A DNA stretch of 64,000 nucleotides from contig NZ_CP042263.1 in assembly GCF_007855645.1 (NCBI RefSeq), positions 1 through 64,000 of the forward strand. Reading direction: 5' to 3'. Positions 1 to 64,000 of the stretch are shown one piece after another (position 1 is the first letter of the stretch; each line of letters begins with the position of its first letter). This stretch comes from Qingshengfaniella alkalisoli (lineage in GTDB: Bacteria > Pseudomonadota > Alphaproteobacteria > Rhodobacterales > Rhodobacteraceae). The position numbers and the translations under genes are program-made. The notes under the pieces are model-generated. The model saw only the letters and a program-made list of their open reading frames with translations. It ran no database searches and was not told the DNA's origin.

Positions 1-150
1 CCCCCAATAGGCAATCCCTGCCAGTTTTATGTCCCCCGGTTCCGGTGCTGGGGCGCTAGAACCTTGATTCCATGTCGCTCCCTCCGCAGGGCCGTTCCGG
101 GCGGGAAAGCTGCCGAAAACCTGAATTCACTATATACACGGATATTGATT

Positions 151-179
151 TTGCCAAATATTCATTTAAAGCGTAAATT
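151..179 (+). promoter_or_regulatory. putative sigma70 promoter of parA1-parB1
   Basis: TTGCCA (151-156) and TAAATT (174-179) are separated by 17 bp in an unusually AT-rich stretch (about 121-200) within an otherwise GC-rich window. Transcription would start near 186, just upstream of the palindrome at 200-213 and the parA1 ribosome binding site. The AT-rich stretch might also be part of an origin, but no DnaA box or iteron array is visible. In positions 1-120 I see no gene. Confidence 0.45.
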
Positions 180-199
180 CATAATGAGCAGGAAATAAC

Positions 200-213
200 G
201 TCCCCGCGGGGAC
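200..213. promoter_or_regulatory. class 1 partition palindrome, copy 1 (operator/centromere candidate)
   Basis: Perfect 14-bp palindrome GTCCCCGCGGGGAC lying between the putative promoter and the AGGAGG ribosome binding site of parA1. The same 14-mer recurs inside parA1 and parB1. By its position it could be an operator for autoregulation by the partition proteins, and by its repetition a ParB1 binding site (parS). Confidence 0.65.
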
Positions 214-223
214 AGGAGGCAGA

Positions 224-1528
224 ATGTTTACACACGCCGACCTGGCGCAGCTACAGGCGCAGTCACTGAAAATGCAGGGCTGGATCCGACGTCAGACATA
301 TTCACCCGAGCTTGAGAAGACCCTGCGCCGCTTTTCCAGTTGGGAGGTGGCGGAGTTGATCCTCAATGTAAACCAATCGACATTGCGCGGGCGGCTCGCC
401 AATGACCCCACCCTGCCCCAGGGTATGGTCGAAGAAGACGGGCGGCAGCGCTGGTACACGCTGGAAGAAATCAATGAACTTCGCCGCCGCGTGAAGCTGA
501 ACCGCAAATCCCTGATGCCTTATCGCCCGCAGGGCAAACGCGCGGTGCGCGCGGCGATTGCCAACTTCAAGGGCGGCGCGGGTAAATCGACGGTCGCGCT
601 TCACTTCGCTCATGCTGCGGCGCTGGATGGTTACCGTGTTCTCTGCGTGGATTTCGACCCGCAGGCGACGCTCAGTCATTCGATGGGCTTGTCTGACATA
701 ACCGAGGATTTCACCGTATGGGGTATCATGGCCCGCGATCTGGTGCATGAAACCGAACGAATGAATTCCGCCGCGCGCGGCGCGGAGAGCGGCGCCAGCC
801 TGCCCCAGCGCAAGTTGCCCGCCGCGATCACCGAGATGGGCATTGCCGATCTGCGCGCCGGTGACTTCATCAAGCCGACCAGCTGGCCGACGATCGACAT
901 CGTGCCGTCCTGTGCCAACGCGGCCTTCGTTGAATTTGCCAGCGCCCAGTACCGGCATGTGAACCCGGAATGGTCGTTTTTCGCGGCGGTGTCGCGCTAC
1001 CTCGATACGCTGCCCGATGATGCCTATGACCTGATCATCTTCGACTGTCCGCCCGCGATTGGGTATCAGTCGATGAACGCGGTGTTTGCCGCGGATGTGC
1101 TCTATATCCCGTCCGGTCCGGGCTACTGGGAATACGATTCCACCACCAGCTTCATCGGTCAGCTGTCCGAGGCCCTGGAGGATCTGGCGCGGTTTTCGGG
1201 AGGTGTCCCCGCGGGGACACTCAACCTGCCCAAGGCGTTTCAAGACATCCGCTTCTTGCTGACACGGTATGAACCCAACAACGAATTGCACCGCGCGATG
1301 CGTTCGGCATTTGAAAAGGTTTTTGGCGACAGGTTGGCCGAGAACGCAATCGAAATGACCCGTGCGGTGGAGCAGTCCGGACGCTTCCTCAGTTCCATCT
1401 ATGAAACAGACTACCGTGACATGACCCGTGAAACATGGCGGCGTGCGCGCGCGTCCTTTGATGGCGCATACGAGGAATTCCGCACAAACCTGTGCGCGGC
1501 ATGGGATCAACTGGAGGCAGATAGATGA
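224..1528 (+). CDS. parA: ParA/RepA-like plasmid partition ATPase, module 1
   Basis: A 434-aa Walker-type partition ATPase that would segregate the replicon by forming nucleoid-associated gradients driven by its cognate ParB. The deviant Walker A motif FKGGAGKST is at about residues 115-123, followed by the VDFDPQ motif near 142-147 and a Walker B segment IIFDCPP. The first ~100 residues carry a helix-turn-helix-like region (SSWEVAELILNVNQSTLRGR), as in RepA of RepABC plasmids and P1-type ParA, which usually autorepress their operon. The ATG is preceded by AGGAGG, and the operator-like palindrome lies directly upstream. The stop overlaps the parB1 start (ATGA). An internal copy of the palindrome occurs at 1203-1220. 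The family is clear; the replicon class is not, because no replicase is in the window. Confidence 0.93.
   Translation: MFTHADLAQLQAQSLKMQGWIRRQTYSPELEKTLRRFSSWEVAELILNVNQSTLRGRLANDPTLPQGMVEEDGRQRWYTLEEINELRRRVKLNRKSLMPYRPQGKRAVRAAIANFKGGAGKSTVALHFAHAAALDGYRVLCVDFDPQATLSHSMGLSDITEDFTVWGIMARDLVHETERMNSAARGAESGASLPQRKLPAAITEMGIADLRAGDFIKPTSWPTIDIVPSCANAAFVEFASAQYRHVNPEWSFFAAVSRYLDTLPDDAYDLIIFDCPPAIGYQSMNAVFAADVLYIPSGPGYWEYDSTTSFIGQLSEALEDLARFSGGVPAGTLNLPKAFQDIRFLLTRYEPNNELHRAMRSAFEKVFGDRLAENAIEMTRAVEQSGRFLSSIYETDYRDMTRETWRRARASFDGAYEEFRTNLCAAWDQLEADR
1203..1220. repeat. class 1 partition palindrome, copy 2 inside parA1
   Basis: Perfect 18-bp palindrome GTGTCCCCGCGGGGACAC within the parA1 coding sequence. 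It contains the same 14-bp core as 200-213. It is a candidate ParB1 centromere anchor. Confidence 0.65.
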
Positions 1529-2598
1529 GCAAGAGACGTGTGTTCGATATCGACTTTCCCGATGAAGAACCGGCACCCGAACAGCCAAGTGCAGAACCTG
1601 TGGGGCGCCGCGGGCCAATGGCGTCAGCCATCGGTGAAAATGCCGACGCCCTGCGCGAACGGCAACAAGCCGAGGCCGCGATCCGCGAGGAAAACGACCG
1701 GCTTGCGCATGAACATGTCCGGCTGAAAAAGGCAGGGCTGGTCACCGATCTGATCCCGATCGATGCGATCCGGGCGGAGAAACTGGCGCGCGACCGCAAG
1801 CCGGGACGCGACGAGGAGCTGGAAGAACTGAAGCTGTCGATCCGCGAGGTCGGCTTGTCCAACCCGATCCGCGTGGAACAGGACGGCGATACCTATGAAC
1901 TGGTTCAGGGCTATCGCAGGTTGACGGCCTATCGCGAGTTGTTCGAGGAAACAGGCGAAGAAATCTACGCCACGATTCCGGCTGGATTGACCGCCAAGGG
2001 CGAGACGCTGGAGACGCTTTACCGCCGCATGGTGGATGAGAACATGGTCCGCAAGGACATCTCGTTCGCCGAAATGGCGGAGCTTGCCCGCGCCTATGTG
2101 CAGGACCCGGACACGGCGACCGATGATATCGACGATGCGGTGAAGGCTCTGTTTGGGTCAGCTGGACGGCAGAAGCGCAGCTACATCAAGCATTTTGTGA
2201 CGCTGCTTGATGCGATAGGAAGCCATCTGAAATTCGCGCCGCAGATCCCGCGTGCTCTGGGGCTGCAACTTGCCAAGCGTCTTTCGGAAGAAGACGGGCT
2301 TGCCCCGCAGATCCGGCATCGTTTGACCGCGTCCTTCGTGTCTACGGCGGAAGGAGAATTGGAGGTTCTGAAGGGATTTGCCACACCGTCCAAGCCGGGA
2401 AAGCAGGCGGCAGCCCCCAGCAAACCCACCGCGAAAACGACCTTCCGCCAGACTGTCCCCGCGGGGACAGTGCGTTGCGCGGCCAGCGACGGGCGCGTGG
2501 AACTGCGGATGAAGCGCGACTTTTCCGAGGTGGATCGCCAACGCATGGAGGCTGCCGTCGCTGCCTTCTTCCGGGAGCTGGATCCGGATCAGGACTAG
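1525..2598 (+). CDS. parB: ParB/RepB-like partition protein, module 1
   Basis: A 357-aa ParB-family CTP switch/DNA-binding protein, partner of the ParA encoded immediately upstream. The start overlaps the parA1 stop (ATGA) and has a GGAGG ribosome binding site inside the end of parA1. The N-terminal ParB/Srx domain shows VGLSNPIRV and the nucleotide-binding motif VQGYRRLTA, then ENMVRKDIS, the conserved segment that precedes the helix-turn-helix domain. The C-terminal third is Lys/Ala/Pro-rich and presumably mediates dimerisation. The protein should bind the GTCCCCGCGGGGAC palindromes at 200, 1203 and 2453, the last of which is within this gene. In classical RepABC operons repC would follow; here a terminator-like hairpin follows and no replicase is present. 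Confidence 0.92.
   Translation: MSKRRVFDIDFPDEEPAPEQPSAEPVGRRGPMASAIGENADALRERQQAEAAIREENDRLAHEHVRLKKAGLVTDLIPIDAIRAEKLARDRKPGRDEELEELKLSIREVGLSNPIRVEQDGDTYELVQGYRRLTAYRELFEETGEEIYATIPAGLTAKGETLETLYRRMVDENMVRKDISFAEMAELARAYVQDPDTATDDIDDAVKALFGSAGRQKRSYIKHFVTLLDAIGSHLKFAPQIPRALGLQLAKRLSEEDGLAPQIRHRLTASFVSTAEGELEVLKGFATPSKPGKQAAAPSKPTAKTTFRQTVPAGTVRCAASDGRVELRMKRDFSEVDRQRMEAAVAAFFRELDPDQD
2453..2470. repeat. class 1 partition palindrome, copy 3 inside parB1
   Basis: Perfect 18-bp palindrome CTGTCCCCGCGGGGACAG in the 3' part of parB1. This is the third copy of the GTCCCCGCGGGGAC core. I noticed no further copies in the rest of the window. Confidence 0.65.
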
Positions 2599-2629
2599 GG
2601 CGCTGCTTCAAACGCGGCGCGTGATAACA

Positions 2630-2665
2630 AAACGGCACCGGGCGAAATGCCAATCGGTGCCGTTT
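2630..2665 (+). terminator. terminator-like hairpin after parB1
   Basis: AAACGGCACCG (2630-2640) pairs perfectly with CGGTGCCGTTT (2655-2665) around a 14-nt loop. It lies between the parB1 stop and the convergent serine-hydrolase gene and has A residues on one side and T residues on the other, so it could work in both directions. Confidence 0.65.
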
Positions 2666-2765
2666 CGTGTTTCAGCGGACTCGAAAATAGGGAAAAGCGT
2701 GGAACGCTGCCGTTTCAGCACCGAAAAGGCATTAACATTTTGAATCTACGTCAGGAATCCGCGTT

Positions 2766-3752
2766 TCAGGCCAGATTCAGGACCGGGCCGTCCAAAAGTC
2801 GTACCAAATCCCCGAAATAGCCACCGGATCGCGCCGGTTGCGTGGGGTCGGAGGTAATGGCAATCGCCAGACCGCGCCGCGAATGCGCCGCGATGACCTG
2901 CCCGCCATAACCTCGTGCCAGCACATATCCCGAGCGCGTCAGGAACCAGCCATAGCCGTAGCTCATGCCAGAGTAGGGCGAGCGTGCACGCGGCGTAATG
3001 GAGGCATCGATCCAATCTCGGGCGACGATCTGCCGTCCGTCGAAGGCGCCTTGATCGCGCATCAACAGCGCAAGCTTCAGCATTGCGCGGGGTGTCAGCG
3101 CCATTTCGTTGCCGCCGAGATAGTAGCCCTGCGGGTCGCGTGTCCAGGGTGGCACGTCGAAGCCCATCGGGTCGCCAAGACGTGCACGGACCAGCGCGAG
3201 AAGCGATGCACCCGTCGCCTCGGTCAGCGCCGCGCCCAGAACATGGGTCGATCCGGTGGAATACAGCATTCGTGCGCCGGGCTTTGCGATCATGGGGCGT
3301 GACAGCGCATCGGCGACCCAGTTGCCGGAACTGACCCAGCCGCCGTAATTCGCACCCGAGGTTCGCTCCAGGCCTGCCCGCAGCGTCACCAGGTCTTCCA
3401 TCGTGATATCCGCGACCCCCGTGTCGGCACCGCCGGGGATCAGGCCGGGCGCGACATCGCCGAGCCGGGCATCGACATTGGCGATCTCGCCGCGCGAAAT
3501 CGACGTGCCCAGCAGCAGTGCAACGATGCTTTTGGAACAGGATTTGATATTGGCCTGCCGGTCCAGACCGGGGCCGCGCGGGGCTTCGGACACCAGCAGG
3601 TCATCGCCGCGTCGGACCTGGATGGAATGTAGCTGCGACATGGTTTGCACGGCATTGCGGATATCCTGCCCCGATTGCGCCCATGACGGGTGGGCGAAGG
3701 GCAGGGCGAGGCCGCTGGCGAGGGCGGTGGAAAAGGCACGGCGTGACAACAT
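2766..3752 (-). CDS. Tat-exported serine hydrolase (beta-lactamase/class C esterase fold)
   Basis: A 328-aa serine hydrolase of the penicillin-binding-protein-like/class C beta-lactamase superfamily. The N-terminus begins with a twin-arginine motif (SRRAF, residues 3-7), a hydrophobic stretch and a cleavage-like AQS, which suggests folded export to the periplasm. The catalytic SxxK tetrad is visible as SCSK at 71-74, and the second motif is YST at 164-166 instead of the YxN of true class C beta-lactamases. This points to an esterase or peptidase-like hydrolase rather than antibiotic resistance. The substrate is unknown. It lies 36 bp downstream of metR on the same strand and might be co-transcribed with it. 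Confidence 0.8.
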   Translation of the reverse strand: MLSRRAFSTALASGLALPFAHPSWAQSGQDIRNAVQTMSQLHSIQVRRGDDLLVSEAPRGPGLDRQANIKSCSKSIVALLLGTSISRGEIANVDARLGDVAPGLIPGGADTGVADITMEDLVTLRAGLERTSGANYGGWVSSGNWVADALSRPMIAKPGARMLYSTGSTHVLGAALTEATGASLLALVRARLGDPMGFDVPPWTRDPQGYYLGGNEMALTPRAMLKLALLMRDQGAFDGRQIVARDWIDASITPRARSPYSGMSYGYGWFLTRSGYVLARGYGGQVIAAHSRRGLAIAITSDPTQPARSGGYFGDLVRLLDGPVLNLA

Positions 3753-3788
3753 GCCGTCAGATTGGCGCGCGGGCCCGGTTCCGCCAAA

Positions 3789-4688
3789 TCACATTTGCGA
3801 TGGGCGGGGCCAAACGGCCGTGGCCTGCGCGATGTCCAGAAAGCCGGTGATGTAGTCGGGCTGGTCCTCGTTGCGCATGCCCAGATGGATGCTTTTGAAG
3901 ATGCCATCCCCGATACGCAGACCCTGCACGCCCTGCGCCTCGGCTAACAGCCAGTCGGGGATCGCGCTGACCCCCCGGCCAGAGGCCACGAGCTGCAGCA
4001 TCAGATCGGTCGTTTCCACGGTGCGATGCCTGCGCGGCAGCACGCCGCCAGGCACCAGGAACCGCGTGAAGATGTCTAGCCGGTCGCGCGGAACGGGATA
4101 GGTAACCAGCACCTCGTCTGTCAGGTCATCGGGCGCGACGCGGCGCTTTCCGGCAAGAGGGTGGGTGTCCGGCACGGCCAGCACCAATTCATAATCGAAG
4201 ACGGGCAGATATTGCAGGCCGGGGCGTTCGATCGGGTCGGGGGTGACCAGCAAGTCGATTTCATGCCCCAGCAACGCCGCCAACCCGCCGAACTGGAAGG
4301 CGGTGGTCACGTCCAGATCGACGGCGGGCCACGTGGCCAGATAGGGCGTCACCACCTGCATCAGCCATTGCTGGCAGGGGTGACATTCCATGCCCACGCG
4401 CAGCGCCCCGCGCCGCCCTTCGGCGAAATCGGCCAGCACGGTTTCGGCGTGATCAAGCTGTGGCAGGATGCGCTGCGCGACACCAAGCAGATAGCGGCCC
4501 GCATGGGTCAGCCGCACACCGCGGCCTTCACGCGTCCAGACCGTGACGCTGTGGCGTTCCTCGAACCGACGCATGGCATGGCTCACGGCGGATTGCGTCA
4601 GGTGCAGCTTGTCGGCAGCGAGTGTCAAACTGCCGGTCCGGTCGATTTCACGCAAAATGGCAAGCGGCTGAAGGTCGATCACAATCAT
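3789..4688 (-). CDS. metR: LysR-family regulator of methionine biosynthesis
   Basis: A 299-aa LysR-type regulator transcribed divergently from metE. The N-terminal winged helix-turn-helix (SLTLAADKLHLTQSAVSHAM) and the co-effector domain are complete. The segment GMECHPCQQWL matches the characteristic ECHxCxQWL signature of MetR, whose co-inducer in enterobacteria is homocysteine. Gene arrangement and signature together make the assignment strong. The 89-bp intergenic region holds a MetR-like TGAC-N5-TTCA element that overlaps the metR start, consistent with autoregulation and metE activation. Confidence 0.92.
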   Translation of the reverse strand: MIVIDLQPLAILREIDRTGSLTLAADKLHLTQSAVSHAMRRFEERHSVTVWTREGRGVRLTHAGRYLLGVAQRILPQLDHAETVLADFAEGRRGALRVGMECHPCQQWLMQVVTPYLATWPAVDLDVTTAFQFGGLAALLGHEIDLLVTPDPIERPGLQYLPVFDYELVLAVPDTHPLAGKRRVAPDDLTDEVLVTYPVPRDRLDIFTRFLVPGGVLPRRHRTVETTDLMLQLVASGRGVSAIPDWLLAEAQGVQGLRIGDGIFKSIHLGMRNEDQPDYITGFLDIAQATAVWPRPSQM

Positions 4689-4700
4689 GACTCCTGTTCA
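4688..4700. promoter_or_regulatory. candidate MetR binding site
   Basis: TGACTCCTGTTCA fits the known MetR consensus TGAA-N5-TTCA with one mismatch. It sits at the metR start codon, about 80 bp before metE. A further TTCATGTTCA stretch lies near 4728-4737. Confidence 0.55.
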
Positions 4701-4777
4701 TGAGTAAAAGACATATTGCCATTTTTGTTCATGTTCAATTCCCGCTAGCAGTCAAGCCAACCTAAACGGAGGGCAAC

Positions 4778-7066
4778 ATGGTCAAGGCAGCAAATCTGGG
4801 ATTTCCACGCATCGGCGCGAAACGCGAATTGAAGCGGGCGCTGGAATCCTACTGGAAGGGCGATGTGGACGAGGCCGCGCTGGACCGCGTGGCGGCAGAG
4901 CAGCGGCAGAAGAACTGGGCGGCACAGCGCGATGCCGGGCTGGATGTCATCCCGTCCAATGACTTCTCACTTTACGATCAGGTGCTGGACACGACTGCCA
5001 TGCTGGGGGCGGTGCCGGACCGGTTCGCGGGGCTGTCTGGCAAAGCCGCGTATTTCGCGATGGCGCGTGGCACGCAAGCCGCCGCGGCGATGGAGATGAC
5101 CAAGTGGTTCGACACGAACTACCATTATATCGTGCCGGAAATATCCGCGGATATGAACCTCTCGTTGGCTTCGACCGCGCCGCTGGATGCGTATCTCGAA
5201 GCCAAGGGGCAGGGGGTGGACACGCGCCCGGTGCTGCTCGGGCCGGTGACGTGGCTGGCGCTTGGCAAGTCGCGCAGTGAAGGGCTGGCGCCGCTGGATC
5301 TGCTGGACCGGGTGCTGCCTGTTTATGCGGAACTGTTGGGCAAGCTGGCCAAGGCGGGCGCCGAATGGGTGCAGATCGACGAGCCCATCCTTGCCCGCGA
5401 CCTGACGGTGGCGGAGGCGGACGCGCTGCGCAGGGCCTATGCAACGCTCGCGCAGGCCGGGCCGAAGCTGATACTGGCCACCTATTTCGGGGGGCTGGGC
5501 GACAATCTGGACCTTGCCACATCACTGCCGGTTGCGGGGCTGCACGTCGATCTGGTGCGCGCACCGCAGCAGTTGGACGACGTGCTGGCCAGGGCGGGCG
5601 ACAAGGTTGTCTCTCTGGGGTTGATCGACGGGCGCAACATCTGGCGGGCGGATCTGGACAAGGCGTTGGGGCTGGCGACGCGGGCGGTCGAGGCGCTTGG
5701 TCCCGACCGGGTGCAGATCGCACCGTCCTGTTCTCTGCTGCATGTGCCGGTCGATCTGGACCTGGAACCGGATCTGGACGACGAGTTCCGGTCATGGCTG
5801 GCCTTTGCCTGTCAGAAGCTGGGCGAGGTCACGGCGCTGGCCCGCGCGGCAGAGCAGGGCAGGGGGGCGAGCGCAGCGGCCTTTGATGCCTCTGCCGCCG
5901 CGGTGGCGTCCCGCAAGGCGTCGCGTCGCATCCACGACCCGAAGGTGAAGGCACGGGAGGCCGCGACGACCGCCGATCATGCCAGACGTCAAAGCCCTTT
6001 CGCGGACAGGCGTGCGGCGCAGCAAGCGGCGTTGAAGTTGCCCGCGCTGCCCACGACGACCATCGGATCGTTCCCGCAGACGCAGGACGTCCGGAAGGCC
6101 CGTGCGCTGCACCGCAAGGGCGCGTTGACGGATGACGCGTACCAGGCGTTTCTGAAGGACCGGACGCGCGATTGCGTGGCGCGGCAGGAAAAACTGGGAC
6201 TCGACGTGTTGGTCCATGGCGAATTCGAACGCAACGACATGGTCGAATACTTCGGCGAAAAGCTGGACGGGTTCGCCTTTACCCGCAACGGATGGGTGCA
6301 GTCCTATGGTTCGCGCTGTGTGAAGCCGCCGGTGATCTTTGGCGATGTGTCGCGGCCCGATCCCATGACAGTGGACTGGGCGCGGTTCGCGCAATCGCTG
6401 ACGGACAGGCCGATGAAAGGGATGCTGACAGGGCCGGTGACAATCCTGCAATGGTCCTTCGTGCGTGACGACCAGCCGCGCCGTGACACCTGCCGCCAGA
6501 TCGCCTTGGCGATCCGCGACGAGGTGGACGATCTGGAAACGGCGGGCATCCGCATCATTCAGATCGACGAACCGGCCCTGCGCGAAGGCTTGCCGCTGCG
6601 CCAGGGAGATTGGCAGTCCTATCTGGATTGGGCGGTGGAGGCGTTCGGCGTGGCTTCGGCTCCCGTGCGAGACGAGACGCAGATCCATACACATATGTGC
6701 TATGCGGAATTCAACGATATCATGCCCGCTATCGCCGCGATGGATGCGGATGTGATCTCGATCGAAACCTCGCGCTCGCATATGGACCTGCTGGATGCGT
6801 TCCGGGCGTTCGACTATCCCAATGATATCGGGCCGGGCGTGTGGGACATCCATTCACCGCGCGTGCCGGACACGGACAGCATGACCGAATTGTTGCGTCT
6901 GGCGGCCGCGTCCATTCCGGCCGAACGGCTTTGGGTCAATCCCGATTGCGGACTGAAAACCCGTGGCTGGCCGGAGGTCGAGGCCTCGCTGACCCACCTG
7001 GTGCGGGCGGCACGCACCCTGCGGGCGGAGCTGGTCACACAACTGCGGGCGGAACCCGTCGGCTAG
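4778..7066 (+). CDS. metE: cobalamin-independent methionine synthase
   Basis: A 762-aa 5-methyltetrahydropteroyltriglutamate--homocysteine methyltransferase, which transfers the N5-methyl group to homocysteine as the last step of methionine synthesis in the cytoplasm. The length matches the family. The N-terminal barrel begins AANLGFPRIGAKRELK. The C-terminal catalytic barrel has the zinc ligands in HTHMCYAEFNDI (His639, Cys641 by my count), a Glu in ISIETSRSH and a Cys in NPDCGLKTR. The ATG follows a GGAGGG ribosome binding site. It is controlled by the adjacent MetR. A perfect copy of the module-2 partition palindrome lies inside the gene at 5141-5154, encoding Ile-Ser-Ala-Asp. Confidence 0.97.
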   Translation: MVKAANLGFPRIGAKRELKRALESYWKGDVDEAALDRVAAEQRQKNWAAQRDAGLDVIPSNDFSLYDQVLDTTAMLGAVPDRFAGLSGKAAYFAMARGTQAAAAMEMTKWFDTNYHYIVPEISADMNLSLASTAPLDAYLEAKGQGVDTRPVLLGPVTWLALGKSRSEGLAPLDLLDRVLPVYAELLGKLAKAGAEWVQIDEPILARDLTVAEADALRRAYATLAQAGPKLILATYFGGLGDNLDLATSLPVAGLHVDLVRAPQQLDDVLARAGDKVVSLGLIDGRNIWRADLDKALGLATRAVEALGPDRVQIAPSCSLLHVPVDLDLEPDLDDEFRSWLAFACQKLGEVTALARAAEQGRGASAAAFDASAAAVASRKASRRIHDPKVKAREAATTADHARRQSPFADRRAAQQAALKLPALPTTTIGSFPQTQDVRKARALHRKGALTDDAYQAFLKDRTRDCVARQEKLGLDVLVHGEFERNDMVEYFGEKLDGFAFTRNGWVQSYGSRCVKPPVIFGDVSRPDPMTVDWARFAQSLTDRPMKGMLTGPVTILQWSFVRDDQPRRDTCRQIALAIRDEVDDLETAGIRIIQIDEPALREGLPLRQGDWQSYLDWAVEAFGVASAPVRDETQIHTHMCYAEFNDIMPAIAAMDADVISIETSRSHMDLLDAFRAFDYPNDIGPGVWDIHSPRVPDTDSMTELLRLAAASIPAERLWVNPDCGLKTRGWPEVEASLTHLVRAARTLRAELVTQLRAEPVG
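5141..5154. repeat. class 2 partition palindrome inside metE
   Basis: Perfect 14-bp palindrome ATATCCGCGGATAT. It is identical to the core of the operator-like palindrome in front of parA2 (16545-16562), 11.4 kb away. It is a candidate dispersed ParB2 binding site. Confidence 0.55.
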
Positions 7067-7074
7067 GCGCGATC

Positions 7075-7100
7075 CGCAGGGCGTTCCCCGGCGTCCTGCG
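7075..7100 (+). terminator. hairpin after metE
   Basis: CGCAGG (7075-7080) pairs with CCTGCG (7095-7100) shortly after the metE stop. There is no T-run, so termination activity is uncertain. Confidence 0.35.
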
Positions 7101-7147
7101 ACCGCCGTGCGGCTGGTCAACGGGGCGGAAATAGGCATACTCGCCCC

Positions 7148-9019
7148 ATGATAACGGACGGCCTGACCCACCCCGACACCGCGCGGACCCGCCGTGCCAC
7201 CCGCTGGGCGGTCGGTGCGGCGCTGCTGTGCCTGGTGCTGGGGCTGATCGGCTATCCACGTTTGCAGGAAGCCTTCTTCGTGCAGGCGGGCAAGCGGGGT
7301 GAGGCGACCCTGCGGCTTGCTGTGGAGGGGCTGAACGAGGCGCTTAGTCGCTATGAGCCCTTGCCCGCGCTTATTGCCGAGCGTCCCGCGCTGAAGGCGC
7401 TGCTGATGTCACCGGACGATCCCGTGCTGCTGGCGGAGGTCAATGAACGCCTGCGCCAGACAATCCATACACTGGGTGTGTCCGACATCTACCTGATGGA
7501 CACCACGGGTATGACGCTGGCGGCCAGCTCCTACGACAAGCAGCGGTCTTTCGTGGGGCGCAGCTTCAGCTACCGGCCCTATTTCACGCAGGCGCTTGAC
7601 GGTGGCACAGGGCGGTATTTCGCGCTGGGAACGACATCGGGCGAGCGGGGCTATTTCTTCGCAGCCCCGGTGGAAGACGGTGACCGCATCATCGGGGTGC
7701 TGGCGCTGAAATTCACGGTAGGCGGGTTCGAGGAAACATGGCGGCAGAATGAAAGCGACCTGATCGTGACCGATCATAAGGGCATCGTGTTCATGTCGAA
7801 CCGGCGAGACTGGCATTTCCGGGCGCTGGAGCCGCTGAGCGGTCGTGCGGTGGCCGAGATCGAGGCACAGCGCCAATACCCGCTGGGCGACGTGCTGCCG
7901 CTGGACAATAGCGCACGGGTGCTGCGCGACGGCCTGACGCTGCGCCGGTTTACCACCGGCGGCGAACGGCAGGAATTCGTGTCCTCCAGCCAGACCATTC
8001 CCAAGGCAGGCTGGACCGTGACGATCCTGACGCCCACCGGTCCCGCGCGGGCCCAGGCGGCGAATGTCGTGATGATTGCCGTGGCGGCTGTGCTGATCGT
8101 TGGGCTGGTGGTGCTCAATGTCGGGCAACGCCGCGCGCGTCTGCGTGACAGGATGGAGGCCGAACGCGCCCAGACCGCGCTGCTGGAACGGCGCGTGCGC
8201 GAACGCACGGCGGAACTGAACGCCGCCAACGAACAGCTTCAGCAAGAGGTCGAGGAACGCAAGACCGCCGAGACACGCCTGCGCAGCACCCAGACCGAAC
8301 TGGTGCAGGCGGGCAAACTCGCGGCGCTGGGGCAGATGTCCGCGGCGCTGAGCCATGAATTCAACCAGCCTCTGACGGCGGTCCGTTCCTACGCTGAAAA
8401 CGCGGTGCTGCTGCTGAAGGCGGGCAAGACGGGGGCGGCGGGTGAAAACCTTGGCCATATCTCGGGGATGGTGGAACGCATGGCGTCCATTTCCAAGCAC
8501 CTGCGCAGTTTTGCCCGCAGACCCGGCGAGGCGGTGAATGAAATCCCGCTGGCACCCATCTTGCGCGATGCCTTGGCGCTGGCGCGGCCACGGCTGGATG
8601 CGGCAGGGGCGGTGGTCGACGCGCCCGATTCGGAGCGCATGGACATCTGGGTGCATGGCGGGCATGTGCGGCTGCAACAGGTGATGCTGAACCTTCTGAC
8701 CAACGCGCTGGACGCGATGGACGGGCAGGGCGCACCGCTGATCGAGATCACGATCGATGCGGATGCGGAACAGGTCATCCTGCGGCTGCGCGATCACGGC
8801 GACGGGCTGGATACGGAGACGGCGGAACGGCTGTTCGATCCGTTCTTCACCACCAAGCAGCCCGGCAAGGGGATGGGGCTGGGCCTGTCCATTTCCTACA
8901 ACATCGTGCGGGATTTCGGCGGCACGTTATCGGCGCGGAACCATCCGGAGGGCGGGGCGGTGTTCGAACTGGCGCTGTGCCGGGCGACTGCACAGGGGCA
9001 GGAGATCGCCGCGCAATGA
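7148..9019 (+). CDS. dctB: DctB-like sensor histidine kinase
   Basis: A 623-aa membrane sensor kinase. A first transmembrane helix spans about residues 22-42, then a large periplasmic sensor region of dCACHE type (SDIYLMDTTGMTLAASSYDK; RPYFTQAL), a second helix near 300-325 and a coiled coil (LLERRVRERTAELNAANEQLQQEV). The kinase core has the H-box ALSHEFNQPLTAVRSY, the N-box MLNLLTNALDAM, and G-boxes RDHGDGLD and GKGMGLGLSI. This is the DctB layout, a sensor of C4-dicarboxylates in rhizobia. The stop overlaps the start of the dctD-like partner (ATGA). Because the pair sits directly upstream of a TAXI-TRAP transporter, the ligand is probably that transporter's substrate, which need not be succinate or malate. 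Confidence 0.87.
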   Translation: MITDGLTHPDTARTRRATRWAVGAALLCLVLGLIGYPRLQEAFFVQAGKRGEATLRLAVEGLNEALSRYEPLPALIAERPALKALLMSPDDPVLLAEVNERLRQTIHTLGVSDIYLMDTTGMTLAASSYDKQRSFVGRSFSYRPYFTQALDGGTGRYFALGTTSGERGYFFAAPVEDGDRIIGVLALKFTVGGFEETWRQNESDLIVTDHKGIVFMSNRRDWHFRALEPLSGRAVAEIEAQRQYPLGDVLPLDNSARVLRDGLTLRRFTTGGERQEFVSSSQTIPKAGWTVTILTPTGPARAQAANVVMIAVAAVLIVGLVVLNVGQRRARLRDRMEAERAQTALLERRVRERTAELNAANEQLQQEVEERKTAETRLRSTQTELVQAGKLAALGQMSAALSHEFNQPLTAVRSYAENAVLLLKAGKTGAAGENLGHISGMVERMASISKHLRSFARRPGEAVNEIPLAPILRDALALARPRLDAAGAVVDAPDSERMDIWVHGGHVRLQQVMLNLLTNALDAMDGQGAPLIEITIDADAEQVILRLRDHGDGLDTETAERLFDPFFTTKQPGKGMGLGLSISYNIVRDFGGTLSARNHPEGGAVFELALCRATAQGQEIAAQ

Positions 9020-10362
9020 CAGGCAGGACGGTGTTGTTCGTCGACGACGAGGCGCATTTGCGGCTTGCGGCCAAGCAGACGCTGGAATTGGCGGGGCTGG
9101 ATGCGCAGGTCTTCGACGGTGCGGAGGCTGCGCTGGTCCACATCGCCCGTGACTTCCCCGGTGTGCTGGTCACGGATATCCGTATGGCGGGCATGGACGG
9201 GCTGGCGCTGATGAAACAGGTGCTGGAGATCGACCCCGACTTCCCCGTGATCCTCGTGACAGGTCATGGCGATGTCGAACTGGCGGTGCAGTCGCTGCGG
9301 GCGGGGGCGTATGATTTCATCGAGAAGCCGTTCGCCTCGGAGCGACTGATCGAGGCGGTGCGTCGTGCGCTGGACAAGCGGCGGCTGACCATTGAAAACC
9401 GCGTGCTGCGACGGCAAGTGGGGCGGCGCGACGCGGTGGAATCGCGGCTGACAGGGCGCAGTGCAGCGATGGACAGGCTGCGGGCGGAATTGCGGGCGAT
9501 TGCGCAGACAGATGCGGATGTGCTGATCGTGGGCGAAACCGGCACCGGCAAGGAAGAGGTCGCCCGCGCCCTTCACCGCGTCAGCAACCGCAACGAAAAG
9601 CCTTTCCTGCACATCAACTGCGCGGCCTTGCCTGCGGAACTGATCGAAAGCGAGCTGTTCGGACATGAGGCGGGCGCGTTCCCGGGCGCGATCCGGACAC
9701 GTTACGGCAAGCTGGAACACGGGCGCGGCGGCACGGTGTTTCTGGATGAAATCGACAGCCTGCCGATGGCGGTGCAGGGCAAATTGCTGGATGTGATCCA
9801 CACCCGCAGCATCACCCCCTTGGGCACGAGCGAGCCGGTTGAACTGGATGTGCGCTTCGTGGCCGCCAGCAAGGTGGATCTGGAACAGGCGGCGTCGCAG
9901 GGCGCGTTTCGCGCGGACTTGATGTATCGCATCGCCGTAACGACGTTGCGCGTGCCACCGCTGTCCGAGCGGCGCGAAGACATCCCAAACCTGTTCCTGC
10001 ATCTGGTCGATCAGGCGGCGGCGCGGCACAAGCGGTCCACGCCCGATGTCCCCGCCGCAGTGCTGGCGCAGGTGGCGGCGCGAGACTGGCCCGGCAATGT
10101 GCGTGAACTGCGCAACGCCGCCGACCGCTATGCGTTGGGGCTGGATCTGAACCTTGGTCCGCAGGACAGCAGCGAGACGGCAGAGCCCAGCCTGGCAGAC
10201 CGTATGGCGGGGTATGAGAAATCCCTGATCTCGGCCAGCCTGACGGCGCATGGTGGCAGCATCGCGGATACGTATCGCGCGCTCGGGGTTTCGCGGCGCA
10301 CACTCTATGAGAAGATGCAAAAGCACGGGCTGGATCGCGCGGATTACCGAGACGACGACTGA
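9016..10362 (+). CDS. dctD: DctD-like response regulator with AAA+ domain
   Basis: A 448-aa enhancer-binding-type response regulator. The receiver domain has the acidic pair DD at 10-11 and the phospho-acceptor Asp54 in VTDIRMAGMDG. The AAA+ domain has Walker A GETGTGKE (about 173-180) and Walker B GTVFLDEID. A Fis-type helix-turn-helix (ALGVSRRTLYEKMQKHGL) ends the protein. I start it at 9016 because this ATG overlaps the kinase stop; the frame stays open 13 codons further upstream, to 8977. Oddly, the sigma54-contacting loop reads GAFPGA (about 220-225) instead of GAFTGA, replacing the conserved threonine. The gene is followed within 5 bp by tandem palindromes that may be its binding sites. 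Confidence 0.87.
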   Translation: MTGRTVLFVDDEAHLRLAAKQTLELAGLDAQVFDGAEAALVHIARDFPGVLVTDIRMAGMDGLALMKQVLEIDPDFPVILVTGHGDVELAVQSLRAGAYDFIEKPFASERLIEAVRRALDKRRLTIENRVLRRQVGRRDAVESRLTGRSAAMDRLRAELRAIAQTDADVLIVGETGTGKEEVARALHRVSNRNEKPFLHINCAALPAELIESELFGHEAGAFPGAIRTRYGKLEHGRGGTVFLDEIDSLPMAVQGKLLDVIHTRSITPLGTSEPVELDVRFVAASKVDLEQAASQGAFRADLMYRIAVTTLRVPPLSERREDIPNLFLHLVDQAAARHKRSTPDVPAAVLAQVAARDWPGNVRELRNAADRYALGLDLNLGPQDSSETAEPSLADRMAGYEKSLISASLTAHGGSIADTYRALGVSRRTLYEKMQKHGLDRADYRDDD

Positions 10363-10366
10363 ATCT

Positions 10367-10382
10367 GTGCGGATATCCGCAC
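10367..10382. promoter_or_regulatory. candidate upstream activating site 1 (DctD-like)
   Basis: Perfect 16-bp palindrome GTGCGGATATCCGCAC starting 5 bp after the regulator's stop and about 210 bp upstream of the TAXI gene. With the second site at 10398 it forms a tandem array, the usual layout of DctD/NtrC-type activator sites. Confidence 0.6.
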
Positions 10383-10397
10383 GGTTCGGCACGGCTT

Positions 10398-10415
10398 TGT
10401 GCAGACCTCCGCACA
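10398..10415. promoter_or_regulatory. candidate upstream activating site 2 (DctD-like)
   Basis: Imperfect palindrome TGTGCAGACCTCCGCACA. Both arms match the GTGCGGA / TCCGCAC arms of the site at 10367, and the two centres are about 32 bp (three helical turns) apart. I did not find a convincing sigma54 -24/-12 element between here and 10590. Confidence 0.55.
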
Positions 10416-10589
10416 ATTGAACAAATTAACGCGGCACCGATAACCTGCAGGGTGTCCCGGGACTTGTGTTAGACTGGGCGAGCGCGCACTCGGGTGCTGC
10501 ATTCCGTGCATCGGCGGGATTTCCGCCGTGAATGGGCGCCCTTTCGGGACGTCCGCGTCAAGTAACGAGACACTGTCTGGGAGGACAAC

Positions 10590-11573
10590 ATGACTTTTAT
10601 GAAACTGGGCGCCCTCGTGGCCGCCACGGCTGTTGCCGCAACCGCTGCAAGCGCACAGGACCGTGAAGGCTGGCCGGAAAGCTTCACCGTTGGCACCGCG
10701 TCGCAGGGCGGCACCTATTTCGCCTACGGTTCCGGCTGGGCGAACCTGGTCGCAGAAGAGCTGGGCCTGTCTGGTGGCGGCGAAGTCACGGGCGGTCCGA
10801 TGCAGAACATGGCGCTCGTGCACACCGGCGAGGCGCAATTCGGCATGACGACCATGGGTCCGGCGCGTGAATCGCTGGAAGGCACCAACCCGATTGCGCC
10901 GGGTCTTCAGATGACCAATGCCTGCGCGATCTTCCCGATGTACCAGACCCCGTTCAGCGTAACGGCGCTGTCGTCCTCGGGCATCACGGCGGTGTCGGAA
11001 ATCCCGGAAGGCGCGCGTATCGGCTTCGGCCCGGCCGGGTCCACCTCGGACACCTATTTCCCGCTGATGATGGACACGCTGGGTGTGAATTATGAACGCC
11101 GCAACGGTGGCTGGTCCGACCTTGGCGGCCAGCTTCAGGACGGTCTGCTGGACGTGATCGCCTTTGCCGCCGGCATCCCGGTGCCTGCCGTCAGCCAGCT
11201 GGAAGTTCAAACCGACGTGAACATCATCGAGTTCACCGAAGAAGAACAAGCCGCGCTGATCGAGGCCTTCCCGATCTCCGAATTCGAGATCCCGGCCGAC
11301 ACCTACACCACGCTGGAAGGGCCTGCCCGCTCCGTCAGCATGTGGAACTTCGCCATCGCCAATTGCGAACTGCCTGAAAGCTTCGTCGAGGCGGTCGTCG
11401 ATGTCGTCATGTCCGACAATGAGCGCATGGTGAACATCCACCGCGCGGCCCGTTCGACCGTTCCGGAAAACTACGACAAGAACAACGTTCTGATGTGGCA
11501 TCCCGGCGCGGCCAAGTGGTTCAAGGAAAACGCGGACGCTGACATCCCGGACGACATGATCTTCGGCATGTAA
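10590..11573 (+). CDS. TAXI-family TRAP transporter solute-binding protein
   Basis: A 327-aa periplasmic binding protein of the TAXI subfamily of TRAP transporters. A signal peptide is visible (hydrophobic Ala/Val-rich stretch ending ASAQ near residue 22). The mature protein begins with the family hallmark FTVGTASQGGTYFAYGSGWANL, followed by GGEVTGGPMQNMALV. It captures an organic acid-like ligand for the fused TRAP permease downstream. TAXI ligands are poorly known; glutamate, 2-oxoglutarate and related acids have been reported or suggested for some. The ATG has a GGGAGGA ribosome binding site. A hairpin at 11595-11627 separates it from the permease. Confidence 0.9.
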   Translation: MTFMKLGALVAATAVAATAASAQDREGWPESFTVGTASQGGTYFAYGSGWANLVAEELGLSGGGEVTGGPMQNMALVHTGEAQFGMTTMGPARESLEGTNPIAPGLQMTNACAIFPMYQTPFSVTALSSSGITAVSEIPEGARIGFGPAGSTSDTYFPLMMDTLGVNYERRNGGWSDLGGQLQDGLLDVIAFAAGIPVPAVSQLEVQTDVNIIEFTEEEQAALIEAFPISEFEIPADTYTTLEGPARSVSMWNFAIANCELPESFVEAVVDVVMSDNERMVNIHRAARSTVPENYDKNNVLMWHPGAAKWFKENADADIPDDMIFGM

Positions 11574-11594
11574 GCCAACAAGAAAATCGAGGAT

Positions 11595-11627
11595 GGGCAG
11601 GCTGCTTCGGGGTACGGCGGCCTGCCC
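11595..11627 (+). other. intercistronic hairpin after TAXI binding-protein gene
   Basis: GGGCAGGCTGC (11595-11605) pairs with GCGGCCTGCCC (11617-11627) with one G-U pair and an 11-nt loop. It lies between the binding-protein stop and the permease start. A likely role is mRNA 3' stabilisation or partial termination, giving more binding protein than permease. Confidence 0.65.
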
Positions 11628-11671
11628 AACATGTTTTGCCCTGCTTGTTTCGGGGCAGCGGAGGGGACTTG

Positions 11672-13936
11672 ATGAGTAACCAGCAAGCTCAGACCGACCA
11701 GGCCGTCATTGCCGATGGCGTTGACGACGAACCGGTCGAAAAGAACCGGCGGCAATTCGAAGGCCGCACCTATTACGTGATCGCGGCGGTTGCGGCGCTT
11801 TATGCGGCTTTCCATATGGCCGCGCTGAACGGGCTGTCGATTTCCGACCTAACCGGCGTGGAGCTTCCCTTCCTGCCGCAATTCCCGATGGAAACGTGGA
11901 ACTTCCGCATCGTGCATATCGCGGGCGCTTTGGTGCTGGGTTTCGTGCTGTTCTCACCGCGCATCTTCGGAGATGATCCGGTTGTGGAAACGCAGCGCCT
12001 GTCCAAGGTGGGGCTTGTGCTGTTCGCGCCAGCGCTCGTTGCGCTATGGACCGTGATCGGTTTCATCCAACTGCTCGGCAGCGGCGAGTTGCCGCAAATG
12101 GGTGGGCTGACGACATGGGTGGCCATGGCGGGGACCGAACTTTATGCGCAAGAAACATGGTGGTTCGGCGTGCCGCTGCTGATCGCTACTTTCGGGGCGA
12201 TCGCGCTGGGGTGGTCTGAAAAGCGAGAGCGCACCCGTCTTGCCGTAAGCGATCTGGTGCTGGCGTTGTGCGCGGTCATCGTGGCGCTGTATCTGGTCGC
12301 GATCTATGGGACGGCGGCACGCAATTCCGTTGGCACGCCCTTCGTGCCGGTCGGTGTGGCCTTTGCCGCCACGGCGGGCGCTGCGATGATCCTGGAACTG
12401 ACGCGCCGCGTGGCGGGGCTGGCGCTGGTAGTCATCACGGCGATCTTCCTGGCCTATACGTTCACCGCACATCTGCTGCCCGGAATCCTGAAGGTGCAAA
12501 CAGCCTACACCTGGCACCGCTTCTTCGGCCATGTCTATTCGGATGCGGGTATTCTGGGGCCGACCACGGCGGTCAGTTCGACCTACATCATCCTGTTCAT
12601 CATCTTCGCGGCCTTCCTGCAGGCGTCCAAGGTGGGCGACTACTTCGTCAACTTCGCCTTTGCCGCCGCCGGTCGCGCACGGGGTGGCCCCGCAAAGGTG
12701 GCGATCTTCGCTTCCGGCCTGATGGGCATGATCAACGGCACCTCGGCGGGCAACGTCGTGGCGACCGGATCGCTGACCATCCCGCTGATGAAGAAGGTCG
12801 GCTATCACAAGAAGACCGCGGGCGCGGTTGAGGCCGCCGCATCGACCGGCGGGCAGATCATGCCGCCGATCATGGGGGCGGGCGCCTTTATCATGGCCGA
12901 GATCACCGGCATCCCCTACACGGAAATTGCACTGGCTGCCGTCATCCCGGCGATCCTGTATTTCGTGTCGATCTATTTCATGGTCGATTTCGAAGCCGCC
13001 AAGCTGGGCATGCGCGGAATGCGAGAAGACGAGCTTCCCAAGTTCAAACAGATGGTTAAACAGGTTTACCTGTTCATTCCGATCATCATCCTGATCTATG
13101 CGCTGTTCATGGGTTATTCCGTGATCCGGGCGGGGACGCTTGCGACCATTGCGGCCGCGGTGGTCAGTTGGCTGACGCCCGTTCGCATGGGGCCACGCGG
13201 CATCGCCAAGGCGTTCGAACTGGCCGGTGTGATGTCGATCCAGATTATCGCGGTCTGTGCCTGTGCGGGCATCATCGTGGGCGTCATCAGCCTGACGGGT
13301 GTGGGGGCACGGTTCTCGGCGCTGCTGCTGGGTCTGGCGGAAGCCAGCCAGTTGCTCGCGCTGGTCTTCGCGATGTGTATCGCCATTCTTCTGGGGATGG
13401 GGATGCCCACCACGGCGGCCTATGCGGTGGCGGCCTCGGTCGTTGCGCCGGGCCTGGTGCAGCTTGGCATCCCGCAGTTGACGGCGCATTTCTTCGTCTT
13501 CTACTTCGCGGTCGTGTCAGCCATCACGCCACCGGTGGCGCTGGCCAGTTATGCGGCGGCGGGGATATCGGGGGCCAACCCCATGGAGACGTCCGTTGCG
13601 TCATTCAAGATCGGCATCGCGGCCTTCATCGTGCCGTTCATGTTCTTCTACAACTCGGCCCTGCTGATGGATGGCGCGACGCTTGAAATTCTGCGGGCGG
13701 GGGCAACGGCGATCTTCGGGGTATTCCTTCTCAGCTCCGGCGTTCAGGGTTGGTTCATGGGCGGACGGTCCGCGTGGTTCCTGCGTGTGGCGCTGATTGC
13801 GGCAGCGCTGTTCATGATCGAAGGTGGTTTGATCACGGACCTGGTCGGTGTGGGCACGGCCATAGGGATCTATTTCGTGCAGAAGGTTTTCCATCCGCGC
13901 CCGGACACCGGCATCCGCGTCAGCGGCGCAGACTAA
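11672..13936 (+). CDS. TRAP transporter permease, fused small and large subunits (TAXI type)
   Basis: A 754-aa integral membrane protein combining the DctQ-like small subunit (roughly the first 200-230 residues, four helices) with the DctM-like large subunit. Recognisable large-subunit segments are GMINGTSAGNVVATGSLTIPLMKK, AAASTGGQIMPPIMGAGAFIMAE and LGMGMPTTAAYAVAASV. It uses a cation gradient to import the ligand delivered by the TAXI binding protein. I start it at the ATG at 11672, which follows GGAGGGG with 5-bp spacing; the frame is open 12 codons further upstream. A terminator hairpin follows at 13945. Confidence 0.9.
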   Translation: MSNQQAQTDQAVIADGVDDEPVEKNRRQFEGRTYYVIAAVAALYAAFHMAALNGLSISDLTGVELPFLPQFPMETWNFRIVHIAGALVLGFVLFSPRIFGDDPVVETQRLSKVGLVLFAPALVALWTVIGFIQLLGSGELPQMGGLTTWVAMAGTELYAQETWWFGVPLLIATFGAIALGWSEKRERTRLAVSDLVLALCAVIVALYLVAIYGTAARNSVGTPFVPVGVAFAATAGAAMILELTRRVAGLALVVITAIFLAYTFTAHLLPGILKVQTAYTWHRFFGHVYSDAGILGPTTAVSSTYIILFIIFAAFLQASKVGDYFVNFAFAAAGRARGGPAKVAIFASGLMGMINGTSAGNVVATGSLTIPLMKKVGYHKKTAGAVEAAASTGGQIMPPIMGAGAFIMAEITGIPYTEIALAAVIPAILYFVSIYFMVDFEAAKLGMRGMREDELPKFKQMVKQVYLFIPIIILIYALFMGYSVIRAGTLATIAAAVVSWLTPVRMGPRGIAKAFELAGVMSIQIIAVCACAGIIVGVISLTGVGARFSALLLGLAEASQLLALVFAMCIAILLGMGMPTTAAYAVAASVVAPGLVQLGIPQLTAHFFVFYFAVVSAITPPVALASYAAAGISGANPMETSVASFKIGIAAFIVPFMFFYNSALLMDGATLEILRAGATAIFGVFLLSSGVQGWFMGGRSAWFLRVALIAAALFMIEGGLITDLVGVGTAIGIYFVQKVFHPRPDTGIRVSGAD

Positions 13937-13944
13937 GGCAAAGG

Positions 13945-13971
13945 GGCGGCGCGGTGACACATCGCGCCGCC
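13945..13971. terminator. terminator-like hairpin between convergent TRAP and sulfur operons
   Basis: GGCGGCGCG (13945-13953) pairs with CGCGCCGCC (13963-13971) around a 9-nt loop. It is followed by a short T-containing stretch in the plus direction. It may serve both converging transcripts. Confidence 0.6.
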
Positions 13972-13985
13972 TGACGTTTCAGGGC

Positions 13986-14150
13986 TCAGTCGGGCAGCGC
14001 CCCGCAGAACCCGCCTGCCGCCACCTGGCCCGAGCCAAGCGCCAGCATGGGCGGCGCGACATAGGGGTTGGGCGGGGAGGCGGCCAGATCGAACCCGATC
14101 ACGCCCACCACGAGGGCAACGGCCACAGATGCGGTGAATTTACGGGTCAT
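13986..14150 (-). CDS. small exported or membrane-anchored peptide downstream of YeeE
   Basis: A 54-aa open reading frame whose ATG overlaps the stop of the YeeE/YedE gene (ATGA), so it is probably translationally coupled. It has a basic N-terminus (MTRKF), a hydrophobic segment (about residues 6-20) and a Pro/Gly/Ala-rich C-terminal part with one Cys (GGFCGALPD). The hydrophobic stretch could be a signal peptide or single membrane anchor. I do not recognise a family. As third gene of a rhodanese-YeeE operon it might assist thiosulfate or persulfide transport. A longer frame covers this region from upstream, but it runs antisense-like through yeeE and is not credible. Confidence 0.6.
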   Translation of the reverse strand: MTRKFTASVAVALVVGVIGFDLAASPPNPYVAPPMLALGSGQVAAGGFCGALPD

Positions 14151-15283
14151 TTGCGGGCCTCCAGTCCAAGCATGGGTCGCAGCTTGATGCCGTAATAGGC
14201 ACCGGCGAAGGCGGCAACGAACCAGACCCAGCCATGCAGGCTGCCGGTGGAAATGCCGGAAAAGAAGGCACCGACATTGCAGCCAAAGGCCAGCCGCGAC
14301 GAATAGCCCAGCAGGAAGCCTGCCACCACCGTAGCCATCCATGCCTTCGCGGGCAGCTTCGGCAGGGGTTGGTCCAGCCCGCCACGACGCCATGCCGCCA
14401 CGCCGAACGCGCCCGCGATGATCCCGAAATCGGTGAGCGAGGTGTAGTCGGTCAGCACGCTGCTCTGGACCCGCTCCATCGTGGAGGGCGCTGCCCAGAA
14501 GGCGGAGGCCGTCAGATCGCCGCCCATGGCGGATACCCCTTTGGCGACCCACAGGCCAAGGCCATAGACCACGCCCCAGGGCTGGCCCGCGATCACCAGG
14601 TTCCCGAGCGCCAGCGCGGCCAGCAACAATGCGGCGAAAATGTAGCGCGGGGGGATGTTGCGGTTTTCCGGCGGGGCGAACCTCAGCAGCAGAACCGCCA
14701 CCGCCGCCAACAGAACCAGCGTGATCGCGACGCCCGTGCCGCCGTTAAAGGTGATGATCGGCAGCGCGCCCAGATCGGTCCACCAGATCAGGTTGTAAGC
14801 GCCCGCGAAGCTGCCGATCGCGAAGAAAGGCAGGGCCAGAAGGCCGATCGGATTGCCCGAGCCCGCATTGACCAGCGTGCCCGACCCGCAGCCCAGCACG
14901 ACTTGCATCGCGGTGCCGAAAACGAAGGCGCCACCGATCATCGCCCAACCGACAGGGGCTTGCGCCCCTACGAGTTCACCCGGATGTGCGGCCAGCAGGG
15001 GCAGGGCGACGACTGTCACCAGCCCGATCGCCAGCAGTTGCGCAAGAATGCCCGCGGGATCACGGCGCAGGATCATCGCCCGCCAAGGCCCGGCAAAACC
15101 GAACCTCAAGCCTTCGAGCGTGATGCCGAAGCCCAGGCCAATGCTCAAAAGCAGCCCATAACGCGCACCGGCAAACAGTGTGACGAACAGGATGAACGCG
15201 ACGGCGGCGAGCAACAGCCCGCCGCGCTTCAGTGCGAAGCCAGCGCCGACGGGCGCGGCCGTGTCGATCTGGCTTTGCGCCAT
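14147..15283 (-). CDS. YeeE/YedE family sulfur-compound transporter
   Basis: A 378-aa polytopic membrane protein with about ten hydrophobic segments and the two Gly/Cys-rich repeats of the YeeE/YedE (TsuA) family: VLGCGSGTLVNAGSGNP in the middle and AFGCNVGAFFSGISTGS near the C-terminus. In characterised members such cysteines pass thiosulfate across the membrane. It overlaps the periplasmic rhodanese upstream by one base (TGATG) and the 54-aa gene downstream by four, so the three form one operon. Thiosulfate or another sulfane-sulfur compound is the likely substrate; the exact one is an inference. Confidence 0.87.
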   Translation of the reverse strand: MAQSQIDTAAPVGAGFALKRGGLLLAAVAFILFVTLFAGARYGLLLSIGLGFGITLEGLRFGFAGPWRAMILRRDPAGILAQLLAIGLVTVVALPLLAAHPGELVGAQAPVGWAMIGGAFVFGTAMQVVLGCGSGTLVNAGSGNPIGLLALPFFAIGSFAGAYNLIWWTDLGALPIITFNGGTGVAITLVLLAAVAVLLLRFAPPENRNIPPRYIFAALLLAALALGNLVIAGQPWGVVYGLGLWVAKGVSAMGGDLTASAFWAAPSTMERVQSSVLTDYTSLTDFGIIAGAFGVAAWRRGGLDQPLPKLPAKAWMATVVAGFLLGYSSRLAFGCNVGAFFSGISTGSLHGWVWFVAAFAGAYYGIKLRPMLGLEARK

Positions 15284-16209
15284 CAGTTCTGCCCTTTGAT
15301 CTGGCCGATCAGGTTTTTCAGCAGACCCGGCACATTGGCCATCCGGTTGTCGGTCTTGGAGTATTCGACCATCGAACCGGGGTAGAGTTTGACGTTCTCG
15401 ATCCCCGCCAGCTCCGACAGTGCGAACCAGTTGGTCGCGGCCCAGTGACCGGTGTTGCAGAAGGACACGACCGGCTCGCCATCCGTGATACCCAGGCTGT
15501 CTTTCAACTCGGTCACGTTGGCCACGCCGCCGATGTCATTGGAATTCTCGGCAAACCAGCTGGAATGTACCAGTTGCTCGGCTTCGGGCAAGGTGCCCGG
15601 GCGGCTGGCCGCGCCGTGCGATTTGCGGCCCTGATAGAAATCATCGGGGCGGGCATCGACCAGGACGGCGGCTTCGTCGCCATTGACGATATGGGCAACC
15701 TCGTCCGTGTCGGCTGTCCATTGATAGGAAAAGGTGATGTCCAGATCGGTGGGGTCGGGCGTGACGGCTTCGGTGCTGGTGGGCAGCCCGGCGGCGTCCC
15801 ATGCGCTCGCCCCGCCATTGAGGATCGCCAGATCGGTGAAGCCGGAGGACTTCAGCGTCCAGTAGACCCGCGCGGCAGCCCCGAAATCGGACTGATCCGA
15901 TCCCTGATGCACGACGACGACGGGCCGGTCGAGTGACAGGCCAAGCGTTTCGAAGGTGGTTTCCAACTGCTCTTCGGGGATGATCTGGCCGGGGTTGTCG
16001 GCAGGGCCGCGAAACAGCGCATAAGGCGCGGACACCGCACCGTCGATATGGCCGTCTGCATAGGCGTCTCCGCGGATATCCAGCACGACCGGCGCGTCAG
16101 CGGACAGCGCGTCGTTCAGCTCGGCGGGTGTTACCAGCGGTCCGAAATCGGCCTGAGCCATTCCGGCAAATCCGACAATCGCGGTGGCAGTCAAGGCAAT
16201 TTGTTTCAT
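15283..16209 (-). CDS. periplasmic sulfurtransferase (two rhodanese domains)
   Basis: A 308-aa thiosulfate sulfurtransferase-like protein with a signal peptide (MKQIALTATAIVGFAGMAQA, cleavage before Asp). It has two rhodanese domains. The N-terminal one (VVLDIRGDAYADGHIDGA) lacks a catalytic cysteine at its loop (VVVHQGSDQS). The C-terminal one has the active-site loop SFCNTGHWAATN with Cys, so only this domain should form a persulfide. The ATG at 16209 is preceded by GAGGAA; the frame stays open upstream but that part is not credible. It is the first gene of the operon with the YeeE transporter and likely processes thiosulfate or carries sulfane sulfur in the periplasm. Confidence 0.87.
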   Translation of the reverse strand: MKQIALTATAIVGFAGMAQADFGPLVTPAELNDALSADAPVVLDIRGDAYADGHIDGAVSAPYALFRGPADNPGQIIPEEQLETTFETLGLSLDRPVVVVHQGSDQSDFGAAARVYWTLKSSGFTDLAILNGGASAWDAAGLPTSTEAVTPDPTDLDITFSYQWTADTDEVAHIVNGDEAAVLVDARPDDFYQGRKSHGAASRPGTLPEAEQLVHSSWFAENSNDIGGVANVTELKDSLGITDGEPVVSFCNTGHWAATNWFALSELAGIENVKLYPGSMVEYSKTDNRMANVPGLLKNLIGQIKGQN

Positions 16210-16566
16210 GACGAATTTCCTCAGATGGTTTTGTGACCCATTTCTGCCGCATGCCGAGCCTTTGCAAGCGGCGTGAGGCGCACCCTGGCACACAGTTGGC
16301 CCAAAGGCGCGGGGCGCATGCGAACGGCGTTCCGGCCATGCTGACCAAGGCGAACCAATGTTTTGCCTATGGCGTGATTTAAGGGCGGCGGTCCTTATTT
16401 TCTTATCTGTCGGGTTGCCGGACAAGTATGCGGCGCCGTGTCCGGGCGGATATCACGCTGGAAATCCCACAATCCCGACACCACCGCTTGCGTGGTGAGG
16501 GTCTTTCAGCCACAACTATCAGTATGAGGGCGGTTCCAAAACCGTCATATCCGCGGATATGAAACA
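16210..16566. other. 357-bp divergent intergenic region before parA2
   Basis: This non-coding stretch separates the sulfurtransferase gene (minus) from parA2 (plus) and must contain both promoters. It holds a small stem CACCAC-N7-GTGGTG at 16479-16497 and ends in the class 2 palindrome at 16545-16562. I see no gene, iteron array or DnaA box in it. Promoter elements are not clear enough to call. Confidence 0.5.
16545..16562. promoter_or_regulatory. class 2 partition palindrome at the parA2 start (operator/centromere candidate)
   Basis: Perfect 18-bp palindrome TCATATCCGCGGATATGA ending 4 bp before the parA2 GTG start, so a bound protein would block translation initiation or transcription. Copies of its core occur at 5141, 18083 and 19883, with a degenerate copy at 44393. 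Confidence 0.65.
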
Positions 16567-17895
16567 GTGGCAGACGGGCAGTTCGATCAGTTCATCAGGA
16601 ATCTGACCCGCGTGATGGGGTCGGTGAATACGCGGCTCCAGCGGGATCTGACGATGCGCGAACGGGTTTCGCGCCGCTTCACTCTGTCCGAGGTCGCGGG
16701 CTTTATCGGGGTCGATACGGCAACGCTGCTGTGCTTGTCCCAGACGGACCCGGCCTTCCCCGATGGCGCGTTGGCCGGACGTGAGCGCAGCTTTTCTCCC
16801 GCCGAGATACTGCGCATCCGCGCGATCCTGTCGTCGCATGGCAACGCGGGGCAGCCATGCCTGTACTGGCGCGAACCGGGTGATCCGCTGCGGGTGGTGA
16901 CGTTCGGCGCGCAGAAGGGTGGCACCGGGAAAAGCCTGTCGGCGGCCCATTTCGCGCAGTATGTGAACCTGTTCTACGGGCTGCGCGTGGGCGTGATCGA
17001 TGCGGACCCGCAAGCCACGGCAAGCCTTTACTTCGCGGACAACGCCCTGCGCCTGTTCGATCCGCAAACGCCGACCATGGCGCGTTTCATGGGGATCGAC
17101 GACCCGACCGATCTGCGCCTGACTGAAACGCCCGCTGCCGATCTGAACGCGATCTGGGCGCCGACGCCCTGGTCGGGCATCCGGCTTATCCCCGGCGGGC
17201 CGGATATCCAGAACGGCGATATCAGTCTCTATTTCCTGTCGCGCGAAGGGCGGCATGTGTATCGCGTGCTCAAAGATGCCATTGCGCGCTGGGACGATGC
17301 TTATGGCCCACGCACCAGCCCCGCCGATCTGCGCGATGCAAGTGGTGCGTTCTTGCCCGACCGGTTTGATGCGGCGCTGACCGAAACCGTCGATCTGATC
17401 GTGATCGACCAGCAGCCCAGCCTGACGCTTGTGCAACTCAACGGGTTGATCGCCGCGGACAGCGTGGTGATCCCGCAGACGATGAAGGGCTTCGACCTGG
17501 CGACGCTGGCGACCTATGTGACGTCGATTTCCGAATACCTCGATTTCGTCATGACGTTCGAGCCAGACCTGAAAGTCGGGCGCGGCGCGCATGTGGTGCT
17601 GCCGACCATCGTGCAGGAACAGAACGACCGCGACACCGGGCAGATACTCGACCTGTGGCGCAAGGCCCCGCAGGATATTCTGCAGGTGTGGTATGCTCGA
17701 TCCGATGCCATCGCCAACGCCGCCGAGGAATACAAAAGTATCTATGAATACCTGCCGCCGCGTGCCAGACGGGCCTCCGCACGGTCCTTTATGGAAAACG
17801 CAAACTCTGTGAACGATGCCTTGTTGCGCAGGGTATGGCCCGAACTGCCGGGCAGAGGATTCGCGGAGACATTCATTGAGGATCACTGGAGTTAA
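16567..17895 (+). CDS. parA: ParA/RepA-like partition ATPase, module 2
   Basis: A 442-aa partition ATPase, a distant paralogue of the protein at 224-1528. The N-terminal helix-turn-helix region (FTLSEVAGFIGVDTATLLCL, about 38-57) is followed by Walker A QKGGTGKS (about 116-123) and VIDADPQAT (about 143-151). The Walker B region reads LIVIDQQPS, where most relatives have DxPP with cysteine or thiol-like residues; the catalytic effect is unknown. The only reasonable start is GTG at 16567, because an in-frame stop lies at 16525 and no ATG follows it. The ribosome binding site is weak and the class 2 palindrome abuts the start, suggesting tight autoregulation. parB2 follows after 4 bp. Confidence 0.88.
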   Translation: MADGQFDQFIRNLTRVMGSVNTRLQRDLTMRERVSRRFTLSEVAGFIGVDTATLLCLSQTDPAFPDGALAGRERSFSPAEILRIRAILSSHGNAGQPCLYWREPGDPLRVVTFGAQKGGTGKSLSAAHFAQYVNLFYGLRVGVIDADPQATASLYFADNALRLFDPQTPTMARFMGIDDPTDLRLTETPAADLNAIWAPTPWSGIRLIPGGPDIQNGDISLYFLSREGRHVYRVLKDAIARWDDAYGPRTSPADLRDASGAFLPDRFDAALTETVDLIVIDQQPSLTLVQLNGLIAADSVVIPQTMKGFDLATLATYVTSISEYLDFVMTFEPDLKVGRGAHVVLPTIVQEQNDRDTGQILDLWRKAPQDILQVWYARSDAIANAAEEYKSIYEYLPPRARRASARSFMENANSVNDALLRRVWPELPGRGFAETFIEDHWS

Positions 17896-17899
17896 GCTG

Positions 17900-18814
17900 A
17901 TGCCACGCAAACGCAAACTCGACGCCACGCTTCCGGCGGAAGACACCGGGCCGGGCACACCCGCGGCTGGCGGCATCGGCGGTTTCTGGGGCGGGTCGGC
18001 GACCAACTTGCTGCAAGCGCGGCTGCGCGAGGTTCAGAAATCGGTGTCGGACAGCATTCTGCATGGCGTGACGGCCATAAGTATATCCGCGGATAAAATC
18101 GACGATGAGGTGGGCACCGATCGGCTGCGCGCGTGGGAAAAGGACGACGCCTTCGAGGCGCTGGTGGCCGATATGCGCCGTCGCGGTCAACGTCAGCCTG
18201 TTCGCGTTCGGCCGACGCGGAAGGACTGGCAGCCGAATGCGCAGGAGCCTTTCGCCGGGGATGCGCGGTTCGTGCTACAGTCGGGCCGTCGCCGCTTGGC
18301 CGCTGCCAGGGCGCTGGGGCTTCCGGTGCTGGCGGTCATATCGACGGAAACGGGTGACGCGAAATTGGCCGATCTGGAAGAGCGCTTCCTTGAGAATACC
18401 ATGCGGCAGGATCTGTCGGGGTTCGAGGAATTGCTGTCCATCGGTTTGATTGCGCAGGGGCACACCGATCTGACGCAGGCGGAACTGGCAGAACGGCTGG
18501 GTGTGCCGCCGGGGGATGTGTCGCTTGGTCAATCCTGCGTCGAACTGCATGACCGGATCATCGAGACGGTAAATGTCGCCACGACCCCGAAGCGCAAATA
18601 TCGCGAACTGATCCCGCGATTGCGGGCCGACGCCAAATCCGGCGATGCCAAGCCGAAGTTGGCGCCCGCTGGAAAAGTGGTTGCGCTCGGCGATCTGAAG
18701 ATGGAAAGCAGGGCGCAACGAAACGGGTTGCAGATCAAGCTGTCGGGTCGCGCGCTGGCCGAGGACGAGGTGGACCGGATCACGAAGGCCATCGCCGAGA
18801 TCGTCGGAAAGTAG
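17900..18814 (+). CDS. parB: ParB/RepB-like partition protein, module 2
   Basis: A 304-aa ParB-family protein. The ParB/Srx domain shows RRRGQRQPVRVRPT, the nucleotide motif VLQSGRRRLAAARAL and ENTMRQDLSGFEELL, followed by a helix-turn-helix (LTQAELAERLGVPPGDVSLGQS). I start it at 17900 (MPRKRKLD), 4 bp after the parA2 stop; the open frame runs further upstream inside parA2. It should recognise the ATATCCGCGGATAT family, one copy of which lies in this gene at 18083-18094. It differs strongly from the ParB of module 1, so the two modules are probably of separate origin and not a recent duplication. Confidence 0.9.
   Translation: MPRKRKLDATLPAEDTGPGTPAAGGIGGFWGGSATNLLQARLREVQKSVSDSILHGVTAISISADKIDDEVGTDRLRAWEKDDAFEALVADMRRRGQRQPVRVRPTRKDWQPNAQEPFAGDARFVLQSGRRRLAAARALGLPVLAVISTETGDAKLADLEERFLENTMRQDLSGFEELLSIGLIAQGHTDLTQAELAERLGVPPGDVSLGQSCVELHDRIIETVNVATTPKRKYRELIPRLRADAKSGDAKPKLAPAGKVVALGDLKMESRAQRNGLQIKLSGRALAEDEVDRITKAIAEIVGK
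18083..18094. repeat. class 2 partition palindrome inside parB2
   Basis: Perfect 12-bp palindrome TATCCGCGGATA inside parB2, matching the core of the site in front of parA2. Confidence 0.6.
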
Positions 18815-18939
18815 TTTCTTTGCGATCTTAAAAAGCAACGGGAATACAAAGCAATGGCAGCCTGTCGCGCTGTGGTGCCGGATTTCGCGCGCTAGCCGGA
18901 CGCTGATCGCCACCCCTTTGAATAGACGGATTCTGACCG

Positions 18940-20790
18940 ATGTCCATGGATGAACTGAACGCAGCGCAGGAACGCAAAACCAGGCAGCAACTGGTGCAGG
19001 TCGCGCTTGGCCGGCAGGTGGCGGACCGGCTGGTGCGGGTGGCGCGTGTCTTCGATAGCCAGACCCGTAGCTGGATCGAGGATGCCGAGATCGTTTGCCA
19101 TGCGGGGCGGGTTGCGTTTGTCGGGCCGCGCGGCAGCTACACGGGCGATGCGGCGGATGTCGTAGACCGGACGCATCTGGCGGCGGTGCCGGGTCTGGGC
19201 GAGATACACAAGCATATCGAAAGCTCGCATCTGACACCCGAATGGGAAGCGGCGCTGGTCGTGCCGCGCGGCAACACGTGGACCTGCGAGGCCAGCCATG
19301 AATTTTCCAATGTCGTGCCGGACCGCACGATGGATTTCTGGTTGGCGCCGCGCCGCGCGGGGTCGCCGCTGAAAATTTTCCCGCTGCCTGGGTCCGCTGT
19401 GCCACCGACGGCCTGGGAACATGGCGCGCATCTGGATGGGACGGATCAGAGCCGATTCCTGAAACAGTCGCTTTGGGCTGCCGGGCTGGATGAGGTCATG
19501 GACTGGCCCGCCGTGCGCGACGCCGACAATCCCGCGCATGACCGGCTGTGGTCGATGATCGAGGCCACATGGGATGCGCGCGCGGTGGTCGAAGGTCACG
19601 CGGCGGGCATCCGCGGTCTGCCGAACATCAACGCCTTCGCGGCGTCGGGAATTTCATCCGATCACGAGGCATGGACCGCCGAAGAAGCCTGGGACAAGCT
19701 GCGACGCGGCCTGTTCGTGGAAATCCGGATCCATACGCTGCCTGAAATCATCGGCGGTTTGCTGGAACGGGGTTTGCAGGATTGGTCCCAACTGGCGCTG
19801 ACCACTGATGACCGCAGCGCATCCGACACGCTTGCCTTGGGCGCCACGGATCACAATGTCCGCTTGGCGATAGAGGCCGGTTTATCCGCGGATATGGCGA
19901 TTCAGATGGTCACGATCAATCCCGCGCGGCATATGCGGCTGACGCCTTGGGTGGGGACCATCGCGCCGGGGCGATTTGCGGATTTCGTGCTGCTGTCGGA
20001 TCTGGATCGCTTCGACATCGCCGAGGTTTGGGCAGATGGGCAGCAGGTGTCGCGGGGCAAGACCTATCTGCCCGAGGTGCCCGAGATCAACTGGCCGGAA
20101 TGGGCCACGCAAACGGTGAATGTCGGGCGTGCGCTTGTGGCGGATGATTTTCGGGTCGAGGCCGCGCCGGATCGCGACACGATGAACGCGGCGGTCCTGC
20201 GTCCCTTCCACTGGACGGATGACTTCCTGACCGAAGACCTGCCCGTCATGGACGGTGCTGTGCAGCGGGACGCAGCGAACAACATCACCAAATTCGCGAT
20301 AGTGGATCGCTATTCCGGCACGGGCGCAGTGTCGAAGATGTTCTGGAAGGGCTGCGGGCCGCGCGATGCGGATACGGCGCTTGCCTGTTCCATGGCACAT
20401 GACAAGCACAATGTATGGTGCGTGGGGTCATCCGATCAGGCCATGGCGGATTGCGTGAATGCACTGGCCGAGATGGGCGGCGGCTGGGTATTGATCTACC
20501 GCGGCAAGGTCACGGCACGTGTGCGATATGAAATCGCCGGGTTGATGACTTGCCGGTCTGCCGCTGAATTGCACGCCGACATGCAAGCGCTTTACGAGGC
20601 GGGCGCACAGGTGGACTGGATGTACGAGCCGTCTTTCCATCCCAAATGGCTGCCCGGTTTCCCTGAAAAGCTGGCCTTTGCAACGCTGACCTGTTCGCCC
20701 TGGCGATGGAATCTCGTCGCGCCCAGTGATCACGCGCCGCAGGGGCTGGTGCAGGTCGGCACAGGAGAAACTCACCCGGTGGTTTTCTGA
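18940..20790 (+). CDS. adenine deaminase-like amidohydrolase
   Basis: A 616-aa protein of the adenine deaminase (Ade) family, which hydrolyses adenine to hypoxanthine and ammonia in purine salvage. Family motifs are recognisable: the metal-binding HKHIESSHLTPE, SHEFSNV (usually PHEIANV), VEGHAAGIRG, SGISSDHEA and TTDDRSASDT. The second half resembles the C-terminal beta-sandwich of Ade. Several deviations (LGEIHKH in place of FIDAHVH, Ser before HE) suggest a divergent subfamily that may act on a related purine. A class 2 palindrome lies inside the gene at 19883. It converges with, and overlaps by 19 bp, a phosphoribosyltransferase gene, which supports a purine salvage role. Confidence 0.75.
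   Translation: MSMDELNAAQERKTRQQLVQVALGRQVADRLVRVARVFDSQTRSWIEDAEIVCHAGRVAFVGPRGSYTGDAADVVDRTHLAAVPGLGEIHKHIESSHLTPEWEAALVVPRGNTWTCEASHEFSNVVPDRTMDFWLAPRRAGSPLKIFPLPGSAVPPTAWEHGAHLDGTDQSRFLKQSLWAAGLDEVMDWPAVRDADNPAHDRLWSMIEATWDARAVVEGHAAGIRGLPNINAFAASGISSDHEAWTAEEAWDKLRRGLFVEIRIHTLPEIIGGLLERGLQDWSQLALTTDDRSASDTLALGATDHNVRLAIEAGLSADMAIQMVTINPARHMRLTPWVGTIAPGRFADFVLLSDLDRFDIAEVWADGQQVSRGKTYLPEVPEINWPEWATQTVNVGRALVADDFRVEAAPDRDTMNAAVLRPFHWTDDFLTEDLPVMDGAVQRDAANNITKFAIVDRYSGTGAVSKMFWKGCGPRDADTALACSMAHDKHNVWCVGSSDQAMADCVNALAEMGGGWVLIYRGKVTARVRYEIAGLMTCRSAAELHADMQALYEAGAQVDWMYEPSFHPKWLPGFPEKLAFATLTCSPWRWNLVAPSDHAPQGLVQVGTGETHPVVF
19883..19894. repeat. class 2 partition palindrome inside the adenine deaminase-like gene
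   Basis: Perfect 12-bp palindrome TATCCGCGGATA, encoded through Ser-Ala-Asp codons as in metE. It is the nearest downstream copy to parB2, 1.8 kb from the copy inside that gene. Confidence 0.5.
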
Positions 20791-21458
20791 TCCTCGGCTT
20801 CGGTCCAGCTTTTGCCCGAGCGCTGCAACAGCGGCGTTGCGATGGCGGATACTGTTGGGATATTGCCTACTACATTCTCCCAGCGACGGCTTTGAAGCAT
20901 GGCGCAGCCGATAGCGACAGGGCGCAGATTGATCTTGCCCAGCAGCGCCAGAACCGACGCGATGGATTTGCCGGAACTCAGCACGTCATCGACCACGGCC
21001 ACGCGCGTGCCGTCCAGCAGCGACATCATGCGCGGATCGATGTAAAGCGTCTTGGCCTGGTCGGGTGAGGTGATCGATCCCAAAGGCTGCGACAAGTCGG
21101 GGTCGTACCAGAACTTGCGCGAGGTGCTGAGCGGCACAATTCGCGTGTGCCCCAGCCTGCGCGCAACCGCCTCTGCCAGAGGCAGGCCGAGCGTGGGCAC
21201 GCCGATCACCACTTGCGGATCATGGGCATATAACTGGTCCGCGACGAAATCGGCCAGTGTGTCGAGCACTTCGAAACTGGCTTGGTTCAGGATGAGCGAC
21301 GCGACGCCCTTGTTCTGACCGCCGGGCAAAGTGCGGATGGGCAGCAGAAGGCGGCGGTCGTCCGGCAGGCTGGCGGCGAAGCTGCTTGTGTTCAGGATGC
21401 CGGTTTCCAGACTGTCCGGATAGACATGCTGCCAGTAGTCCTGCGGTGATATTTCCAT
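20772..21458 (-). CDS. phosphoribosyltransferase-domain protein
   Basis: A 228-aa cytoplasmic type I phosphoribosyltransferase. The PRPP-binding loop is VAVVDDVLSSGKSI and the PPi loop is probably VIGVPTLGLPLAEAVARRLG, so it would join PRPP to a nucleobase. The start at 21458 (MEISPQDY) is the most downstream good ATG; the frame is open far upstream but crosses the divergent M20 gene. The base specificity cannot be read from the sequence; placed against an adenine deaminase-like gene and close to a nucleoside hydrolase, it is probably a purine. The N-terminal ~50 residues are not typical of hypoxanthine or adenine phosphoribosyltransferases. Confidence 0.78.
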   Translation of the reverse strand: MEISPQDYWQHVYPDSLETGILNTSSFAASLPDDRRLLLPIRTLPGGQNKGVASLILNQASFEVLDTLADFVADQLYAHDPQVVIGVPTLGLPLAEAVARRLGHTRIVPLSTSRKFWYDPDLSQPLGSITSPDQAKTLYIDPRMMSLLDGTRVAVVDDVLSSGKSIASVLALLGKINLRPVAIGCAMLQSRRWENVVGNIPTVSAIATPLLQRSGKSWTEAEDQKTTG

Positions 21459-21526
21459 GGATATGCCCTTGTCAGTCTTTGTCGCGGCACAATAGGAACG
21501 GGGCGACACAGCGCAAGGGGCGAGCG

Positions 21527-22687
21527 ATGCAAAGCGACATTCTGAATGACCTGGTTTCACTGCGGCGCGATTTGCACGCACATCCCGAGCTTGGGTTCGA
21601 GGAAACACGCACAAGCACCATCGTGGCCGAACGTTTGGAAGCGGCGGGCATCGAAGTGCATCGCGGGCTTGGCAAGACGGGCGTCGTGGGCACGTTGCGG
21701 CTGGGGTCGGGCAATCGGGCCATCGGGCTGCGCGCCGATATGGATGCGCTGGCAATGCCGGAGATCGGTAACCCGCCGTGGAAATCGACGGTGGAAAATC
21801 GCATGCATGCCTGCGGCCATGACGGGCACACGACGCTGTTGCTGGGCGCGGCGGAGCAACTGGCGCGTGAAGGCGGCTTTGACGGGACGGTGCATTTCAT
21901 TTTCCAGCCCGCCGAGGAAGGCCGCGGTGGCGCGCGCGCGATGATGGCGGATGGCTTCTTTAATCGCTTCCCGGTCGATGCCGTTTACGGGCTGCACAAC
22001 ATGCCGGGGTTGGCGGTGGATCAGATCGCGGTGGTCGAAGGGCCGCAGCTTGCGTCGTCCGACAGTTGGACGGCGACCTTCAAGGGCGTGGGCACACACG
22101 GGGCCAAGCCGCATCTGGGCAAAGACGCAGTGACCTGTGCTGCGCATTTCCTGTCCATTTTGCACAATGTAGTCGCAAGGGAAGTAGATCCCTTGCAACC
22201 TGCCGTTGTCAGCGCCTGCGCGCTGTCGGCCGGCGATTTTGACGCGCTGAACGTGATCCCCGACGAGGTGAAAATCGGCGGCACGGCGCGGGCCTACACC
22301 CCCGAAGTGCGCGATCAGCTTGAAGCGGCGATTGGCCGGCTGGCCCATGGTGCGGCGGCGAGTTTCGGGATCGACTGCGACTACACGTTCATCCGGCGCA
22401 TCCCACCGGTGGTGAACGCGAAAGACCCGACCGGGATTTCACGGCAGGCGGCGGCGCGTGCGGGCGATGTGCTGACCGAGTTTCCCCCATCCACGGCGGG
22501 CGATGATTTCGCCGATTTCTCGCAAGAGGTGCCGGGCTGCTATGTGTGGCTGGGCAATGGCCCCGCGCAGGACGGGGCACTGCATCACAACACGCGATAT
22601 GACTTCAACGATGACGCGATCCCGACCGGCGTGCGGTATTGGGTGGAACTGGTCCGCGCGGCGCTACCCCAACGCGCGGGCGAGTAG
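21527..22687 (+). CDS. M20 family amidohydrolase (hippurate hydrolase-like)
   Basis: A 386-aa metal-dependent amidohydrolase of the M20D/IAA-amino acid hydrolase type, which removes acyl groups from N-acyl amino acids. Visible motifs are HPELGFEE, the metal-site sequence HACGHDGHTTLLLG, FQPAEEGRGGARAM and GLHNMPG, followed by the dimerisation lid domain and SSDSWTATFKGVGTHGAKP. The ATG at 21527 follows AGGGG. It is divergent from the phosphoribosyltransferase and overlaps the convergent nucleoside hydrolase tail by 24 bp. The physiological substrate is unknown. Its position inside a purine block may be incidental. Confidence 0.87.
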   Translation: MQSDILNDLVSLRRDLHAHPELGFEETRTSTIVAERLEAAGIEVHRGLGKTGVVGTLRLGSGNRAIGLRADMDALAMPEIGNPPWKSTVENRMHACGHDGHTTLLLGAAEQLAREGGFDGTVHFIFQPAEEGRGGARAMMADGFFNRFPVDAVYGLHNMPGLAVDQIAVVEGPQLASSDSWTATFKGVGTHGAKPHLGKDAVTCAAHFLSILHNVVAREVDPLQPAVVSACALSAGDFDALNVIPDEVKIGGTARAYTPEVRDQLEAAIGRLAHGAAASFGIDCDYTFIRRIPPVVNAKDPTGISRQAAARAGDVLTEFPPSTAGDDFADFSQEVPGCYVWLGNGPAQDGALHHNTRYDFNDDAIPTGVRYWVELVRAALPQRAGE

Positions 22688-23563
22688 GTCCAGCGCGACA
22701 GGGGCGTCGACCGTCATCGTGACGTCGATGGGATGGCTGTCCGCACGCGTCAGGGCGCCACGGTCGGCCTCATCCGTGTTGACCGAAAGCCCTGTGCGTT
22801 CGCATCCGAACAAATCGGGACGCAGCGCGAAGACCGGCACACAGGGGTCGTGCAGCGGGCGGCTTTCACCACCGGTTGTGCTGGCGAAATAGGCTTCGAT
22901 CAGCGCGCGGGCGGTACTGGCCTTGGGTGTGCCAAGTGCGGCGAGACGGTCCAGATAGGCGCGGTCCGCGCGCACCTGACGTGTGACATCCAGCGGGATC
23001 AGGGTGATGGGCAACCCCGATTGCAGGACGATTTCGGCGGCTTCGGGGTCATTGGCAATATTGAACTCGGCGCGCGGCCCGACATTGCCCGGCTCGTCAA
23101 TCGCGCCGCCCATGGCGATCAGGCGACCGATGCGGCGGGCGGCGTCCGGATCGGTCTGGATCAGCCGTGCGATGTTGGTCAGCGGGCCAAGTGCGAGGAT
23201 ATCCAGAGTTCTTTCCTGCGCAGCATTCAGAGCCGCAGCGAGATAGGTGACCGCATCGCCGTCTTGCGCCGCGCTTTGCGGATCAGGGAAGGTCACGCCG
23301 CCCAGCCCGTCCGTGCCGTGGATTTTCTCTTCGCTGATACCGGGACGGGTCAAGGGCTTGTCTGCACCCGGATAGACGGCAATATCCGAGCGGTCCGCCA
23401 GCGCGAGGATGCGCAGTGCATTCCGGGTCGTGTTGGACAGGCCGATATTTCCGGCAACCGTGGTGATACCCCGCACCGTCAGACCCTTGACCGACAGGGC
23501 AAAAAGAATCGCGATGGCGTCGTCTATGCCGGGGTCGGTGTCGATGATGACGTTGCGGGTCAT
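22664..23563 (-). CDS. inosine-uridine preferring nucleoside hydrolase family protein
   Basis: A 299-aa nucleoside N-ribohydrolase that cleaves a nucleoside to ribose and free base. The N-terminal calcium-site signature DTDPGIDDAIAILFAL is intact, followed by GNIGLSNTTRNAL, the HGTDGLGG segment and EFNIANDPEAAEIVL. Start and upstream stop overlap by four bases (ATGA), so it is the last gene of the operon starting with the PotD-like binding protein at 28635. Together with the deaminase before it, it would release bases or ribose from an imported nucleoside or thio-nucleoside. Confidence 0.9.
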   Translation of the reverse strand: MTRNVIIDTDPGIDDAIAILFALSVKGLTVRGITTVAGNIGLSNTTRNALRILALADRSDIAVYPGADKPLTRPGISEEKIHGTDGLGGVTFPDPQSAAQDGDAVTYLAAALNAAQERTLDILALGPLTNIARLIQTDPDAARRIGRLIAMGGAIDEPGNVGPRAEFNIANDPEAAEIVLQSGLPITLIPLDVTRQVRADRAYLDRLAALGTPKASTARALIEAYFASTTGGESRPLHDPCVPVFALRPDLFGCERTGLSVNTDEADRGALTRADSHPIDVTMTVDAPVALDLLARALG

Positions 23564-24873
23564 GTGGATCTCCTGTCGATTTCAGCGATCTTGGCACCGA
23601 AGGTGTGGGCCACCTGTCGCGCGTCCGACATGATCCGCGCGGTCTCCAGCGTTATCATCTGTCGGTCCTGCATCAGCCATTCACCCGCGACCATGGTGGC
23701 GCGGATATCGGACGGGCCAGCGGCAAAGACCAGCGTCGAATAGATGTCATAGACGGGTTGCAGGCGCGGATCGTCCAGACTGATGCGGATCAGGTCGGCT
23801 TGTTTGCCGACCTCCAGCGACCCGATGCGGTCGGCCATGCCCAGCACTTGTGCGCCCTCGATGGAGGCCATGCGGATCACGTCGCGCGAGGGCATGGGCT
23901 TGCGGCTGTGCCCGCGCAGTTTCTGGAACATGGATACGGGCGCAAACTGGGAAAACAGGTCCAGCGTGTTGCTGCTCATCGGCCCATCCGTGGAAATACC
24001 CACGGGGATTCCCGCCCCGCGCATTTCAGTCACGGGTGCAATGCCGCGCCCGCCCTTGCCATTGGCGCGCGCGTTATGCGCGACACCCACGCCGCGCTCT
24101 GCCATGAGCGAAATGTCGCTGTCGCTCACATGCAGGCAATGCGCGGCGATCAGACCGGGGATCAGCAGGCCAGCGCGGTCGGTGATTTCAACAGGCGTGC
24201 CGCCATGTTCGCGGGACCAGTCGTTTTCGCCATCTGTTTCGCCCAGATGCATCTGCACCGGAACGCCCGGATTATCGGCGGCCCAGCGGGCGACGCGGGC
24301 CATGATCTCGGGCCCGGTAGAGTAGGGGGCATGCGGCGCGATGGACGGGGTCACGCGGGGGTGGTTTCTGAATTCATCGACCAAGGCGTCTGTCAGGGCA
24401 AAGGCCTGATCGAAGCTGTCGTGGTCCGGGGCGTCGAAGTTGCCGAGCGTCTGGCCGACAACGCCGCGTATGCCCGCATCGGCCACGGCGCGGCCGATCT
24501 CCGCCTCGAAATAATACATGTCCGCCACGGTGGTGACGCCGCCCCGGATCAGCTCCAGCGTCGCAAGGCGTGCGCCTGTGGATACGGCGTCGGCAGTCAC
24601 GCATTCGCGTTCCAGTGGCAGGATGTAGCGGAACAGACGGTCGTCGACGTCTTCGCCCAAACCGCGAAACAGGGTCATGGCAATATGGCTGTGCGGGTTG
24701 ACCATGCCGGGCATGACCAGATCGCCGCCCATATCTGTCGCGCCTGTGATGTCGTCGGGTGTGCCTGTCCCGAGCGCCGTGATCCGGTCCCCGTCGATCC
24801 TTATCCAGCCGCGCTCGATTTCCGTCATATCCGCGTCCATTGTCAGGATGCGGGCATTGGTCAGAAGGGTCAC
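23560..24873 (-). CDS. amidohydrolase of the MTA/SAH deaminase type
   Basis: A 437-aa metal-dependent deaminase of the 5-methylthioadenosine/S-adenosylhomocysteine deaminase group (TrzA/AtzA-like amidohydrolases). Metal and active-site motifs are NPHSHIAMTLFRGLGEDV, QMHLGETDGE, AHCLHVSDSDI and GISTDGPMSSN. I place the start at GTG 24873 because it overlaps the stop of the ATPase gene (GTGA), matching the tight spacing of the operon; an ATG at 24900 in the same frame is possible. It would deaminate an adenine-containing nucleoside before the nucleoside hydrolase cuts it. The exact substrate is inferred. Confidence 0.83.
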   Translation of the reverse strand: MTLLTNARILTMDADMTEIERGWIRIDGDRITALGTGTPDDITGATDMGGDLVMPGMVNPHSHIAMTLFRGLGEDVDDRLFRYILPLERECVTADAVSTGARLATLELIRGGVTTVADMYYFEAEIGRAVADAGIRGVVGQTLGNFDAPDHDSFDQAFALTDALVDEFRNHPRVTPSIAPHAPYSTGPEIMARVARWAADNPGVPVQMHLGETDGENDWSREHGGTPVEITDRAGLLIPGLIAAHCLHVSDSDISLMAERGVGVAHNARANGKGGRGIAPVTEMRGAGIPVGISTDGPMSSNTLDLFSQFAPVSMFQKLRGHSRKPMPSRDVIRMASIEGAQVLGMADRIGSLEVGKQADLIRISLDDPRLQPVYDIYSTLVFAAGPSDIRATMVAGEWLMQDRQMITLETARIMSDARQVAHTFGAKIAEIDRRST

Positions 24874-25931
24874 GCGGCCTCGCTTGGCAGGATGCAGCAT
24901 TGATCGGCTTGCGGGACGAGGACGGCGTTGGTGCCCGGCTCCATCGGGTTGGACAACGGGCCGTTGGCGACAAATTCACCGGCAGCTGTTTCGCAGCGGT
25001 ATTGGTAAGCGCGACCCAGATAGGTGCGCAGACCCAGCTTTGCGGGGATGCCGTTGCCTTCGGACGCGACGCGCAGACCATCGGGGCGAGTGGCGAAGAT
25101 GAAATCCTTGTGCGCGATCTGAAAGCTTTCGCGTGGCAGATCCAGCGTCGCACCGCCTTGGGCCTGCACACGGACAGCGTCGCCCGCCTCGGCAACGACG
25201 CTCATCGGAATCATGTTCTCGAAGCCCACGAAATTGGCCACGAAACTGTTGGCGGGGCGCGAATACAGGACTTCCGGCGCGTCGAGCTGCATGATGCGGC
25301 CTGCGTTCATGATTGCAACGCGGTCGGAGATCGAAAACGCTTCTTCCTGGTCGTGGGTGACATAAAGCGCGGTTGTGCCGTTGGCGCGTTGCAGGCGGCG
25401 GATTTCGACGCGCATGTCCACACGCAGCTTGGCGTCGAGGTTGGATAGCGGTTCATCAAACATCAGAAGCGGCGGGTCGATCACAAGGGCGCGGGCAAGG
25501 GCTACGCGCTGGCGCTGGCCACCCGACAATTCCGCCGGATAGCGGTCGCCGAGCTGGGTCAGACCCACGCGGTCCAGCATATCGCCTGCGCGTTTGCGGC
25601 GTTCCGTGCTGCCGAGGCGGCGTTGCTTCAACCCGAAAGCCACGTTGTCACGGATGTTCAGATGCGGAAACAAGGCGTAGTTCTGGAACACCAGCCCGAT
25701 ATTGCGGGCATGCGCGGGCAGGCGGGTCAGGTCGCGCTCGCCCAGCTTGATGTCACCCGATGTGGGGCGCAGGAAGCCCGCCACCAGCCGCAACGTCGTC
25801 GTCTTGCCGCACCCCGATGAGCCGAGCAGCGAGACAAGCTCGCCTTCGCCGACATGCAGGGACAGGTCTTCGAGCACCTTGGTGGTGCCGTAATGGGCGG
25901 TCACATTGGAAAGTGAAAGGGATACGGTCAT
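24870..25931 (-). CDS. ABC transporter ATP-binding protein, PotA-like
   Basis: A 353-aa ATPase of the spermidine/putrescine-type (CUT/POPT) importers. Walker A is GSSGCGKTT, the signature LSGGQRQRVALARAL, Walker B LLMFDEPLSNLD and the H-loop VTHDQEEAF; a C-terminal TOBE-like regulatory domain follows from about residue 240. It energises the two permeases encoded immediately upstream. The start lies one base after the stop of the second permease. The polyamine label is by family only: the operon's enzymes argue for a purine nucleoside or related ligand. Confidence 0.9.
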   Translation of the reverse strand: MTVSLSLSNVTAHYGTTKVLEDLSLHVGEGELVSLLGSSGCGKTTTLRLVAGFLRPTSGDIKLGERDLTRLPAHARNIGLVFQNYALFPHLNIRDNVAFGLKQRRLGSTERRKRAGDMLDRVGLTQLGDRYPAELSGGQRQRVALARALVIDPPLLMFDEPLSNLDAKLRVDMRVEIRRLQRANGTTALYVTHDQEEAFSISDRVAIMNAGRIMQLDAPEVLYSRPANSFVANFVGFENMIPMSVVAEAGDAVRVQAQGGATLDLPRESFQIAHKDFIFATRPDGLRVASEGNGIPAKLGLRTYLGRAYQYRCETAAGEFVANGPLSNPMEPGTNAVLVPQADQCCILPSEAA

Positions 25932-25932
25932 G

Positions 25933-26721
25933 TCACTTCGTCAGGAATGTCAGGCCAAGGGTCAGTTCGACGACGGCCATCACACCGACGGTGACGAGCA
26001 TCAGCAGAACGGACACTGCGGCGATGGTGGGATCGAAGAACTGCTCCATATGCGCCAGAAGCTGGATGGGCAGGGTGGAAACGCCGGGGCCGGTCAGGAA
26101 CAGCGACACCGATACGTCATTGATCGAGGTGATCAGTGCGAGAATGAAGGCGGCGATCACGCCCGCTTTCACATTGGGCAGAACGATGGTGAAGAACGCC
26201 TTCCAGCGTGGGCAACCAAGGGACACGGCGGCTTCTTCGATTGAGAAATCGAACGACGACAGCGATGCCGACACCACCCGAACGCAATAGGGCAGTACCA
26301 GCAGCGCATGGCCGATGATCAGCGTGGTGTAGACCGGCACGCCCATTGTGGTGGTGATCGACTTCATCAGCGAAAAGCCCAGCACGATTTCCGGCACGAG
26401 GATCGGCAGCACGAACACCGTGGACAGAAACGGCGGCAGCTCGATCCGGTAGCGATTGAGCGCATAGGCGGCGGGGATGCCCACCAGCAGCGACAGTGCC
26501 GTGCCGATCAGGGCGAGCGAGGCGCTGGTAACCATCGTGCGGCGGAAGGCCGAAATCTCGAAGATGTTCTGATACCAGTGCAGCGTGATCCCGCGCGGAG
26601 GGAAGGTCAGAAAGCTGGTATCCGACAGCGACGCGCCGATGATGATGACGAGCGGCCCGACAAGGAACAGGAAGACCAGCGTGGCGAAGGCCACCAGAAG
26701 GAAATGGGGACGTGTTTTCAT
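25933..26721 (-). CDS. ABC transporter permease, PotC-like
   Basis: A 262-aa inner-membrane permease with about six transmembrane segments and the EAA loop EEAAVSLGCPRWKAFFTIVLPNV, which contacts the ATPase. It pairs with the PotB-like protein; its ATG overlaps that gene's stop by one base. It resembles the second permease of spermidine/putrescine importers. Confidence 0.9.
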   Translation of the reverse strand: MKTRPHFLLVAFATLVFLFLVGPLVIIIGASLSDTSFLTFPPRGITLHWYQNIFEISAFRRTMVTSASLALIGTALSLLVGIPAAYALNRYRIELPPFLSTVFVLPILVPEIVLGFSLMKSITTTMGVPVYTTLIIGHALLVLPYCVRVVSASLSSFDFSIEEAAVSLGCPRWKAFFTIVLPNVKAGVIAAFILALITSINDVSVSLFLTGPGVSTLPIQLLAHMEQFFDPTIAAVSVLLMLVTVGVMAVVELTLGLTFLTK

Positions 26722-27548
26722 CAGACAGCAGCCGGGTTGAGGCGACGGGCGATCTTGCTCATGACCAGCACGATGGCGATGGTCACGACGGTCATGATGG
26801 CCGCGATGGTGGAGGCGCCGATCCAGTCAAAGGTGACCATGGCGCGTTGATGCAGGAAGGTGCCCATCATCATCTGCGCTTCACCGCCCAGCAGGTGCGG
26901 CGTCGCATAGGATGTAAAAGATCCGGTAAAAACCAGCACCGCGCCTACGATCAGGCCGGGCACCGCCAGCGGGAAGATCACCTGCCAGAAGGTAGCAAAA
27001 GGCGATGCGCCCAGCGATGACGAGGCTTGCAGAAGGTCTTCGGGGATACCTTCCAGAACGCCCACGCAGGTCAGGATCATCAGCGGGACGAACAGATAGA
27101 CCATCGCCACGATCACCGAGCCTTCGGTGTAAAGCATCGAAAGCGGTTCGGTGATGATGCCCGTCCATTGCAGGAATTCGTTCAGGATGCCGTTGCGTCC
27201 CAGAATGATCAACCACGCAAAGGACCGGACCACGACGCCCGTCAGCAGCGGAAAGACGGCCGCGATGATCAACAGGCTTTTCATCCGGCCCGGCGTGCGC
27301 GACACGACATAGGCGGTGATGAACCCGATCAGCGCGGAAATGAGCGTGGTGATCAGCGCGATTTCGGTCGTGCGCCACAAGACGGTGCGACGGAACCCGC
27401 TGCCGAAGAACTCGGAATAGGTGGCGAAAACACCGTCTGACTGCGTGACGGTGGTGGACAGTGTGCTGAGCACCGGCAGGCCGAGGAACACCGCAACCGC
27501 GAGCGTCGCGGGAAGGGCCAGAAGCCAGCCTAGAAGACGGGGGCGCAT
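26721..27548 (-). CDS. ABC transporter permease, PotB-like
   Basis: A 275-aa membrane permease with a long N-terminal hydrophobic helix (LLGWLLALPATLAVAVFLGL) and an EAA-type loop (EDLLQASSSLGASPFATFW). It is the first permease of the PotABCD-type importer. The gene follows the binding-protein gene after a 67-bp gap that contains a GC-rich hairpin (27571-27589). Confidence 0.88.
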   Translation of the reverse strand: MRPRLLGWLLALPATLAVAVFLGLPVLSTLSTTVTQSDGVFATYSEFFGSGFRRTVLWRTTEIALITTLISALIGFITAYVVSRTPGRMKSLLIIAAVFPLLTGVVVRSFAWLIILGRNGILNEFLQWTGIITEPLSMLYTEGSVIVAMVYLFVPLMILTCVGVLEGIPEDLLQASSSLGASPFATFWQVIFPLAVPGLIVGAVLVFTGSFTSYATPHLLGGEAQMMMGTFLHQRAMVTFDWIGASTIAAIMTVVTIAIVLVMSKIARRLNPAAV

Positions 27549-27570
27549 GGGGCATCGCTCCTTATGACAA

Positions 27571-27589
27571 GGGGCGGTTCATCCGCCCC
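27571..27589 (-). other. intercistronic hairpin after PotD-like gene
   Basis: GGGGCGG (27571-27577) and CCGCCCC (27583-27589) form a perfect 7-bp stem with a 5-nt loop, directly after the binding-protein gene in transcription order. It occupies the same place as the hairpins in the other four transporter operons of the window. Confidence 0.6.
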
Positions 27590-27615
27590 CCGACTAACCT
27601 AGCGATCCGGATGGA

Positions 27616-28635
27616 TCACATGCCGAAGATTTCGTTCCAGCGGTCAATCCAGTCTGTCTTGGCCGCGTTCAGCGCCTCATAGTCCAGTCGGTTCAGGCTG
27701 GCAATCATGTCGTCGCCGTAGGTCCACAGCGCTGCTTCTTCGGGGGTCAGTTCGACATCGTCGTTGACGGGGGCGTCGACGCCTTGCTCGGCCTCGATCT
27801 GCTGGATCTCGGTGGACAGGACGAAATTGATGAACTCATGCGCCAGATCGACATTGGCGGCACCCGTCGGGATGTTGATCGTGTTCAGCGTGGCGATGTC
27901 GCCATCGGACAGATCGGCCCAGACCATCGACGGCACGGCGTCCTGCAACGATGCCAGTGTGAAATCCTGTGTGACCGCAACGGTCGCTTCGCCCGTGGAG
28001 ATCAGGTTCACCATCTCGGACCCGGTGCGGTAGGTCTTCACGACATTGGGTTTCAGTTCCTCGATCGCGCCGAAGGCGACGTCCGCGTCTTCATAGGCGT
28101 CGGCACCGGCATGTGTGCCAGCGCGCAGAACCATCATCGGGCCCGATGTCGTGGTGATGCCGGGCAGCGCGATGGCGTCTGCCAGATCGTCGCGCCAAAG
28201 GTCGCTCCAGCCGGTGATCGGTTCGACCTTCTCGGAGTCGTAGACGATGCCCACGCGACCGATGGAATAGGCGGGGCCGTAATTGCCCTGCGGGGCCTGC
28301 GCCATGTCGTAAAGCTTTTCGACATTGGGGATCTTGGCGCGGTCGACCTCCTGGAACAGCCCCTGTTCGATGCCGATCTGCGAATAGCTGTCGGTCAGGA
28401 AGATCACGTCCACGCCCGCGCCCTTGCGGATCGCCAGCTTGTTCAGGCGGTCGGCGTTGTTGCCGGTCTCGAACACGACCTCGCAATCGCACATTTCCTG
28501 AAACGGCTCGATGATGTTGGCTTGCAGCTTGTCGCCGTTATAGCCCCACCATGAAACGGTGAAGGTATCCTGCGCCTGCGCGCTGCCTGCGATCGCGGTG
28601 AAGGCGATCAGGCCTGATGTGAGGGTGCGGTTCAT
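27616..28635 (-). CDS. ABC transporter substrate-binding protein, PotD/PotF-like
   Basis: A 339-aa periplasmic binding protein with a signal peptide (TSGLIAFTAIAGSAQAQ, cleavage after AQA). The mature start FTVSWWGYNGDKLQANIIEPF and the segment YGPAYSIGRVGIVYDSEKV are typical of the spermidine/putrescine-binding cluster. An unusual CDC pair (EEMCDCEV region, near residues 49-51) lies near the N-terminus. It is the first gene of a six-gene operon that includes a nucleoside deaminase and a nucleoside hydrolase, so the ligand may be a purine nucleoside or a modified nucleoside. Its promoter lies in 28636-28818; I could not define it. Confidence 0.87.
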   Translation of the reverse strand: MNRTLTSGLIAFTAIAGSAQAQDTFTVSWWGYNGDKLQANIIEPFQEMCDCEVVFETGNNADRLNKLAIRKGAGVDVIFLTDSYSQIGIEQGLFQEVDRAKIPNVEKLYDMAQAPQGNYGPAYSIGRVGIVYDSEKVEPITGWSDLWRDDLADAIALPGITTTSGPMMVLRAGTHAGADAYEDADVAFGAIEELKPNVVKTYRTGSEMVNLISTGEATVAVTQDFTLASLQDAVPSMVWADLSDGDIATLNTINIPTGAANVDLAHEFINFVLSTEIQQIEAEQGVDAPVNDDVELTPEEAALWTYGDDMIASLNRLDYEALNAAKTDWIDRWNEIFGM

Positions 28636-28818
28636 GCCGGTCTCCGATATTGCGGGGATGTCTGATAACAGATTTCCGTGTCGTTAGCACCGTGTCAATC
28701 GCGGGATCAAGTCAGCGCGACCGTCGAGAAGCCGGATTCAGGGGGCTGATCGGGGGTATTCGCCGGAAATCCGGGCAAGCAGGGGCGGGTTTTGCCGAGA
28801 AATCCGGCGGTCCCGTAT

Positions 28819-29835
28819 TCAGTCGCCGTCCAACCCGTTTCGCAGCAGAGATGTCAGAAGGCGGGTCGTTTCCGTCAGCGAGGCGCGTGTCGTGCGTTCC
28901 CAGCCATGGCTTGCGTCGCAGGCGAAGCCGATGGCCGCGCATCGGATATCGGCACCGCTGAGCGTCGCGGGATAGGTGTCGGAATAGTAGTGGCGCAGCA
29001 CGTCAACCGAATGCGTGATTCCGTCCCGCTCGCATAACCGGCGCAGCGAAGCGGTCAGCTTGCGGTCATATGGCCCGCCGCTGTCCATCGCGATCAGGGT
29101 GACGCCCGTGGGGTGGCTTGCCTGTTCCGGTGCGATAATGGCGATGTCGAGCGCGATCAGATCATCCAGCCCATCGGCCATATGAGAAGCCCCTGTGCCG
29201 GTTTCCTCGGTGACGGGAAACAGGAAATCGAGGCTGTGTTTCGGGGTGTCGCCCGCCGCCTTCATCTGCTCGATTGCGCTGAGCAGGCAGGCGATGCCCG
29301 CCTTGTTGTCCAGATAGCGCGCATTGATGAAGCCGTTTGGCGTGATCTCCAACCCCGGATCAAGCGCGACGTAGTCGCCGGTCGTGACGGTGGCTGTGTC
29401 ATCCGTGTCGAGGCGCAATTCCAGATTGTCCCAACGGGTGGGTTGTTTGTCGACCGCGTTGCCATAGCGGTGGCCGGAGGCGCGCCTGGGCAGGATCGTG
29501 CCGCGGATGACGTCGCCCGTCCGGGTGAAAACCGATGCCCGCGCGCCTTCGGCAAAACGGGCCGACCATGTGCCGATGGGCAGAAGCTCCGGCCGCCCCG
29601 ACGCCGGCATGTGCCCGATCATCGCGCCGAGCGTGTCGAGATGCGCCGATATCCCGATGCGGCGGCTGCTTTGCCCGTCCCATCTGGCGCGGACAGCCCC
29701 GCGATTGCTGCGTGTGATTGCCAGCCCCGCGCGGGACAGGCGGTCCGCGACCATATCGGCCATGTCATCGGTCATGCCGGTCGGGCTGGGGATGGCAAGC
29801 AGTTCGCGTAATGTGTCGAGCAGGGGATCAGTCAT
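28819..29835 (-). CDS. M42 family metallopeptidase (NAGGN-type)
   Basis: A 338-aa zinc-dependent hydrolase of the M42/glutamyl aminopeptidase-like clan. Metal ligands are visible in GISAHLDTLGAMI, ARYLDNKAGIA, PVTEETGTGASH, MDSGGPYD and the C-terminal DASHGWERT. The closest group I recognise is the M42-like protein found in osmoprotectant (N-acetylglutaminylglutamine amide) gene sets, although that operon is not here. It overlaps the GntR regulator gene by 8 bp and ends the peptide transporter operon, so it likely hydrolyses imported peptides or peptide-like amides in the cytoplasm. Confidence 0.82.
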   Translation of the reverse strand: MTDPLLDTLRELLAIPSPTGMTDDMADMVADRLSRAGLAITRSNRGAVRARWDGQSSRRIGISAHLDTLGAMIGHMPASGRPELLPIGTWSARFAEGARASVFTRTGDVIRGTILPRRASGHRYGNAVDKQPTRWDNLELRLDTDDTATVTTGDYVALDPGLEITPNGFINARYLDNKAGIACLLSAIEQMKAAGDTPKHSLDFLFPVTEETGTGASHMADGLDDLIALDIAIIAPEQASHPTGVTLIAMDSGGPYDRKLTASLRRLCERDGITHSVDVLRHYYSDTYPATLSGADIRCAAIGFACDASHGWERTTRASLTETTRLLTSLLRNGLDGD

Positions 29836-30613
29836 GCAGGCTGCCTTCCTCGGCCATGAAGCGGCGGGTCATGATGATTTCCTGGTCCTTCATCGCCCGT
29901 TCAGCCATGACCATATGCGCGGCCATGATGTCGCGGGCCTCGCTGGATTTGCCATCCCGAAGCGCGTCGAGAAGGGTCACTTGATATTCATGTCCACGGC
30001 GCCGCAATTCGTCATTGCGCGGCTCGTAAAGCTGTTTGTTGACCGTCAGTTCCGTCAGCACATTGGCCAGGAAACCCACGACGAACCCCAAGAGCGCATT
30101 GTCGGAAAAACCCGCCAGCGTGCGATGGAAGGCAAGCGAGGCGACATGTTGCTGCCGTTCGCTTTGCGCATCCATCGATGGATGGGCGGTCGCGTCGAGA
30201 TGGGCTTCCAGCGCGGACAGTTGCTGGTCGCTCAGCGTACCGGCAAGGCTTGCGGCCAGTTCCGGTTCCAACTGGCGGCGCAACGTGTAGATGTCGCTGA
30301 CCGACAGGTTCTTGAAGTAGAAGTAGTTTGACAACAATGCCTGTGTGCGCCCGTCGCTGGGGGCATTCACGAATGCGCCACCCCCCGGCCCGGTGCGCGT
30401 TTTCACCAGCCCTTGCGCTTCCAGCAACCGGACGGCTTCACGAATCGTGCCCTTGGCCATGCCGTGGCGTTCGATCAGTTCGGGCTCCGACGGCAGCCGA
30501 TCGCCAGGGCCAAGATGCTCGGCGACGATATCGGCCTTGATGGCATCCGCGACCTGTTGCGGGCGGGATCTCTTGGTTTTACTGTCCGATTGGGTGGTGG
30601 CAGGCGGCGTCAT
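29828..30613 (-). CDS. GntR-family (FadR subfamily) transcriptional regulator
   Basis: A 261-aa regulator. The winged helix-turn-helix shows LGPGDRLPSEPELIERHGMAKGTIREAVRLLEAQGLV, and the all-helical C-terminal ligand domain is of the FCD/FadR type. The ATG at 30613 lies 35 bp inside the end of the dppF-like gene, an unusually long overlap; no later ATG or GTG before the helix-turn-helix fits better. As part of the peptide transporter operon it probably controls that operon, possibly at the palindromes between dppA and the DUF1028 gene. Confidence 0.88.
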   Translation of the reverse strand: MTPPATTQSDSKTKRSRPQQVADAIKADIVAEHLGPGDRLPSEPELIERHGMAKGTIREAVRLLEAQGLVKTRTGPGGGAFVNAPSDGRTQALLSNYFYFKNLSVSDIYTLRRQLEPELAASLAGTLSDQQLSALEAHLDATAHPSMDAQSERQQHVASLAFHRTLAGFSDNALLGFVVGFLANVLTELTVNKQLYEPRNDELRRRGHEYQVTLLDALRDGKSSEARDIMAAHMVMAERAMKDQEIIMTRRFMAEEGSLHD

Positions 30614-31547
30614 GGCCAGCAGTCATCCTACGTAGCGGCGGCACTTCGGTGCGGCAAATATCGGTGGCGGCTGGGCAGCGATCCGCGAAGGCACAGCCGG
30701 GCGGCGGGTTGAACGGGTCGGGCAATTCGGTATTCGCCTTCTCCGGTGCGGTCAACGCACGCCCCACCACGGGGGCGGAATCCGCAAGCAGCCGCGTGTA
30801 ATGATGCTTGGGTGCGCTGAAGATCCGATCCGCTTGCCCGATTTCCACGATGCGCCCGAAATACAGAACGGCAACGCGGTTGGACACGGCTTCGACGACG
30901 GCCAGATCATGGCTGATGAACAGATAGGTCAGGTTGAAGTCGTCCTTCAGCTGCGCGAGCAGGTTCAGCACCTGAGCCTGAACGGACACATCCAGCGCCG
31001 AGACGGGTTCATCCAGAATGAGGATCGCGGGGGCCGCCGCCAGCGCGCGGGCAATGCCGATGCGTTGAGCCTGTCCGCCGGAAAACTCATGCGGGTAACG
31101 GGTCAGGAATTCGTGCCGCAGATTCACGGCGTCGAATATCTCGGCGATCCGGGCGTCGCGCTTCGCCTTGGGCATATTGTGCAAAAGCTTCAGCGGTGCC
31201 TCGATGATCTGGCGGATCGTCTTGCGCGGGTTCAGCGAACTAATCGGATCCTGAAAGACATACTGGATGCGCCGCCCGAACTCGGCCGGGTCCCGCCCGG
31301 CATTATCGGCCAGATCGCGCCCGGCAATGGCGATGCGGCCCTCGGTCGGGGACAGCAGCCCCACCAGCATCCGCGCCAGCGTGGACTTGCCGCAGCCGCT
31401 TTCGCCCACGATGCCCAGCGTTTCGCCCTGCGCTACCTCGAAGGATACATCCTTGACGGCCTGAACTTGCGGCGGCGGGCCGCTGAACAGGCCGGATTTG
31501 CCGTAGAATACCTTGGTCAGCTTCTGCACATCCATGGCAAGCGTCAT
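30579..31547 (-). CDS. oligopeptide ABC transporter ATP-binding protein (DppF-like)
   Basis: A 322-aa ATPase with Walker A GESGCGKST, signature FSGGQAQRIGIARAL and Walker B ILILDEPVSALD, ending with the cysteine-containing oligopeptide-ATPase tail (PPGCAFADRCPAATDIC). The ATG at 31547 has an AAGGAGAT ribosome binding site and overlaps the stop of the fused dppCD gene (ATGA). It supplies the second nucleotide-binding domain of the transporter; the first is in the fusion protein. Confidence 0.9.
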   Translation of the reverse strand: MTLAMDVQKLTKVFYGKSGLFSGPPPQVQAVKDVSFEVAQGETLGIVGESGCGKSTLARMLVGLLSPTEGRIAIAGRDLADNAGRDPAEFGRRIQYVFQDPISSLNPRKTIRQIIEAPLKLLHNMPKAKRDARIAEIFDAVNLRHEFLTRYPHEFSGGQAQRIGIARALAAAPAILILDEPVSALDVSVQAQVLNLLAQLKDDFNLTYLFISHDLAVVEAVSNRVAVLYFGRIVEIGQADRIFSAPKHHYTRLLADSAPVVGRALTAPEKANTELPDPFNPPPGCAFADRCPAATDICRTEVPPLRRMTAGHDAACHHPIGQ

Positions 31548-33411
31548 GCGGTATCTCCTTCCGGAAACAGGCAGCGGAAGGCGCGGTCGCCGTCTTCGCG
31601 CAGGGCGACGTCGTGCTGTTTGCATTCGTCGCGCGCCTTGTCGCAGCGGGGCGCGAAGGCACAGCCGGGGGGCAAGTCGTCCACGGCGGGCGGCAGGCCG
31701 GGAATGGCTGCAAGTTCGCGTTTGCCACCGCCCAATTCCGGTACGCAATCGATCAGCCGCTTGGTGTAGGGGTGGCGGGGAGCGTCAAGCACATCGCCTG
31801 TTGTGCCTTCTTCCACGATGCGTCCGCCATACATAACGGTCACCCGGTCGCAAAGCTGGGCGACCACACCGAAGTCATGCGTGATGAAGATGATCGCCAC
31901 GTCGCGTTCGCGGCGCAGCTGGTCCAGCAGCGACAGGATCTGCGCCTGTACCGTGACGTCCAGCGCGGTGGTCGGCTCATCCGCGATGATCACGTCGGGT
32001 TCATTCGCCAGCGCCATGGCGATGGACACACGCTGGCGCATCCCGCCGGACATTTCATGCGGGTAGACATCCAGCCGGTTCGCGGGGTTGGGGATGCGCA
32101 CTTGCCGCATCAGGTCGAGCGCACGCTTTTCGGCCTCCGCGTCCGACACCTTGTGATGCACCTGAATGGCTTCGCGCAACTGCTTGCCGATCTTGTAGAG
32201 CGGATGCAGCGTCGCCAGCGGGTCCTGGAAGATATAGGCCACGTTTTCGCCGCGCATCTGCCGCAGGTCGCCATAAGGCGCGTCGATGATATCTTGCCCG
32301 CGATAACGTACGGCGCCGCCCGTGATGACGCCGGGCGGGGAGGCGACAAGCCCCATGACGGATAGCGCGGTGACCGATTTGCCGGATCCGCTTTCGCCGA
32401 TGATGCCCAGACATTCGCCGGGGCGGACGCGCAGCGAGACATGATTCACCGCGTGATAGGTCCGTTTGCCGACATGAAATTCAGTCTTCAGCGCCTCTAG
32501 GCGCAGCACGTCCGAGGTGTCGATCCGCGGAGCAGGCTTGTCGAGGCGCTTGACGATGGTGCGGGGCAGGGGACGCGACAGCGCGCCCGAGCGCAGGCGC
32601 GGGTCCAGCGCGTCGCGTACGCCGTCGCCCAGCAGGTTGATGCTCATCACGATCAGGAAAATCATCACACCGGGCACAACGGAGGTATGCGGGTTGGTGA
32701 TCAGTGCTGACCGCGCCTCGCCCAGCATCGAGCCGAGATCGGCCTGCGGCGGCTGTGACCCCAGACCAAGGAACGACAGCCCGGCGGTTTCAAGGATCAT
32801 CCAGCCGATGGTGGTGGACATGGCGATCACGATGACGGGCAGCACATTGGGCAGCAATTCCCGGGTGATGATCTTGAAATGTCCCATCCCGGCCAAGCGT
32901 GCGGCATCCACGAATTCGCGTGAGGCGAGCCCCACGGTAATCCCGCGGATGTTGCGGGCGAAGAAAGGGATGTTGACGACAGCCACCGCGATCAGCGCGT
33001 TCACCAGACCGGGCCCGAGTGCCGCGACAATGGCCAGCGCAAGCAGGATGTAGGGAAACGCCATCAGCATATCGATGGTGCGCATGAAGATGTTGTCCGT
33101 CGTGCCGCCGAAATAGCCTGCGGTTATTCCGATGGCCGACCCGATGCTGGCCGCGATCAGCGCGGCGGCGAAGCCAACGGCCAGGGACAGCCGCGTGCCA
33201 TGCAGCAGCCGCGACAGCAGATCGCGTCCCAGGTGGTCGGTGCCAAGCAGATGGCCGTCACTGAACACCGGCTGGAAGCGGTTGGCCGTGTTCGTGACGT
33301 CGGGTGCTTGCAGGGGCAGCACGGGCACCAGCAGAACCAGCAGCAGGATCAGCGCCAGCACGATTGCACCAAAGCCGGCCAGCCGGTTGCGGAACAGGAG
33401 CCTGAGAAAGG

Positions 33412-33415
<4 letters not shown>
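31544..33415 (-). CDS. fused oligopeptide ABC permease and ATPase (DppC-DppD fusion)
   Basis: A single 623-aa frame encodes both the second permease and the first ATPase of a dipeptide/oligopeptide importer. Residues 1 to about 280 are DppC-like ([56 protein letters not shown]). After a ~25-residue linker, residues about 305-623 are DppD-like with Walker [10 protein letters not shown], signature [15 protein letters not shown], Walker [13 protein letters not shown] and the tail [17 protein letters not shown]. Such fusions are known in proteobacteria. The start overlaps the DppB stop (ATGA). The other Dpp operon in this window keeps the two parts as separate genes. Confidence 0.92.
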
Positions 33416-34359
<944 letters not shown>

Positions 34360-34380
34360 GGCTGTCTCCGGTGGATGAAC

Positions 34381-34400
34381 CGACCCTGCGGGCAGGGCCG
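34381..34400 (-). other. small intercistronic hairpin after dppA-like gene
   Basis: CCCTG (34384-34388) and CAGGG (34393-34397) form a 5-bp stem with a CGGG loop, extended by CG/CG pairs outside a mismatch. It lies between the binding-protein gene and dppB. It is weaker than the other four hairpins of this kind. Confidence 0.35.
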
Positions 34401-34408
34401 GCGCCGCT

Positions 34409-35986
34409 TTAGTTCTTGGCGACGTCCTTCAACTCAAGCAGGAAGGATGGTTGCAGTTGGAAGTTCTCTACATTTGCGCCGGACACGGCGTTTTGTTTCC
34501 AGTTCGCCACGAAGACCCACGGCGCGTCTTCATGCACGATTTCCTGCATCTGCTTGTAGGCCTCGGCACGTTCGTCCTGATCGGTGGACACGCGGGCGGT
34601 TTGTAGCAGTTCATCCACTTCGGGGTTGGAATAGTAGCCGGAATTGAACCCGCCCTGGTCGGGGAAGGCCTCAGACCGCAGGGTCAGATAGGGCAACACG
34701 TCGGGGTCGTTGGTCATCCACGCCATTTCCGCCATGTCGGCCTTGCCTTCCAGACCGGGATTTACCTCGCCCAGGAAGGTGTTCCATTCATAGGTTTCGA
34801 TGGACACGTCGAAGCCCACCGCGTTCAGATCGGCCTGAATGGCCGTGCCCATCGCGACGGGGTCCAGCATCCCAGACCCGCCTTCGGTGACGTAGAAGGT
34901 CAGTTCGGTTGTCTCCGGCGACGCCTCTTCCAGCAGGGCCTTGGCCTTTTCGGGGTCGTAGGGGTAGGGCTCCAGCGCCTCGTTATAGGCCCAGGCGAAA
35001 GCGGGCGGCGTGGGGCCGGCGGCGACTTCGGCGGTGCCTTCAAGGACGTTCTCGACAATCGCCGTCTTGTTGATCGCGTAGTTCGCGGCCTGACGCACCA
35101 GCTTGTCGGTGAACGGGCCTTCCTTGAGGTTCAGGATCAGGAACCACAGATGCGGGCCGGCCTGTTCATAGATCTGGAAATTGTCGTTCTGGAATTCGGA
35201 CAGTGAGACGGGCGGCACTTCGGACATGATGTCCAGCCCGCCAGACAGCATTTCAGCCGTGCGGGTGTTGGCGTCGGTGATCGGGCGGAAGACCACGGCC
35301 TCGGATGCGGGCGCGCCGTCCCAGTGATCTGCGTATGCCTCGACAGCCACCAATTCGTTTGACCGCCACTCGGCGAATTTGAAAGGCCCGGTCCCCACGG
35401 GGTTGCGTCCGAAATCGGCGCCGTTCGCTCCTACGGCGGTGGGCGAGACGATCAGCCCTGTCGGATAGGCAAGGTTTGACAGAAGAGGCGCATAGGGTTC
35501 GCTCAGCGTCATTTTCACGGTCAGATCGTCCACCGCCTCGATGCTGTCGATGGACGAAAAGAAGAACGCCAGCGGGAAGGGGCCCGTGTCGTGGAACGGG
35601 TGGTCTTCGTTCAGCATGCGTTCGAAGTTGAACTTCACCGCTTCGGCGTTTAGCGGCGTGCCGTCGTGGAAGGTCACGCCTTCGCGCAGGTGGAAGATGT
35701 ATTCAGTGCCGTCATCCGAGATGTCCCAGCTTTCGGCCAGCGCAGGTTCTACTTCCAGCGTGCCGTCCTTGTAGCGCACCAGCCCGTCATAGATGTTCAC
35801 GAGGATGCGGAAATCGTTCTGAGCGGTGACAGCGGCGGGGTCCAGCGATTTGGGTTCCGCAATCTGTCCGACGATCAGCACGCCTGGCGGCGTCTGGGCC
35901 TTTGAAGTGACAGTTGCGCCAACGGTCAATGCCAGCGCTGCGGTCAGCGCCATTAAGCTTTGGCTGGCCTTGAATGGTCCGAACAT
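34409..35986 (-). CDS. peptide ABC transporter substrate-binding protein (DppA family)
   Basis: A 525-aa periplasmic binding protein of family 5 (SBP_bac_5). A signal peptide spans about residues 1-31. The mature protein begins VLIVGQIAEPKSLDPAAVTAQNDF and includes the hallmark YIFHLREGVTFHDGTPLNAEAVKFNFER and NPVGTGPFKF. It is the first gene of the operon dppA-dppB-dppCD-dppF-gntR-M42 peptidase. Peptides are the probable ligand given the peptidase, but family 5 proteins also bind glutathione, opines and other compounds. GGGGGAAAG precedes the ATG. Confidence 0.9.
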   Translation of the reverse strand: MFGPFKASQSLMALTAALALTVGATVTSKAQTPPGVLIVGQIAEPKSLDPAAVTAQNDFRILVNIYDGLVRYKDGTLEVEPALAESWDISDDGTEYIFHLREGVTFHDGTPLNAEAVKFNFERMLNEDHPFHDTGPFPLAFFFSSIDSIEAVDDLTVKMTLSEPYAPLLSNLAYPTGLIVSPTAVGANGADFGRNPVGTGPFKFAEWRSNELVAVEAYADHWDGAPASEAVVFRPITDANTRTAEMLSGGLDIMSEVPPVSLSEFQNDNFQIYEQAGPHLWFLILNLKEGPFTDKLVRQAANYAINKTAIVENVLEGTAEVAAGPTPPAFAWAYNEALEPYPYDPEKAKALLEEASPETTELTFYVTEGGSGMLDPVAMGTAIQADLNAVGFDVSIETYEWNTFLGEVNPGLEGKADMAEMAWMTNDPDVLPYLTLRSEAFPDQGGFNSGYYSNPEVDELLQTARVSTDQDERAEAYKQMQEIVHEDAPWVFVANWKQNAVSGANVENFQLQPSFLLELKDVAKN

Positions 35987-36033
35987 GATCTTTCCCCCTG
36001 CGGCTCAAATTTATTAACCTTACGGAAGTTAAA

Positions 36034-36045
36034 TTATCATGATAA
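36034..36045. promoter_or_regulatory. palindrome in the dppA / DUF1028 divergent promoter region
   Basis: Perfect 12-bp palindrome TTATCATGATAA in an AT-rich intergenic region (35987-36093). A second weaker inverted repeat TTAAC-N9-GTTAA lies at 36014-36032. Either could be the operator of the operon's GntR regulator; this is an inference from position. Confidence 0.4.
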
Positions 36046-36093
36046 ATAAATCTGACCAGAGGAAATCTGCCTATAGCATCGAAGGACGCGCCA

Positions 36094-36756
36094 TTGACCA
36101 TCTCTATCCTTGCCCGCGATGAAAAATCAGGCACCGTTGGCGGGGCAGCGATGACGGGCAATCTGTGTGTAGGTGCGTGGGTGCTGCGTGCAGATCCCAC
36201 GCGCGGGATCACGGCCAGCCAAGGGTTTGCGCCCAGCACGTTATGGGGAGAAGCGGCGCTGTCGCGCTTGGGTGATGCGCCGCCCGCCGACGTGATCGAC
36301 GATGTTGTAAAGACTGATGCCGGGCGCGCATGGCGACAATTGGGCGCGCTGGACATGCAGGGACGGGGCGCGGCATTCACCGGTGCGCGCAACATCGCCG
36401 TGTCAGATCACACCGTTCAGCCCGGTCTGGTGATCTGTGGCAATCTGCTGCTCGACGAAACGGTTGTCGCCAGCGCCGCCGACGCGTTTGTTGCGCATTC
36501 CGGCCCTTTCCCGGAGCGCTTGCTGGCCGCGTTGAAAGGAGCATTGGCGGCGGGTGGAGACAGCCGGGGCACCCAGTCCGCAGCGCTCAAGATTGTCGGG
36601 CCGAAAACGCCGCCGTTGGATTTGCGGGTGGATTACGGCGAGAGACCATTGGACGACCTGGCCGCTTTGCTGCAACGTACGGCTGCGCCGGATTACGCAA
36701 AATGGCTGTCTACCCTGCCAACGGCGCATCGCCCGGAGAATGCGCCGTCCGGATGA
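36094..36756 (+). CDS. DUF1028 family protein
   Basis: A 220-aa protein of the DUF1028 family, predicted to have an Ntn-hydrolase-like fold. It starts with TTG at 36094 (preceded by GAAGGA), reads MTISILARDEKSGTVGGAAM and contains ARNIAVSDHTVQPGLVICGNLL and the AGGDSRGTQSAAL segment typical of the family. The function is not established. It is divergent from the Dpp operon and shares its promoter region; together with the operon's M42 peptidase this suggests a peptide- or amide-related hydrolytic role. Confidence 0.83.
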   Translation: MTISILARDEKSGTVGGAAMTGNLCVGAWVLRADPTRGITASQGFAPSTLWGEAALSRLGDAPPADVIDDVVKTDAGRAWRQLGALDMQGRGAAFTGARNIAVSDHTVQPGLVICGNLLLDETVVASAADAFVAHSGPFPERLLAALKGALAAGGDSRGTQSAALKIVGPKTPPLDLRVDYGERPLDDLAALLQRTAAPDYAKWLSTLPTAHRPENAPSG

Positions 36757-36768
36757 TCTGGACCGAAG

Positions 36769-37782
36769 CTAGGTCAGTTTCGGCAGCGCCTCGAACGGCC
36801 ATAACATCCCCTGTGATGTCTTTCGTGGCACGTCGCGGTTCTGCATCTCGTCCAGCAGGGCCTGCGCCAGTTCAGCACCCAAACCGTGCAGATCCAGTCG
36901 GAAACTCGGCAGCGCGGGCGACAGGAACCGGATTTGCGGACTCTCGCGCAGGCTGACGATGGCGAGGTCATCGCCGGGCTTCAGGCCAGCATTCTGCAAA
37001 CCGTGATACAGTCCGATTGCCATCAATTCATAGCTGAGCAGGACCGCTGTGGGGCGCGGATCACGGGCCAGAAGCTGTTCGCTCAGATCCAGCCCGCCCT
37101 GCTCGCTGGATTCGACGCGGAAAACGAGATCGGGCTGCGGGTCCAGTCCATTTTCGACAAGCGCATCCAGAAAGGCATCACGGAACACATAGCCCAGATT
37201 GGCGTCCGATTCGGGAATCGCGACGGCGAGGCGGCGGTGGCCATGACGGGCGAGCAACCGGACGCCCTCACGGGCGGCGCCCTCGAAATCCAGATCGATC
37301 CAGCGATAGCGCGTTCCGCTGGTGCTGCGACCCAAGGCGACGAACGGGATGCCAGTGCGTTCCAGGTAGCTGATCCTCGGGTCGTCGCGTGTCGTCGCGG
37401 TCAGGATGATGCCATCGACAAAGCGCCGCGCCACCATTCGTTTGAGGTAATCGACAGGGGTTTCGTCCGGTCCGCAGGGCAGCATGACAAGATCGATGTT
37501 CCGGGCCTTGAAGACGCTTTGCGCGCTGGCCACGACCGACAGGAAGAAGTTGTCGCCGCCATGTGCGCCTGGATCGCCGGCCTCGAACATGAAGCCTACG
37601 GCATTGGTTTTGCCTTTTCGCAGGTTTCGTCCGGACTGGTTCGGGGCGTACCCGAGTTCGGCCGCAGCGGCCAGAACGCGCGCGCGTGTCGCCTTCTTCA
37701 CATCGGGCTTGTTGTTCAGTGCGCGGGAAACTGTTCCGATGGAAATCCCGAGGTGATCCGCCAAGGCTTTGATTCCAGTCAT
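36769..37782 (-). CDS. LacI-family transcriptional regulator
   Basis: A 337-aa repressor. The N-terminal helix-turn-helix and hinge (GIKALADHLGISIGTVSRALNNKPDVKKATRARVL) start directly at the ATG at 37782; the frame is open upstream, but the added residues are not part of the family. The C-terminal domain is the periplasmic-binding-protein-like sugar sensor. It is divergent from the Gfo/Idh gene, and a 20-bp palindrome with the central CG typical of LacI/GalR operators lies in between. It is therefore probably the local repressor of the carbohydrate operon 37948-44039. Confidence 0.92.
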   Translation of the reverse strand: MTGIKALADHLGISIGTVSRALNNKPDVKKATRARVLAAAAELGYAPNQSGRNLRKGKTNAVGFMFEAGDPGAHGGDNFFLSVVASAQSVFKARNIDLVMLPCGPDETPVDYLKRMVARRFVDGIILTATTRDDPRISYLERTGIPFVALGRSTSGTRYRWIDLDFEGAAREGVRLLARHGHRRLAVAIPESDANLGYVFRDAFLDALVENGLDPQPDLVFRVESSEQGGLDLSEQLLARDPRPTAVLLSYELMAIGLYHGLQNAGLKPGDDLAIVSLRESPQIRFLSPALPSFRLDLHGLGAELAQALLDEMQNRDVPRKTSQGMLWPFEALPKLT

Positions 37783-37840
37783 TAAAATTATCTTCCTACA
37801 CCTGACAAAACACCGGACCCCATTTCCATACAACTTTTCA

Positions 37841-37889
37841 TTGACAAAAAGTAGGACTCGCACAATGATTTTCGTAAACGTTTACGAAA
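37841..37889 (+). promoter_or_regulatory. promoter and LacI-type operator of the carbohydrate operon
   Basis: TTGACA (37841-37846), 17 bp and AATGAT (37864-37869) form a good sigma70 promoter. The perfect 20-bp palindrome TTTCGTAAACGTTTACGAAA occupies 37870-37889, covering the expected transcription start. This is the standard layout for repression by a LacI/GalR protein, here the divergent regulator. Confidence 0.8.
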
Positions 37890-37947
37890 CTGGAGACGCA
37901 TCACCTCGGCGCCTTTAAGACATGCGCGGGATGCGATGGGAGGAAGC

Positions 37948-38985
37948 ATGCAGCGTGCCGTTCTGGCCGGATGCGGAGCTATGGCCGAAGGGTGGATCAA
38001 GGCGATCCAGGGCAGCGTCGAGCTGTCCGAAAGCGTGAAGATCGTGGGTCTCGTCGATCTCGATCTTGATCGCGCGAAGACGGTTGCTGACGGCCATGGT
38101 CTGGCAGGTGCGATCATCGGGTCGGATCTTTCAGATGTCATCGGTCAAACGGACGCGACAGTCGTGTTTGATGTCGTCGTTCCGGCCGCGCGGTTTGATG
38201 TTGCAGGGCAAGCGCTGGCAGCAGGGTGTCATGTGTTGTCGGAAAAGCCGATGGCGACGTCCATGGATGACGCCCGCGCCTTGATTGACACCGCCGCGCG
38301 GGCAGGCCGTCTGCACAGCATCGTCCAGAACCGACGCTACATTCCGGGTGTTCGTCGGCTGCGGCGGCTGGTCCAGGATGGCACGATTGGTGACCTGACG
38401 TCGGTTCATTGCGATTTCTTCATTGGCGCGCATTTCGGCGGTTTCCGCGAAGACATGGATCATGTGCTGTTGCTGGACATGGCGATCCACACCTTTGATG
38501 CCGGGCGCTTCATTCTGGGCGGGCAGCCGCAGAACGTCTATTGCGTGGAACAGAACCCCAAGGGCTCATGGTATCGTGATGGCGCAGCGGCCAATGCCAT
38601 ATTCGGCTTCGATGAAGGGCGGGTTCTGACTTATCGCGGATCGTGGTGTGCAGAAGGCGCGAACACAAGCTGGGAATCGTCATGGCGGCTGGTCGGAACC
38701 AAAGGCACGGCGCTTTGGGACGGGCATGACATGTTTTCGGTTGGCGTCGTCACGGGTGAAAACGGGTTCCTGAGAGAGATTGCTCAAGTCGACATGCCCG
38801 ACGCGCCGGATGCGTCCAAGACCAGCGGCCATGCAAGCGTCATCGCCGACTTTCTAAAGGCGGTCGAGACGGGCCAGGCACCCGAAACGATCAGCACGGA
38901 CAATATCTACAGCCTCGCCATGGTGCTCGGTGCGATTGAAAGCGCGGAGACCGGGCAGCGCGTCGACATCAATATCAAGGAGTAA
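37948..38985 (+). CDS. Gfo/Idh/MocA family oxidoreductase
   Basis: A 345-aa NAD(P)-dependent dehydrogenase of the glucose-fructose oxidoreductase/inositol dehydrogenase family. The Rossmann motif is VLAGCGAMAEGW and the family signature is LSEKPMATSMDDARAL. I choose the ATG at 37948 because GGGAGGA is correctly spaced before it; an ATG at 37936 lies within that ribosome binding site. It oxidises or reduces a sugar, cyclitol or derivative imported by the ABC transporter of the same operon. The next gene starts 3 bp after its stop. Confidence 0.9.
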   Translation: MQRAVLAGCGAMAEGWIKAIQGSVELSESVKIVGLVDLDLDRAKTVADGHGLAGAIIGSDLSDVIGQTDATVVFDVVVPAARFDVAGQALAAGCHVLSEKPMATSMDDARALIDTAARAGRLHSIVQNRRYIPGVRRLRRLVQDGTIGDLTSVHCDFFIGAHFGGFREDMDHVLLLDMAIHTFDAGRFILGGQPQNVYCVEQNPKGSWYRDGAAANAIFGFDEGRVLTYRGSWCAEGANTSWESSWRLVGTKGTALWDGHDMFSVGVVTGENGFLREIAQVDMPDAPDASKTSGHASVIADFLKAVETGQAPETISTDNIYSLAMVLGAIESAETGQRVDINIKE

Positions 38986-38988
38986 ATC

Positions 38989-39921
38989 GTGAGCGATCCC
39001 GCAAAAGCAATCCGTATCGGAACAATGATCAGCGCGTCGAACGGTGAAGCCGCCGAGCGCATCGGGCAGATCGCGGATCTGGGCTTCGAAAGTTTCGAGC
39101 CGTTTTTCTGGCAGACCACGAATGGTCAGGACCTGGCGGAACTGGGCAAGCGCTGCCGTGATGCGATCGGGGATCGGGATATCACGATCTCCACGCTGGG
39201 GATGTTCGGCAATCCGTTGGAAGATGAACCGCTGGACCGGGATACGATGCAGGGCTGGATTGATTGCATCGACAATGCGCATCACTTCGGCGCGGACACG
39301 GTGGCGGGCTTTACCGGCCGCATCCGGGGCCGGCCGCTTGAAGACAGCTTGCCACGTTACAAGGAGGTCTGGAGCGAACTTGCCAGGCGTGCCGCCGACA
39401 AGGGTGTGAAGATCGCGTTCGAGAACTGCGCGATGGATGGCAACTGGCAGACGGGCGACTGGAACATCGCGCATAACCCCGATGCGTGGGAGCTGATCTT
39501 CAACGAAACGCCGGACGACAATATCGGGCTGGAATGGGAACCGTGCCACCAGCTTGTCTATCTCATCGATCCGATGCCGCAGATTCGAAAATGGGCGGAC
39601 AAGATTTTCCATGTGCATGGCAAGGACGCGACTGTCCGCCACGATGTGATCCGCGAACATGGCATCTTCGGGAAGCACCCCTTCGTTTTCATGCGCACGC
39701 CGGGCTTCGGGGACAGTAATTGGACCGACATCATCAGCGAACTGAGGCTCGCGGGCTACACAGGCAGCATCGACATCGAAGGCTGGCATGACCCCGTCTA
39801 TCGCGATGCGCTGGAGATGACCGGACAGGTTCACGCGCTCAACCATCTGAAATCCTGCCGTGGAGGCGATTTCGTCGACGAGACGACAGCCTATGGCGGG
39901 GGCGATCCGTCGATCCAATAA
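38989..39921 (+). CDS. sugar phosphate isomerase/epimerase family protein (TIM barrel)
   Basis: A 310-aa xylose isomerase-like TIM-barrel protein starting with GTG at 38989. Metal-site candidates are the Glu in KIAFENCAM, GLEWEPCHQ, the His in FHVHGKDA and the Glu in GSIDIEGWHDP. Such proteins act with Gfo/Idh dehydrogenases on 3-keto or 2-keto sugars and inositols. The substrate is unknown. Confidence 0.88.
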   Translation: MSDPAKAIRIGTMISASNGEAAERIGQIADLGFESFEPFFWQTTNGQDLAELGKRCRDAIGDRDITISTLGMFGNPLEDEPLDRDTMQGWIDCIDNAHHFGADTVAGFTGRIRGRPLEDSLPRYKEVWSELARRAADKGVKIAFENCAMDGNWQTGDWNIAHNPDAWELIFNETPDDNIGLEWEPCHQLVYLIDPMPQIRKWADKIFHVHGKDATVRHDVIREHGIFGKHPFVFMRTPGFGDSNWTDIISELRLAGYTGSIDIEGWHDPVYRDALEMTGQVHALNHLKSCRGGDFVDETTAYGGGDPSIQ

Positions 39922-39969
39922 CAGAAGGCTCAAGGCCCGTTCATTCATGACATCTCTGGGAGGAGAAAA

Positions 39970-41187
39970 ATGACCTTCAGCAAGACTTTGGCATCAGCAA
40001 CGGCACTGGGATGCGCGGCGTTCCCGTTTGGCGCGGTTGCGCAGGACGTGACGCTCGACCTGTGGACCATCGATGATCCGGGTGAATATCACTACGTGAT
40101 GGCCGACGAATTCATGGAGGCCAATCCGGACGTCAAGATCAATGTCCGCACTGTCCAGTTCGAGGACATGGTCAACGATCTGGCGCGTGGGATCGCCGCG
40201 AATGACGCGCCGGACATCACCTATATCGACAATCCGGAGGTCGCCCTGTTCGCGTCGCGTGGGCTGTTGCTGGATCTCAAGCCTTACATCGAAGCATCGG
40301 ATGTCGTGAACGAGGCCGACATCTTCCCCGGCCCGCTGTCATCGGTCAGTTATGACGGCGGCATCTATGGCATCCCGCGCGGGGCCAACACGATCGCGCT
40401 GTATTACAACGCCGATATGTATCGCGATGCAGGGCTCGACCCCGACGACCCGCCACAGACATGGGACGAGCTATACGAGGCTGCGAAGGTTCTGACCAAG
40501 CCCGAAGACAACGTCTATGGCATCGCGTTTTCCGCCGTGGGGACCGAGGAAGGCACTTTCCAGTTTCTGCCATGGTTGCAAATGACAGGTGGCGATTACG
40601 ACAATGTAGACACGGAAGGCGGAGCCGAGGCGCTGACGCTGTGGAAGATGCTGATCGACGAGAAGCTTGCTTCGCCCGACACGTTGATCCGCGGTCAGTG
40701 GGATTCCACCGGCACCTTCAATGCGGGTAGCGCGGCCATGTCGATATCCGGCCCCTGGGAACTGCCACGCATGAGCCAGGAGGCCGATTTCGACTTCCGT
40801 GCCGCGCTGTTGCCGATCCCGGAAGAAGGAGCCGAACGTGCCTCCGCCCTGGGTGAAGGGGACAATGTGATCCTTGCGAACTCGGACAACCCGGACGAAG
40901 CCTTCAAGTTCATCGAATTTCTCTATGCCAACATGGATCGCGTGTGGAACGAATTCGGCTATCTGCCCGCGTCTGATGTGGAGGTCGTCGATCCGGCCTA
41001 TCCCGAGATCTACGCCGTGTTCGAGGAAAGCATGAAATACGCGCGCAATCGCGGTCCGCATCCTGAATGGCCCAAGATCTCCAAGGCGATCCAGACGGCG
41101 ATCCAGTACAGCCTGACCGGGCAGGCGTCGCCCGAGGACGCGCTGGCCACCGCTCAATCCCAGATCGACCGCGTTCTGGGCAAGTGA
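39970..41187 (+). CDS. sugar ABC transporter substrate-binding protein
   Basis: A 405-aa periplasmic binding protein of family 1 (MalE/UgpB-like), with a signal peptide ending AVAQ (about residue 25). The mature protein reads VTLDLWTIDDPGEYHYVMADEF and includes YGIPRGANTIALYYNADMYRDAGLDP and SISGPWELPRM, which are typical for sugar binders. GGGAGGA precedes the ATG. A strong hairpin (41196-41220) separates it from the permeases. Confidence 0.9.
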   Translation: MTFSKTLASATALGCAAFPFGAVAQDVTLDLWTIDDPGEYHYVMADEFMEANPDVKINVRTVQFEDMVNDLARGIAANDAPDITYIDNPEVALFASRGLLLDLKPYIEASDVVNEADIFPGPLSSVSYDGGIYGIPRGANTIALYYNADMYRDAGLDPDDPPQTWDELYEAAKVLTKPEDNVYGIAFSAVGTEEGTFQFLPWLQMTGGDYDNVDTEGGAEALTLWKMLIDEKLASPDTLIRGQWDSTGTFNAGSAAMSISGPWELPRMSQEADFDFRAALLPIPEEGAERASALGEGDNVILANSDNPDEAFKFIEFLYANMDRVWNEFGYLPASDVEVVDPAYPEIYAVFEESMKYARNRGPHPEWPKISKAIQTAIQYSLTGQASPEDALATAQSQIDRVLGK

Positions 41188-41195
41188 TCCTCCCG

Positions 41196-41220
41196 GCCCG
41201 GCGGATCTGATCCGCCGGGC
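41196..41220 (+). other. intercistronic hairpin after sugar-binding-protein gene
   Basis: GCCCGGCGGA (41196-41205) pairs perfectly with TCCGCCGGGC (41211-41220) around a 5-nt loop, just after the binding-protein stop and before the first permease. No T-run follows, so partial termination or 3'-end protection is more likely than full termination. Confidence 0.7.
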
Positions 41221-41237
41221 ACCCTTCGGAGCCATCC

Positions 41238-42140
41238 ATGACACGTATATTCGGAAGCCTGCGTGACGGGCGGGGATTTGACACGGTTCTGGTCTTCATG
41301 GCCTTGGGCTATCTGCTGGTCTTTTCCGCCTTCCCGCTGATCTACAACATCGTCATGTCCACCCAGAGCGTCGATCTGTTCTCGCTCGCCTCTTTCGATC
41401 GCCCATTTGTCGGCCTGGACAATTACCGCGAGGTGCTGAGCACACCGGAAGCAAACCTGATCTTCTGGAACACGGTGAAATTCGTGGTCTTGTCCATCGT
41501 CTTTCAACTGTCCATCGGGTTCGGGCTGGCCATGTTCTTCAACCAGGACTTTCCCGGAGCATCTTTTCTGCGCGGGCTGTTCCTTGCGGGCTGGATCATG
41601 CCGGCGCTGGTCGTAGGCGCGGTCTGGAGCTGGATCCTGGCGGGGGATTTCGGCGTGCTGAACTACGTCCTGTCATCGCTCGGTGTGATAGAGGAGCACA
41701 TCTTCTGGCTGTCCGATCCTGATATGTCGCTCTACGCGGTCATCATCGCGAACATCTGGCTGGGGGTGCCGTTCAACATGCTGCTTCTGTCGGTCGGGTT
41801 GGCGGGCATTCCCAAGGATGTCTACGAGGCTGCGGAAATGGATGGCGCGAACGCCATACGACGGTTCTTCACCATCACCCTGCCACTGATGCGCGCACAA
41901 CTCGGGGCGGTGATTTCACTGGGGATCATCTTCACGCTGCAGCAGTTCGACCTGTTCGCGGCGCTGACCCAGGGCGGGCCGTCCAACGCGTCCAATGTGT
42001 TTCAATACTGGTCATGGCAGCTGAGCTTCCAGACCTATGAAATCGGGCTGGGCAGCGTCGTGTCGGTCCTGATGATCGTCTTCGTGATTTTCGTGGCGGC
42101 GATCTATGTCCGCTCGACGCGACATGAACACGCGATGTGA
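41238..42140 (+). CDS. sugar ABC transporter permease (MalF/UgpA-like)
   Basis: A 300-aa inner-membrane permease with six or more hydrophobic helices and the EAA loop YEAAEMDGANAIRRFFTITLPLM. It pairs with the permease encoded directly after it to form the CUT1-type sugar channel. Confidence 0.9.
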   Translation: MTRIFGSLRDGRGFDTVLVFMALGYLLVFSAFPLIYNIVMSTQSVDLFSLASFDRPFVGLDNYREVLSTPEANLIFWNTVKFVVLSIVFQLSIGFGLAMFFNQDFPGASFLRGLFLAGWIMPALVVGAVWSWILAGDFGVLNYVLSSLGVIEEHIFWLSDPDMSLYAVIIANIWLGVPFNMLLLSVGLAGIPKDVYEAAEMDGANAIRRFFTITLPLMRAQLGAVISLGIIFTLQQFDLFAALTQGGPSNASNVFQYWSWQLSFQTYEIGLGSVVSVLMIVFVIFVAAIYVRSTRHEHAM

Positions 42141-42150
42141 GGGAATGGCC

Positions 42151-42963
42151 ATGAAGCGATACATACTTCTCGCGATCGGGCTGGTGCTGGTCGGCATCTA
42201 CCTGTTCCCGCTCTACTGGATGTATATCACGGCGCTGAAAGGCGGGACGGAGATCTTCGCGTTCCCGCCGACCTTCTGGCCGCGCGACCCCATGTTCACA
42301 GCGGTGGACGTCTGGCACCGGTTGCAGATGGACAGCTACATCTGGAATTCGCTGGTTATCGCGTTGGGCGTGACCGTCATCGTCATGGTCGTCGGCACAG
42401 GCTGCGCCTATGTGCTGGCACGGGTGCGCAATCGGTGGATGGACGTCGTTCTGTTCACGGTGTTGATGATGCAGGTTCTGCCGTCCTCGCTGATGATCAC
42501 GCCGATTTTCGTGTCCTTCAACCAGATGGGGCTGCTGGAATATCCGCGCTTGGCCGTTGTTCTGGCGCAAGCGGCGAAGGTGCTGCCGCTTTATATCGTG
42601 CTGTGCCGCGCGACATTCGTACAGGTGCCGAACGAGTTGGAGGAAGCCGCCCTTGTCGATGGCAACAGCCGTGTGGGTGCGTTCCTGACGATCATCGTCC
42701 CGCTTGCACGCAACGGCATATTGGTGACCTCGGTCCTGGTATTCCTGCAATCGTTTGGCGAATACGTCTATTCCCGCTCGCTGATCGCGGAAAGATCGCT
42801 GCAACCCGCGACCGTGGGGCTTCAATCCTTCATGGGGCCGAACAGCTCCGACTGGTCGGGCGTGATGACCTATTCCGCCATCTATGTGACACCCATTCTT
42901 ATCATCTTCGTCCTGCTGCAACGTCGCATCGTCAGCGGACTGACTTCGGGAGCCCTGAAATGA
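42151..42963 (+). CDS. sugar ABC transporter permease (MalG/UgpE-like)
   Basis: A 270-aa permease with an EAA loop ELEEAALVDGNSRVGAFLTIIVPLA. The ATG at 42151 is chosen because GAGGGA lies 6 bp upstream; the ATG at 42145 touches that site, and the frame is open to 42106 inside the preceding gene. The stop overlaps the ATPase start (ATGA). Confidence 0.88.
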   Translation: MKRYILLAIGLVLVGIYLFPLYWMYITALKGGTEIFAFPPTFWPRDPMFTAVDVWHRLQMDSYIWNSLVIALGVTVIVMVVGTGCAYVLARVRNRWMDVVLFTVLMMQVLPSSLMITPIFVSFNQMGLLEYPRLAVVLAQAAKVLPLYIVLCRATFVQVPNELEEAALVDGNSRVGAFLTIIVPLARNGILVTSVLVFLQSFGEYVYSRSLIAERSLQPATVGLQSFMGPNSSDWSGVMTYSAIYVTPILIIFVLLQRRIVSGLTSGALK

Positions 42964-44039
42964 CCGCGACTCCTCAGATCGAACTCATTCGGGTCGACAA
43001 GCATTACGGAGCGTTCCACGCGCTCAAGGGCATCGACCTGTCCATTCCAAAGGGGCAGTTCGTGGCCCTGGTCGGCCCGTCTGGCTGCGGTAAGTCCACG
43101 TTGTTGCGATCCATTGCCGGGCTTGAATCCATTTCGGGCGGCGAGATGCGCATCGCGGGCGATGTGGTGAACAATGTTCCGCCGCGAAAGCGTGATCTGG
43201 CGATGGTGTTCCAGTCCTACGCGCTTTACCCGCATATGACGGTGCGCAAGAACCTGACCTATTCACTGCGCCTGCAAGGTGCCGACACTGCGACCGCCAA
43301 CAAGGCGGCCGAGGACGTGGCAAAGATCACCGGGCTCGACCAGCTTCTGGACCGATATCCGCGCCAGCTTTCGGGTGGTCAACGGCAGCGTGTTGCGATG
43401 GGGCGGGCGATCATCCGCGATCCGAAAGCCTTCCTGTTCGACGAACCGCTCTCCAATCTCGACGCCGCGCTGCGGGTGCATATGCGGGCCGAGATCCGCA
43501 AGCTGCACAACCGTTTGGGCGCGACCTCCGTTTATGTCACCCATGACCAGATCGAAGCGATGACCATGGCCGATCACGTGGTCGTGCTGCGCGACGGCGT
43601 GGTCGAGCAACAGGGCGCACCGCTGGATCTGTATGACCGCCCCGCCAATCTGTTTGTTGCCGGCTTCATCGGGTCCCCGGCAATGAACTTCGTTGACGCG
43701 ACCGTTCGCGAAGACGGTCTCTCTGCCAAGGCTGCGTTGCCGGGTGGACCAGTGATCCAACTGCCATTGCGCGTGCAGCCCAATGAGGACATCGTGCTGG
43801 GTCTGAGGCCCGAATACCTGAAACTCGCGTCGCAGAGCAAGGCCAAGCTGACCGTGCCGCTCGGCGTGATCGAGGTGACAGGCAGCACCACCTATCTGGT
43901 CAGCGACACCGATCCTGAACTGATGATTGCCGTTCAGGGGCGCCCGGATCTGAAGGTGGGTGACCGGATGCCCCTGACCTTTGATGACAATGCCCTGCAT
44001 GTGTTCCGGCGTGCGGACGGGCTGGCCCTGACCGGCTAG
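42960..44039 (+). CDS. sugar ABC transporter ATP-binding protein (MalK/UgpC-like)
   Basis: A 359-aa ATPase of CUT1 sugar importers with Walker A GPSGCGKST, signature LSGGQRQRVAMGRAI, Walker B AFLFDEPLSNLD and H-loop VTHDQIEAMTM, plus a C-terminal TOBE domain (ENIVLGLRPEYL-like segment). The ATG at 42960 overlaps the stop of the second permease; a longer open frame upstream is not used. It is the last gene of the LacI-controlled operon. Confidence 0.92.
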   Translation: MTATPQIELIRVDKHYGAFHALKGIDLSIPKGQFVALVGPSGCGKSTLLRSIAGLESISGGEMRIAGDVVNNVPPRKRDLAMVFQSYALYPHMTVRKNLTYSLRLQGADTATANKAAEDVAKITGLDQLLDRYPRQLSGGQRQRVAMGRAIIRDPKAFLFDEPLSNLDAALRVHMRAEIRKLHNRLGATSVYVTHDQIEAMTMADHVVVLRDGVVEQQGAPLDLYDRPANLFVAGFIGSPAMNFVDATVREDGLSAKAALPGGPVIQLPLRVQPNEDIVLGLRPEYLKLASQSKAKLTVPLGVIEVTGSTTYLVSDTDPELMIAVQGRPDLKVGDRMPLTFDDNALHVFRRADGLALTG

Positions 44040-44055
44040 CGTCCGAAAGACGGAT

Positions 44056-44568
44056 TTATCCGGCTTCGAACACCCCGCAGGCGATACGATCGCCGGCGGC
44101 GCCCGAAGGTTGGCTGGTGTAATCGTCGGGACCGGAATGGACGATGAAAGCCGATCCATTATCGTCCATCATGTCCGCCACCGTCAGATCGGGCGAGAAA
44201 TGCTCGACCATCGCCGTTCCGCTTTCGGGCACGTTCAGGTTGGGCAGATCACCCGGATGCGGCCCGCTGGCGTCATGGACACCATGGCCGGCATCGCCCG
44301 ACATATGACCGCCGGCGGAGCTGAAATCATCGGCGGAACAATCGCCGGTTTCATGGATGTGAATACCATGCGGGCCAGCGGGGACGCCGTCTATATCCAC
44401 GGATATGAGCGCGCGCCCGGATTCCGTGTCGCTGACGGTGACGGTGCCGACCGCGTTGCCGTCGCGATCCTGCAAGGCGGCTTGTGCAGTGTCCGCGGTT
44501 GCGGCGCTGGCGATGGCCGCGCCACCCAGGCCAACGATTGTTGCGACTGTCAATGTCAGGTGTTTCAT
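44056..44568 (-). CDS. sodC: periplasmic Cu/Zn superoxide dismutase
   Basis: A 170-aa secreted superoxide dismutase that converts superoxide to hydrogen peroxide and oxygen in the periplasm. A signal peptide (about residues 1-25) precedes the mature domain. Copper and zinc ligands are recognisable in GPHGIHIHETGDC, GGHMSGDAGHGVHDASGPHPGDLPNL and AFIVHSGPDDY; the disulfide cysteines are in GDCSADD and RIACGVFEAG. It is convergent with the ATPase gene and lies 111 bp downstream of the lipoprotein gene on the same strand. A near-copy of the class 2 palindrome occurs at 44393-44406. Confidence 0.93.
   Translation of the reverse strand: MKHLTLTVATIVGLGGAAIASAATADTAQAALQDRDGNAVGTVTVSDTESGRALISVDIDGVPAGPHGIHIHETGDCSADDFSSAGGHMSGDAGHGVHDASGPHPGDLPNLNVPESGTAMVEHFSPDLTVADMMDDNGSAFIVHSGPDDYTSQPSGAAGDRIACGVFEAG
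44393..44406. repeat. degenerate class 2 palindrome in sodC
   Basis: ATATCCACGGATAT differs from the class 2 palindrome ATATCCGCGGATAT by one base at the centre. It is 24 kb from parB2, so it may be chance or a weak distal site. Confidence 0.3.
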
Positions 44569-44679
44569 GGGAACCTCCTTCCGGTTGGGGCAAGGGCGGG
44601 CACGATGTCATATGGCCGCGGCACCGACCTCACATGCAGTCCCAACGGCTCACCCGGCTCGCGGTTCCGACAGGCAGGT

Positions 44680-45354
44680 TCAGGAACAGATACCTTTCGG
44701 TTCCACCCCGTTCCAGGGGACAATGATCCGGCCAGCCTCGCTGCGCCGGGGCAGGTTCGGAAAGTGTCGTGACAACATCGAATGCAGCCGGTCGGTGCGT
44801 GCGCCCTCGGGATCGAGCGCCCGGCAGCAGACGAACTCCTCGATCAGCGACGCCTGTTGTTCATAGGGATAGTCCAGCAGATCGCGGTCTTCGACATCGA
44901 ACAGGTAGGGGTCATCCGTAACAGCATGTTCGGTGGCCGCTTTCCAAGGGGCGTAGCCGGTCGTGGCGCGGTTCTGCCATTGCCAAACATGGGTCATTTC
45001 ATGTGCGACGATCATCGCTTGTGCGAGCGGCAGCGCATCGGGATAGCCCGCCAGAAAATCTTCGCTGAAGAACTTTTGCGCCACGAACATGTGATTGCCC
45101 AACACGACGCCGAAGATCGAGGTTTCGATCTCGTCTTGGGTTTCCTGTGGAAAGATGCGTTCGCGGCAAGTCACCCATGGACGTGCCGGACGGGTTATCG
45201 GGAAGGCACCGATCAGCGCGCCGTCATGGATGCGGATCGGGCGGGTGGCGATGGTGTCGCCATGGACGGTCGACAAAAAGCGTGTCTCGGAGATGCTGAG
45301 CTCGCGCCCGCACGCCGCGAGTCCAATCAGAAGAAGGACAGAAAACCATTTCAT
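44680..45354 (-). CDS. lipoprotein with HExxH metallopeptidase-like motif
   Basis: A 224-aa predicted lipoprotein: signal peptide with lipobox LAAC (Cys15 by my count). The centre contains AMIVAHEMTHVWQWQN, an HExxH zinc-binding motif followed by Trp-Gln residues, as in DUF4157-like or other small secreted zinc proteins. Further down lie DLLDYPYEQQASLIEEF and VCC. I do not recognise a named family. It could be a membrane-attached protease, or a structural relic. It lies upstream of sodC on the same strand. Confidence 0.7.
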   Translation of the reverse strand: MKWFSVLLLIGLAACGRELSISETRFLSTVHGDTIATRPIRIHDGALIGAFPITRPARPWVTCRERIFPQETQDEIETSIFGVVLGNHMFVAQKFFSEDFLAGYPDALPLAQAMIVAHEMTHVWQWQNRATTGYAPWKAATEHAVTDDPYLFDVEDRDLLDYPYEQQASLIEEFVCCRALDPEGARTDRLHSMLSRHFPNLPRRSEAGRIIVPWNGVEPKGICS

Positions 45355-45492
45355 GCTGCCACATTAGTCCGCGCATTCCGCCACACAAGGTCACAGATGC
45401 GGCAGGCGGCGAAAGCTGGCCCAACCGACGCCGTCACAGAATTGACACGAGGTTATTGACAGCGGGCCTCGATTCCATCCAGTATCCATATA

Positions 45493-45510
45493 TATGGAAG
45501 CTATTCCATA
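45493..45510. promoter_or_regulatory. candidate IclR operator in front of the second Dpp operon
   Basis: The inverted repeat TATGGAAGCTATTCCATA has 7-bp arms and a 4-bp centre, close to the TGGAA-Nx-TTCCA type of IclR-family sites. It lies between a TTGACA at 45456-45461 and the binding-protein gene. A related TATTCCAT stretch occurs at 53342 in front of the iclR gene of this cluster. Confidence 0.5.
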
Positions 45511-45541
45511 ATAAAATAATATCCGCATGGAGGTGGACGAC

Positions 45542-47077
45542 ATGACTTCGACTTTCAGATTCAGGAAATTCTCGCTTCTCACCGGAACGCTGATGGGCGC
45601 TACGATGCTGACCTCGCCGGTCTTCGCCGAGGGCGTCATTGATGTTGCGATCATTGGCGAGCCCCCGACGCTAGACCCGATGATGTCCACGGCGGATGTC
45701 GTCAGCATCGTGACTCAGCACTTCTTCGAGACGCTCTATACTTTCGACGAAAACTGGGCGGTCGTTCCGCTTCTGGCACAGGACATGCCGGAGATTTCCG
45801 AGGACGGACTGACTTACCGCATCCCGCTGCGCGAAGGCATCACGTTCCATGATGGGTCCACGATGGATTCCGCCGATGTGGTCGCGTCGCTTCAGCGCTG
45901 GCTGAAGGTATCCACGCGCGGCAAGGGCGTCGCTGAACAGGTTGCCGGCATCGAGACGGACGGGGCGAACACGGTCGTCATCACGCTGACCGAAAGCTAC
46001 TCTCCGCTGCTGTCACTGCTGGCTTTTTCCAACGCGGCCGCGATGATCGTGCCCGAAGAAGTGCTGGGCGAGGAATTGTCCGCCATCGTCGGCACCGGGC
46101 CGTACAAACTGGAAGAACACCTCCCGGACCAATACATCCAGGTCACGCGCTTTGACGACTACGTTTCCCGCGAAGAACCATCCAGCGGCGGGTCGGGAAA
46201 GCGTGAACAGATCCTTGACGAGATCCGTTTCGTGCCCGTGCCTGACGCAGCTACACGTGTCGAAGGCGTCCTGTCGGGCCAGTTCCAGTTTGCCGATGGC
46301 CTGCCCACCGAAGCCTATGACCGGATCGAAAGCACGGATGGCGTAGAGCCGATGCTGCTTGCACCTTTCGGTTGGCCGATCTTCGCCTTCAACCTGAAAG
46401 AAGGGCTGATGGCGGATCAGAATGTGCGCTCTGCCGTTCAGGCCGCATTGGCGCCGGAAGACATGCTGTATGCCGCGTTCGGGGACGAGAAATTCTTCGT
46501 GACAGACGCCGCGCTGTTCCCTGAAAGCTTCCAGTGGCACAATGAAGAAGGGGCGGAGCTTTACAACCAGGCCGATGCGGCAAAATCGCAGGAATTGCTG
46601 TCAAAGGCGGGTTATGACGGATCGCCGCTGCGCATCCTGACCTCGCACCAGTATGAATTCCACTACAAGATGGCCGAAGTTGCGAAGGTCTATCTGGAAG
46701 CCGGTGGGTTCACGGTTGAACTGGATGTCGTGGACTGGGCCACGCTGACCCAGCAACGCGACAACCCGGCGGCATGGGATATCTACATCACCCATTCGCC
46801 CTTCCTGCCGGAGCCCGCGCTGACCAGCATGTACAGCCCGACCTCGCGCCTTGGCTGGGCGAATGAGGAAAAGGATGCGGTTCTGAAGGAATTCACGTCG
46901 GAAACCGATCCAGAAAAGCGGCTGGAGCTGTTCGCTGAACTGCAAAAGCTCGTTTATGAACAGGCACCATTCTACAAGGTTGGCGGGTTCAACACCCTGC
47001 TGGCGAAATCGACCGCTCTGGACGGTGTAACCGAAACGCCCTGGCCGTATTTCTGGAACGCCTCGCTGAGCGAGTAA
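45542..47077 (+). CDS. peptide-type ABC transporter substrate-binding protein (second Dpp system)
   Basis: A 511-aa family 5 binding protein. Start at 45542 because GGAGGTGG is well spaced before it; an ATG at 45527 is in frame but lies upstream of that site. The signal peptide ends near SPVFAEG. Mature hallmarks are VAIIGEPPTLDPM, YRIPLREGITFHDGSTMDSADV and VGTGPYKL. It opens an operon of eight genes that also encodes an amidohydrolase and a RidA protein, so the ligand may be an N-acylated or modified amino acid or sugar acid and not a simple peptide. A strong hairpin follows (47090-47117). Confidence 0.9.
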   Translation: MTSTFRFRKFSLLTGTLMGATMLTSPVFAEGVIDVAIIGEPPTLDPMMSTADVVSIVTQHFFETLYTFDENWAVVPLLAQDMPEISEDGLTYRIPLREGITFHDGSTMDSADVVASLQRWLKVSTRGKGVAEQVAGIETDGANTVVITLTESYSPLLSLLAFSNAAAMIVPEEVLGEELSAIVGTGPYKLEEHLPDQYIQVTRFDDYVSREEPSSGGSGKREQILDEIRFVPVPDAATRVEGVLSGQFQFADGLPTEAYDRIESTDGVEPMLLAPFGWPIFAFNLKEGLMADQNVRSAVQAALAPEDMLYAAFGDEKFFVTDAALFPESFQWHNEEGAELYNQADAAKSQELLSKAGYDGSPLRILTSHQYEFHYKMAEVAKVYLEAGGFTVELDVVDWATLTQQRDNPAAWDIYITHSPFLPEPALTSMYSPTSRLGWANEEKDAVLKEFTSETDPEKRLELFAELQKLVYEQAPFYKVGGFNTLLAKSTALDGVTETPWPYFWNASLSE

Positions 47078-47089
47078 CCTTTCCTCCCG

Positions 47090-47117
47090 TCGGGTGGGCC
47101 GGATGCGGCCCGCCCGA
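47090..47117 (+). other. intercistronic hairpin after second dppA-like gene
   Basis: TCGGGTGGGCCG (47090-47101) pairs with CGGCCCGCCCGA (47106-47117), a 12-bp stem with one G-U pair and a 4-nt loop. It lies between the binding-protein and permease genes and has no T-run after it. Confidence 0.7.
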
Positions 47118-47137
47118 TCAGACGACGGACCCAAGAT

Positions 47138-48079
47138 ATGACAAGCTACGTTCTGCAACGCTTTGCCGGAATGCTGGTGGTGATGTTTCTCGTGCTCACC
47201 ACGGTGTTCATCGTTGTCCGGCTGGCCCCCGGTGATCCGGCCGCATTGATGCTGGGCCCCGAAGCCACCCCGCAGGACGTTGCCGATTTGCGGGCGCGGT
47301 TGGGGCTGGACCGGTCTATCCCTGTCCAATACGCGCAGTTCCTGGTCGATGTGGTGCGCGGCGATTTGGGGCAGTCGATCTTCTTCAACCAACCAGTGGG
47401 AAGCCTTCTGTTGCAACGCGCGGAACCCACGATCTTCCTGTCGCTGTTTTCCATCCTGATCGCGGTAAGTATTGCGCTGCCCATCGGGATTGCATCGGCC
47501 TATACGCGCGGGACGCTGTTCGATCAGGGCACGATTTCGACGGCGATGCTGGCGGCATCCGTGCCATCCTTCTGGCTGGGTCTGATATTTCAGCAGCAGC
47601 TGGGCACCAGGCTGGGCTGGTTTCCGGTGTCAGGATATGGTGGCCCGGACACGAGTTTCATCGAGCGGATGCGCTACCTGATCCTGCCCTCCATCGTGCT
47701 GGGGATCGTCAACTCCGCGCTGATCATCCGCTTCACCCGCGCCTCCATGCTCGACATCCTGTCCGATGATTTCATCCGCACCGCCCGGTCGAAAGGCATG
47801 AGCGAATGGCAAGTCGTCATCAAGCACGGGCTGAAGAACGCGCTGATCCCGATTGTAACGGTCATCGGCCTGACCTTCGCGTTGCTGATTTCCGGCGCGG
47901 TTGTGACCGAGCGGGTGTTCAACCTGCCGGGAATCGGATCGCTGGTCGTGGGTGCGGTTCTGCGCCGCGACTATCCGACGATCCAGGGCGCGCTGATCGT
48001 GGTGGCGGGGCTGTATGTGCTGATCAATTTCCTGATCGACATGCTCTACCTCGTGATCGATCCGCGCGTGAAATACTGA
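47138..48079 (+). CDS. ABC transporter permease (DppB-like, second system)
   Basis: A 313-aa DppB-type permease: MTSYVLQRFAGMLVVMFLVLTT at the N-terminus, APGDPAALMLGPEATPQDV, and the EAA loop DFIRTARSKGMSEWQVVIKHGLKNAL. It forms the importer channel with the DppC-like protein encoded 13 bp downstream. Confidence 0.92.
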   Translation: MTSYVLQRFAGMLVVMFLVLTTVFIVVRLAPGDPAALMLGPEATPQDVADLRARLGLDRSIPVQYAQFLVDVVRGDLGQSIFFNQPVGSLLLQRAEPTIFLSLFSILIAVSIALPIGIASAYTRGTLFDQGTISTAMLAASVPSFWLGLIFQQQLGTRLGWFPVSGYGGPDTSFIERMRYLILPSIVLGIVNSALIIRFTRASMLDILSDDFIRTARSKGMSEWQVVIKHGLKNALIPIVTVIGLTFALLISGAVVTERVFNLPGIGSLVVGAVLRRDYPTIQGALIVVAGLYVLINFLIDMLYLVIDPRVKY

Positions 48080-48092
48080 AGGGGCAGGGCAT

Positions 48093-48947
48093 ATGGCAGA
48101 TATAGCAGCGAGCAATCCGAACCTCTGGCGTCTTCTGATCCAGCGCCGCTCCGTGGCTATGGGGCTTCTGGTCCTTGCAATCGTTGGCTTCGCGGCCGTC
48201 TTCGCCCCGCTGGTGGCACCGCATGACCCCGCCGGGCTGTCGGTGCGCGACCGCCTGACGGCACCGGGGGCCGAGTGGTGGCTTGGCACGGACGAGTTCG
48301 GTCGCGATGTCTTCAGCCGATTGGTCTTCTCCGGTCGCGTGTCACTGTCGGTTGGATTGGGCGTCGCCGTGTTGGCGTCGTTCTTCGGCATCATCCTGGG
48401 GCTTCTGGGCGGGTTCTTCCGCAAGCTTGATACCCCGGTCAGCCGCCTGATCGACGCGATGATGGCCTTTCCCGATATCCTGCTGGCGATTTCGCTGGTT
48501 GCGGCACTGGGATCGTCGCTGTTCAACGTGATCCTTGCGCTGGCCATCGTCTACACGCCGCGGATCGCGCGAATCGTGCGGGCCTCGACACTGGTTATCC
48601 GCGAATTGCCCTATGTCGAAGCCGCCCGCGCGCTTGGTGTGTCCACATGGCGTATCCTGACCCGGCATATCCTGCGCAACATGATCTCGCCCATCATCGT
48701 TCAGGCCACCTTCATCTTTGCCTATGCGATGCTGGCCGAAGCAGGGCTGAGCTTTCTGGGGGTGGGTGTGGACCCGAGCACACCGACATGGGGCACGATG
48801 ATCAATGCGGGTCGCCAGTATATCGGCACCGCCGACTGGATGATCCTGTTTCCCGGCATCGCGATCACGCTGTGCGTGCTGTCGCTGCAAATCGCCGGAG
48901 ACGGGTTGCGCGATGCGCTGGACCCGCGAATTTCAAAGGAGCTCTGA
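48093..48947 (+). CDS. ABC transporter permease (DppC-like, second system)
   Basis: A 284-aa DppC-type permease with LGTDEFGRDVFSRLVFSGRVSLSVG near the periplasmic loop, the EAA loop PYVEAARALGVSTWRILTRHILRNM and the C-terminus GDGLRDALDPRISKEL. Here it is a free-standing gene, unlike the fused form at 31544-33415. Confidence 0.92.
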   Translation: MADIAASNPNLWRLLIQRRSVAMGLLVLAIVGFAAVFAPLVAPHDPAGLSVRDRLTAPGAEWWLGTDEFGRDVFSRLVFSGRVSLSVGLGVAVLASFFGIILGLLGGFFRKLDTPVSRLIDAMMAFPDILLAISLVAALGSSLFNVILALAIVYTPRIARIVRASTLVIRELPYVEAARALGVSTWRILTRHILRNMISPIIVQATFIFAYAMLAEAGLSFLGVGVDPSTPTWGTMINAGRQYIGTADWMILFPGIAITLCVLSLQIAGDGLRDALDPRISKEL

Positions 48948-48950
48948 GCA

Positions 48951-50063
48951 ATGGCCGCACGACATCTGACCAATTTCAGGGCCATCAACCTGACCGGCGA
49001 TCTGTCCGGCGACATCTGGATAGATGATGCGGGTGTGATCACGGGTGGGCCTGTCGAGGGCGCGGAAACCGTTGACCTGCAAGGCGCCTACCTGTCGCCT
49101 GGCTGGGCCGATCTGCATGTGCATGTCTGGCATGGCGGCACCGATATCTCGATCCGCGCGGACGAGGCCGGGCTGAAGCATGGCGTCACCGCCATGGCGG
49201 ATGCGGGGTCCGCGGGTGAAGCGAGCTTTCACGGCCTGCGCGAATACGTGATCGAGGCGCAGCGCGAAACGGTGAAGGCATTTCTGAACATCGGCTCTAT
49301 CGGGCTGGTGGCCTGCAACCGTGTTTCGGAACTGATCGACACACGTTCCATCGATTTCGACCGCAGCCTTGCGGTAATCGAGGCCAATCGTGACGTGATC
49401 TGCGGCATCAAGGTGCGCGCCAGCGGCGTGATCGTCGGATCATGGGGCATCACACCGGCCAAGATCGCCAAACGGCTGGCCGATATCAGCGGGCTGCCCC
49501 TGATGGTCCATGTCGGCGAGGCACCACCGTTGATCGACGAGGTGTTCGAGATACTGACACCCGGTGATATCGTCACCCACTGCTTCAATGGCAAGCGCGG
49601 TGGATCCATCCGGGATACACCCAAGCTGATGGAAATGGCCAAGCGCAAGGCGGGCGAGGGTATCCTGATGGATATCGGCCACGGCGCGGCGTCATTCAAT
49701 TTCGAGGTGTCCGCGCAAGCCATTGCGGACGGGATGGTGCCCTATTCGATCTCCACCGATCTGCATGGGCGCAACATCAATGGGCCTGTGCATGATCTGG
49801 CGACGACGGTGTCCAAGGTTCATGCTACGGGGCTGTCGTTCGAGGATTGCGTGACCGCAATCACCGACCACCCGCGCAAGGTGATGGGGTTGGAAGGCCC
49901 GCGCGTCGGACAACCCGCCGATTTCACTGCCTTTACTCTGGAGAACAGCGACGAGGTCGCCACCGATAGCCAGGGCGGGACGCTCAAGCTGGGTAAGGTC
50001 TTTACGCCTATCGCGGCGTTCAAAAACGCACATCACGTGCCAGCCAGCCGGAGAGTCGCATGA
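48951..50063 (+). CDS. amidohydrolase/deacetylase family metallohydrolase
   Basis: A 370-aa TIM-barrel metalloenzyme of the Atu3266/EF_0837-type amidohydrolases (dihydroorotase-like). Metal-binding motifs are WADLHVHVWHGGTDIS, the probable carbamylated Lys in CGIKVRASGVI, MVHVGEAPP, VTHCFNGKRGG and SISTDLHGRN. Characterised relatives hydrolyse N-acetylated compounds, and homologues are often encoded beside SelA-like PLP enzymes, as here. AAGGAG precedes the ATG. The stop overlaps the dppD-like start (ATGA), so transport and hydrolysis are coupled. Likely role: deacylation of the imported compound. Confidence 0.85.
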   Translation: MAARHLTNFRAINLTGDLSGDIWIDDAGVITGGPVEGAETVDLQGAYLSPGWADLHVHVWHGGTDISIRADEAGLKHGVTAMADAGSAGEASFHGLREYVIEAQRETVKAFLNIGSIGLVACNRVSELIDTRSIDFDRSLAVIEANRDVICGIKVRASGVIVGSWGITPAKIAKRLADISGLPLMVHVGEAPPLIDEVFEILTPGDIVTHCFNGKRGGSIRDTPKLMEMAKRKAGEGILMDIGHGAASFNFEVSAQAIADGMVPYSISTDLHGRNINGPVHDLATTVSKVHATGLSFEDCVTAITDHPRKVMGLEGPRVGQPADFTAFTLENSDEVATDSQGGTLKLGKVFTPIAAFKNAHHVPASRRVA

Positions 50064-51007
50064 CGGATCTTGCCGACGATATCCTGCTTCACGTCGATCA
50101 CCTGTCGACGCATTTCATCTATAAGTCCCGCGTTGCCAAGGCGCTGAGAGACGTCAACTTCACGCTGAAGAAGGGGCAGACGCTGGCTCTGGTGGGCGAA
50201 TCCGGATCGGGAAAATCGGTCACATCGCTGTCGATCATGGGGCTGCTCGCTGCGCCGGGTGAGATCGTGGAAGGGCGTATCCTCTACCGCCTTGCCGACG
50301 GAGATGTGATGGACCTGGCGAAGGCCAGCAGCAAGGACATGCGCCGCATTCGGGGATGTGAGATTTCCATGATCTTTCAGGAGCCGATGACGTCACTCAA
50401 TCCACTGATGACGGTTGGTGACCAGATCGCGGAAATGGTGGCGCTGCACACGGATCGCAAGGGCCGTGCCGCGCGTGATCGCGCCCGCGAGATGCTGGAA
50501 CTGGTGGAAATCCCTGCTGCCGCGCGCCGTTTGGATGACTACCCGCACCATATGTCGGGCGGTATGCGCCAACGCGTGATGATCGCGCTCGCGCTGGCCT
50601 GCGAGCCGTCGCTGCTGATCGCCGATGAACCCACAACCGCACTAGATGTAACCATTCAGGCGCAGATCCTTGAAATCCTCCGACGGCTCCAGACGGAGCT
50701 TGGCATGTCCTGCCTGTTCATCACGCATGACATGGGGGTTGTGGCCGAAATGGCCGATGAGGTCGCGGTGATGTATGCGGGCGAGGCAATTGAACAGGCC
50801 GATGCACGCACCCTGTTTGCCCAGCCGAGCCATCCCTATACCGAGGGGCTTCTGGCCTCGATTCCGATGGCCAGCCGGGATTTTTCCGAGACGGGAGAAC
50901 GCAAGCCGTTGGTGCCGATCCCAGGGCACGGTGCCATCGCTTTACGCTATGCCGCAGGGCTGCACCTTCGCGCCGCGTTGCCCCTATGCCGAAGCCGCTT
51001 GCGCTGA
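50060..51007 (+). CDS. oligopeptide ABC ATPase (DppD-like), frameshifted near the 3' end
   Basis: The open frame encodes 315 aa with intact nucleotide-binding motifs ([36 protein letters not shown]). After about residue 289 the sequence leaves the family: the expected tail reads on in the +1 frame from 50927 to a stop at 51075-51077. One extra G in GGG at 50924-50926 explains the switch, and the restored frame would end in an ATGA overlap with the next gene, matching the rest of the operon. The open frame stops instead at 51007, losing the cysteine-containing tail. It is either a real mutation or a sequencing error in a homopolymer. Confidence 0.85.
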
Positions 51008-51077
51008 CCCGACCGTTTTGGCCGAAGCGGAGGCAGGCCACCTGACCCGCTGCTGGAAACGGAGGGCTGCCGCATGA
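50927..51077 (+). pseudogene. out-of-frame 3' end of the dppD-like gene
   Basis: In the frame +1 to the gene above, the sequence reads [20 protein letters not shown] and continues to a TGA at 51075-51077. This is the normal C-terminal oligopeptide-ATPase tail with its Cys-x5-Cys motif. It has no start of its own and is only meaningful as the displaced end of dppD. Confidence 0.8.
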
Positions 51078-52030
51078 CTGAACCACTTCTGAAGGTCCGC
51101 AACCTGTCCAAGGTCTTTCCAACGCGCGCTGGCGAGGTCCATGCCGTGCGCGATGTCAGCTTCGATGTGCCGAAAGGAGCCATTGTCGGGCTGGTCGGGG
51201 AATCCGGATCGGGCAAGACGACGCTTGGCCGGTGCCTGCTGCGGCTGGTGGAACCGACATCGGGCAGCGCCGAATTCGACGGGACCGAACTGACGACGCT
51301 GGACGGACGCGCGATGAAGGCGATGCGCAAGCGGATGCAGATCATCTTTCAGGATCCGTTTTCCAGCCTGAACCCGCGCATGCGCGTCAAGGACATCATC
51401 GGCGAGGCATTGATCGCGCATAAGATTGGATCATCGACCGGCGACCGCCGTGACCGTGTCGCCGCGCTGCTCGAAGAGGTCGGTCTGTCCGCCGAACATA
51501 TGAACCGCTTCCCGCATGAATTTTCGGGTGGCCAGCGTCAGCGGATCGGGATTGCACGGGCGCTCGCGGTAGATCCCGAATTCATCGTGGCGGACGAATC
51601 CGTGTCGGCGCTCGATGTGTCGGTACAGGCGCAAATCCTGAACCTGATGCTGGAACTGCGTGAGCGGCGCGGTCTGACCATCCTGTTCATCGCGCATGAT
51701 CTGTCCGTGGTGGAATACCTGTGCGACGAGATCATCGTGCTGTATCTGGGCCGCGTGATGGAAGCGGGAGGCAACCGCAAGGTCTATGACACGCCCGCGC
51801 ATCCCTATACCCGCGCGCTGTTGTCAGCGGCACCTATCCCCGATCCGGATCGCCGCGCCGAGCGGGTGGTGCTGACAGGCGAGTTGCCCAGCCCGCTTGC
51901 CCCGCCGCCCGGATGCGTTTTCCACACGCGCTGCAATTTTGCCAATGACGGATGCCACGCTACGGAGCCTAAGCTGCAACGCGCCGGCCCAGCCCAATCC
52001 GCCGCCTGCCTGAGACTTGGAGAAATCTGA
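51074..52030 (+). CDS. oligopeptide ABC ATPase (DppF-like, second system)
   Basis: A 318-aa ATPase with Walker A GESGSGKTT, signature FSGGQRQRIGIARAL and Walker B FIVADESVSALD, and the tail PPGCVFHTRCNFANDGC. Its ATG overlaps the stop of the displaced dppD frame. The next gene begins directly after its TGA. Confidence 0.92.
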   Translation: MTEPLLKVRNLSKVFPTRAGEVHAVRDVSFDVPKGAIVGLVGESGSGKTTLGRCLLRLVEPTSGSAEFDGTELTTLDGRAMKAMRKRMQIIFQDPFSSLNPRMRVKDIIGEALIAHKIGSSTGDRRDRVAALLEEVGLSAEHMNRFPHEFSGGQRQRIGIARALAVDPEFIVADESVSALDVSVQAQILNLMLELRERRGLTILFIAHDLSVVEYLCDEIIVLYLGRVMEAGGNRKVYDTPAHPYTRALLSAAPIPDPDRRAERVVLTGELPSPLAPPPGCVFHTRCNFANDGCHATEPKLQRAGPAQSAACLRLGEI

Positions 52031-52504
52031 ATGACTTCGATGCACACCGATCTTCTGTCGCGGATCGACCAGCTTGATCTGCCTGCCGCGCCGCCCGATC
52101 CGATTGGCAATTTCTCCAACACGCTGATCGTCGGCGACATGCTGTATGTGTCGGGGCAGGGGCCGGTGCAGGCAGATGGGACGCTGCTGCGTGGCAAGGT
52201 CGGCACCGATGTCACGGCCGAGGTTGCTTATGATCATGCGCGGCTTGTCGGGCTGAACCTGCTGGCGGCGGTGAAGAAGGAAATCGGCGATTGGTCGCGG
52301 TTTCGGCGCGTCGTGAAGGTGCTGGGGCTGGTGAATGCGACCCCCGATTTCACGCGGCACCCGACGGTCATCAACGGCTGCTCGGACCTTCTGGTCGAAG
52401 TCTTCGGGGATGCGGGTGTGCATACACGCTCGGCGCTCGGCGTGGGGTCACTGCCCAACAATATCACCGTCGAGATCGAGGCCATTTTCCAGATCCGGCC
52501 CTGA
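52031..52504 (+). CDS. RidA family protein (YjgF/YER057c/UK114)
   Basis: A 157-aa RidA-family protein. Typical segments are GDMLYVSGQGPVQADG, ARLVGLNLLAAVKKEIGDWSRFRRVVKVLGLVNATPDF and GVHTRSALGVGSLPNNITVEIEAIFQI, the last with the Arg that in true RidA binds the substrate carboxylate. RidA hydrolyses reactive enamines and imines made by PLP-dependent lyases. Its operon with an amidohydrolase, opposite a SelA-like PLP enzyme of the same cluster, fits that chemistry. GGAGA precedes the ATG. Confidence 0.9.
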   Translation: MTSMHTDLLSRIDQLDLPAAPPDPIGNFSNTLIVGDMLYVSGQGPVQADGTLLRGKVGTDVTAEVAYDHARLVGLNLLAAVKKEIGDWSRFRRVVKVLGLVNATPDFTRHPTVINGCSDLLVEVFGDAGVHTRSALGVGSLPNNITVEIEAIFQIRP

Positions 52505-52521
52505 TCATGGCGGCAGGTCGT

Positions 52522-53316
52522 TCAGCCAGCACCAATGGCCTGTTCGATCTGGCGGGCCGACCGGCGCACGGCATCCGTCAACTGGTCCAGCTTCTCGCGC
52601 GCCTTCGTTTCCGGCAGCACGATGGAAATCGTTGCAGAACAACTGCCATCTCCGTTCACGACCGGCGAGGCGATGCAGGCCACCGAAAAATCGGAATCGC
52701 CCAGTTGAATGGCGCAGCGGTCCTCGAAATCTTGCCGGGCGCGGTCAGACAAGATGGTCGGATCGGTTTCGGCGCTGCCGGTGGGCGAGGGGCGGGAATG
52801 TTGCGTGAACAGCTCCACCCGGCGCTCGGGCGGCAGATGCCCGACCAGCAACCGACCCGAGGCCGTCCAGTTGATCGGAACGCGCGTGCCGACATGCGAC
52901 GTCACGCGGAAATGTCCCTCCCCTTCCGCCATGGCCGCGACGACCATCTGGCCTTCATCGCGGATGCAGACCTGCACGGTTTCGCCCAGTTCCTCGCACA
53001 GCCGGTTCATTTCGGCCTTGGCTTCGGTCAGCACATCGGTGCCAGCTTCGAAGGCCAGCCCATAGCGAAAGACGCGGGGGCCAAGCCAGACCCGTTTGTC
53101 GCCGGTGCGCGACAGCATCTTGCGTTCGATCAGATCGTCGGTCAGCACATAGACCGTCGAGATGGGCGCGCCGACCGCCTTGGCGATTTCATAGGCCGTC
53201 GCGGCCTCGCCACGGTCGGACAGAAAATCCAGTATCTGAAGCACGCGATCCACACCGCTGACCCGTTTGCCCGTCTTGCGGGATCTGGGCTTATCGATCG
53301 GGGTCGCGTCGGTCAT
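52522..53316 (-). CDS. IclR-family transcriptional regulator
   Basis: A 264-aa IclR-type regulator: N-terminal winged helix-turn-helix (AATAYEIAKAVGAPISTVYVLTDDLIERKML) and a C-terminal effector domain (TVQVCIRDEGQMVVAAM; NWTASGRLLVGHLPPERR; SVACIASPVVNGDGSCSATISIV). The ATG at 53316 is the natural start; the frame is open far upstream across the divergent gene. It shares a 76-bp promoter region with the SelA-like gene and probably controls the Dpp operon as well, because related inverted repeats precede both. Confidence 0.9.
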   Translation of the reverse strand: MTDATPIDKPRSRKTGKRVSGVDRVLQILDFLSDRGEAATAYEIAKAVGAPISTVYVLTDDLIERKMLSRTGDKRVWLGPRVFRYGLAFEAGTDVLTEAKAEMNRLCEELGETVQVCIRDEGQMVVAAMAEGEGHFRVTSHVGTRVPINWTASGRLLVGHLPPERRVELFTQHSRPSPTGSAETDPTILSDRARQDFEDRCAIQLGDSDFSVACIASPVVNGDGSCSATISIVLPETKAREKLDQLTDAVRRSARQIEQAIGAG

Positions 53317-53392
53317 AAGGTGGCTCCAGTCCTGCGTAGGATATTCCATTACTGTGGACGTATCGAGGGCCGAACACAACAAGGTAAATGCC

Positions 53393-54595
53393 ATGAGTAA
53401 CCAGCACCTCGCTCCTATCGCCAATGACCGCATCCGGCCCGTGATCAACGTCTCCGGCACCATGACCGGGTTGGGCGCGTCGATCATCGTGCCCCAAGCG
53501 CGCGAAGCTATGGTGGAAATCGCCCCGCATTTCATCGACATGCACAGCTTGCAGGCCGAGGCCAGCAAGGTCATCGCGCGGCTGACCGGGGCAGAGGCCG
53601 GTTGCGCAACGGCGTCCGCTGCTGCCGGGATCAGCCTGTCTGTCGCTGCCTGCATCACCGGCCAGAACCCCGCGCGGGTGGAAGCGTTGCCGGATACAGG
53701 CGACCAACCCAACGAGGTTGCGGTTCAGGCCGGGCATCTGTGCCACTACGGCGCTTCGATCGAGCAGGCGATCCGTCTGACGGGCGGCAAACCGGTTGTC
53801 GTAGGCCAATCCACGCAGGCGCTGGACCATCAGTTGGACGGGGCGTTGGGGCCACGCACCGCTGCCGCGCTCTACGTGGTGTCGCACCACGTTGTTGACT
53901 ACGGCCAGATCCCCTTGCGGGCATTTGCCGAGATTTGCCACGCCAGGGGTGTTCCGGTGATCGTCGATGCCGCGTCGGAATATGATCTTACCGGGTTTCT
54001 GGATCAGGGCGCGGATATCGTGATCTATTCCGGCCACAAGTTCCTGGGTGGTCCGACCTCTGGCCTGATCTGTGGCAAACGAGACCTGGTGAAAGCGGCC
54101 TATATGCAGAACCTCGGCATCGGGCGCGGAATGAAGATTGGCAAGGAAAGCATCTATGGCACCATCGCGGCGCTGGAGGCGTGGGAGCAACGCGATCACG
54201 ACGGTATCCGCCAGAGGGAACGTCGCGCCCTGGATCTGTGGTATGAGACACTGTCGGGCCGGCAAGGTGTGATCCCGCGCATCAGTCCGGACCCGACCGG
54301 CAATCCGCTCGACCGGCTGCGTGTTGATATCGACGCGGCAGCGACAGGGGCGTCCGCCGCGGCTGTCGTGGCTGCTCTCGCGTCCGGGTCGCCGAAGATC
54401 GTCGCGCGGGATCACGAGATCGAACAGGGATGGTTCCAACTGGATCCGTGCAACCTGCATGAGGGTGATGAAGACATCGTGGCCAGGCGATTGATGGAGG
54501 TCTTGGACGCTGCCCGCAACGGCGCATTGGTCGAACCCGATCTCGATCTGAAACGGAACGGGTCGGTGAACGCCTATATGAATTGGGCAGGTTAG
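53393..54595 (+). CDS. SelA-like PLP-dependent enzyme (DgaE-type ammonia-lyase group)
   Basis: A 400-aa fold-type I PLP enzyme resembling selenocysteine synthase SelA but found in the group that includes D-glucosaminate-6-phosphate ammonia-lyase (DgaE). It shows RPVINVSGTMTGLGAS, HSLQAEASKVIARLTGAEAG, PVIVDAASEYDLTGFLDQGADIV and the PLP lysine in YSGHKFLGGPTSG. No tRNA(Sec) or other selenocysteine gene is nearby, so a role in selenocysteine synthesis is unlikely. Together with the amidohydrolase and RidA it suggests beta-elimination or ammonia-lyase chemistry on a deacylated amino compound. The ribosome binding site is weak (AAGG). It is convergent with gbcB. Confidence 0.82.
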   Translation: MSNQHLAPIANDRIRPVINVSGTMTGLGASIIVPQAREAMVEIAPHFIDMHSLQAEASKVIARLTGAEAGCATASAAAGISLSVAACITGQNPARVEALPDTGDQPNEVAVQAGHLCHYGASIEQAIRLTGGKPVVVGQSTQALDHQLDGALGPRTAAALYVVSHHVVDYGQIPLRAFAEICHARGVPVIVDAASEYDLTGFLDQGADIVIYSGHKFLGGPTSGLICGKRDLVKAAYMQNLGIGRGMKIGKESIYGTIAALEAWEQRDHDGIRQRERRALDLWYETLSGRQGVIPRISPDPTGNPLDRLRVDIDAAATGASAAAVVAALASGSPKIVARDHEIEQGWFQLDPCNLHEGDEDIVARRLMEVLDAARNGALVEPDLDLKRNGSVNAYMNWAG

Positions 54596-54629
54596 CGGCG
54601 CGACAGGGTGCCAAGCCTCTGTCAGCCGC
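54595..54629. terminator. hairpin between convergent SelA-like and gbcB genes
   Basis: GCGGC and GACAG (54595-54606) pair with CTGTC and GCCGC (54619-54629) in an interrupted stem. It lies between the two convergent stops and could act on both transcripts; no T-run is present. Confidence 0.45.
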
Positions 54630-54631
54630 GA

Positions 54632-55702
54632 CTACACCTCGATTTCCACGCGCCCGATGGGATGAGAACAACAGGCGAGGATGAACCCTTCGGCTTCTTC
54701 ATCCTCGGTGATGCCGCCATTATGGACCATATGAACCTCGCCTGAGCGTTTCCTGATCTTGCAGGTTCCGCACAGCCCGAAGGTGCAACCCGACGGAATG
54801 TTGTGTCCTGACGACCGCGCCACGGCGAGGATGGTATCGGATTCCCGGCAGGTTACGGTGGCATCGGATTTTGTAAATACGACCTCGGCAGGCGTGTCGT
54901 CGACAATCACATCGGCAAGTTCGGGGACTTCTTCGGCTGTCTCCACAGGGGCGGCGAAGCTTTCCTGATGGTAGTTGCCCATATCGAAGCCAAGCGCGAT
55001 CAGGCTTTCGCGAACACCTTCCATGAACGGCTCCGGCCCGCAGCAGTAAACCGTGCGATCCAGGTAATCAGGGGCCATCAGCCCCAGCATGATCTGGTTC
55101 AGTCGACCCCGATAGCCGGACCAGACCTCGTAGGGGTTGGTGTGCTCCACGACGAAATGCAGTTTCAGATCCGGCAGGCGGCTGGCGATATGTTCCAGAC
55201 GGGACCGGAAGATTATGTCGCGGGGGGTGCGTGCGCAGTTGATGAAGGTGATGTCGGGCTGCTCGCCACGGTCGAACAGGAAGGCCGTCATCGACATCAT
55301 CGGCGTAACGCCCGACCCTGCCGAGATGAACAGGTATTTCCCGTCAGGCCGGGGCGGCAGCGTGAACAGCCCGGCAGGCCCCGATGCTTTCAGCCGGACG
55401 CCGGGTCGCAGATGATCGAACATCCACGCCACGCCGACAGATTCCGGGTTTTTCTTGACCGTCACTGATATGGAGAGTGATTGCGAGGGGCTGGTCGATA
55501 TCGTGAAGGTCCGCCAGATCGTCGCCGTGGATACGGGCAGTTCCAGCGTCAGGAACTGGCCGGGACGGTAGCGGAACCAACGGCCCGAAGGCGCACGGAA
55601 GATGAAAGTCCGCACATCCGGCGCTTCGGGGATGATCATCACGCATTCGATGTGTTCATCATCTGTCCATGGGGGCGTGTTTTCGTTGGGCAGTGGAATC
55701 AA
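54632..55702 (-). CDS. gbcB: glycine betaine demethylase reductase component (GbcB-like)
   Basis: A 356-aa flavodoxin-reductase-like electron transfer protein. An FAD-binding domain (RYRPGQFLTLELPV; WRTFTIST) and NAD-binding domain (YLFISAGSGVTPMMSM; YCCGPEPFMEGV) are followed by a C-terminal plant-type [2Fe-2S] ferredoxin domain with CTFGLCGTC and a fourth cysteine in ILACC. It passes electrons from NAD(P)H to the Rieske oxygenase encoded 4 bp upstream in transcription order. Together they remove one methyl group from glycine betaine, giving dimethylglycine and formaldehyde. Confidence 0.9.
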   Translation of the reverse strand: MIPLPNENTPPWTDDEHIECVMIIPEAPDVRTFIFRAPSGRWFRYRPGQFLTLELPVSTATIWRTFTISTSPSQSLSISVTVKKNPESVGVAWMFDHLRPGVRLKASGPAGLFTLPPRPDGKYLFISAGSGVTPMMSMTAFLFDRGEQPDITFINCARTPRDIIFRSRLEHIASRLPDLKLHFVVEHTNPYEVWSGYRGRLNQIMLGLMAPDYLDRTVYCCGPEPFMEGVRESLIALGFDMGNYHQESFAAPVETAEEVPELADVIVDDTPAEVVFTKSDATVTCRESDTILAVARSSGHNIPSGCTFGLCGTCKIRKRSGEVHMVHNGGITEDEEAEGFILACCSHPIGRVEIEV

Positions 55703-55706
55703 GATG

Positions 55707-56945
55707 TCACTCCGCGGCCATGGTGTTGGATCGTCCGGTCAGTCGCTGTTGGAGCGTGGCCGCATACCAGTCGATGAACTGGATCACGCCGGTTTCCTGC
55801 AACGACGAATACGGGCCGGGTTCATAAGCAGGTGACAGGATGCCACGCTGATTTTCCTCGACGACGGCCTGATCCTCAAGGTTGGTCTGTATCCAGACCC
55901 TGGTCAGGCGGTCCACGTCGTAATCGACACCCTCCTCAGCATCAGCATGCACAAGCCATGTGGTGTAAACCTGCGTTGCGGTCGGGCTGATAGGCGTCAT
56001 CCGAAACAGTGTCACACTGTCCGACAACATGTGATTCCAAGTGTTGGGGTAGTGGAAAAACAGCAGCGATCCGGCGTTGTCGAAAGGCACCTGCCCGACG
56101 CGCTTGGTGACCGCGGGTGTTCCGTCCTCGGTATAGGAACAGGCGTCACCGATGAACGGGATGCGCACGAAGCGCCACTGCCCGTTCGGCTCCATGTAGA
56201 AGCGGGAGGGCATGCCAGCTGCCTCGCAGCGCCGCACATGGTCTTCACCGACGGTGACGGAGGTGCCCTCGAAACTGCCGATCAGGTTCGGATCATCCGG
56301 GAATGTCCGGCACAGCAACGGGTGCGATCCGGCACAGTGATAGCATTCGCGGTTGTTTTCCATCACCAGCTTCCAGTTGCCGTTTTCCACGATGCTGCGT
56401 GTTGCGGCGACCTTGAGATTGGTGATGTCGTGTGGAGATGCGTATTTCTCGGCCATCGCTTTGACGGGCGCGAAATCGGGTGCGTCTTTCGCCAGGCAGA
56501 TGAACACGATCCCGGCGGCTGTTTCGCAATGTATCGGTTTCAGCCCGAAATCGGCCGGGTCGATGTCTTCGTGCATCTCGCGGGCGTAGACGAGGCTGCC
56601 ATCCAGATCGTAAGTCCACTGATGATAGGGGCAGGTCAGCTTGGCATTGCGGCCCCGTTCAGCGGCACAGATGCGGCTGCCACGATGACGGCAACTGTTG
56701 TGAAACGCGCGGATTGCGCCGTCTGCCCCGCGCACGATCAGAACCGGTGCGTTACCGATCTGAAGCGTCACGAAGCTGCCCGTCTTTGGGACCTCGGGCG
56801 CGGCGATGGTCAGCAGCCAATCCTTGTACCATATGTTGCGCAGGTCGCAGTCATAGAACCCCGCATCCGTATAGAAGGGCTGGGGCAGGGAAAATCCCGG
56901 CCTTCGGGACATCAGGGCAGCGAGGACATCTGAATCGGTCGCCAT
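55707..56945 (-). CDS. gbcA: glycine betaine demethylase, Rieske oxygenase component (GbcA-like)
   Basis: A 412-aa Rieske non-heme iron oxygenase. The [2Fe-2S] Rieske motif is CRHRGS (Cys-x-His) plus CPYHQW, and the mononuclear iron site is in ENNRECYHCAGSHP. This matches GbcA of betaine-degrading proteobacteria and related betaine/stachydrine demethylases. It acts with the GbcB-like reductase. The neighbouring dimethylglycine and sarcosine enzymes make glycine betaine the most likely substrate; stachydrine or another betaine cannot be excluded. Confidence 0.92.
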   Translation of the reverse strand: MATDSDVLAALMSRRPGFSLPQPFYTDAGFYDCDLRNIWYKDWLLTIAAPEVPKTGSFVTLQIGNAPVLIVRGADGAIRAFHNSCRHRGSRICAAERGRNAKLTCPYHQWTYDLDGSLVYAREMHEDIDPADFGLKPIHCETAAGIVFICLAKDAPDFAPVKAMAEKYASPHDITNLKVAATRSIVENGNWKLVMENNRECYHCAGSHPLLCRTFPDDPNLIGSFEGTSVTVGEDHVRRCEAAGMPSRFYMEPNGQWRFVRIPFIGDACSYTEDGTPAVTKRVGQVPFDNAGSLLFFHYPNTWNHMLSDSVTLFRMTPISPTATQVYTTWLVHADAEEGVDYDVDRLTRVWIQTNLEDQAVVEENQRGILSPAYEPGPYSSLQETGVIQFIDWYAATLQQRLTGRSNTMAAE

Positions 56946-56983
56946 GGTCTTGATCCTTCATATGCCGCCATCGGGCGGGATGT

Positions 56984-59017
56984 CTAAATATCCTTCACCA
57001 ACCTAAGCGCGTCGTAAATCGCGGCGTGGGTCGATCGTGCGGAAACGGCATCGCCGATGCGATAAAGCTGAAACTGGCCGTCATATGCACCAGCAGGCTG
57101 CGGCTGGCCGGCGAGCAAGGCATCGTGATCGACCGCCCCGTGATTGGTCGAATACGGTTTCAGATCGAAGTAGATTTCATCTAGCGGCAGCGTGCCGTAA
57201 TTTACCACGATCTGATCGAAACTGCGCTCCTCGCGGTGATCGGAATAGTCCGTTCCGATGATTGCCTTCAGCGCGTTTCCATCCCGCTCCACTCCCATCA
57301 GCCGGTAGGTCACGGTGAAGGTGACATTCTTGTCCTGCAACGCACGCATCGCGGGCACGAGGGTCATGCCCATCACCTCGGACGACAGGATGCGGTCGGG
57401 CGTCATCAACTCCACATGACTGCCTGCATTGGCCGCGACTTCAACGGCCTGAAGCGCCGCGTGATCGCCGGTTGCGTCGAAGACCAGCACGTTCTGCGCG
57501 GGCTTCACATCCCCGGCAATCAGGTCCCAGCTGGACGCAACCAGATCGGCACCGTGTTCAAGAATGTCCACATTCGGCATACCGCCCGTCGCGACGATCA
57601 CCACGTCAGGGTTCTCGGCCAGAACATCAGCAGCCTCGGCGTAGCTGTTGAAGCGAAATTCGACGTCCCGCGCGGCACATTGCGCCATACGCCAGTCAAT
57701 GATGGAAATCATCTCGCGCCTGCGGGGGGTCCGGGACTGCAACAGAATCTGGCCGCCCGGATCATTCTGTGCCTCGAAGACGGTTACGCCGTGGCCGCGT
57801 TCCGCCGCCACCCGCGCGGCCTCCAGCCCCGCCGGACCAGCGCCGACAACGACGATCTTCTTGCGCGACGAGGCGGGCTCGATTTCATGGGGCATGAACA
57901 ATTCACGTCCCGTCGCGGCATTGTGGATACACAGCGCGTCATGCCCTTGATAGATGCGGTCGAGACAGTGATTGGCGCCGACGCAGGGCCGAATGTCATC
58001 TTCGCGCTTTTCCATGATCCGCCGGACGATGAACGGGTCGGCCATATGTGCGCGGGTCATACCGACCATGTCCAGCAGACCGGCAGAGATCGCGTGTCGC
58101 GCCGTTGCCACATCCGGTATGCGCGCAGCATGGAACGTGGGGAGTCCAATTTCCGCCTTGATCCGGCCCGCGAAATCCAGATGCGGCGCGGATTTCATGC
58201 CCTGCACCGGGATCACGTCGGTCAGGGCCGGGTCCGTGTCCAGCCGGCCACGGATGACGTTAAGAAAATCCACCTGGCCGCGCGCCTTCAGACGCCGCGC
58301 TATGGCTAGGCCTTCTTTCTCGGTAAGGCCGCCTGCGACGGTTTCATCTGCGGTGAAGCGGATGCCGATGATGAAGTCCGGTCCGACGCGTTCGCGCATG
58401 CGATCGAGCAGCATGTCGGAAAAGGTCTGCCGGGCCTCCAGATCACCGCCGAAGGGGGCTTCCATCCGGTTGGTGCGCATTGACCAGAACTGATCGATCA
58501 GATGGCCATAGGCGTTTAATTCTATCCCATCGAGACCGGCTTCTTTCATGCGATCCGCCGCATCAATGTAATCGGCGATCACGCGGTCTATGTCCCAGTC
58601 CTCCATCACCTTTGGAAAGGCCTTATGCGCGGTTTCGCGATCCGGGCCCGCAGATAGCGATGGTAGCCAGTCGCCGTAGTCCCACCGCGTGCGCCGCCCC
58701 AGATGCGTCAGCTGAATCATCACTGCGCAGCCGTGCTCGTGACAGGCATCGGACAGCCGCCTCATCCACGGCACAACCTCATCCTTATAGGCAAGGACAT
58801 TGGAAAAACTGGGGGGGCTGTCTTTCGACACGACGGCGGACCCGGCGGTCATGGTCAAAGCGACGCCCGCCTTGGCGCGAACCTCGTGATAAGCGCGGTA
58901 GCGATCCTTGGGCAGGCCGTCCTCGGGGTAAGCCGGTTCGTGACTGGTCGTCATGATCCGGTTCTTCAGCGTCAGGTGGTTCAGCTGATAGGGCTGAAGA
59001 AGGGCATCGTTCGACAT
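56984..59017 (-). CDS. dgcA: dimethylglycine demethylase-like NADH:flavin oxidoreductase (DgcA-like)
   Basis: A 677-aa enzyme of the trimethylamine dehydrogenase/2,4-dienoyl-CoA reductase family. An old-yellow-enzyme FMN barrel (LLQPYQLNHLTLKNRIMTTSHEPAY) covers about the first 350 residues, then an iron-sulfur segment CVGANHCLDRIYQGHDALC and a C-terminal FAD/NAD domain (IVVVGAGPAGLEAARVAAERGHGVTVFEA). The usual four-cysteine cluster motif appears to lack one cysteine (Ala in CVGA). It is upstream of gbcA in the same operon and by context converts dimethylglycine to sarcosine. The ATG at 59017 follows AGGGAGA; the longer frame upstream is not supported. Confidence 0.87.
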   Translation of the reverse strand: MSNDALLQPYQLNHLTLKNRIMTTSHEPAYPEDGLPKDRYRAYHEVRAKAGVALTMTAGSAVVSKDSPPSFSNVLAYKDEVVPWMRRLSDACHEHGCAVMIQLTHLGRRTRWDYGDWLPSLSAGPDRETAHKAFPKVMEDWDIDRVIADYIDAADRMKEAGLDGIELNAYGHLIDQFWSMRTNRMEAPFGGDLEARQTFSDMLLDRMRERVGPDFIIGIRFTADETVAGGLTEKEGLAIARRLKARGQVDFLNVIRGRLDTDPALTDVIPVQGMKSAPHLDFAGRIKAEIGLPTFHAARIPDVATARHAISAGLLDMVGMTRAHMADPFIVRRIMEKREDDIRPCVGANHCLDRIYQGHDALCIHNAATGRELFMPHEIEPASSRKKIVVVGAGPAGLEAARVAAERGHGVTVFEAQNDPGGQILLQSRTPRRREMISIIDWRMAQCAARDVEFRFNSYAEAADVLAENPDVVIVATGGMPNVDILEHGADLVASSWDLIAGDVKPAQNVLVFDATGDHAALQAVEVAANAGSHVELMTPDRILSSEVMGMTLVPAMRALQDKNVTFTVTYRLMGVERDGNALKAIIGTDYSDHREERSFDQIVVNYGTLPLDEIYFDLKPYSTNHGAVDHDALLAGQPQPAGAYDGQFQLYRIGDAVSARSTHAAIYDALRLVKDI

Positions 59018-59123
59018 GGCATCTCCCTGGCGAGGGGGCGAACCCGGTAGCGTGGCGGGCCTTCCGAGCGAGTCCGTGGGGACAGAACGAACGGCCATGG
59101 GAAAACCGTAATCCCAACGTTTT

Positions 59124-59148
59124 TCACAGGTCAAAAATTTTTCTGTGA
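59124..59148. promoter_or_regulatory. inverted repeat upstream of the dgcA-gbcAB operon
   Basis: TCACAG (59124-59129) and CTGTGA (59143-59148) flank an AT-rich centre, about 107 bp upstream of dgcA and just after the regulator gene's stop. It could be the binding site of the GlxA/AraC regulator or a terminator of that gene. I cannot decide between them. Confidence 0.4.
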
Positions 59149-59164
59149 GGTGCCTGACCGTGAC

Positions 59165-60142
59165 CTATGTTTCACGCCTGTCGCCGCGCCGCCATTTTGC
59201 AGGGGTGATACCGCGCGCATCATGGAACACCGAGGTCAGATGCGACGCATCGCAAAACCCGGTTGCATCCGCGATTTTCGCGACTGACGCGTCCGAATGG
59301 TCCAGCATATAGGTGGCATGAGTCAGCCTGATCTCGACGCTGGCCTGTGCTGGCGTGACACCGATCTGGGCCTTGAAGCGGCGCTCCAACGATCTTCGTG
59401 ACACGTCCAGCCTTCTGGCAATTGCCTCGATCGACAGCGGCGCGCCGAGATTGTCTTGCATCATGGCGAGTGCACGACGCAGCAGCGGGTCGCGGGTCTC
59501 GAAGATCATGGGCGGTCCGGGCTGCGGGGCATCCCCTTCGGCACGCCCGTCCACGATCATGATGTTCAGGCTTTTGCGCGCGGCAGAGCGCCCGAGATGC
59601 CGGTCGACAAGAAAAGCCGCCAAATGCGCCGCACTTGCCCCGCCGGAGGACGTCAGACGGTCGCGATCCACCACAAAAATACGGTCGGAAATGGGTTGCA
59701 GGCCTTCGAACTGATCCATGAAATCATTGTGGTGAAACCAGCTGACACAGCATTTCCGATCCTGCATCAGACCCGCGCGATACAGGATAAACGCCCCGGT
59801 GCAGATGCCGACCAGCGGGATACCCGCCTTGGCGCATTCCTTCAGAAACGCAATCTCGGATTTGGCGAGTCGGGCCTTGTCATCGATCAAACCGCCCACG
59901 ACGACGACATAGTCAAAGTCACCCGGATTGGCGTGGTCGGTGTCGGGTGTCACTGAAACACCGCAGCTAGACCGGATGGCCCGCCCCGTATGCGACAGCA
60001 CCGTCCAGCGGCAATGGATCGGTCGCGACCGGTCGCCTTCATCGGCGGCCAGGCGTAGAACGTCTACGAAATTGGCGAAGGCGGACAACGTGAAGTTCGG
60101 CGCCAGAATGAACCCGATGCGTAGGCGAGGGGCGGGCGTCAT
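59165..60142 (-). CDS. GlxA-family AraC-type regulator (GbdR-like)
   Basis: A 325-aa regulator: an N-terminal DJ-1/PfpI-like domain (RIGFILAPNFTLSAFANFVDVLRLA; PLVGICTGAFILYRAGLM) and a C-terminal AraC helix-turn-helix pair (LSIEAIARRLDVSRRSLERRFKAQIGVTP; VAKIADATGFCDASHLTSVFHDARGITPAKWRR). In pseudomonads the GlxA-type protein GbdR activates betaine and dimethylglycine catabolism; the position between the gbc/dgc and sox operons supports the same role here. Confidence 0.88.
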   Translation of the reverse strand: MTPAPRLRIGFILAPNFTLSAFANFVDVLRLAADEGDRSRPIHCRWTVLSHTGRAIRSSCGVSVTPDTDHANPGDFDYVVVVGGLIDDKARLAKSEIAFLKECAKAGIPLVGICTGAFILYRAGLMQDRKCCVSWFHHNDFMDQFEGLQPISDRIFVVDRDRLTSSGGASAAHLAAFLVDRHLGRSAARKSLNIMIVDGRAEGDAPQPGPPMIFETRDPLLRRALAMMQDNLGAPLSIEAIARRLDVSRRSLERRFKAQIGVTPAQASVEIRLTHATYMLDHSDASVAKIADATGFCDASHLTSVFHDARGITPAKWRRGDRRET

Positions 60143-60340
60143 GTCGCAATTTTGCCAGTTTTATGCCGCATGAATATTAGGCCTTTCTACCCATTGCCCC
60201 CGATCACAGAGGGCATCGCCAGCAGCCGGGCGAATCGGGGCACGAAGCGCTGACGTAAATATACTGCCAAAACGTCGCATAGGTGCAAGACGGACGTTTC
60301 CGGGATGGCTAGTATGATGTCAGAAACTTCGGAGCTGCGC

Positions 60341-61609
60341 ATGCCTGCCCATTTCCCCAGCCGCTATTCGGCGGTCACCCTGCTGATGCAGGCGTTCAAA
60401 GGCCACCGCGACTGGCAACCGCAATGGCCCGATGCCGAACCCAAGGCGGAGTACGATGTGATCATCGTGGGCGCGGGCGGTCACGGGCTGGGGGCGGCCT
60501 ATTACCTTGCCAAAGAGCACGGCATCACCAATGTCGCCGTGATCGACAAAGGCTGGCTGGGCGGTGGCAACACCGGGCGGAACACGACGATCATCCGGTC
60601 CAACTATCTCTATGATGAAAGCGCGCGGCTGTATGACCATGCGCTCGATCTGTGGGACGGGCTGAGCCAGGAATTGAACTACAACGTCATGTATTCGCGA
60701 CGCGGTGTGATGATGCTCGCCCATAACGTCCATGATGTGCAGAGCGCGCAGCGCCACATTCATGCCAATCGGCTGAACGGTGTCGACAACAAGTGGATCA
60801 CGGCGGAGGAGGCCAAGCGCATCTGTCCGCCGCTGAATATCGACCCTGCCGCGCGTCATCCGGTTCTGGGCGCTGCCTATCAGGCACGGGCGGGCACGGC
60901 CCGGCATGACGCGGTCGCATGGGGATATGCGCGCGGGGCTGCGGCGCGTGGCGTGGACATCATCCAGAACTGTCCTGTAACCGCGATCCGGCGCGGTGCG
61001 GATGGTGCGGTAACGGGGGTTGAGACCGCGAGAGGCTTCATCGGTGCGAAGAAGGTCGCGGTATCGGCGGCGGGGCATACCTCCGTGCTGATGGACAGTG
61101 CGGGTGTGCGGATGCCGCTGGAATCCTACCCGCTTCAGGCATTGGTCAGCGAGCCGGTGAAACCCTGCTTTCCCTGCGTGGTCATGTCAAACACGGTGCA
61201 TGCCTATATCAGCCAGTCGGACAAGGGCGAGTTGGTAATCGGATCGGGCACGGACCAGTACACATCCTATTCCCAGCGCGGTGGGCTGCCCTTGATCGAA
61301 CACACGGTCGCGGCGATCTGCGAGATATTCCCCGTGTTCTCGCGTATGAAGATGTTGCGCAAATGGGGCGGAATCGTGGATGTAACGCCCGACCGTTCTG
61401 CCATTCTGGGCAAGACACCCGTGCCGGGGTTGTTCGTGAATTGCGGCTGGGGCACAGGCGGCTTCAAGGCCACGCCGGGTGCCGCGCATCTGCTGGCACA
61501 TACTGTTGCTACCGGAGAGCCGCATGACATCAATGCCCCCTTTACGCTGGAGCGTTTTACCACGGGCCGGTTGATCGACGAGGCCGCTGCCGCGGCTGTC
61601 GCACATTAA
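60341..61609 (+). CDS. soxB: sarcosine oxidase beta subunit
   Basis: A 422-aa flavoprotein subunit of heterotetrameric sarcosine oxidase. The dinucleotide-binding motif VIIVGAGGHGLGAAYYLAKEHGI and the segments NTGRNTTIIRSNYL and VTPDRSAILGKTPVPGLFVNCGWGTGGFKATPGA are typical of SoxB. I choose the ATG at 60341 because GGAG lies 6 bp upstream; the frame is open to 60305. The complex oxidises sarcosine to glycine, passing the methyl group to tetrahydrofolate or releasing formaldehyde. The delta subunit gene follows after 9 bp. Confidence 0.93.
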   Translation: MPAHFPSRYSAVTLLMQAFKGHRDWQPQWPDAEPKAEYDVIIVGAGGHGLGAAYYLAKEHGITNVAVIDKGWLGGGNTGRNTTIIRSNYLYDESARLYDHALDLWDGLSQELNYNVMYSRRGVMMLAHNVHDVQSAQRHIHANRLNGVDNKWITAEEAKRICPPLNIDPAARHPVLGAAYQARAGTARHDAVAWGYARGAAARGVDIIQNCPVTAIRRGADGAVTGVETARGFIGAKKVAVSAAGHTSVLMDSAGVRMPLESYPLQALVSEPVKPCFPCVVMSNTVHAYISQSDKGELVIGSGTDQYTSYSQRGGLPLIEHTVAAICEIFPVFSRMKMLRKWGGIVDVTPDRSAILGKTPVPGLFVNCGWGTGGFKATPGAAHLLAHTVATGEPHDINAPFTLERFTTGRLIDEAAAAAVAH

Positions 61610-61618
61610 GGTTTCTCC

Positions 61619-61903
61619 ATGCTACTAATCCACTGCCCCTACTGCGACCAGGACCTGCCGGAGCTTGAATTCACCTATGCAGGTGAAGCGCATCTGACGC
61701 GCCCCTCCGATCCGTCCCTTCTGACGGATGAGGAGTGGCGCGATTTCCTGTTCATCCGCAAGAACCCGAAGGGCAACCACGCGGAACGCTGGCGCCACAC
61801 ACACGGGTGTGCGCGGTTCTTCAACGCGGTGCGCGACACCGTCAGCGACCGTTTCATCGTGACCTACAAGGCAGGTACATCGCGACCGGAGGGTACCGAA
61901 TGA
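61619..61903 (+). CDS. soxD: sarcosine oxidase delta subunit
   Basis: A 94-aa zinc-binding small subunit. The N-terminus LLIHCPYCDQDLPELEFTYAGEAHLTRP has the Cys-x2-Cys pair, and WRHTHGCARFFNAVRDTVSDRF follows with the His/Cys residues of the zinc site. Its stop overlaps the soxA start (ATGA). Confidence 0.93.
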   Translation: MLLIHCPYCDQDLPELEFTYAGEAHLTRPSDPSLLTDEEWRDFLFIRKNPKGNHAERWRHTHGCARFFNAVRDTVSDRFIVTYKAGTSRPEGTE

Positions 61904-64000
61904 GCCGCGTCAACGGTAAGGGCCACATCGGGGATCGGGTGGTTCGGTTCACCTTCGACGGCAAAACCTATGCGGGTCGCGAGGGCGATACGGTGGCCTC
62001 GGCGCTGTTGGCGAATGATGTGCATCTGGTCGGGCGGTCGTTCAAGTATCACCGCCCGCGCGGGATCGTATCGGCGGGTTCAGAAGAGCCCAATGCACTG
62101 ATCCGTACCGCGCGTGGGGCGGGGCGTGCGGAGCCCAACACCCGCGCTACCATGCAGGAAATCCATGATGGGTTACAGGTGGAAAGTCAAAACCGCTGGC
62201 CTGCCTTGGGGTTCGATCTTGGGGCGGTAAACGATTTTCTTTCGCCGTTCTTTCCAGCCGGCTTCTACTACAAGACCTTCATGTGGCCGCGCGCCTTCTG
62301 GGATCGCGTTTACGAGCCGGTCATCCGCGCCGCTGCGGGGCTGGGCAAGGCGCCCGGAGAGCCCGACCCTGACCATTACGCGGCGCGATATCTGCATTGC
62401 GACGTGTTGATCGTTGGTGCGGGGCCTGCTGGTCTGGCCGCCGCGCGCGAAGCCGCAGAGGCTGGCGCCGATGTCGTGCTGGTCGATGAACATGCGGAGC
62501 TTGGAGGTTCGCTGCTGTCGGATCCCTCGCCGCAGATTGAGGGGGCCTCCGCCTGGGCGTGGCTGGGTGCCCAACGTGACGGGCTGCGCGAGGCTGGTGT
62601 CCGTGTCCTGACGCGAACGACAGCCATCGGGTATTATCACCAGAACATGGTGGCGCTGGTTGAGCGGGTTACCGATCACCTTGCTTCGCCACCGACCGAC
62701 GCCCCGCGTGAACGGCTTTGGCGTGTGCGGGCGGGCGCCGTGGTTCTGGCGCAAGGCGCGATCGAGAAACCGCTGGTGTTTGACGGCAATGACCGGCCCG
62801 GCGTCATGTTGGCGGGTGCGGCGCAAAGCTACCTGAACCGGTTCGGTGTTCTGGTCGGACGCCAGGCGCTGGTCACGACCTCGCATGACAGCGCCTATTT
62901 CGCAGCTTTCGACCTGATGGATGCGGGAGCGGAGATCGTCGCGATCTGCGACACGAGACCGGATGTGGACCCGACCCTTCTGGCTGGTGCCGAGGCGCGT
63001 GGGATCATGGTGCTGCCCGGTGCGGTTGTGACCGAAACAACCGGCCGCAAGCGGATCCGGTCCGCACGGGTCAACCGGATCATGGGGGCCGAGTTGTCCG
63101 CGCCGCAAAGCTTTGATTGCGACGTGCTGCTCATGTCCGGTGGCTGGACCCCGACGCTGCACCTGTTCTCCCATACAAAGGGCAGCTTGAAATGGAACAG
63201 CAATACATCCGCTTTTCTTCCGGATCAGTCGAACGAGAACTGCCTGTCCGCCGGTGCGGCAACCGGCCTGTGGGGGACGGGCGCGGCGCTTGACGATGGT
63301 GCGTCTGCCGGTGCGGCGGCGGCTGGCTTGGCGCGGCGCGGCATCACGGGCACGGGCGGGCCGGATAAAGGTGTGCCTGACGCTGCAGGCACGTCGCACC
63401 GATACAGCGTCACGGGTGATCGTGTCTGCAGCGGGACGGCGCAAGGCGCGCTGCCCAATGACAAAGCCCCTTCCCGCATCCGGGCTTTCGTGGATTTCCA
63501 GAATGACGTGACCGCGAAAGACATCAAGCTGGCGTTGCGTGAAGGGATGCGCTCTATCGAACATGTCAAGCGCTATACAACGACGGGCATGGCCACCGAT
63601 CAGGGCAAGCTGTCGAACATGAATGCGCTGATGGTCGCGGCGCAAGCCAGCGGACAGGAGCCGCCGGACATAGGGCTGACGACGTTTCGTCCGCCCTATG
63701 TGCCCACGACGTTCGGGGCGCTGGCCAATCATCACAAGGCTGATTTCGAAGTCGTCCGTCGGACATCGATTGATCCTTGGGCGGAAGCACAGGGTGCCGT
63801 TTTCGAGAACGTCGCACAATGGCGGCGTGCGCGATATTTTCCGCAGGCGGGCGAGGACATGGCCGCAGCGGTCGCGCGGGAATGCCGCATGACGCGCGAG
63901 GCTGTGGGTCTGTTCGATGCCTCCACGCTGGGCAAGATCGAGATCACCGGCCCCGACGCGGTAGAGTTCATGAACCGTGTCTACACCAACCCGTGGACGA
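61900..64000 (+). CDS. soxA: sarcosine oxidase alpha subunit (cut by the window end)
   Basis: The first 700 codons of the large subunit are present without a stop. The N-terminal ferredoxin-like domain (RFTFDGKTYAGREGDTVASALLAN; FKYHRPRGIVSAG) lacks a full [2Fe-2S] cysteine set, as usual in SoxA. It is followed by the NAD-binding region with CDVLIVGAGPAGLAAAREAAEAG (about 166-188) and the start of the C-terminal aminomethyltransferase-like domain (EITGPDAVEFMNRVYTNPWT at the edge). The gamma subunit gene soxG is expected next, outside the window. Confidence 0.93.
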   Translation, partial: MSRVNGKGHIGDRVVRFTFDGKTYAGREGDTVASALLANDVHLVGRSFKYHRPRGIVSAGSEEPNALIRTARGAGRAEPNTRATMQEIHDGLQVESQNRWPALGFDLGAVNDFLSPFFPAGFYYKTFMWPRAFWDRVYEPVIRAAAGLGKAPGEPDPDHYAARYLHCDVLIVGAGPAGLAAAREAAEAGADVVLVDEHAELGGSLLSDPSPQIEGASAWAWLGAQRDGLREAGVRVLTRTTAIGYYHQNMVALVERVTDHLASPPTDAPRERLWRVRAGAVVLAQGAIEKPLVFDGNDRPGVMLAGAAQSYLNRFGVLVGRQALVTTSHDSAYFAAFDLMDAGAEIVAICDTRPDVDPTLLAGAEARGIMVLPGAVVTETTGRKRIRSARVNRIMGAELSAPQSFDCDVLLMSGGWTPTLHLFSHTKGSLKWNSNTSAFLPDQSNENCLSAGAATGLWGTGAALDDGASAGAAAAGLARRGITGTGGPDKGVPDAAGTSHRYSVTGDRVCSGTAQGALPNDKAPSRIRAFVDFQNDVTAKDIKLALREGMRSIEHVKRYTTTGMATDQGKLSNMNALMVAAQASGQEPPDIGLTTFRPPYVPTTFGALANHHKADFEVVRRTSIDPWAEAQGAVFENVAQWRRARYFPQAGEDMAAAVARECRMTREAVGLFDASTLGKIEITGPDAVEFMNRVYTNPWT

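Follow-up and report, generated by a model that had tools for sequence, protein, structure and literature searches.

A Pot-type ABC transporter operon of Qingshengfaniella alkalisoli probably serves purine nucleoside import and salvage

Introduction

The PotABCD and PotFGHI polyamine ABC importers share their binding-protein fold and subunit types with a transporter encoded in the stretch of Qingshengfaniella alkalisoli DNA analysed here (64,000 nucleotides; hereafter, the window). The window transporter, however, has a periplasmic binding protein (SBP) without the ligand acids of PotD, subunits that all score under the Pot cut-offs, and purine enzymes encoded in its operon. Nucleoside ABC importers of the BMP/PnrA type (PF02608) do the job that we propose for the window transporter but with a different binding-protein family. 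Such an importer stands beside the same adenine-deaminase-like gene (Ade) in Agrobacterium vitis (domain tested) and Rhizobium ruizarguesonis (by annotation), and together with nucleoside hydrolase (NH) genes and genes like that of the window's predicted deaminase (AH) in genomes G018 (domain tested) and G316 (by resemblance).

Relatives of the individual proteins have also been described. The COG1001 adenine deaminases (Atu4426, 3nqb) and the N6-methyladenosine deaminase YerA have domains and metal-ligand motifs in common with Ade, although the latter scores only 165 bits against 3nqb and stays under the TIGR01178 cut-off; one report (PMC12133300) describes COG1001 relatives that act on N6-methyl-adenine/adenosine. 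The MTA/SAH deaminase group (4f0r, TM0936) has its catalytic residues and a nucleoside-type Glu in common with AH, whereas AH falls under every NCBIfam equivalog cut-off, by far. Finally, the closest solved relative of the SBP is a C. perfringens binding protein, 4edp, which is without the C-x-C pair of the window protein.

Results

The operon runs on the minus strand from the SBP gene (27616..28635; PF13416/PF01547) through a PotB/PotH-like permease (26721..27548; PF00528, under the NCBIfam PotB and PotH cut-offs), a PotC-like permease (25933..26721; PF00528, under the PotC cut-off) and a PotA/PhnT2-like ABC ATPase (24870..25931; PF00005 and TOBE_2, under the PotA cut-off) to AH, a predicted nucleoside deaminase of the amidohydrolase superfamily (23560..24900; PF01979), and NH, of the inosine-uridine type (22664..23563; PF01156). 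All genes named in a preliminary description of this DNA, which had joined PotD-B-C-A-type transport genes with AH and NH in one operon, were found, and domain searches likewise confirmed the two genes it had placed next to the operon, namely Ade (18940..20790, plus strand; PF13382 and PF01979) and a purine-type phosphoribosyltransferase, PRT (20772 to about 21458, minus strand; PF00156). That each operon gene overlaps the next holds for the two permeases (1 bp), the ATPase and AH (31 bp) and AH and NH (4 bp), but a spacer of 67 bp separates the SBP gene from the first permease gene, and the ATPase gene directly follows that of the second permease without overlapping it. Between NH and PRT lies a gene absent from that description, encoding an M20 aminoacylase-type amidohydrolase (about 21527..22687, plus strand). 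The 183-bp gap 5' of the SBP gene (28636..28818, minus strand) is likely the promoter and control region of the operon, a role that we only infer since the consensus scan picked out no promoter in this gap; the promoter/terminator scan gave a signal not above chance, and the Rfam and tRNA scans of the 64-kb window returned no matches.

The purine genes are conserved with the transporter. They occur at 23/23 loci of a sister transporter clade (clade II) and, in the transporter's own clade (clade I), at 14 of the 19 loci found via the SBP alone; the overall clade I figure of 24/29 is biased, as 10 of these 29 loci were found via AH. These counts were made after removal of L068 and L071 as repeats of L041 and L038, and the carbamoylase-type Pot loci (L055-L057, L103) as well as L095 (SBP 53%) are counted in neither clade. 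By comparison, Ade, NH, PRT or dipeptidase genes were nearby at none of 21 distant PotD-like control loci. At five of the 29 clade I loci, no purine gene was seen (L054, L073, L075, L076 and L078); L075 and L078 end at contig ends, and L073 carries an AH fragment. The preliminary description had named enzymes unconserved with the transporter as grounds for giving up its proposal, and the clade counts show the opposite. The association extends to Deinococcus, Lactiplantibacillus and Sinorhizobium, the loci of the first two having Ade and NH only.

Ortholog surveys, in which the best 4 or 5 candidates were scored in most genomes, gave a similar picture: AH orthologs were found in 16 of 394 family genomes, 15 of which (own genome included) have a clade I SBP; M20 orthologs (E <= 1e-130) in 15/394, all with the SBP; and window-type Ade in 13/315, 11 with a clade I SBP. 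The P values for this co-occurrence take no account of phylogeny or of the block moving between genomes as one unit. Away from the SBP, window-type Ade stands beside a purine transporter of the BMP type (PF02608) or the NCS2 type (PF00860). An M42/GntR/Opp block upstream was left out of the system because several of the distant control SBPs likewise have Opp-type genes in their vicinity; at L070, oppA and GntR relatives adjoin the SBP gene.

The AF2 model of the SBP (mean pLDDT 82.2) aligns with 4edp at Z 39.9 and 38% identity and with PotD (1pot) at Z 27.8 over 307 aligned residues (Foldseek and VIA-align), and the PotD-like fold covers the whole mature protein. The sequence scores are 251 bits for 4edp, 56 bits for 1pot and 60.6 bits against the NCBIfam PotD profile (cut-off 582), and the domain matches are SBP_bac_8/6/11/1, with PF02608 not among them. 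In the alignment, the four amine-binding acids of PotD (E36, D168, E171 and D257) are replaced by K36, I160, T163 and N251, the E36 position being the least certain, which makes a polyamine ligand unlikely. The Cys pair that had been called unusual is present as C49 and C51 but is conserved in both purine clades, in 100% of the 28 clade I binding proteins aligned and 86-90% of the 22 from clade II (reading frames >300 aa only; L095 and L058 left out of both tallies, and L099, a 31% control locus elsewhere, counted among the clade II rows). Because the model places the pair at the helix 1/strand 2 turn, its role is probably structural; this position and the conservation in both clades led us to set aside a ligand site as the less probable reading.

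Among the enzymes, AH has 4f0r, an MTA/SAH deaminase, as its closest solved relative, and H70, H72, E97, H218, E221, H254 and D305 are invariant in the 11 sequences aligned. All of these except E97 make up the catalytic set (HxH, HxxE, H, D) of the MTA/SAH/adenosine deaminase group. AH also keeps, with the metal and acid residues, the Glu that aligns with a Glu that binds ribose in related deaminases. Its score against the MTA/SAH deaminase family NF012037 is 214 bits (cut-off 779), and the alignments single out neither MTA nor SAH. NH scores 284.9 bits against PF01156 (gathering score 34.2), falls under the RihA, RihC and UriH cut-offs, and stays far short of every NCBIfam equivalog cut-off. 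Ade matches PF13382 (Adenine_deam_C) at 2e-29 and belongs to the COG1001 type; its HxH, SSDHE and TDD metal motifs align with 3nqb, its only PDB relative at E <= 1e-5, and it scores 278 bits against the adenine deaminase family TIGR01178 (cut-off 472.5). PRT reaches the PRK06031 equivalog NF004689 at 282 bits (cut-off 175; query begun at 21470).

The M20 enzyme belongs to subfamily TIGR01891 (325 bits, cut-off 153.75; query begun at 21518), with YxeP (1ysj) and the IAA-amino-acid hydrolase 1xmb as PDB relatives. Its gene forms a block with those of PRT and NH even away from the transporter (L106) and is present at 6/23 clade II loci. A second, M20 dipeptidase-like gene lies 3' of AH at 15/29 clade I loci, overlapping AH in some. 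In clusters of A. vitis, Martelella, Neorhizobium and R. ruizarguesonis, the same Ade (67-70%) is joined by an N-carbamoyl-amino-acid hydrolase (the A. vitis copy matching 1fo6 at 395 bits) and a relative of beta-hydroxy-amino-acid lyases (in A. vitis, 3wqc at 146 bits; PF01168 and PF14031).

Discussion

Taken together, our analysis favors, with a probability of roughly 80%, a block for the import and salvage of purine nucleosides. In the periplasm, the PotD-fold SBP would capture a nucleoside of the adenosine type, which the PotBCA-like complex would import; AH might then deaminate the nucleoside and NH cut it to base and ribose or, in the alternative order, NH would cut first and Ade deaminate the base, with PRT returning hypoxanthine to IMP. 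The proposal in the preliminary description that this Pot-type transporter carries a nucleoside instead of a polyamine thus gains from the conserved purine enzymes and the lost PotD acids, but nothing singles out MTA or SAH as the cargo. It is the M20 enzyme that makes the substrate question interesting. This amidohydrolase would remove an acyl or aminoacyl group, and it therefore suggests that in the natural substrate an amino acid is joined to the purine through an amide or ureido linkage.

Several more specific readings need to be weighed. To the simplest, in which a Pot-fold importer serves plain adenosine/inosine salvage and the M20 genes act on an unrelated N-acyl amino acid, we would give a little less than an even chance. 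The clade II loci with NH and Ade alone fit it exactly, but it sits poorly with an M20 gene found (at the cut-off used, and with the best 4 or 5 candidates scored in most genomes) only in transporter-bearing genomes and with an M20-PRT-NH block that persists away from the transporter; for a substrate as plain as unmodified adenosine, moreover, either AH or Ade looks superfluous.

In a special case of the salvage reading, tentative and on balance unlikely, the compound taken up and broken down would come from tRNA turnover and be N6-threonylcarbamoyl-adenosine (t6A), a related nucleoside such as g6A or ct6A, or the base. Deamination at C6 by AH or Ade could split off an N-carbamoyl amino acid and yield hypoxanthine or inosine, or else an M20 enzyme could first free the amino acid, leaving adenine or adenosine; AH, NH, Ade and PRT would return the purine to IMP, and in the sister clusters the deaminase, the N-carbamoyl-amino-acid hydrolase and the beta-hydroxy-amino-acid lyase would strip the amino acid. 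Consistent with this are the restriction of the M20 aminoacylase to genomes with this transporter (within the survey limits just given), the dipeptidase-like gene after AH, the company that Ade keeps in the four sister clusters, and a host genome that already has three BMP-type binding-protein genes, as well as the reported turnover of N6-methylated substrates by COG1001 relatives (PMC12133300). However, the families of the carbamoylase and the lyase are D-specific, and the threonine carried by t6A is the L form. Further, no threonine-degrading gene was recognised among the neighbours identified in clade I clusters, M20 is present at just the few clade II loci counted above, and the Deinococcus and Lactiplantibacillus loci make do with Ade and NH. 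Among papers recognisable by title in the open-access literature searched, none concerned a catabolic fate of t6A, and none, judged by titles, directly matched rhizobial nucleoside transport or mutant fitness.

The scavenging of MTA, 5'-deoxyadenosine or SAH is improbable, even though the solved structure nearest to AH by sequence is an MTA/SAH deaminase: among the cluster neighbours identified, none was recognised as an MTA phosphorylase-like or thio-sugar gene, NH of the inosine-uridine type probably requires the hydroxyl groups of the ribose, and both M20 and the carbamoylase would be left unexplained. A polyamine importer with chance neighbours, as the PotABCD-like fold and subunit types might suggest, is very improbable indeed given the four replaced ligand acids and neighbours that are kept across phyla yet missing from the distant control loci.

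On the salvage reading, the "spermidine/putrescine transporter" label routinely given to a widely spread ABC family would need correction, and nucleoside import would gain another family of binding proteins. If the t6A reading were true, the locus would provide a catabolic fate for a universal tRNA modification.

Gene content of the block and its surroundings

All genes named in the preliminary description, which joined polyamine-type transport genes to purine enzymes, are present in the window. On the minus strand these are a PotD-fold periplasmic binding protein (SBP; 27616-28635), two permeases (26721-27548 and 25933-26721), an ATPase (24870-25931), an amidohydrolase-superfamily deaminase (AH; 23560-24900), a nucleoside hydrolase (NH; 22664-23563) and a phosphoribosyltransferase (PRT; 20772 to about 21458), with an adenine-deaminase-like gene (Ade; 18940-20790) on the plus strand. 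Each operon gene had been said to overlap the next, which holds for the permeases (1 bp), ATPase and AH (31 bp) and AH and NH (4 bp), but not for the SBP, which a 67 bp gap separates from the first permease. An M20 amidohydrolase gene (about 21527-22687, plus strand), absent from the earlier gene list, adjoins the operon.

Directly upstream, on the operon's strand, 28819-35986 encodes an M42 peptidase, a GntR/FCD regulator and an Opp-type peptide ABC system; relatives of oppA (78%) and GntR (57%) are also found next to the SBP of another locus, L070. The first 19 kb of contig C3 hold two gene pairs that resemble plasmid partition pairs (224-2598 and 16567-18814), each made up of a ParA-like gene (AAA_31/CbiA) and the gene after it, possibly the mark of a replicon fusion; 126 bp separate the second pair from the start of Ade. 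What looks like a demethylation block for betaine or N-methyl amino acids lies further away (53267-61609), with SelA-like, Rieske oxygenase, FMN oxidoreductase and DAO genes.

Conservation of purine genes with the transporter

SBP matches (E <= 1e-45) were found in 34 of 394 genomes of the host family, each a different genus by the table: 19 in the window's own clade I (58-100% identity, including the host genome and one partial match) and 15 others in the sister clade II (31-36%), with the clade I genome G014 carrying a clade II copy as well. We compared regions of up to 20 kb, plus loci from named genomes and plasmids, with the window proteins. All 23 clade II regions held Ade and/or NH (22 and 21, respectively), and six additionally M20 and PRT. 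A purine gene occurred in 24 of 29 clade I loci (AH 21, Ade-type 20, NH-type 18; PRT 16), ten of which had been located via AH and are hence biased to hold it; among those located via the SBP alone, 14/19 had a purine gene and 11/19 AH. The M20 amidohydrolase was present in 11/29 clade I loci and a second, dipeptidase-like M20 enzyme (NF006579) followed AH in 15/29, so that one or the other occurred in 21/29. No purine gene was found in the scanned regions of L054, L073 (an AH fragment), L075, L076 and L078; those of L075 and L078 end at contig ends, and in the L075 genome AH lies together with Ade, NH and PRT on a separate contig (L107). At a threshold of 70 bits and within up to 20 kb, Ade, NH, PRT and dipeptidase genes were all absent from 21 control PotD-like loci (24-31% identity to the SBP, one from the host's own genome), two of which held remote paralogs only (AH, 26%, in L119; M20, 39-44%, in L099). 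These distributions support the proposal that the transporter carries a purine nucleoside. The transporter, Ade and NH also occur on L. plantarum plasmid pMK02 (L059), with a transposase gene of IS30 type immediately upstream, and a 5.5 kb Weissella plasmid holds a related SBP.

The linkage was also evident genome-wide (best four or five candidates scored in most genomes). M20 orthologs (E <= 1e-130) occurred in 15/394 genomes, all 15 with an SBP, an association that the preliminary description had not included; in G337 the gene lies away from the transporter, within a PRT-M20-NH block. AH orthologs (E <= 1e-80) occurred in 16/394 genomes, 15 with a clade I SBP, the exception being G089, which lacks a close SBP and whose AH lies near the start of a contig. 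With the host genome left out, the counts were 14/14 for M20 with any SBP and 14/15 for AH with a clade I SBP (hypergeometric P about 4e-17 and 2e-21, respectively, values that ignore phylogeny and joint transfer). Window-type Ade was found in 13/315 genomes, 11 with a clade I SBP.

Ade beside other transporters

In G383, Ade lies away from the clade I SBP (L111), and a beta-hydroxy-amino-acid lyase relative (PF01168+PF14031) directly precedes it (L111:8418-11583), apart from the Pot-type transporter. The two Ade genomes lacking a clade I SBP (G018 and G316) have Ade with NH, AH-like and cytidine-deaminase-like genes and a BMP-type binding protein, called by PF02608 in G018 and solely by sequence resemblance in G316. 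Clusters L109 and L110 combine a BMP-type binding protein, NH, AH-like, cytidine-deaminase-like and PF07090 genes with window-type Ade, and L110 includes a creatininase-like gene. A. vitis F2/5 has, consecutively, a Pot-type transporter, a carbamoylase, a regulator, Ade (70%), an annotated alanine racemase and a BMP-type ABC system; R. ruizarguesonis shares this set except for the Pot-type transporter, which is absent from the stretch, and in A. tumefaciens Ade (58%) adjoins an NCS2 permease. The same Ade thus accompanies transporters of the Pot, BMP and NCS2 types, the latter two belonging to purine-type families (PF02608 and PF00860).

Binding protein and enzymes

Judged from its sequence, the SBP is unlikely to have a polyamine site: it scored 56 bits against PotD vs. 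251 bits against the C. perfringens binding protein 4edp, and in these alignments the PotD ligand residues E36, D168, E171 and D257 correspond to K36, I160, T163 and N251. An AF2 model (mean pLDDT 82.2, 11 sequences) predicts a PotD-like fold, with 4edp clearly the first structural match (Z 39.9; next 30.6). The structural matches include proteins that bind opines, GABA, sugar phosphates or iron, so a ligand cannot be read from the fold. A C-x-C pair (residues 49 and 51), kept in both purine-linked clades and absent from 4edp, is a candidate tight-turn disulfide.

Among solved structures, an MTA/SAH deaminase is the best match to AH, which keeps H70, H72, H218, E221, H254, D305 and the glutamate E97 in 11/11 aligned sequences, and Ade retains the metal motifs of the COG1001 adenine deaminase 3nqb. 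In the NCBIfam profile search, AH, NH and Ade reached no equivalog cut-off. A purine nucleoside is supported as the substrate class, with neither MTA nor SAH singled out. Import by the Pot-type transporter would be the first step, followed by AH acting on the nucleoside together with NH, or else by NH and then Ade acting on the base, and PRT would finally yield IMP. N6-substituted substrates are within the reach of COG1001 deaminases: according to PMC12133300, YerA prefers N6-methyladenosine over N6-methyladenine.

A modified nucleoside as a possible substrate

The M20 amidohydrolase would be easiest to place if the purine bore an amide- or ureido-linked group. Going beyond the preliminary description, we propose a testable hypothesis built on N6-threonylcarbamoyl-adenosine (t6A), which we regard as rather unlikely. 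AH and NH are both missing from the stretch that holds the sister cluster of A. vitis, Martelella and N. petrolearium; in their place is a D-carbamoylase relative (1fo6, 395 bits for the A. vitis copy), together with a D-threo-3-hydroxyaspartate dehydratase relative (3wqc, 146 bits for that copy; PF01168+PF14031). An N-carbamoyl amino acid is precisely what deamination of an N6-carbamoyl-amino-acid adenine would set free, and threonine belongs to the beta-hydroxy amino acids. Both enzyme families are D-specific, which argues against L-threonine. PMC13139853 describes t6A as a universally conserved nucleoside of this N6-carbamoyl-amino-acid kind and its relative ct6A as a hydantoin, which, according to PMC13244150, is prone to ring opening and to epimerization between its forms; speculatively, this might yield a D-amino acid.

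Elsewhere, the host genome encodes a dipeptidase homolog (50%), two lyase homologs (24-31%) and three BMP-type binding proteins; therefore, on this circumstantial evidence, ordinary nucleosides may already be served in Q. alkalisoli.
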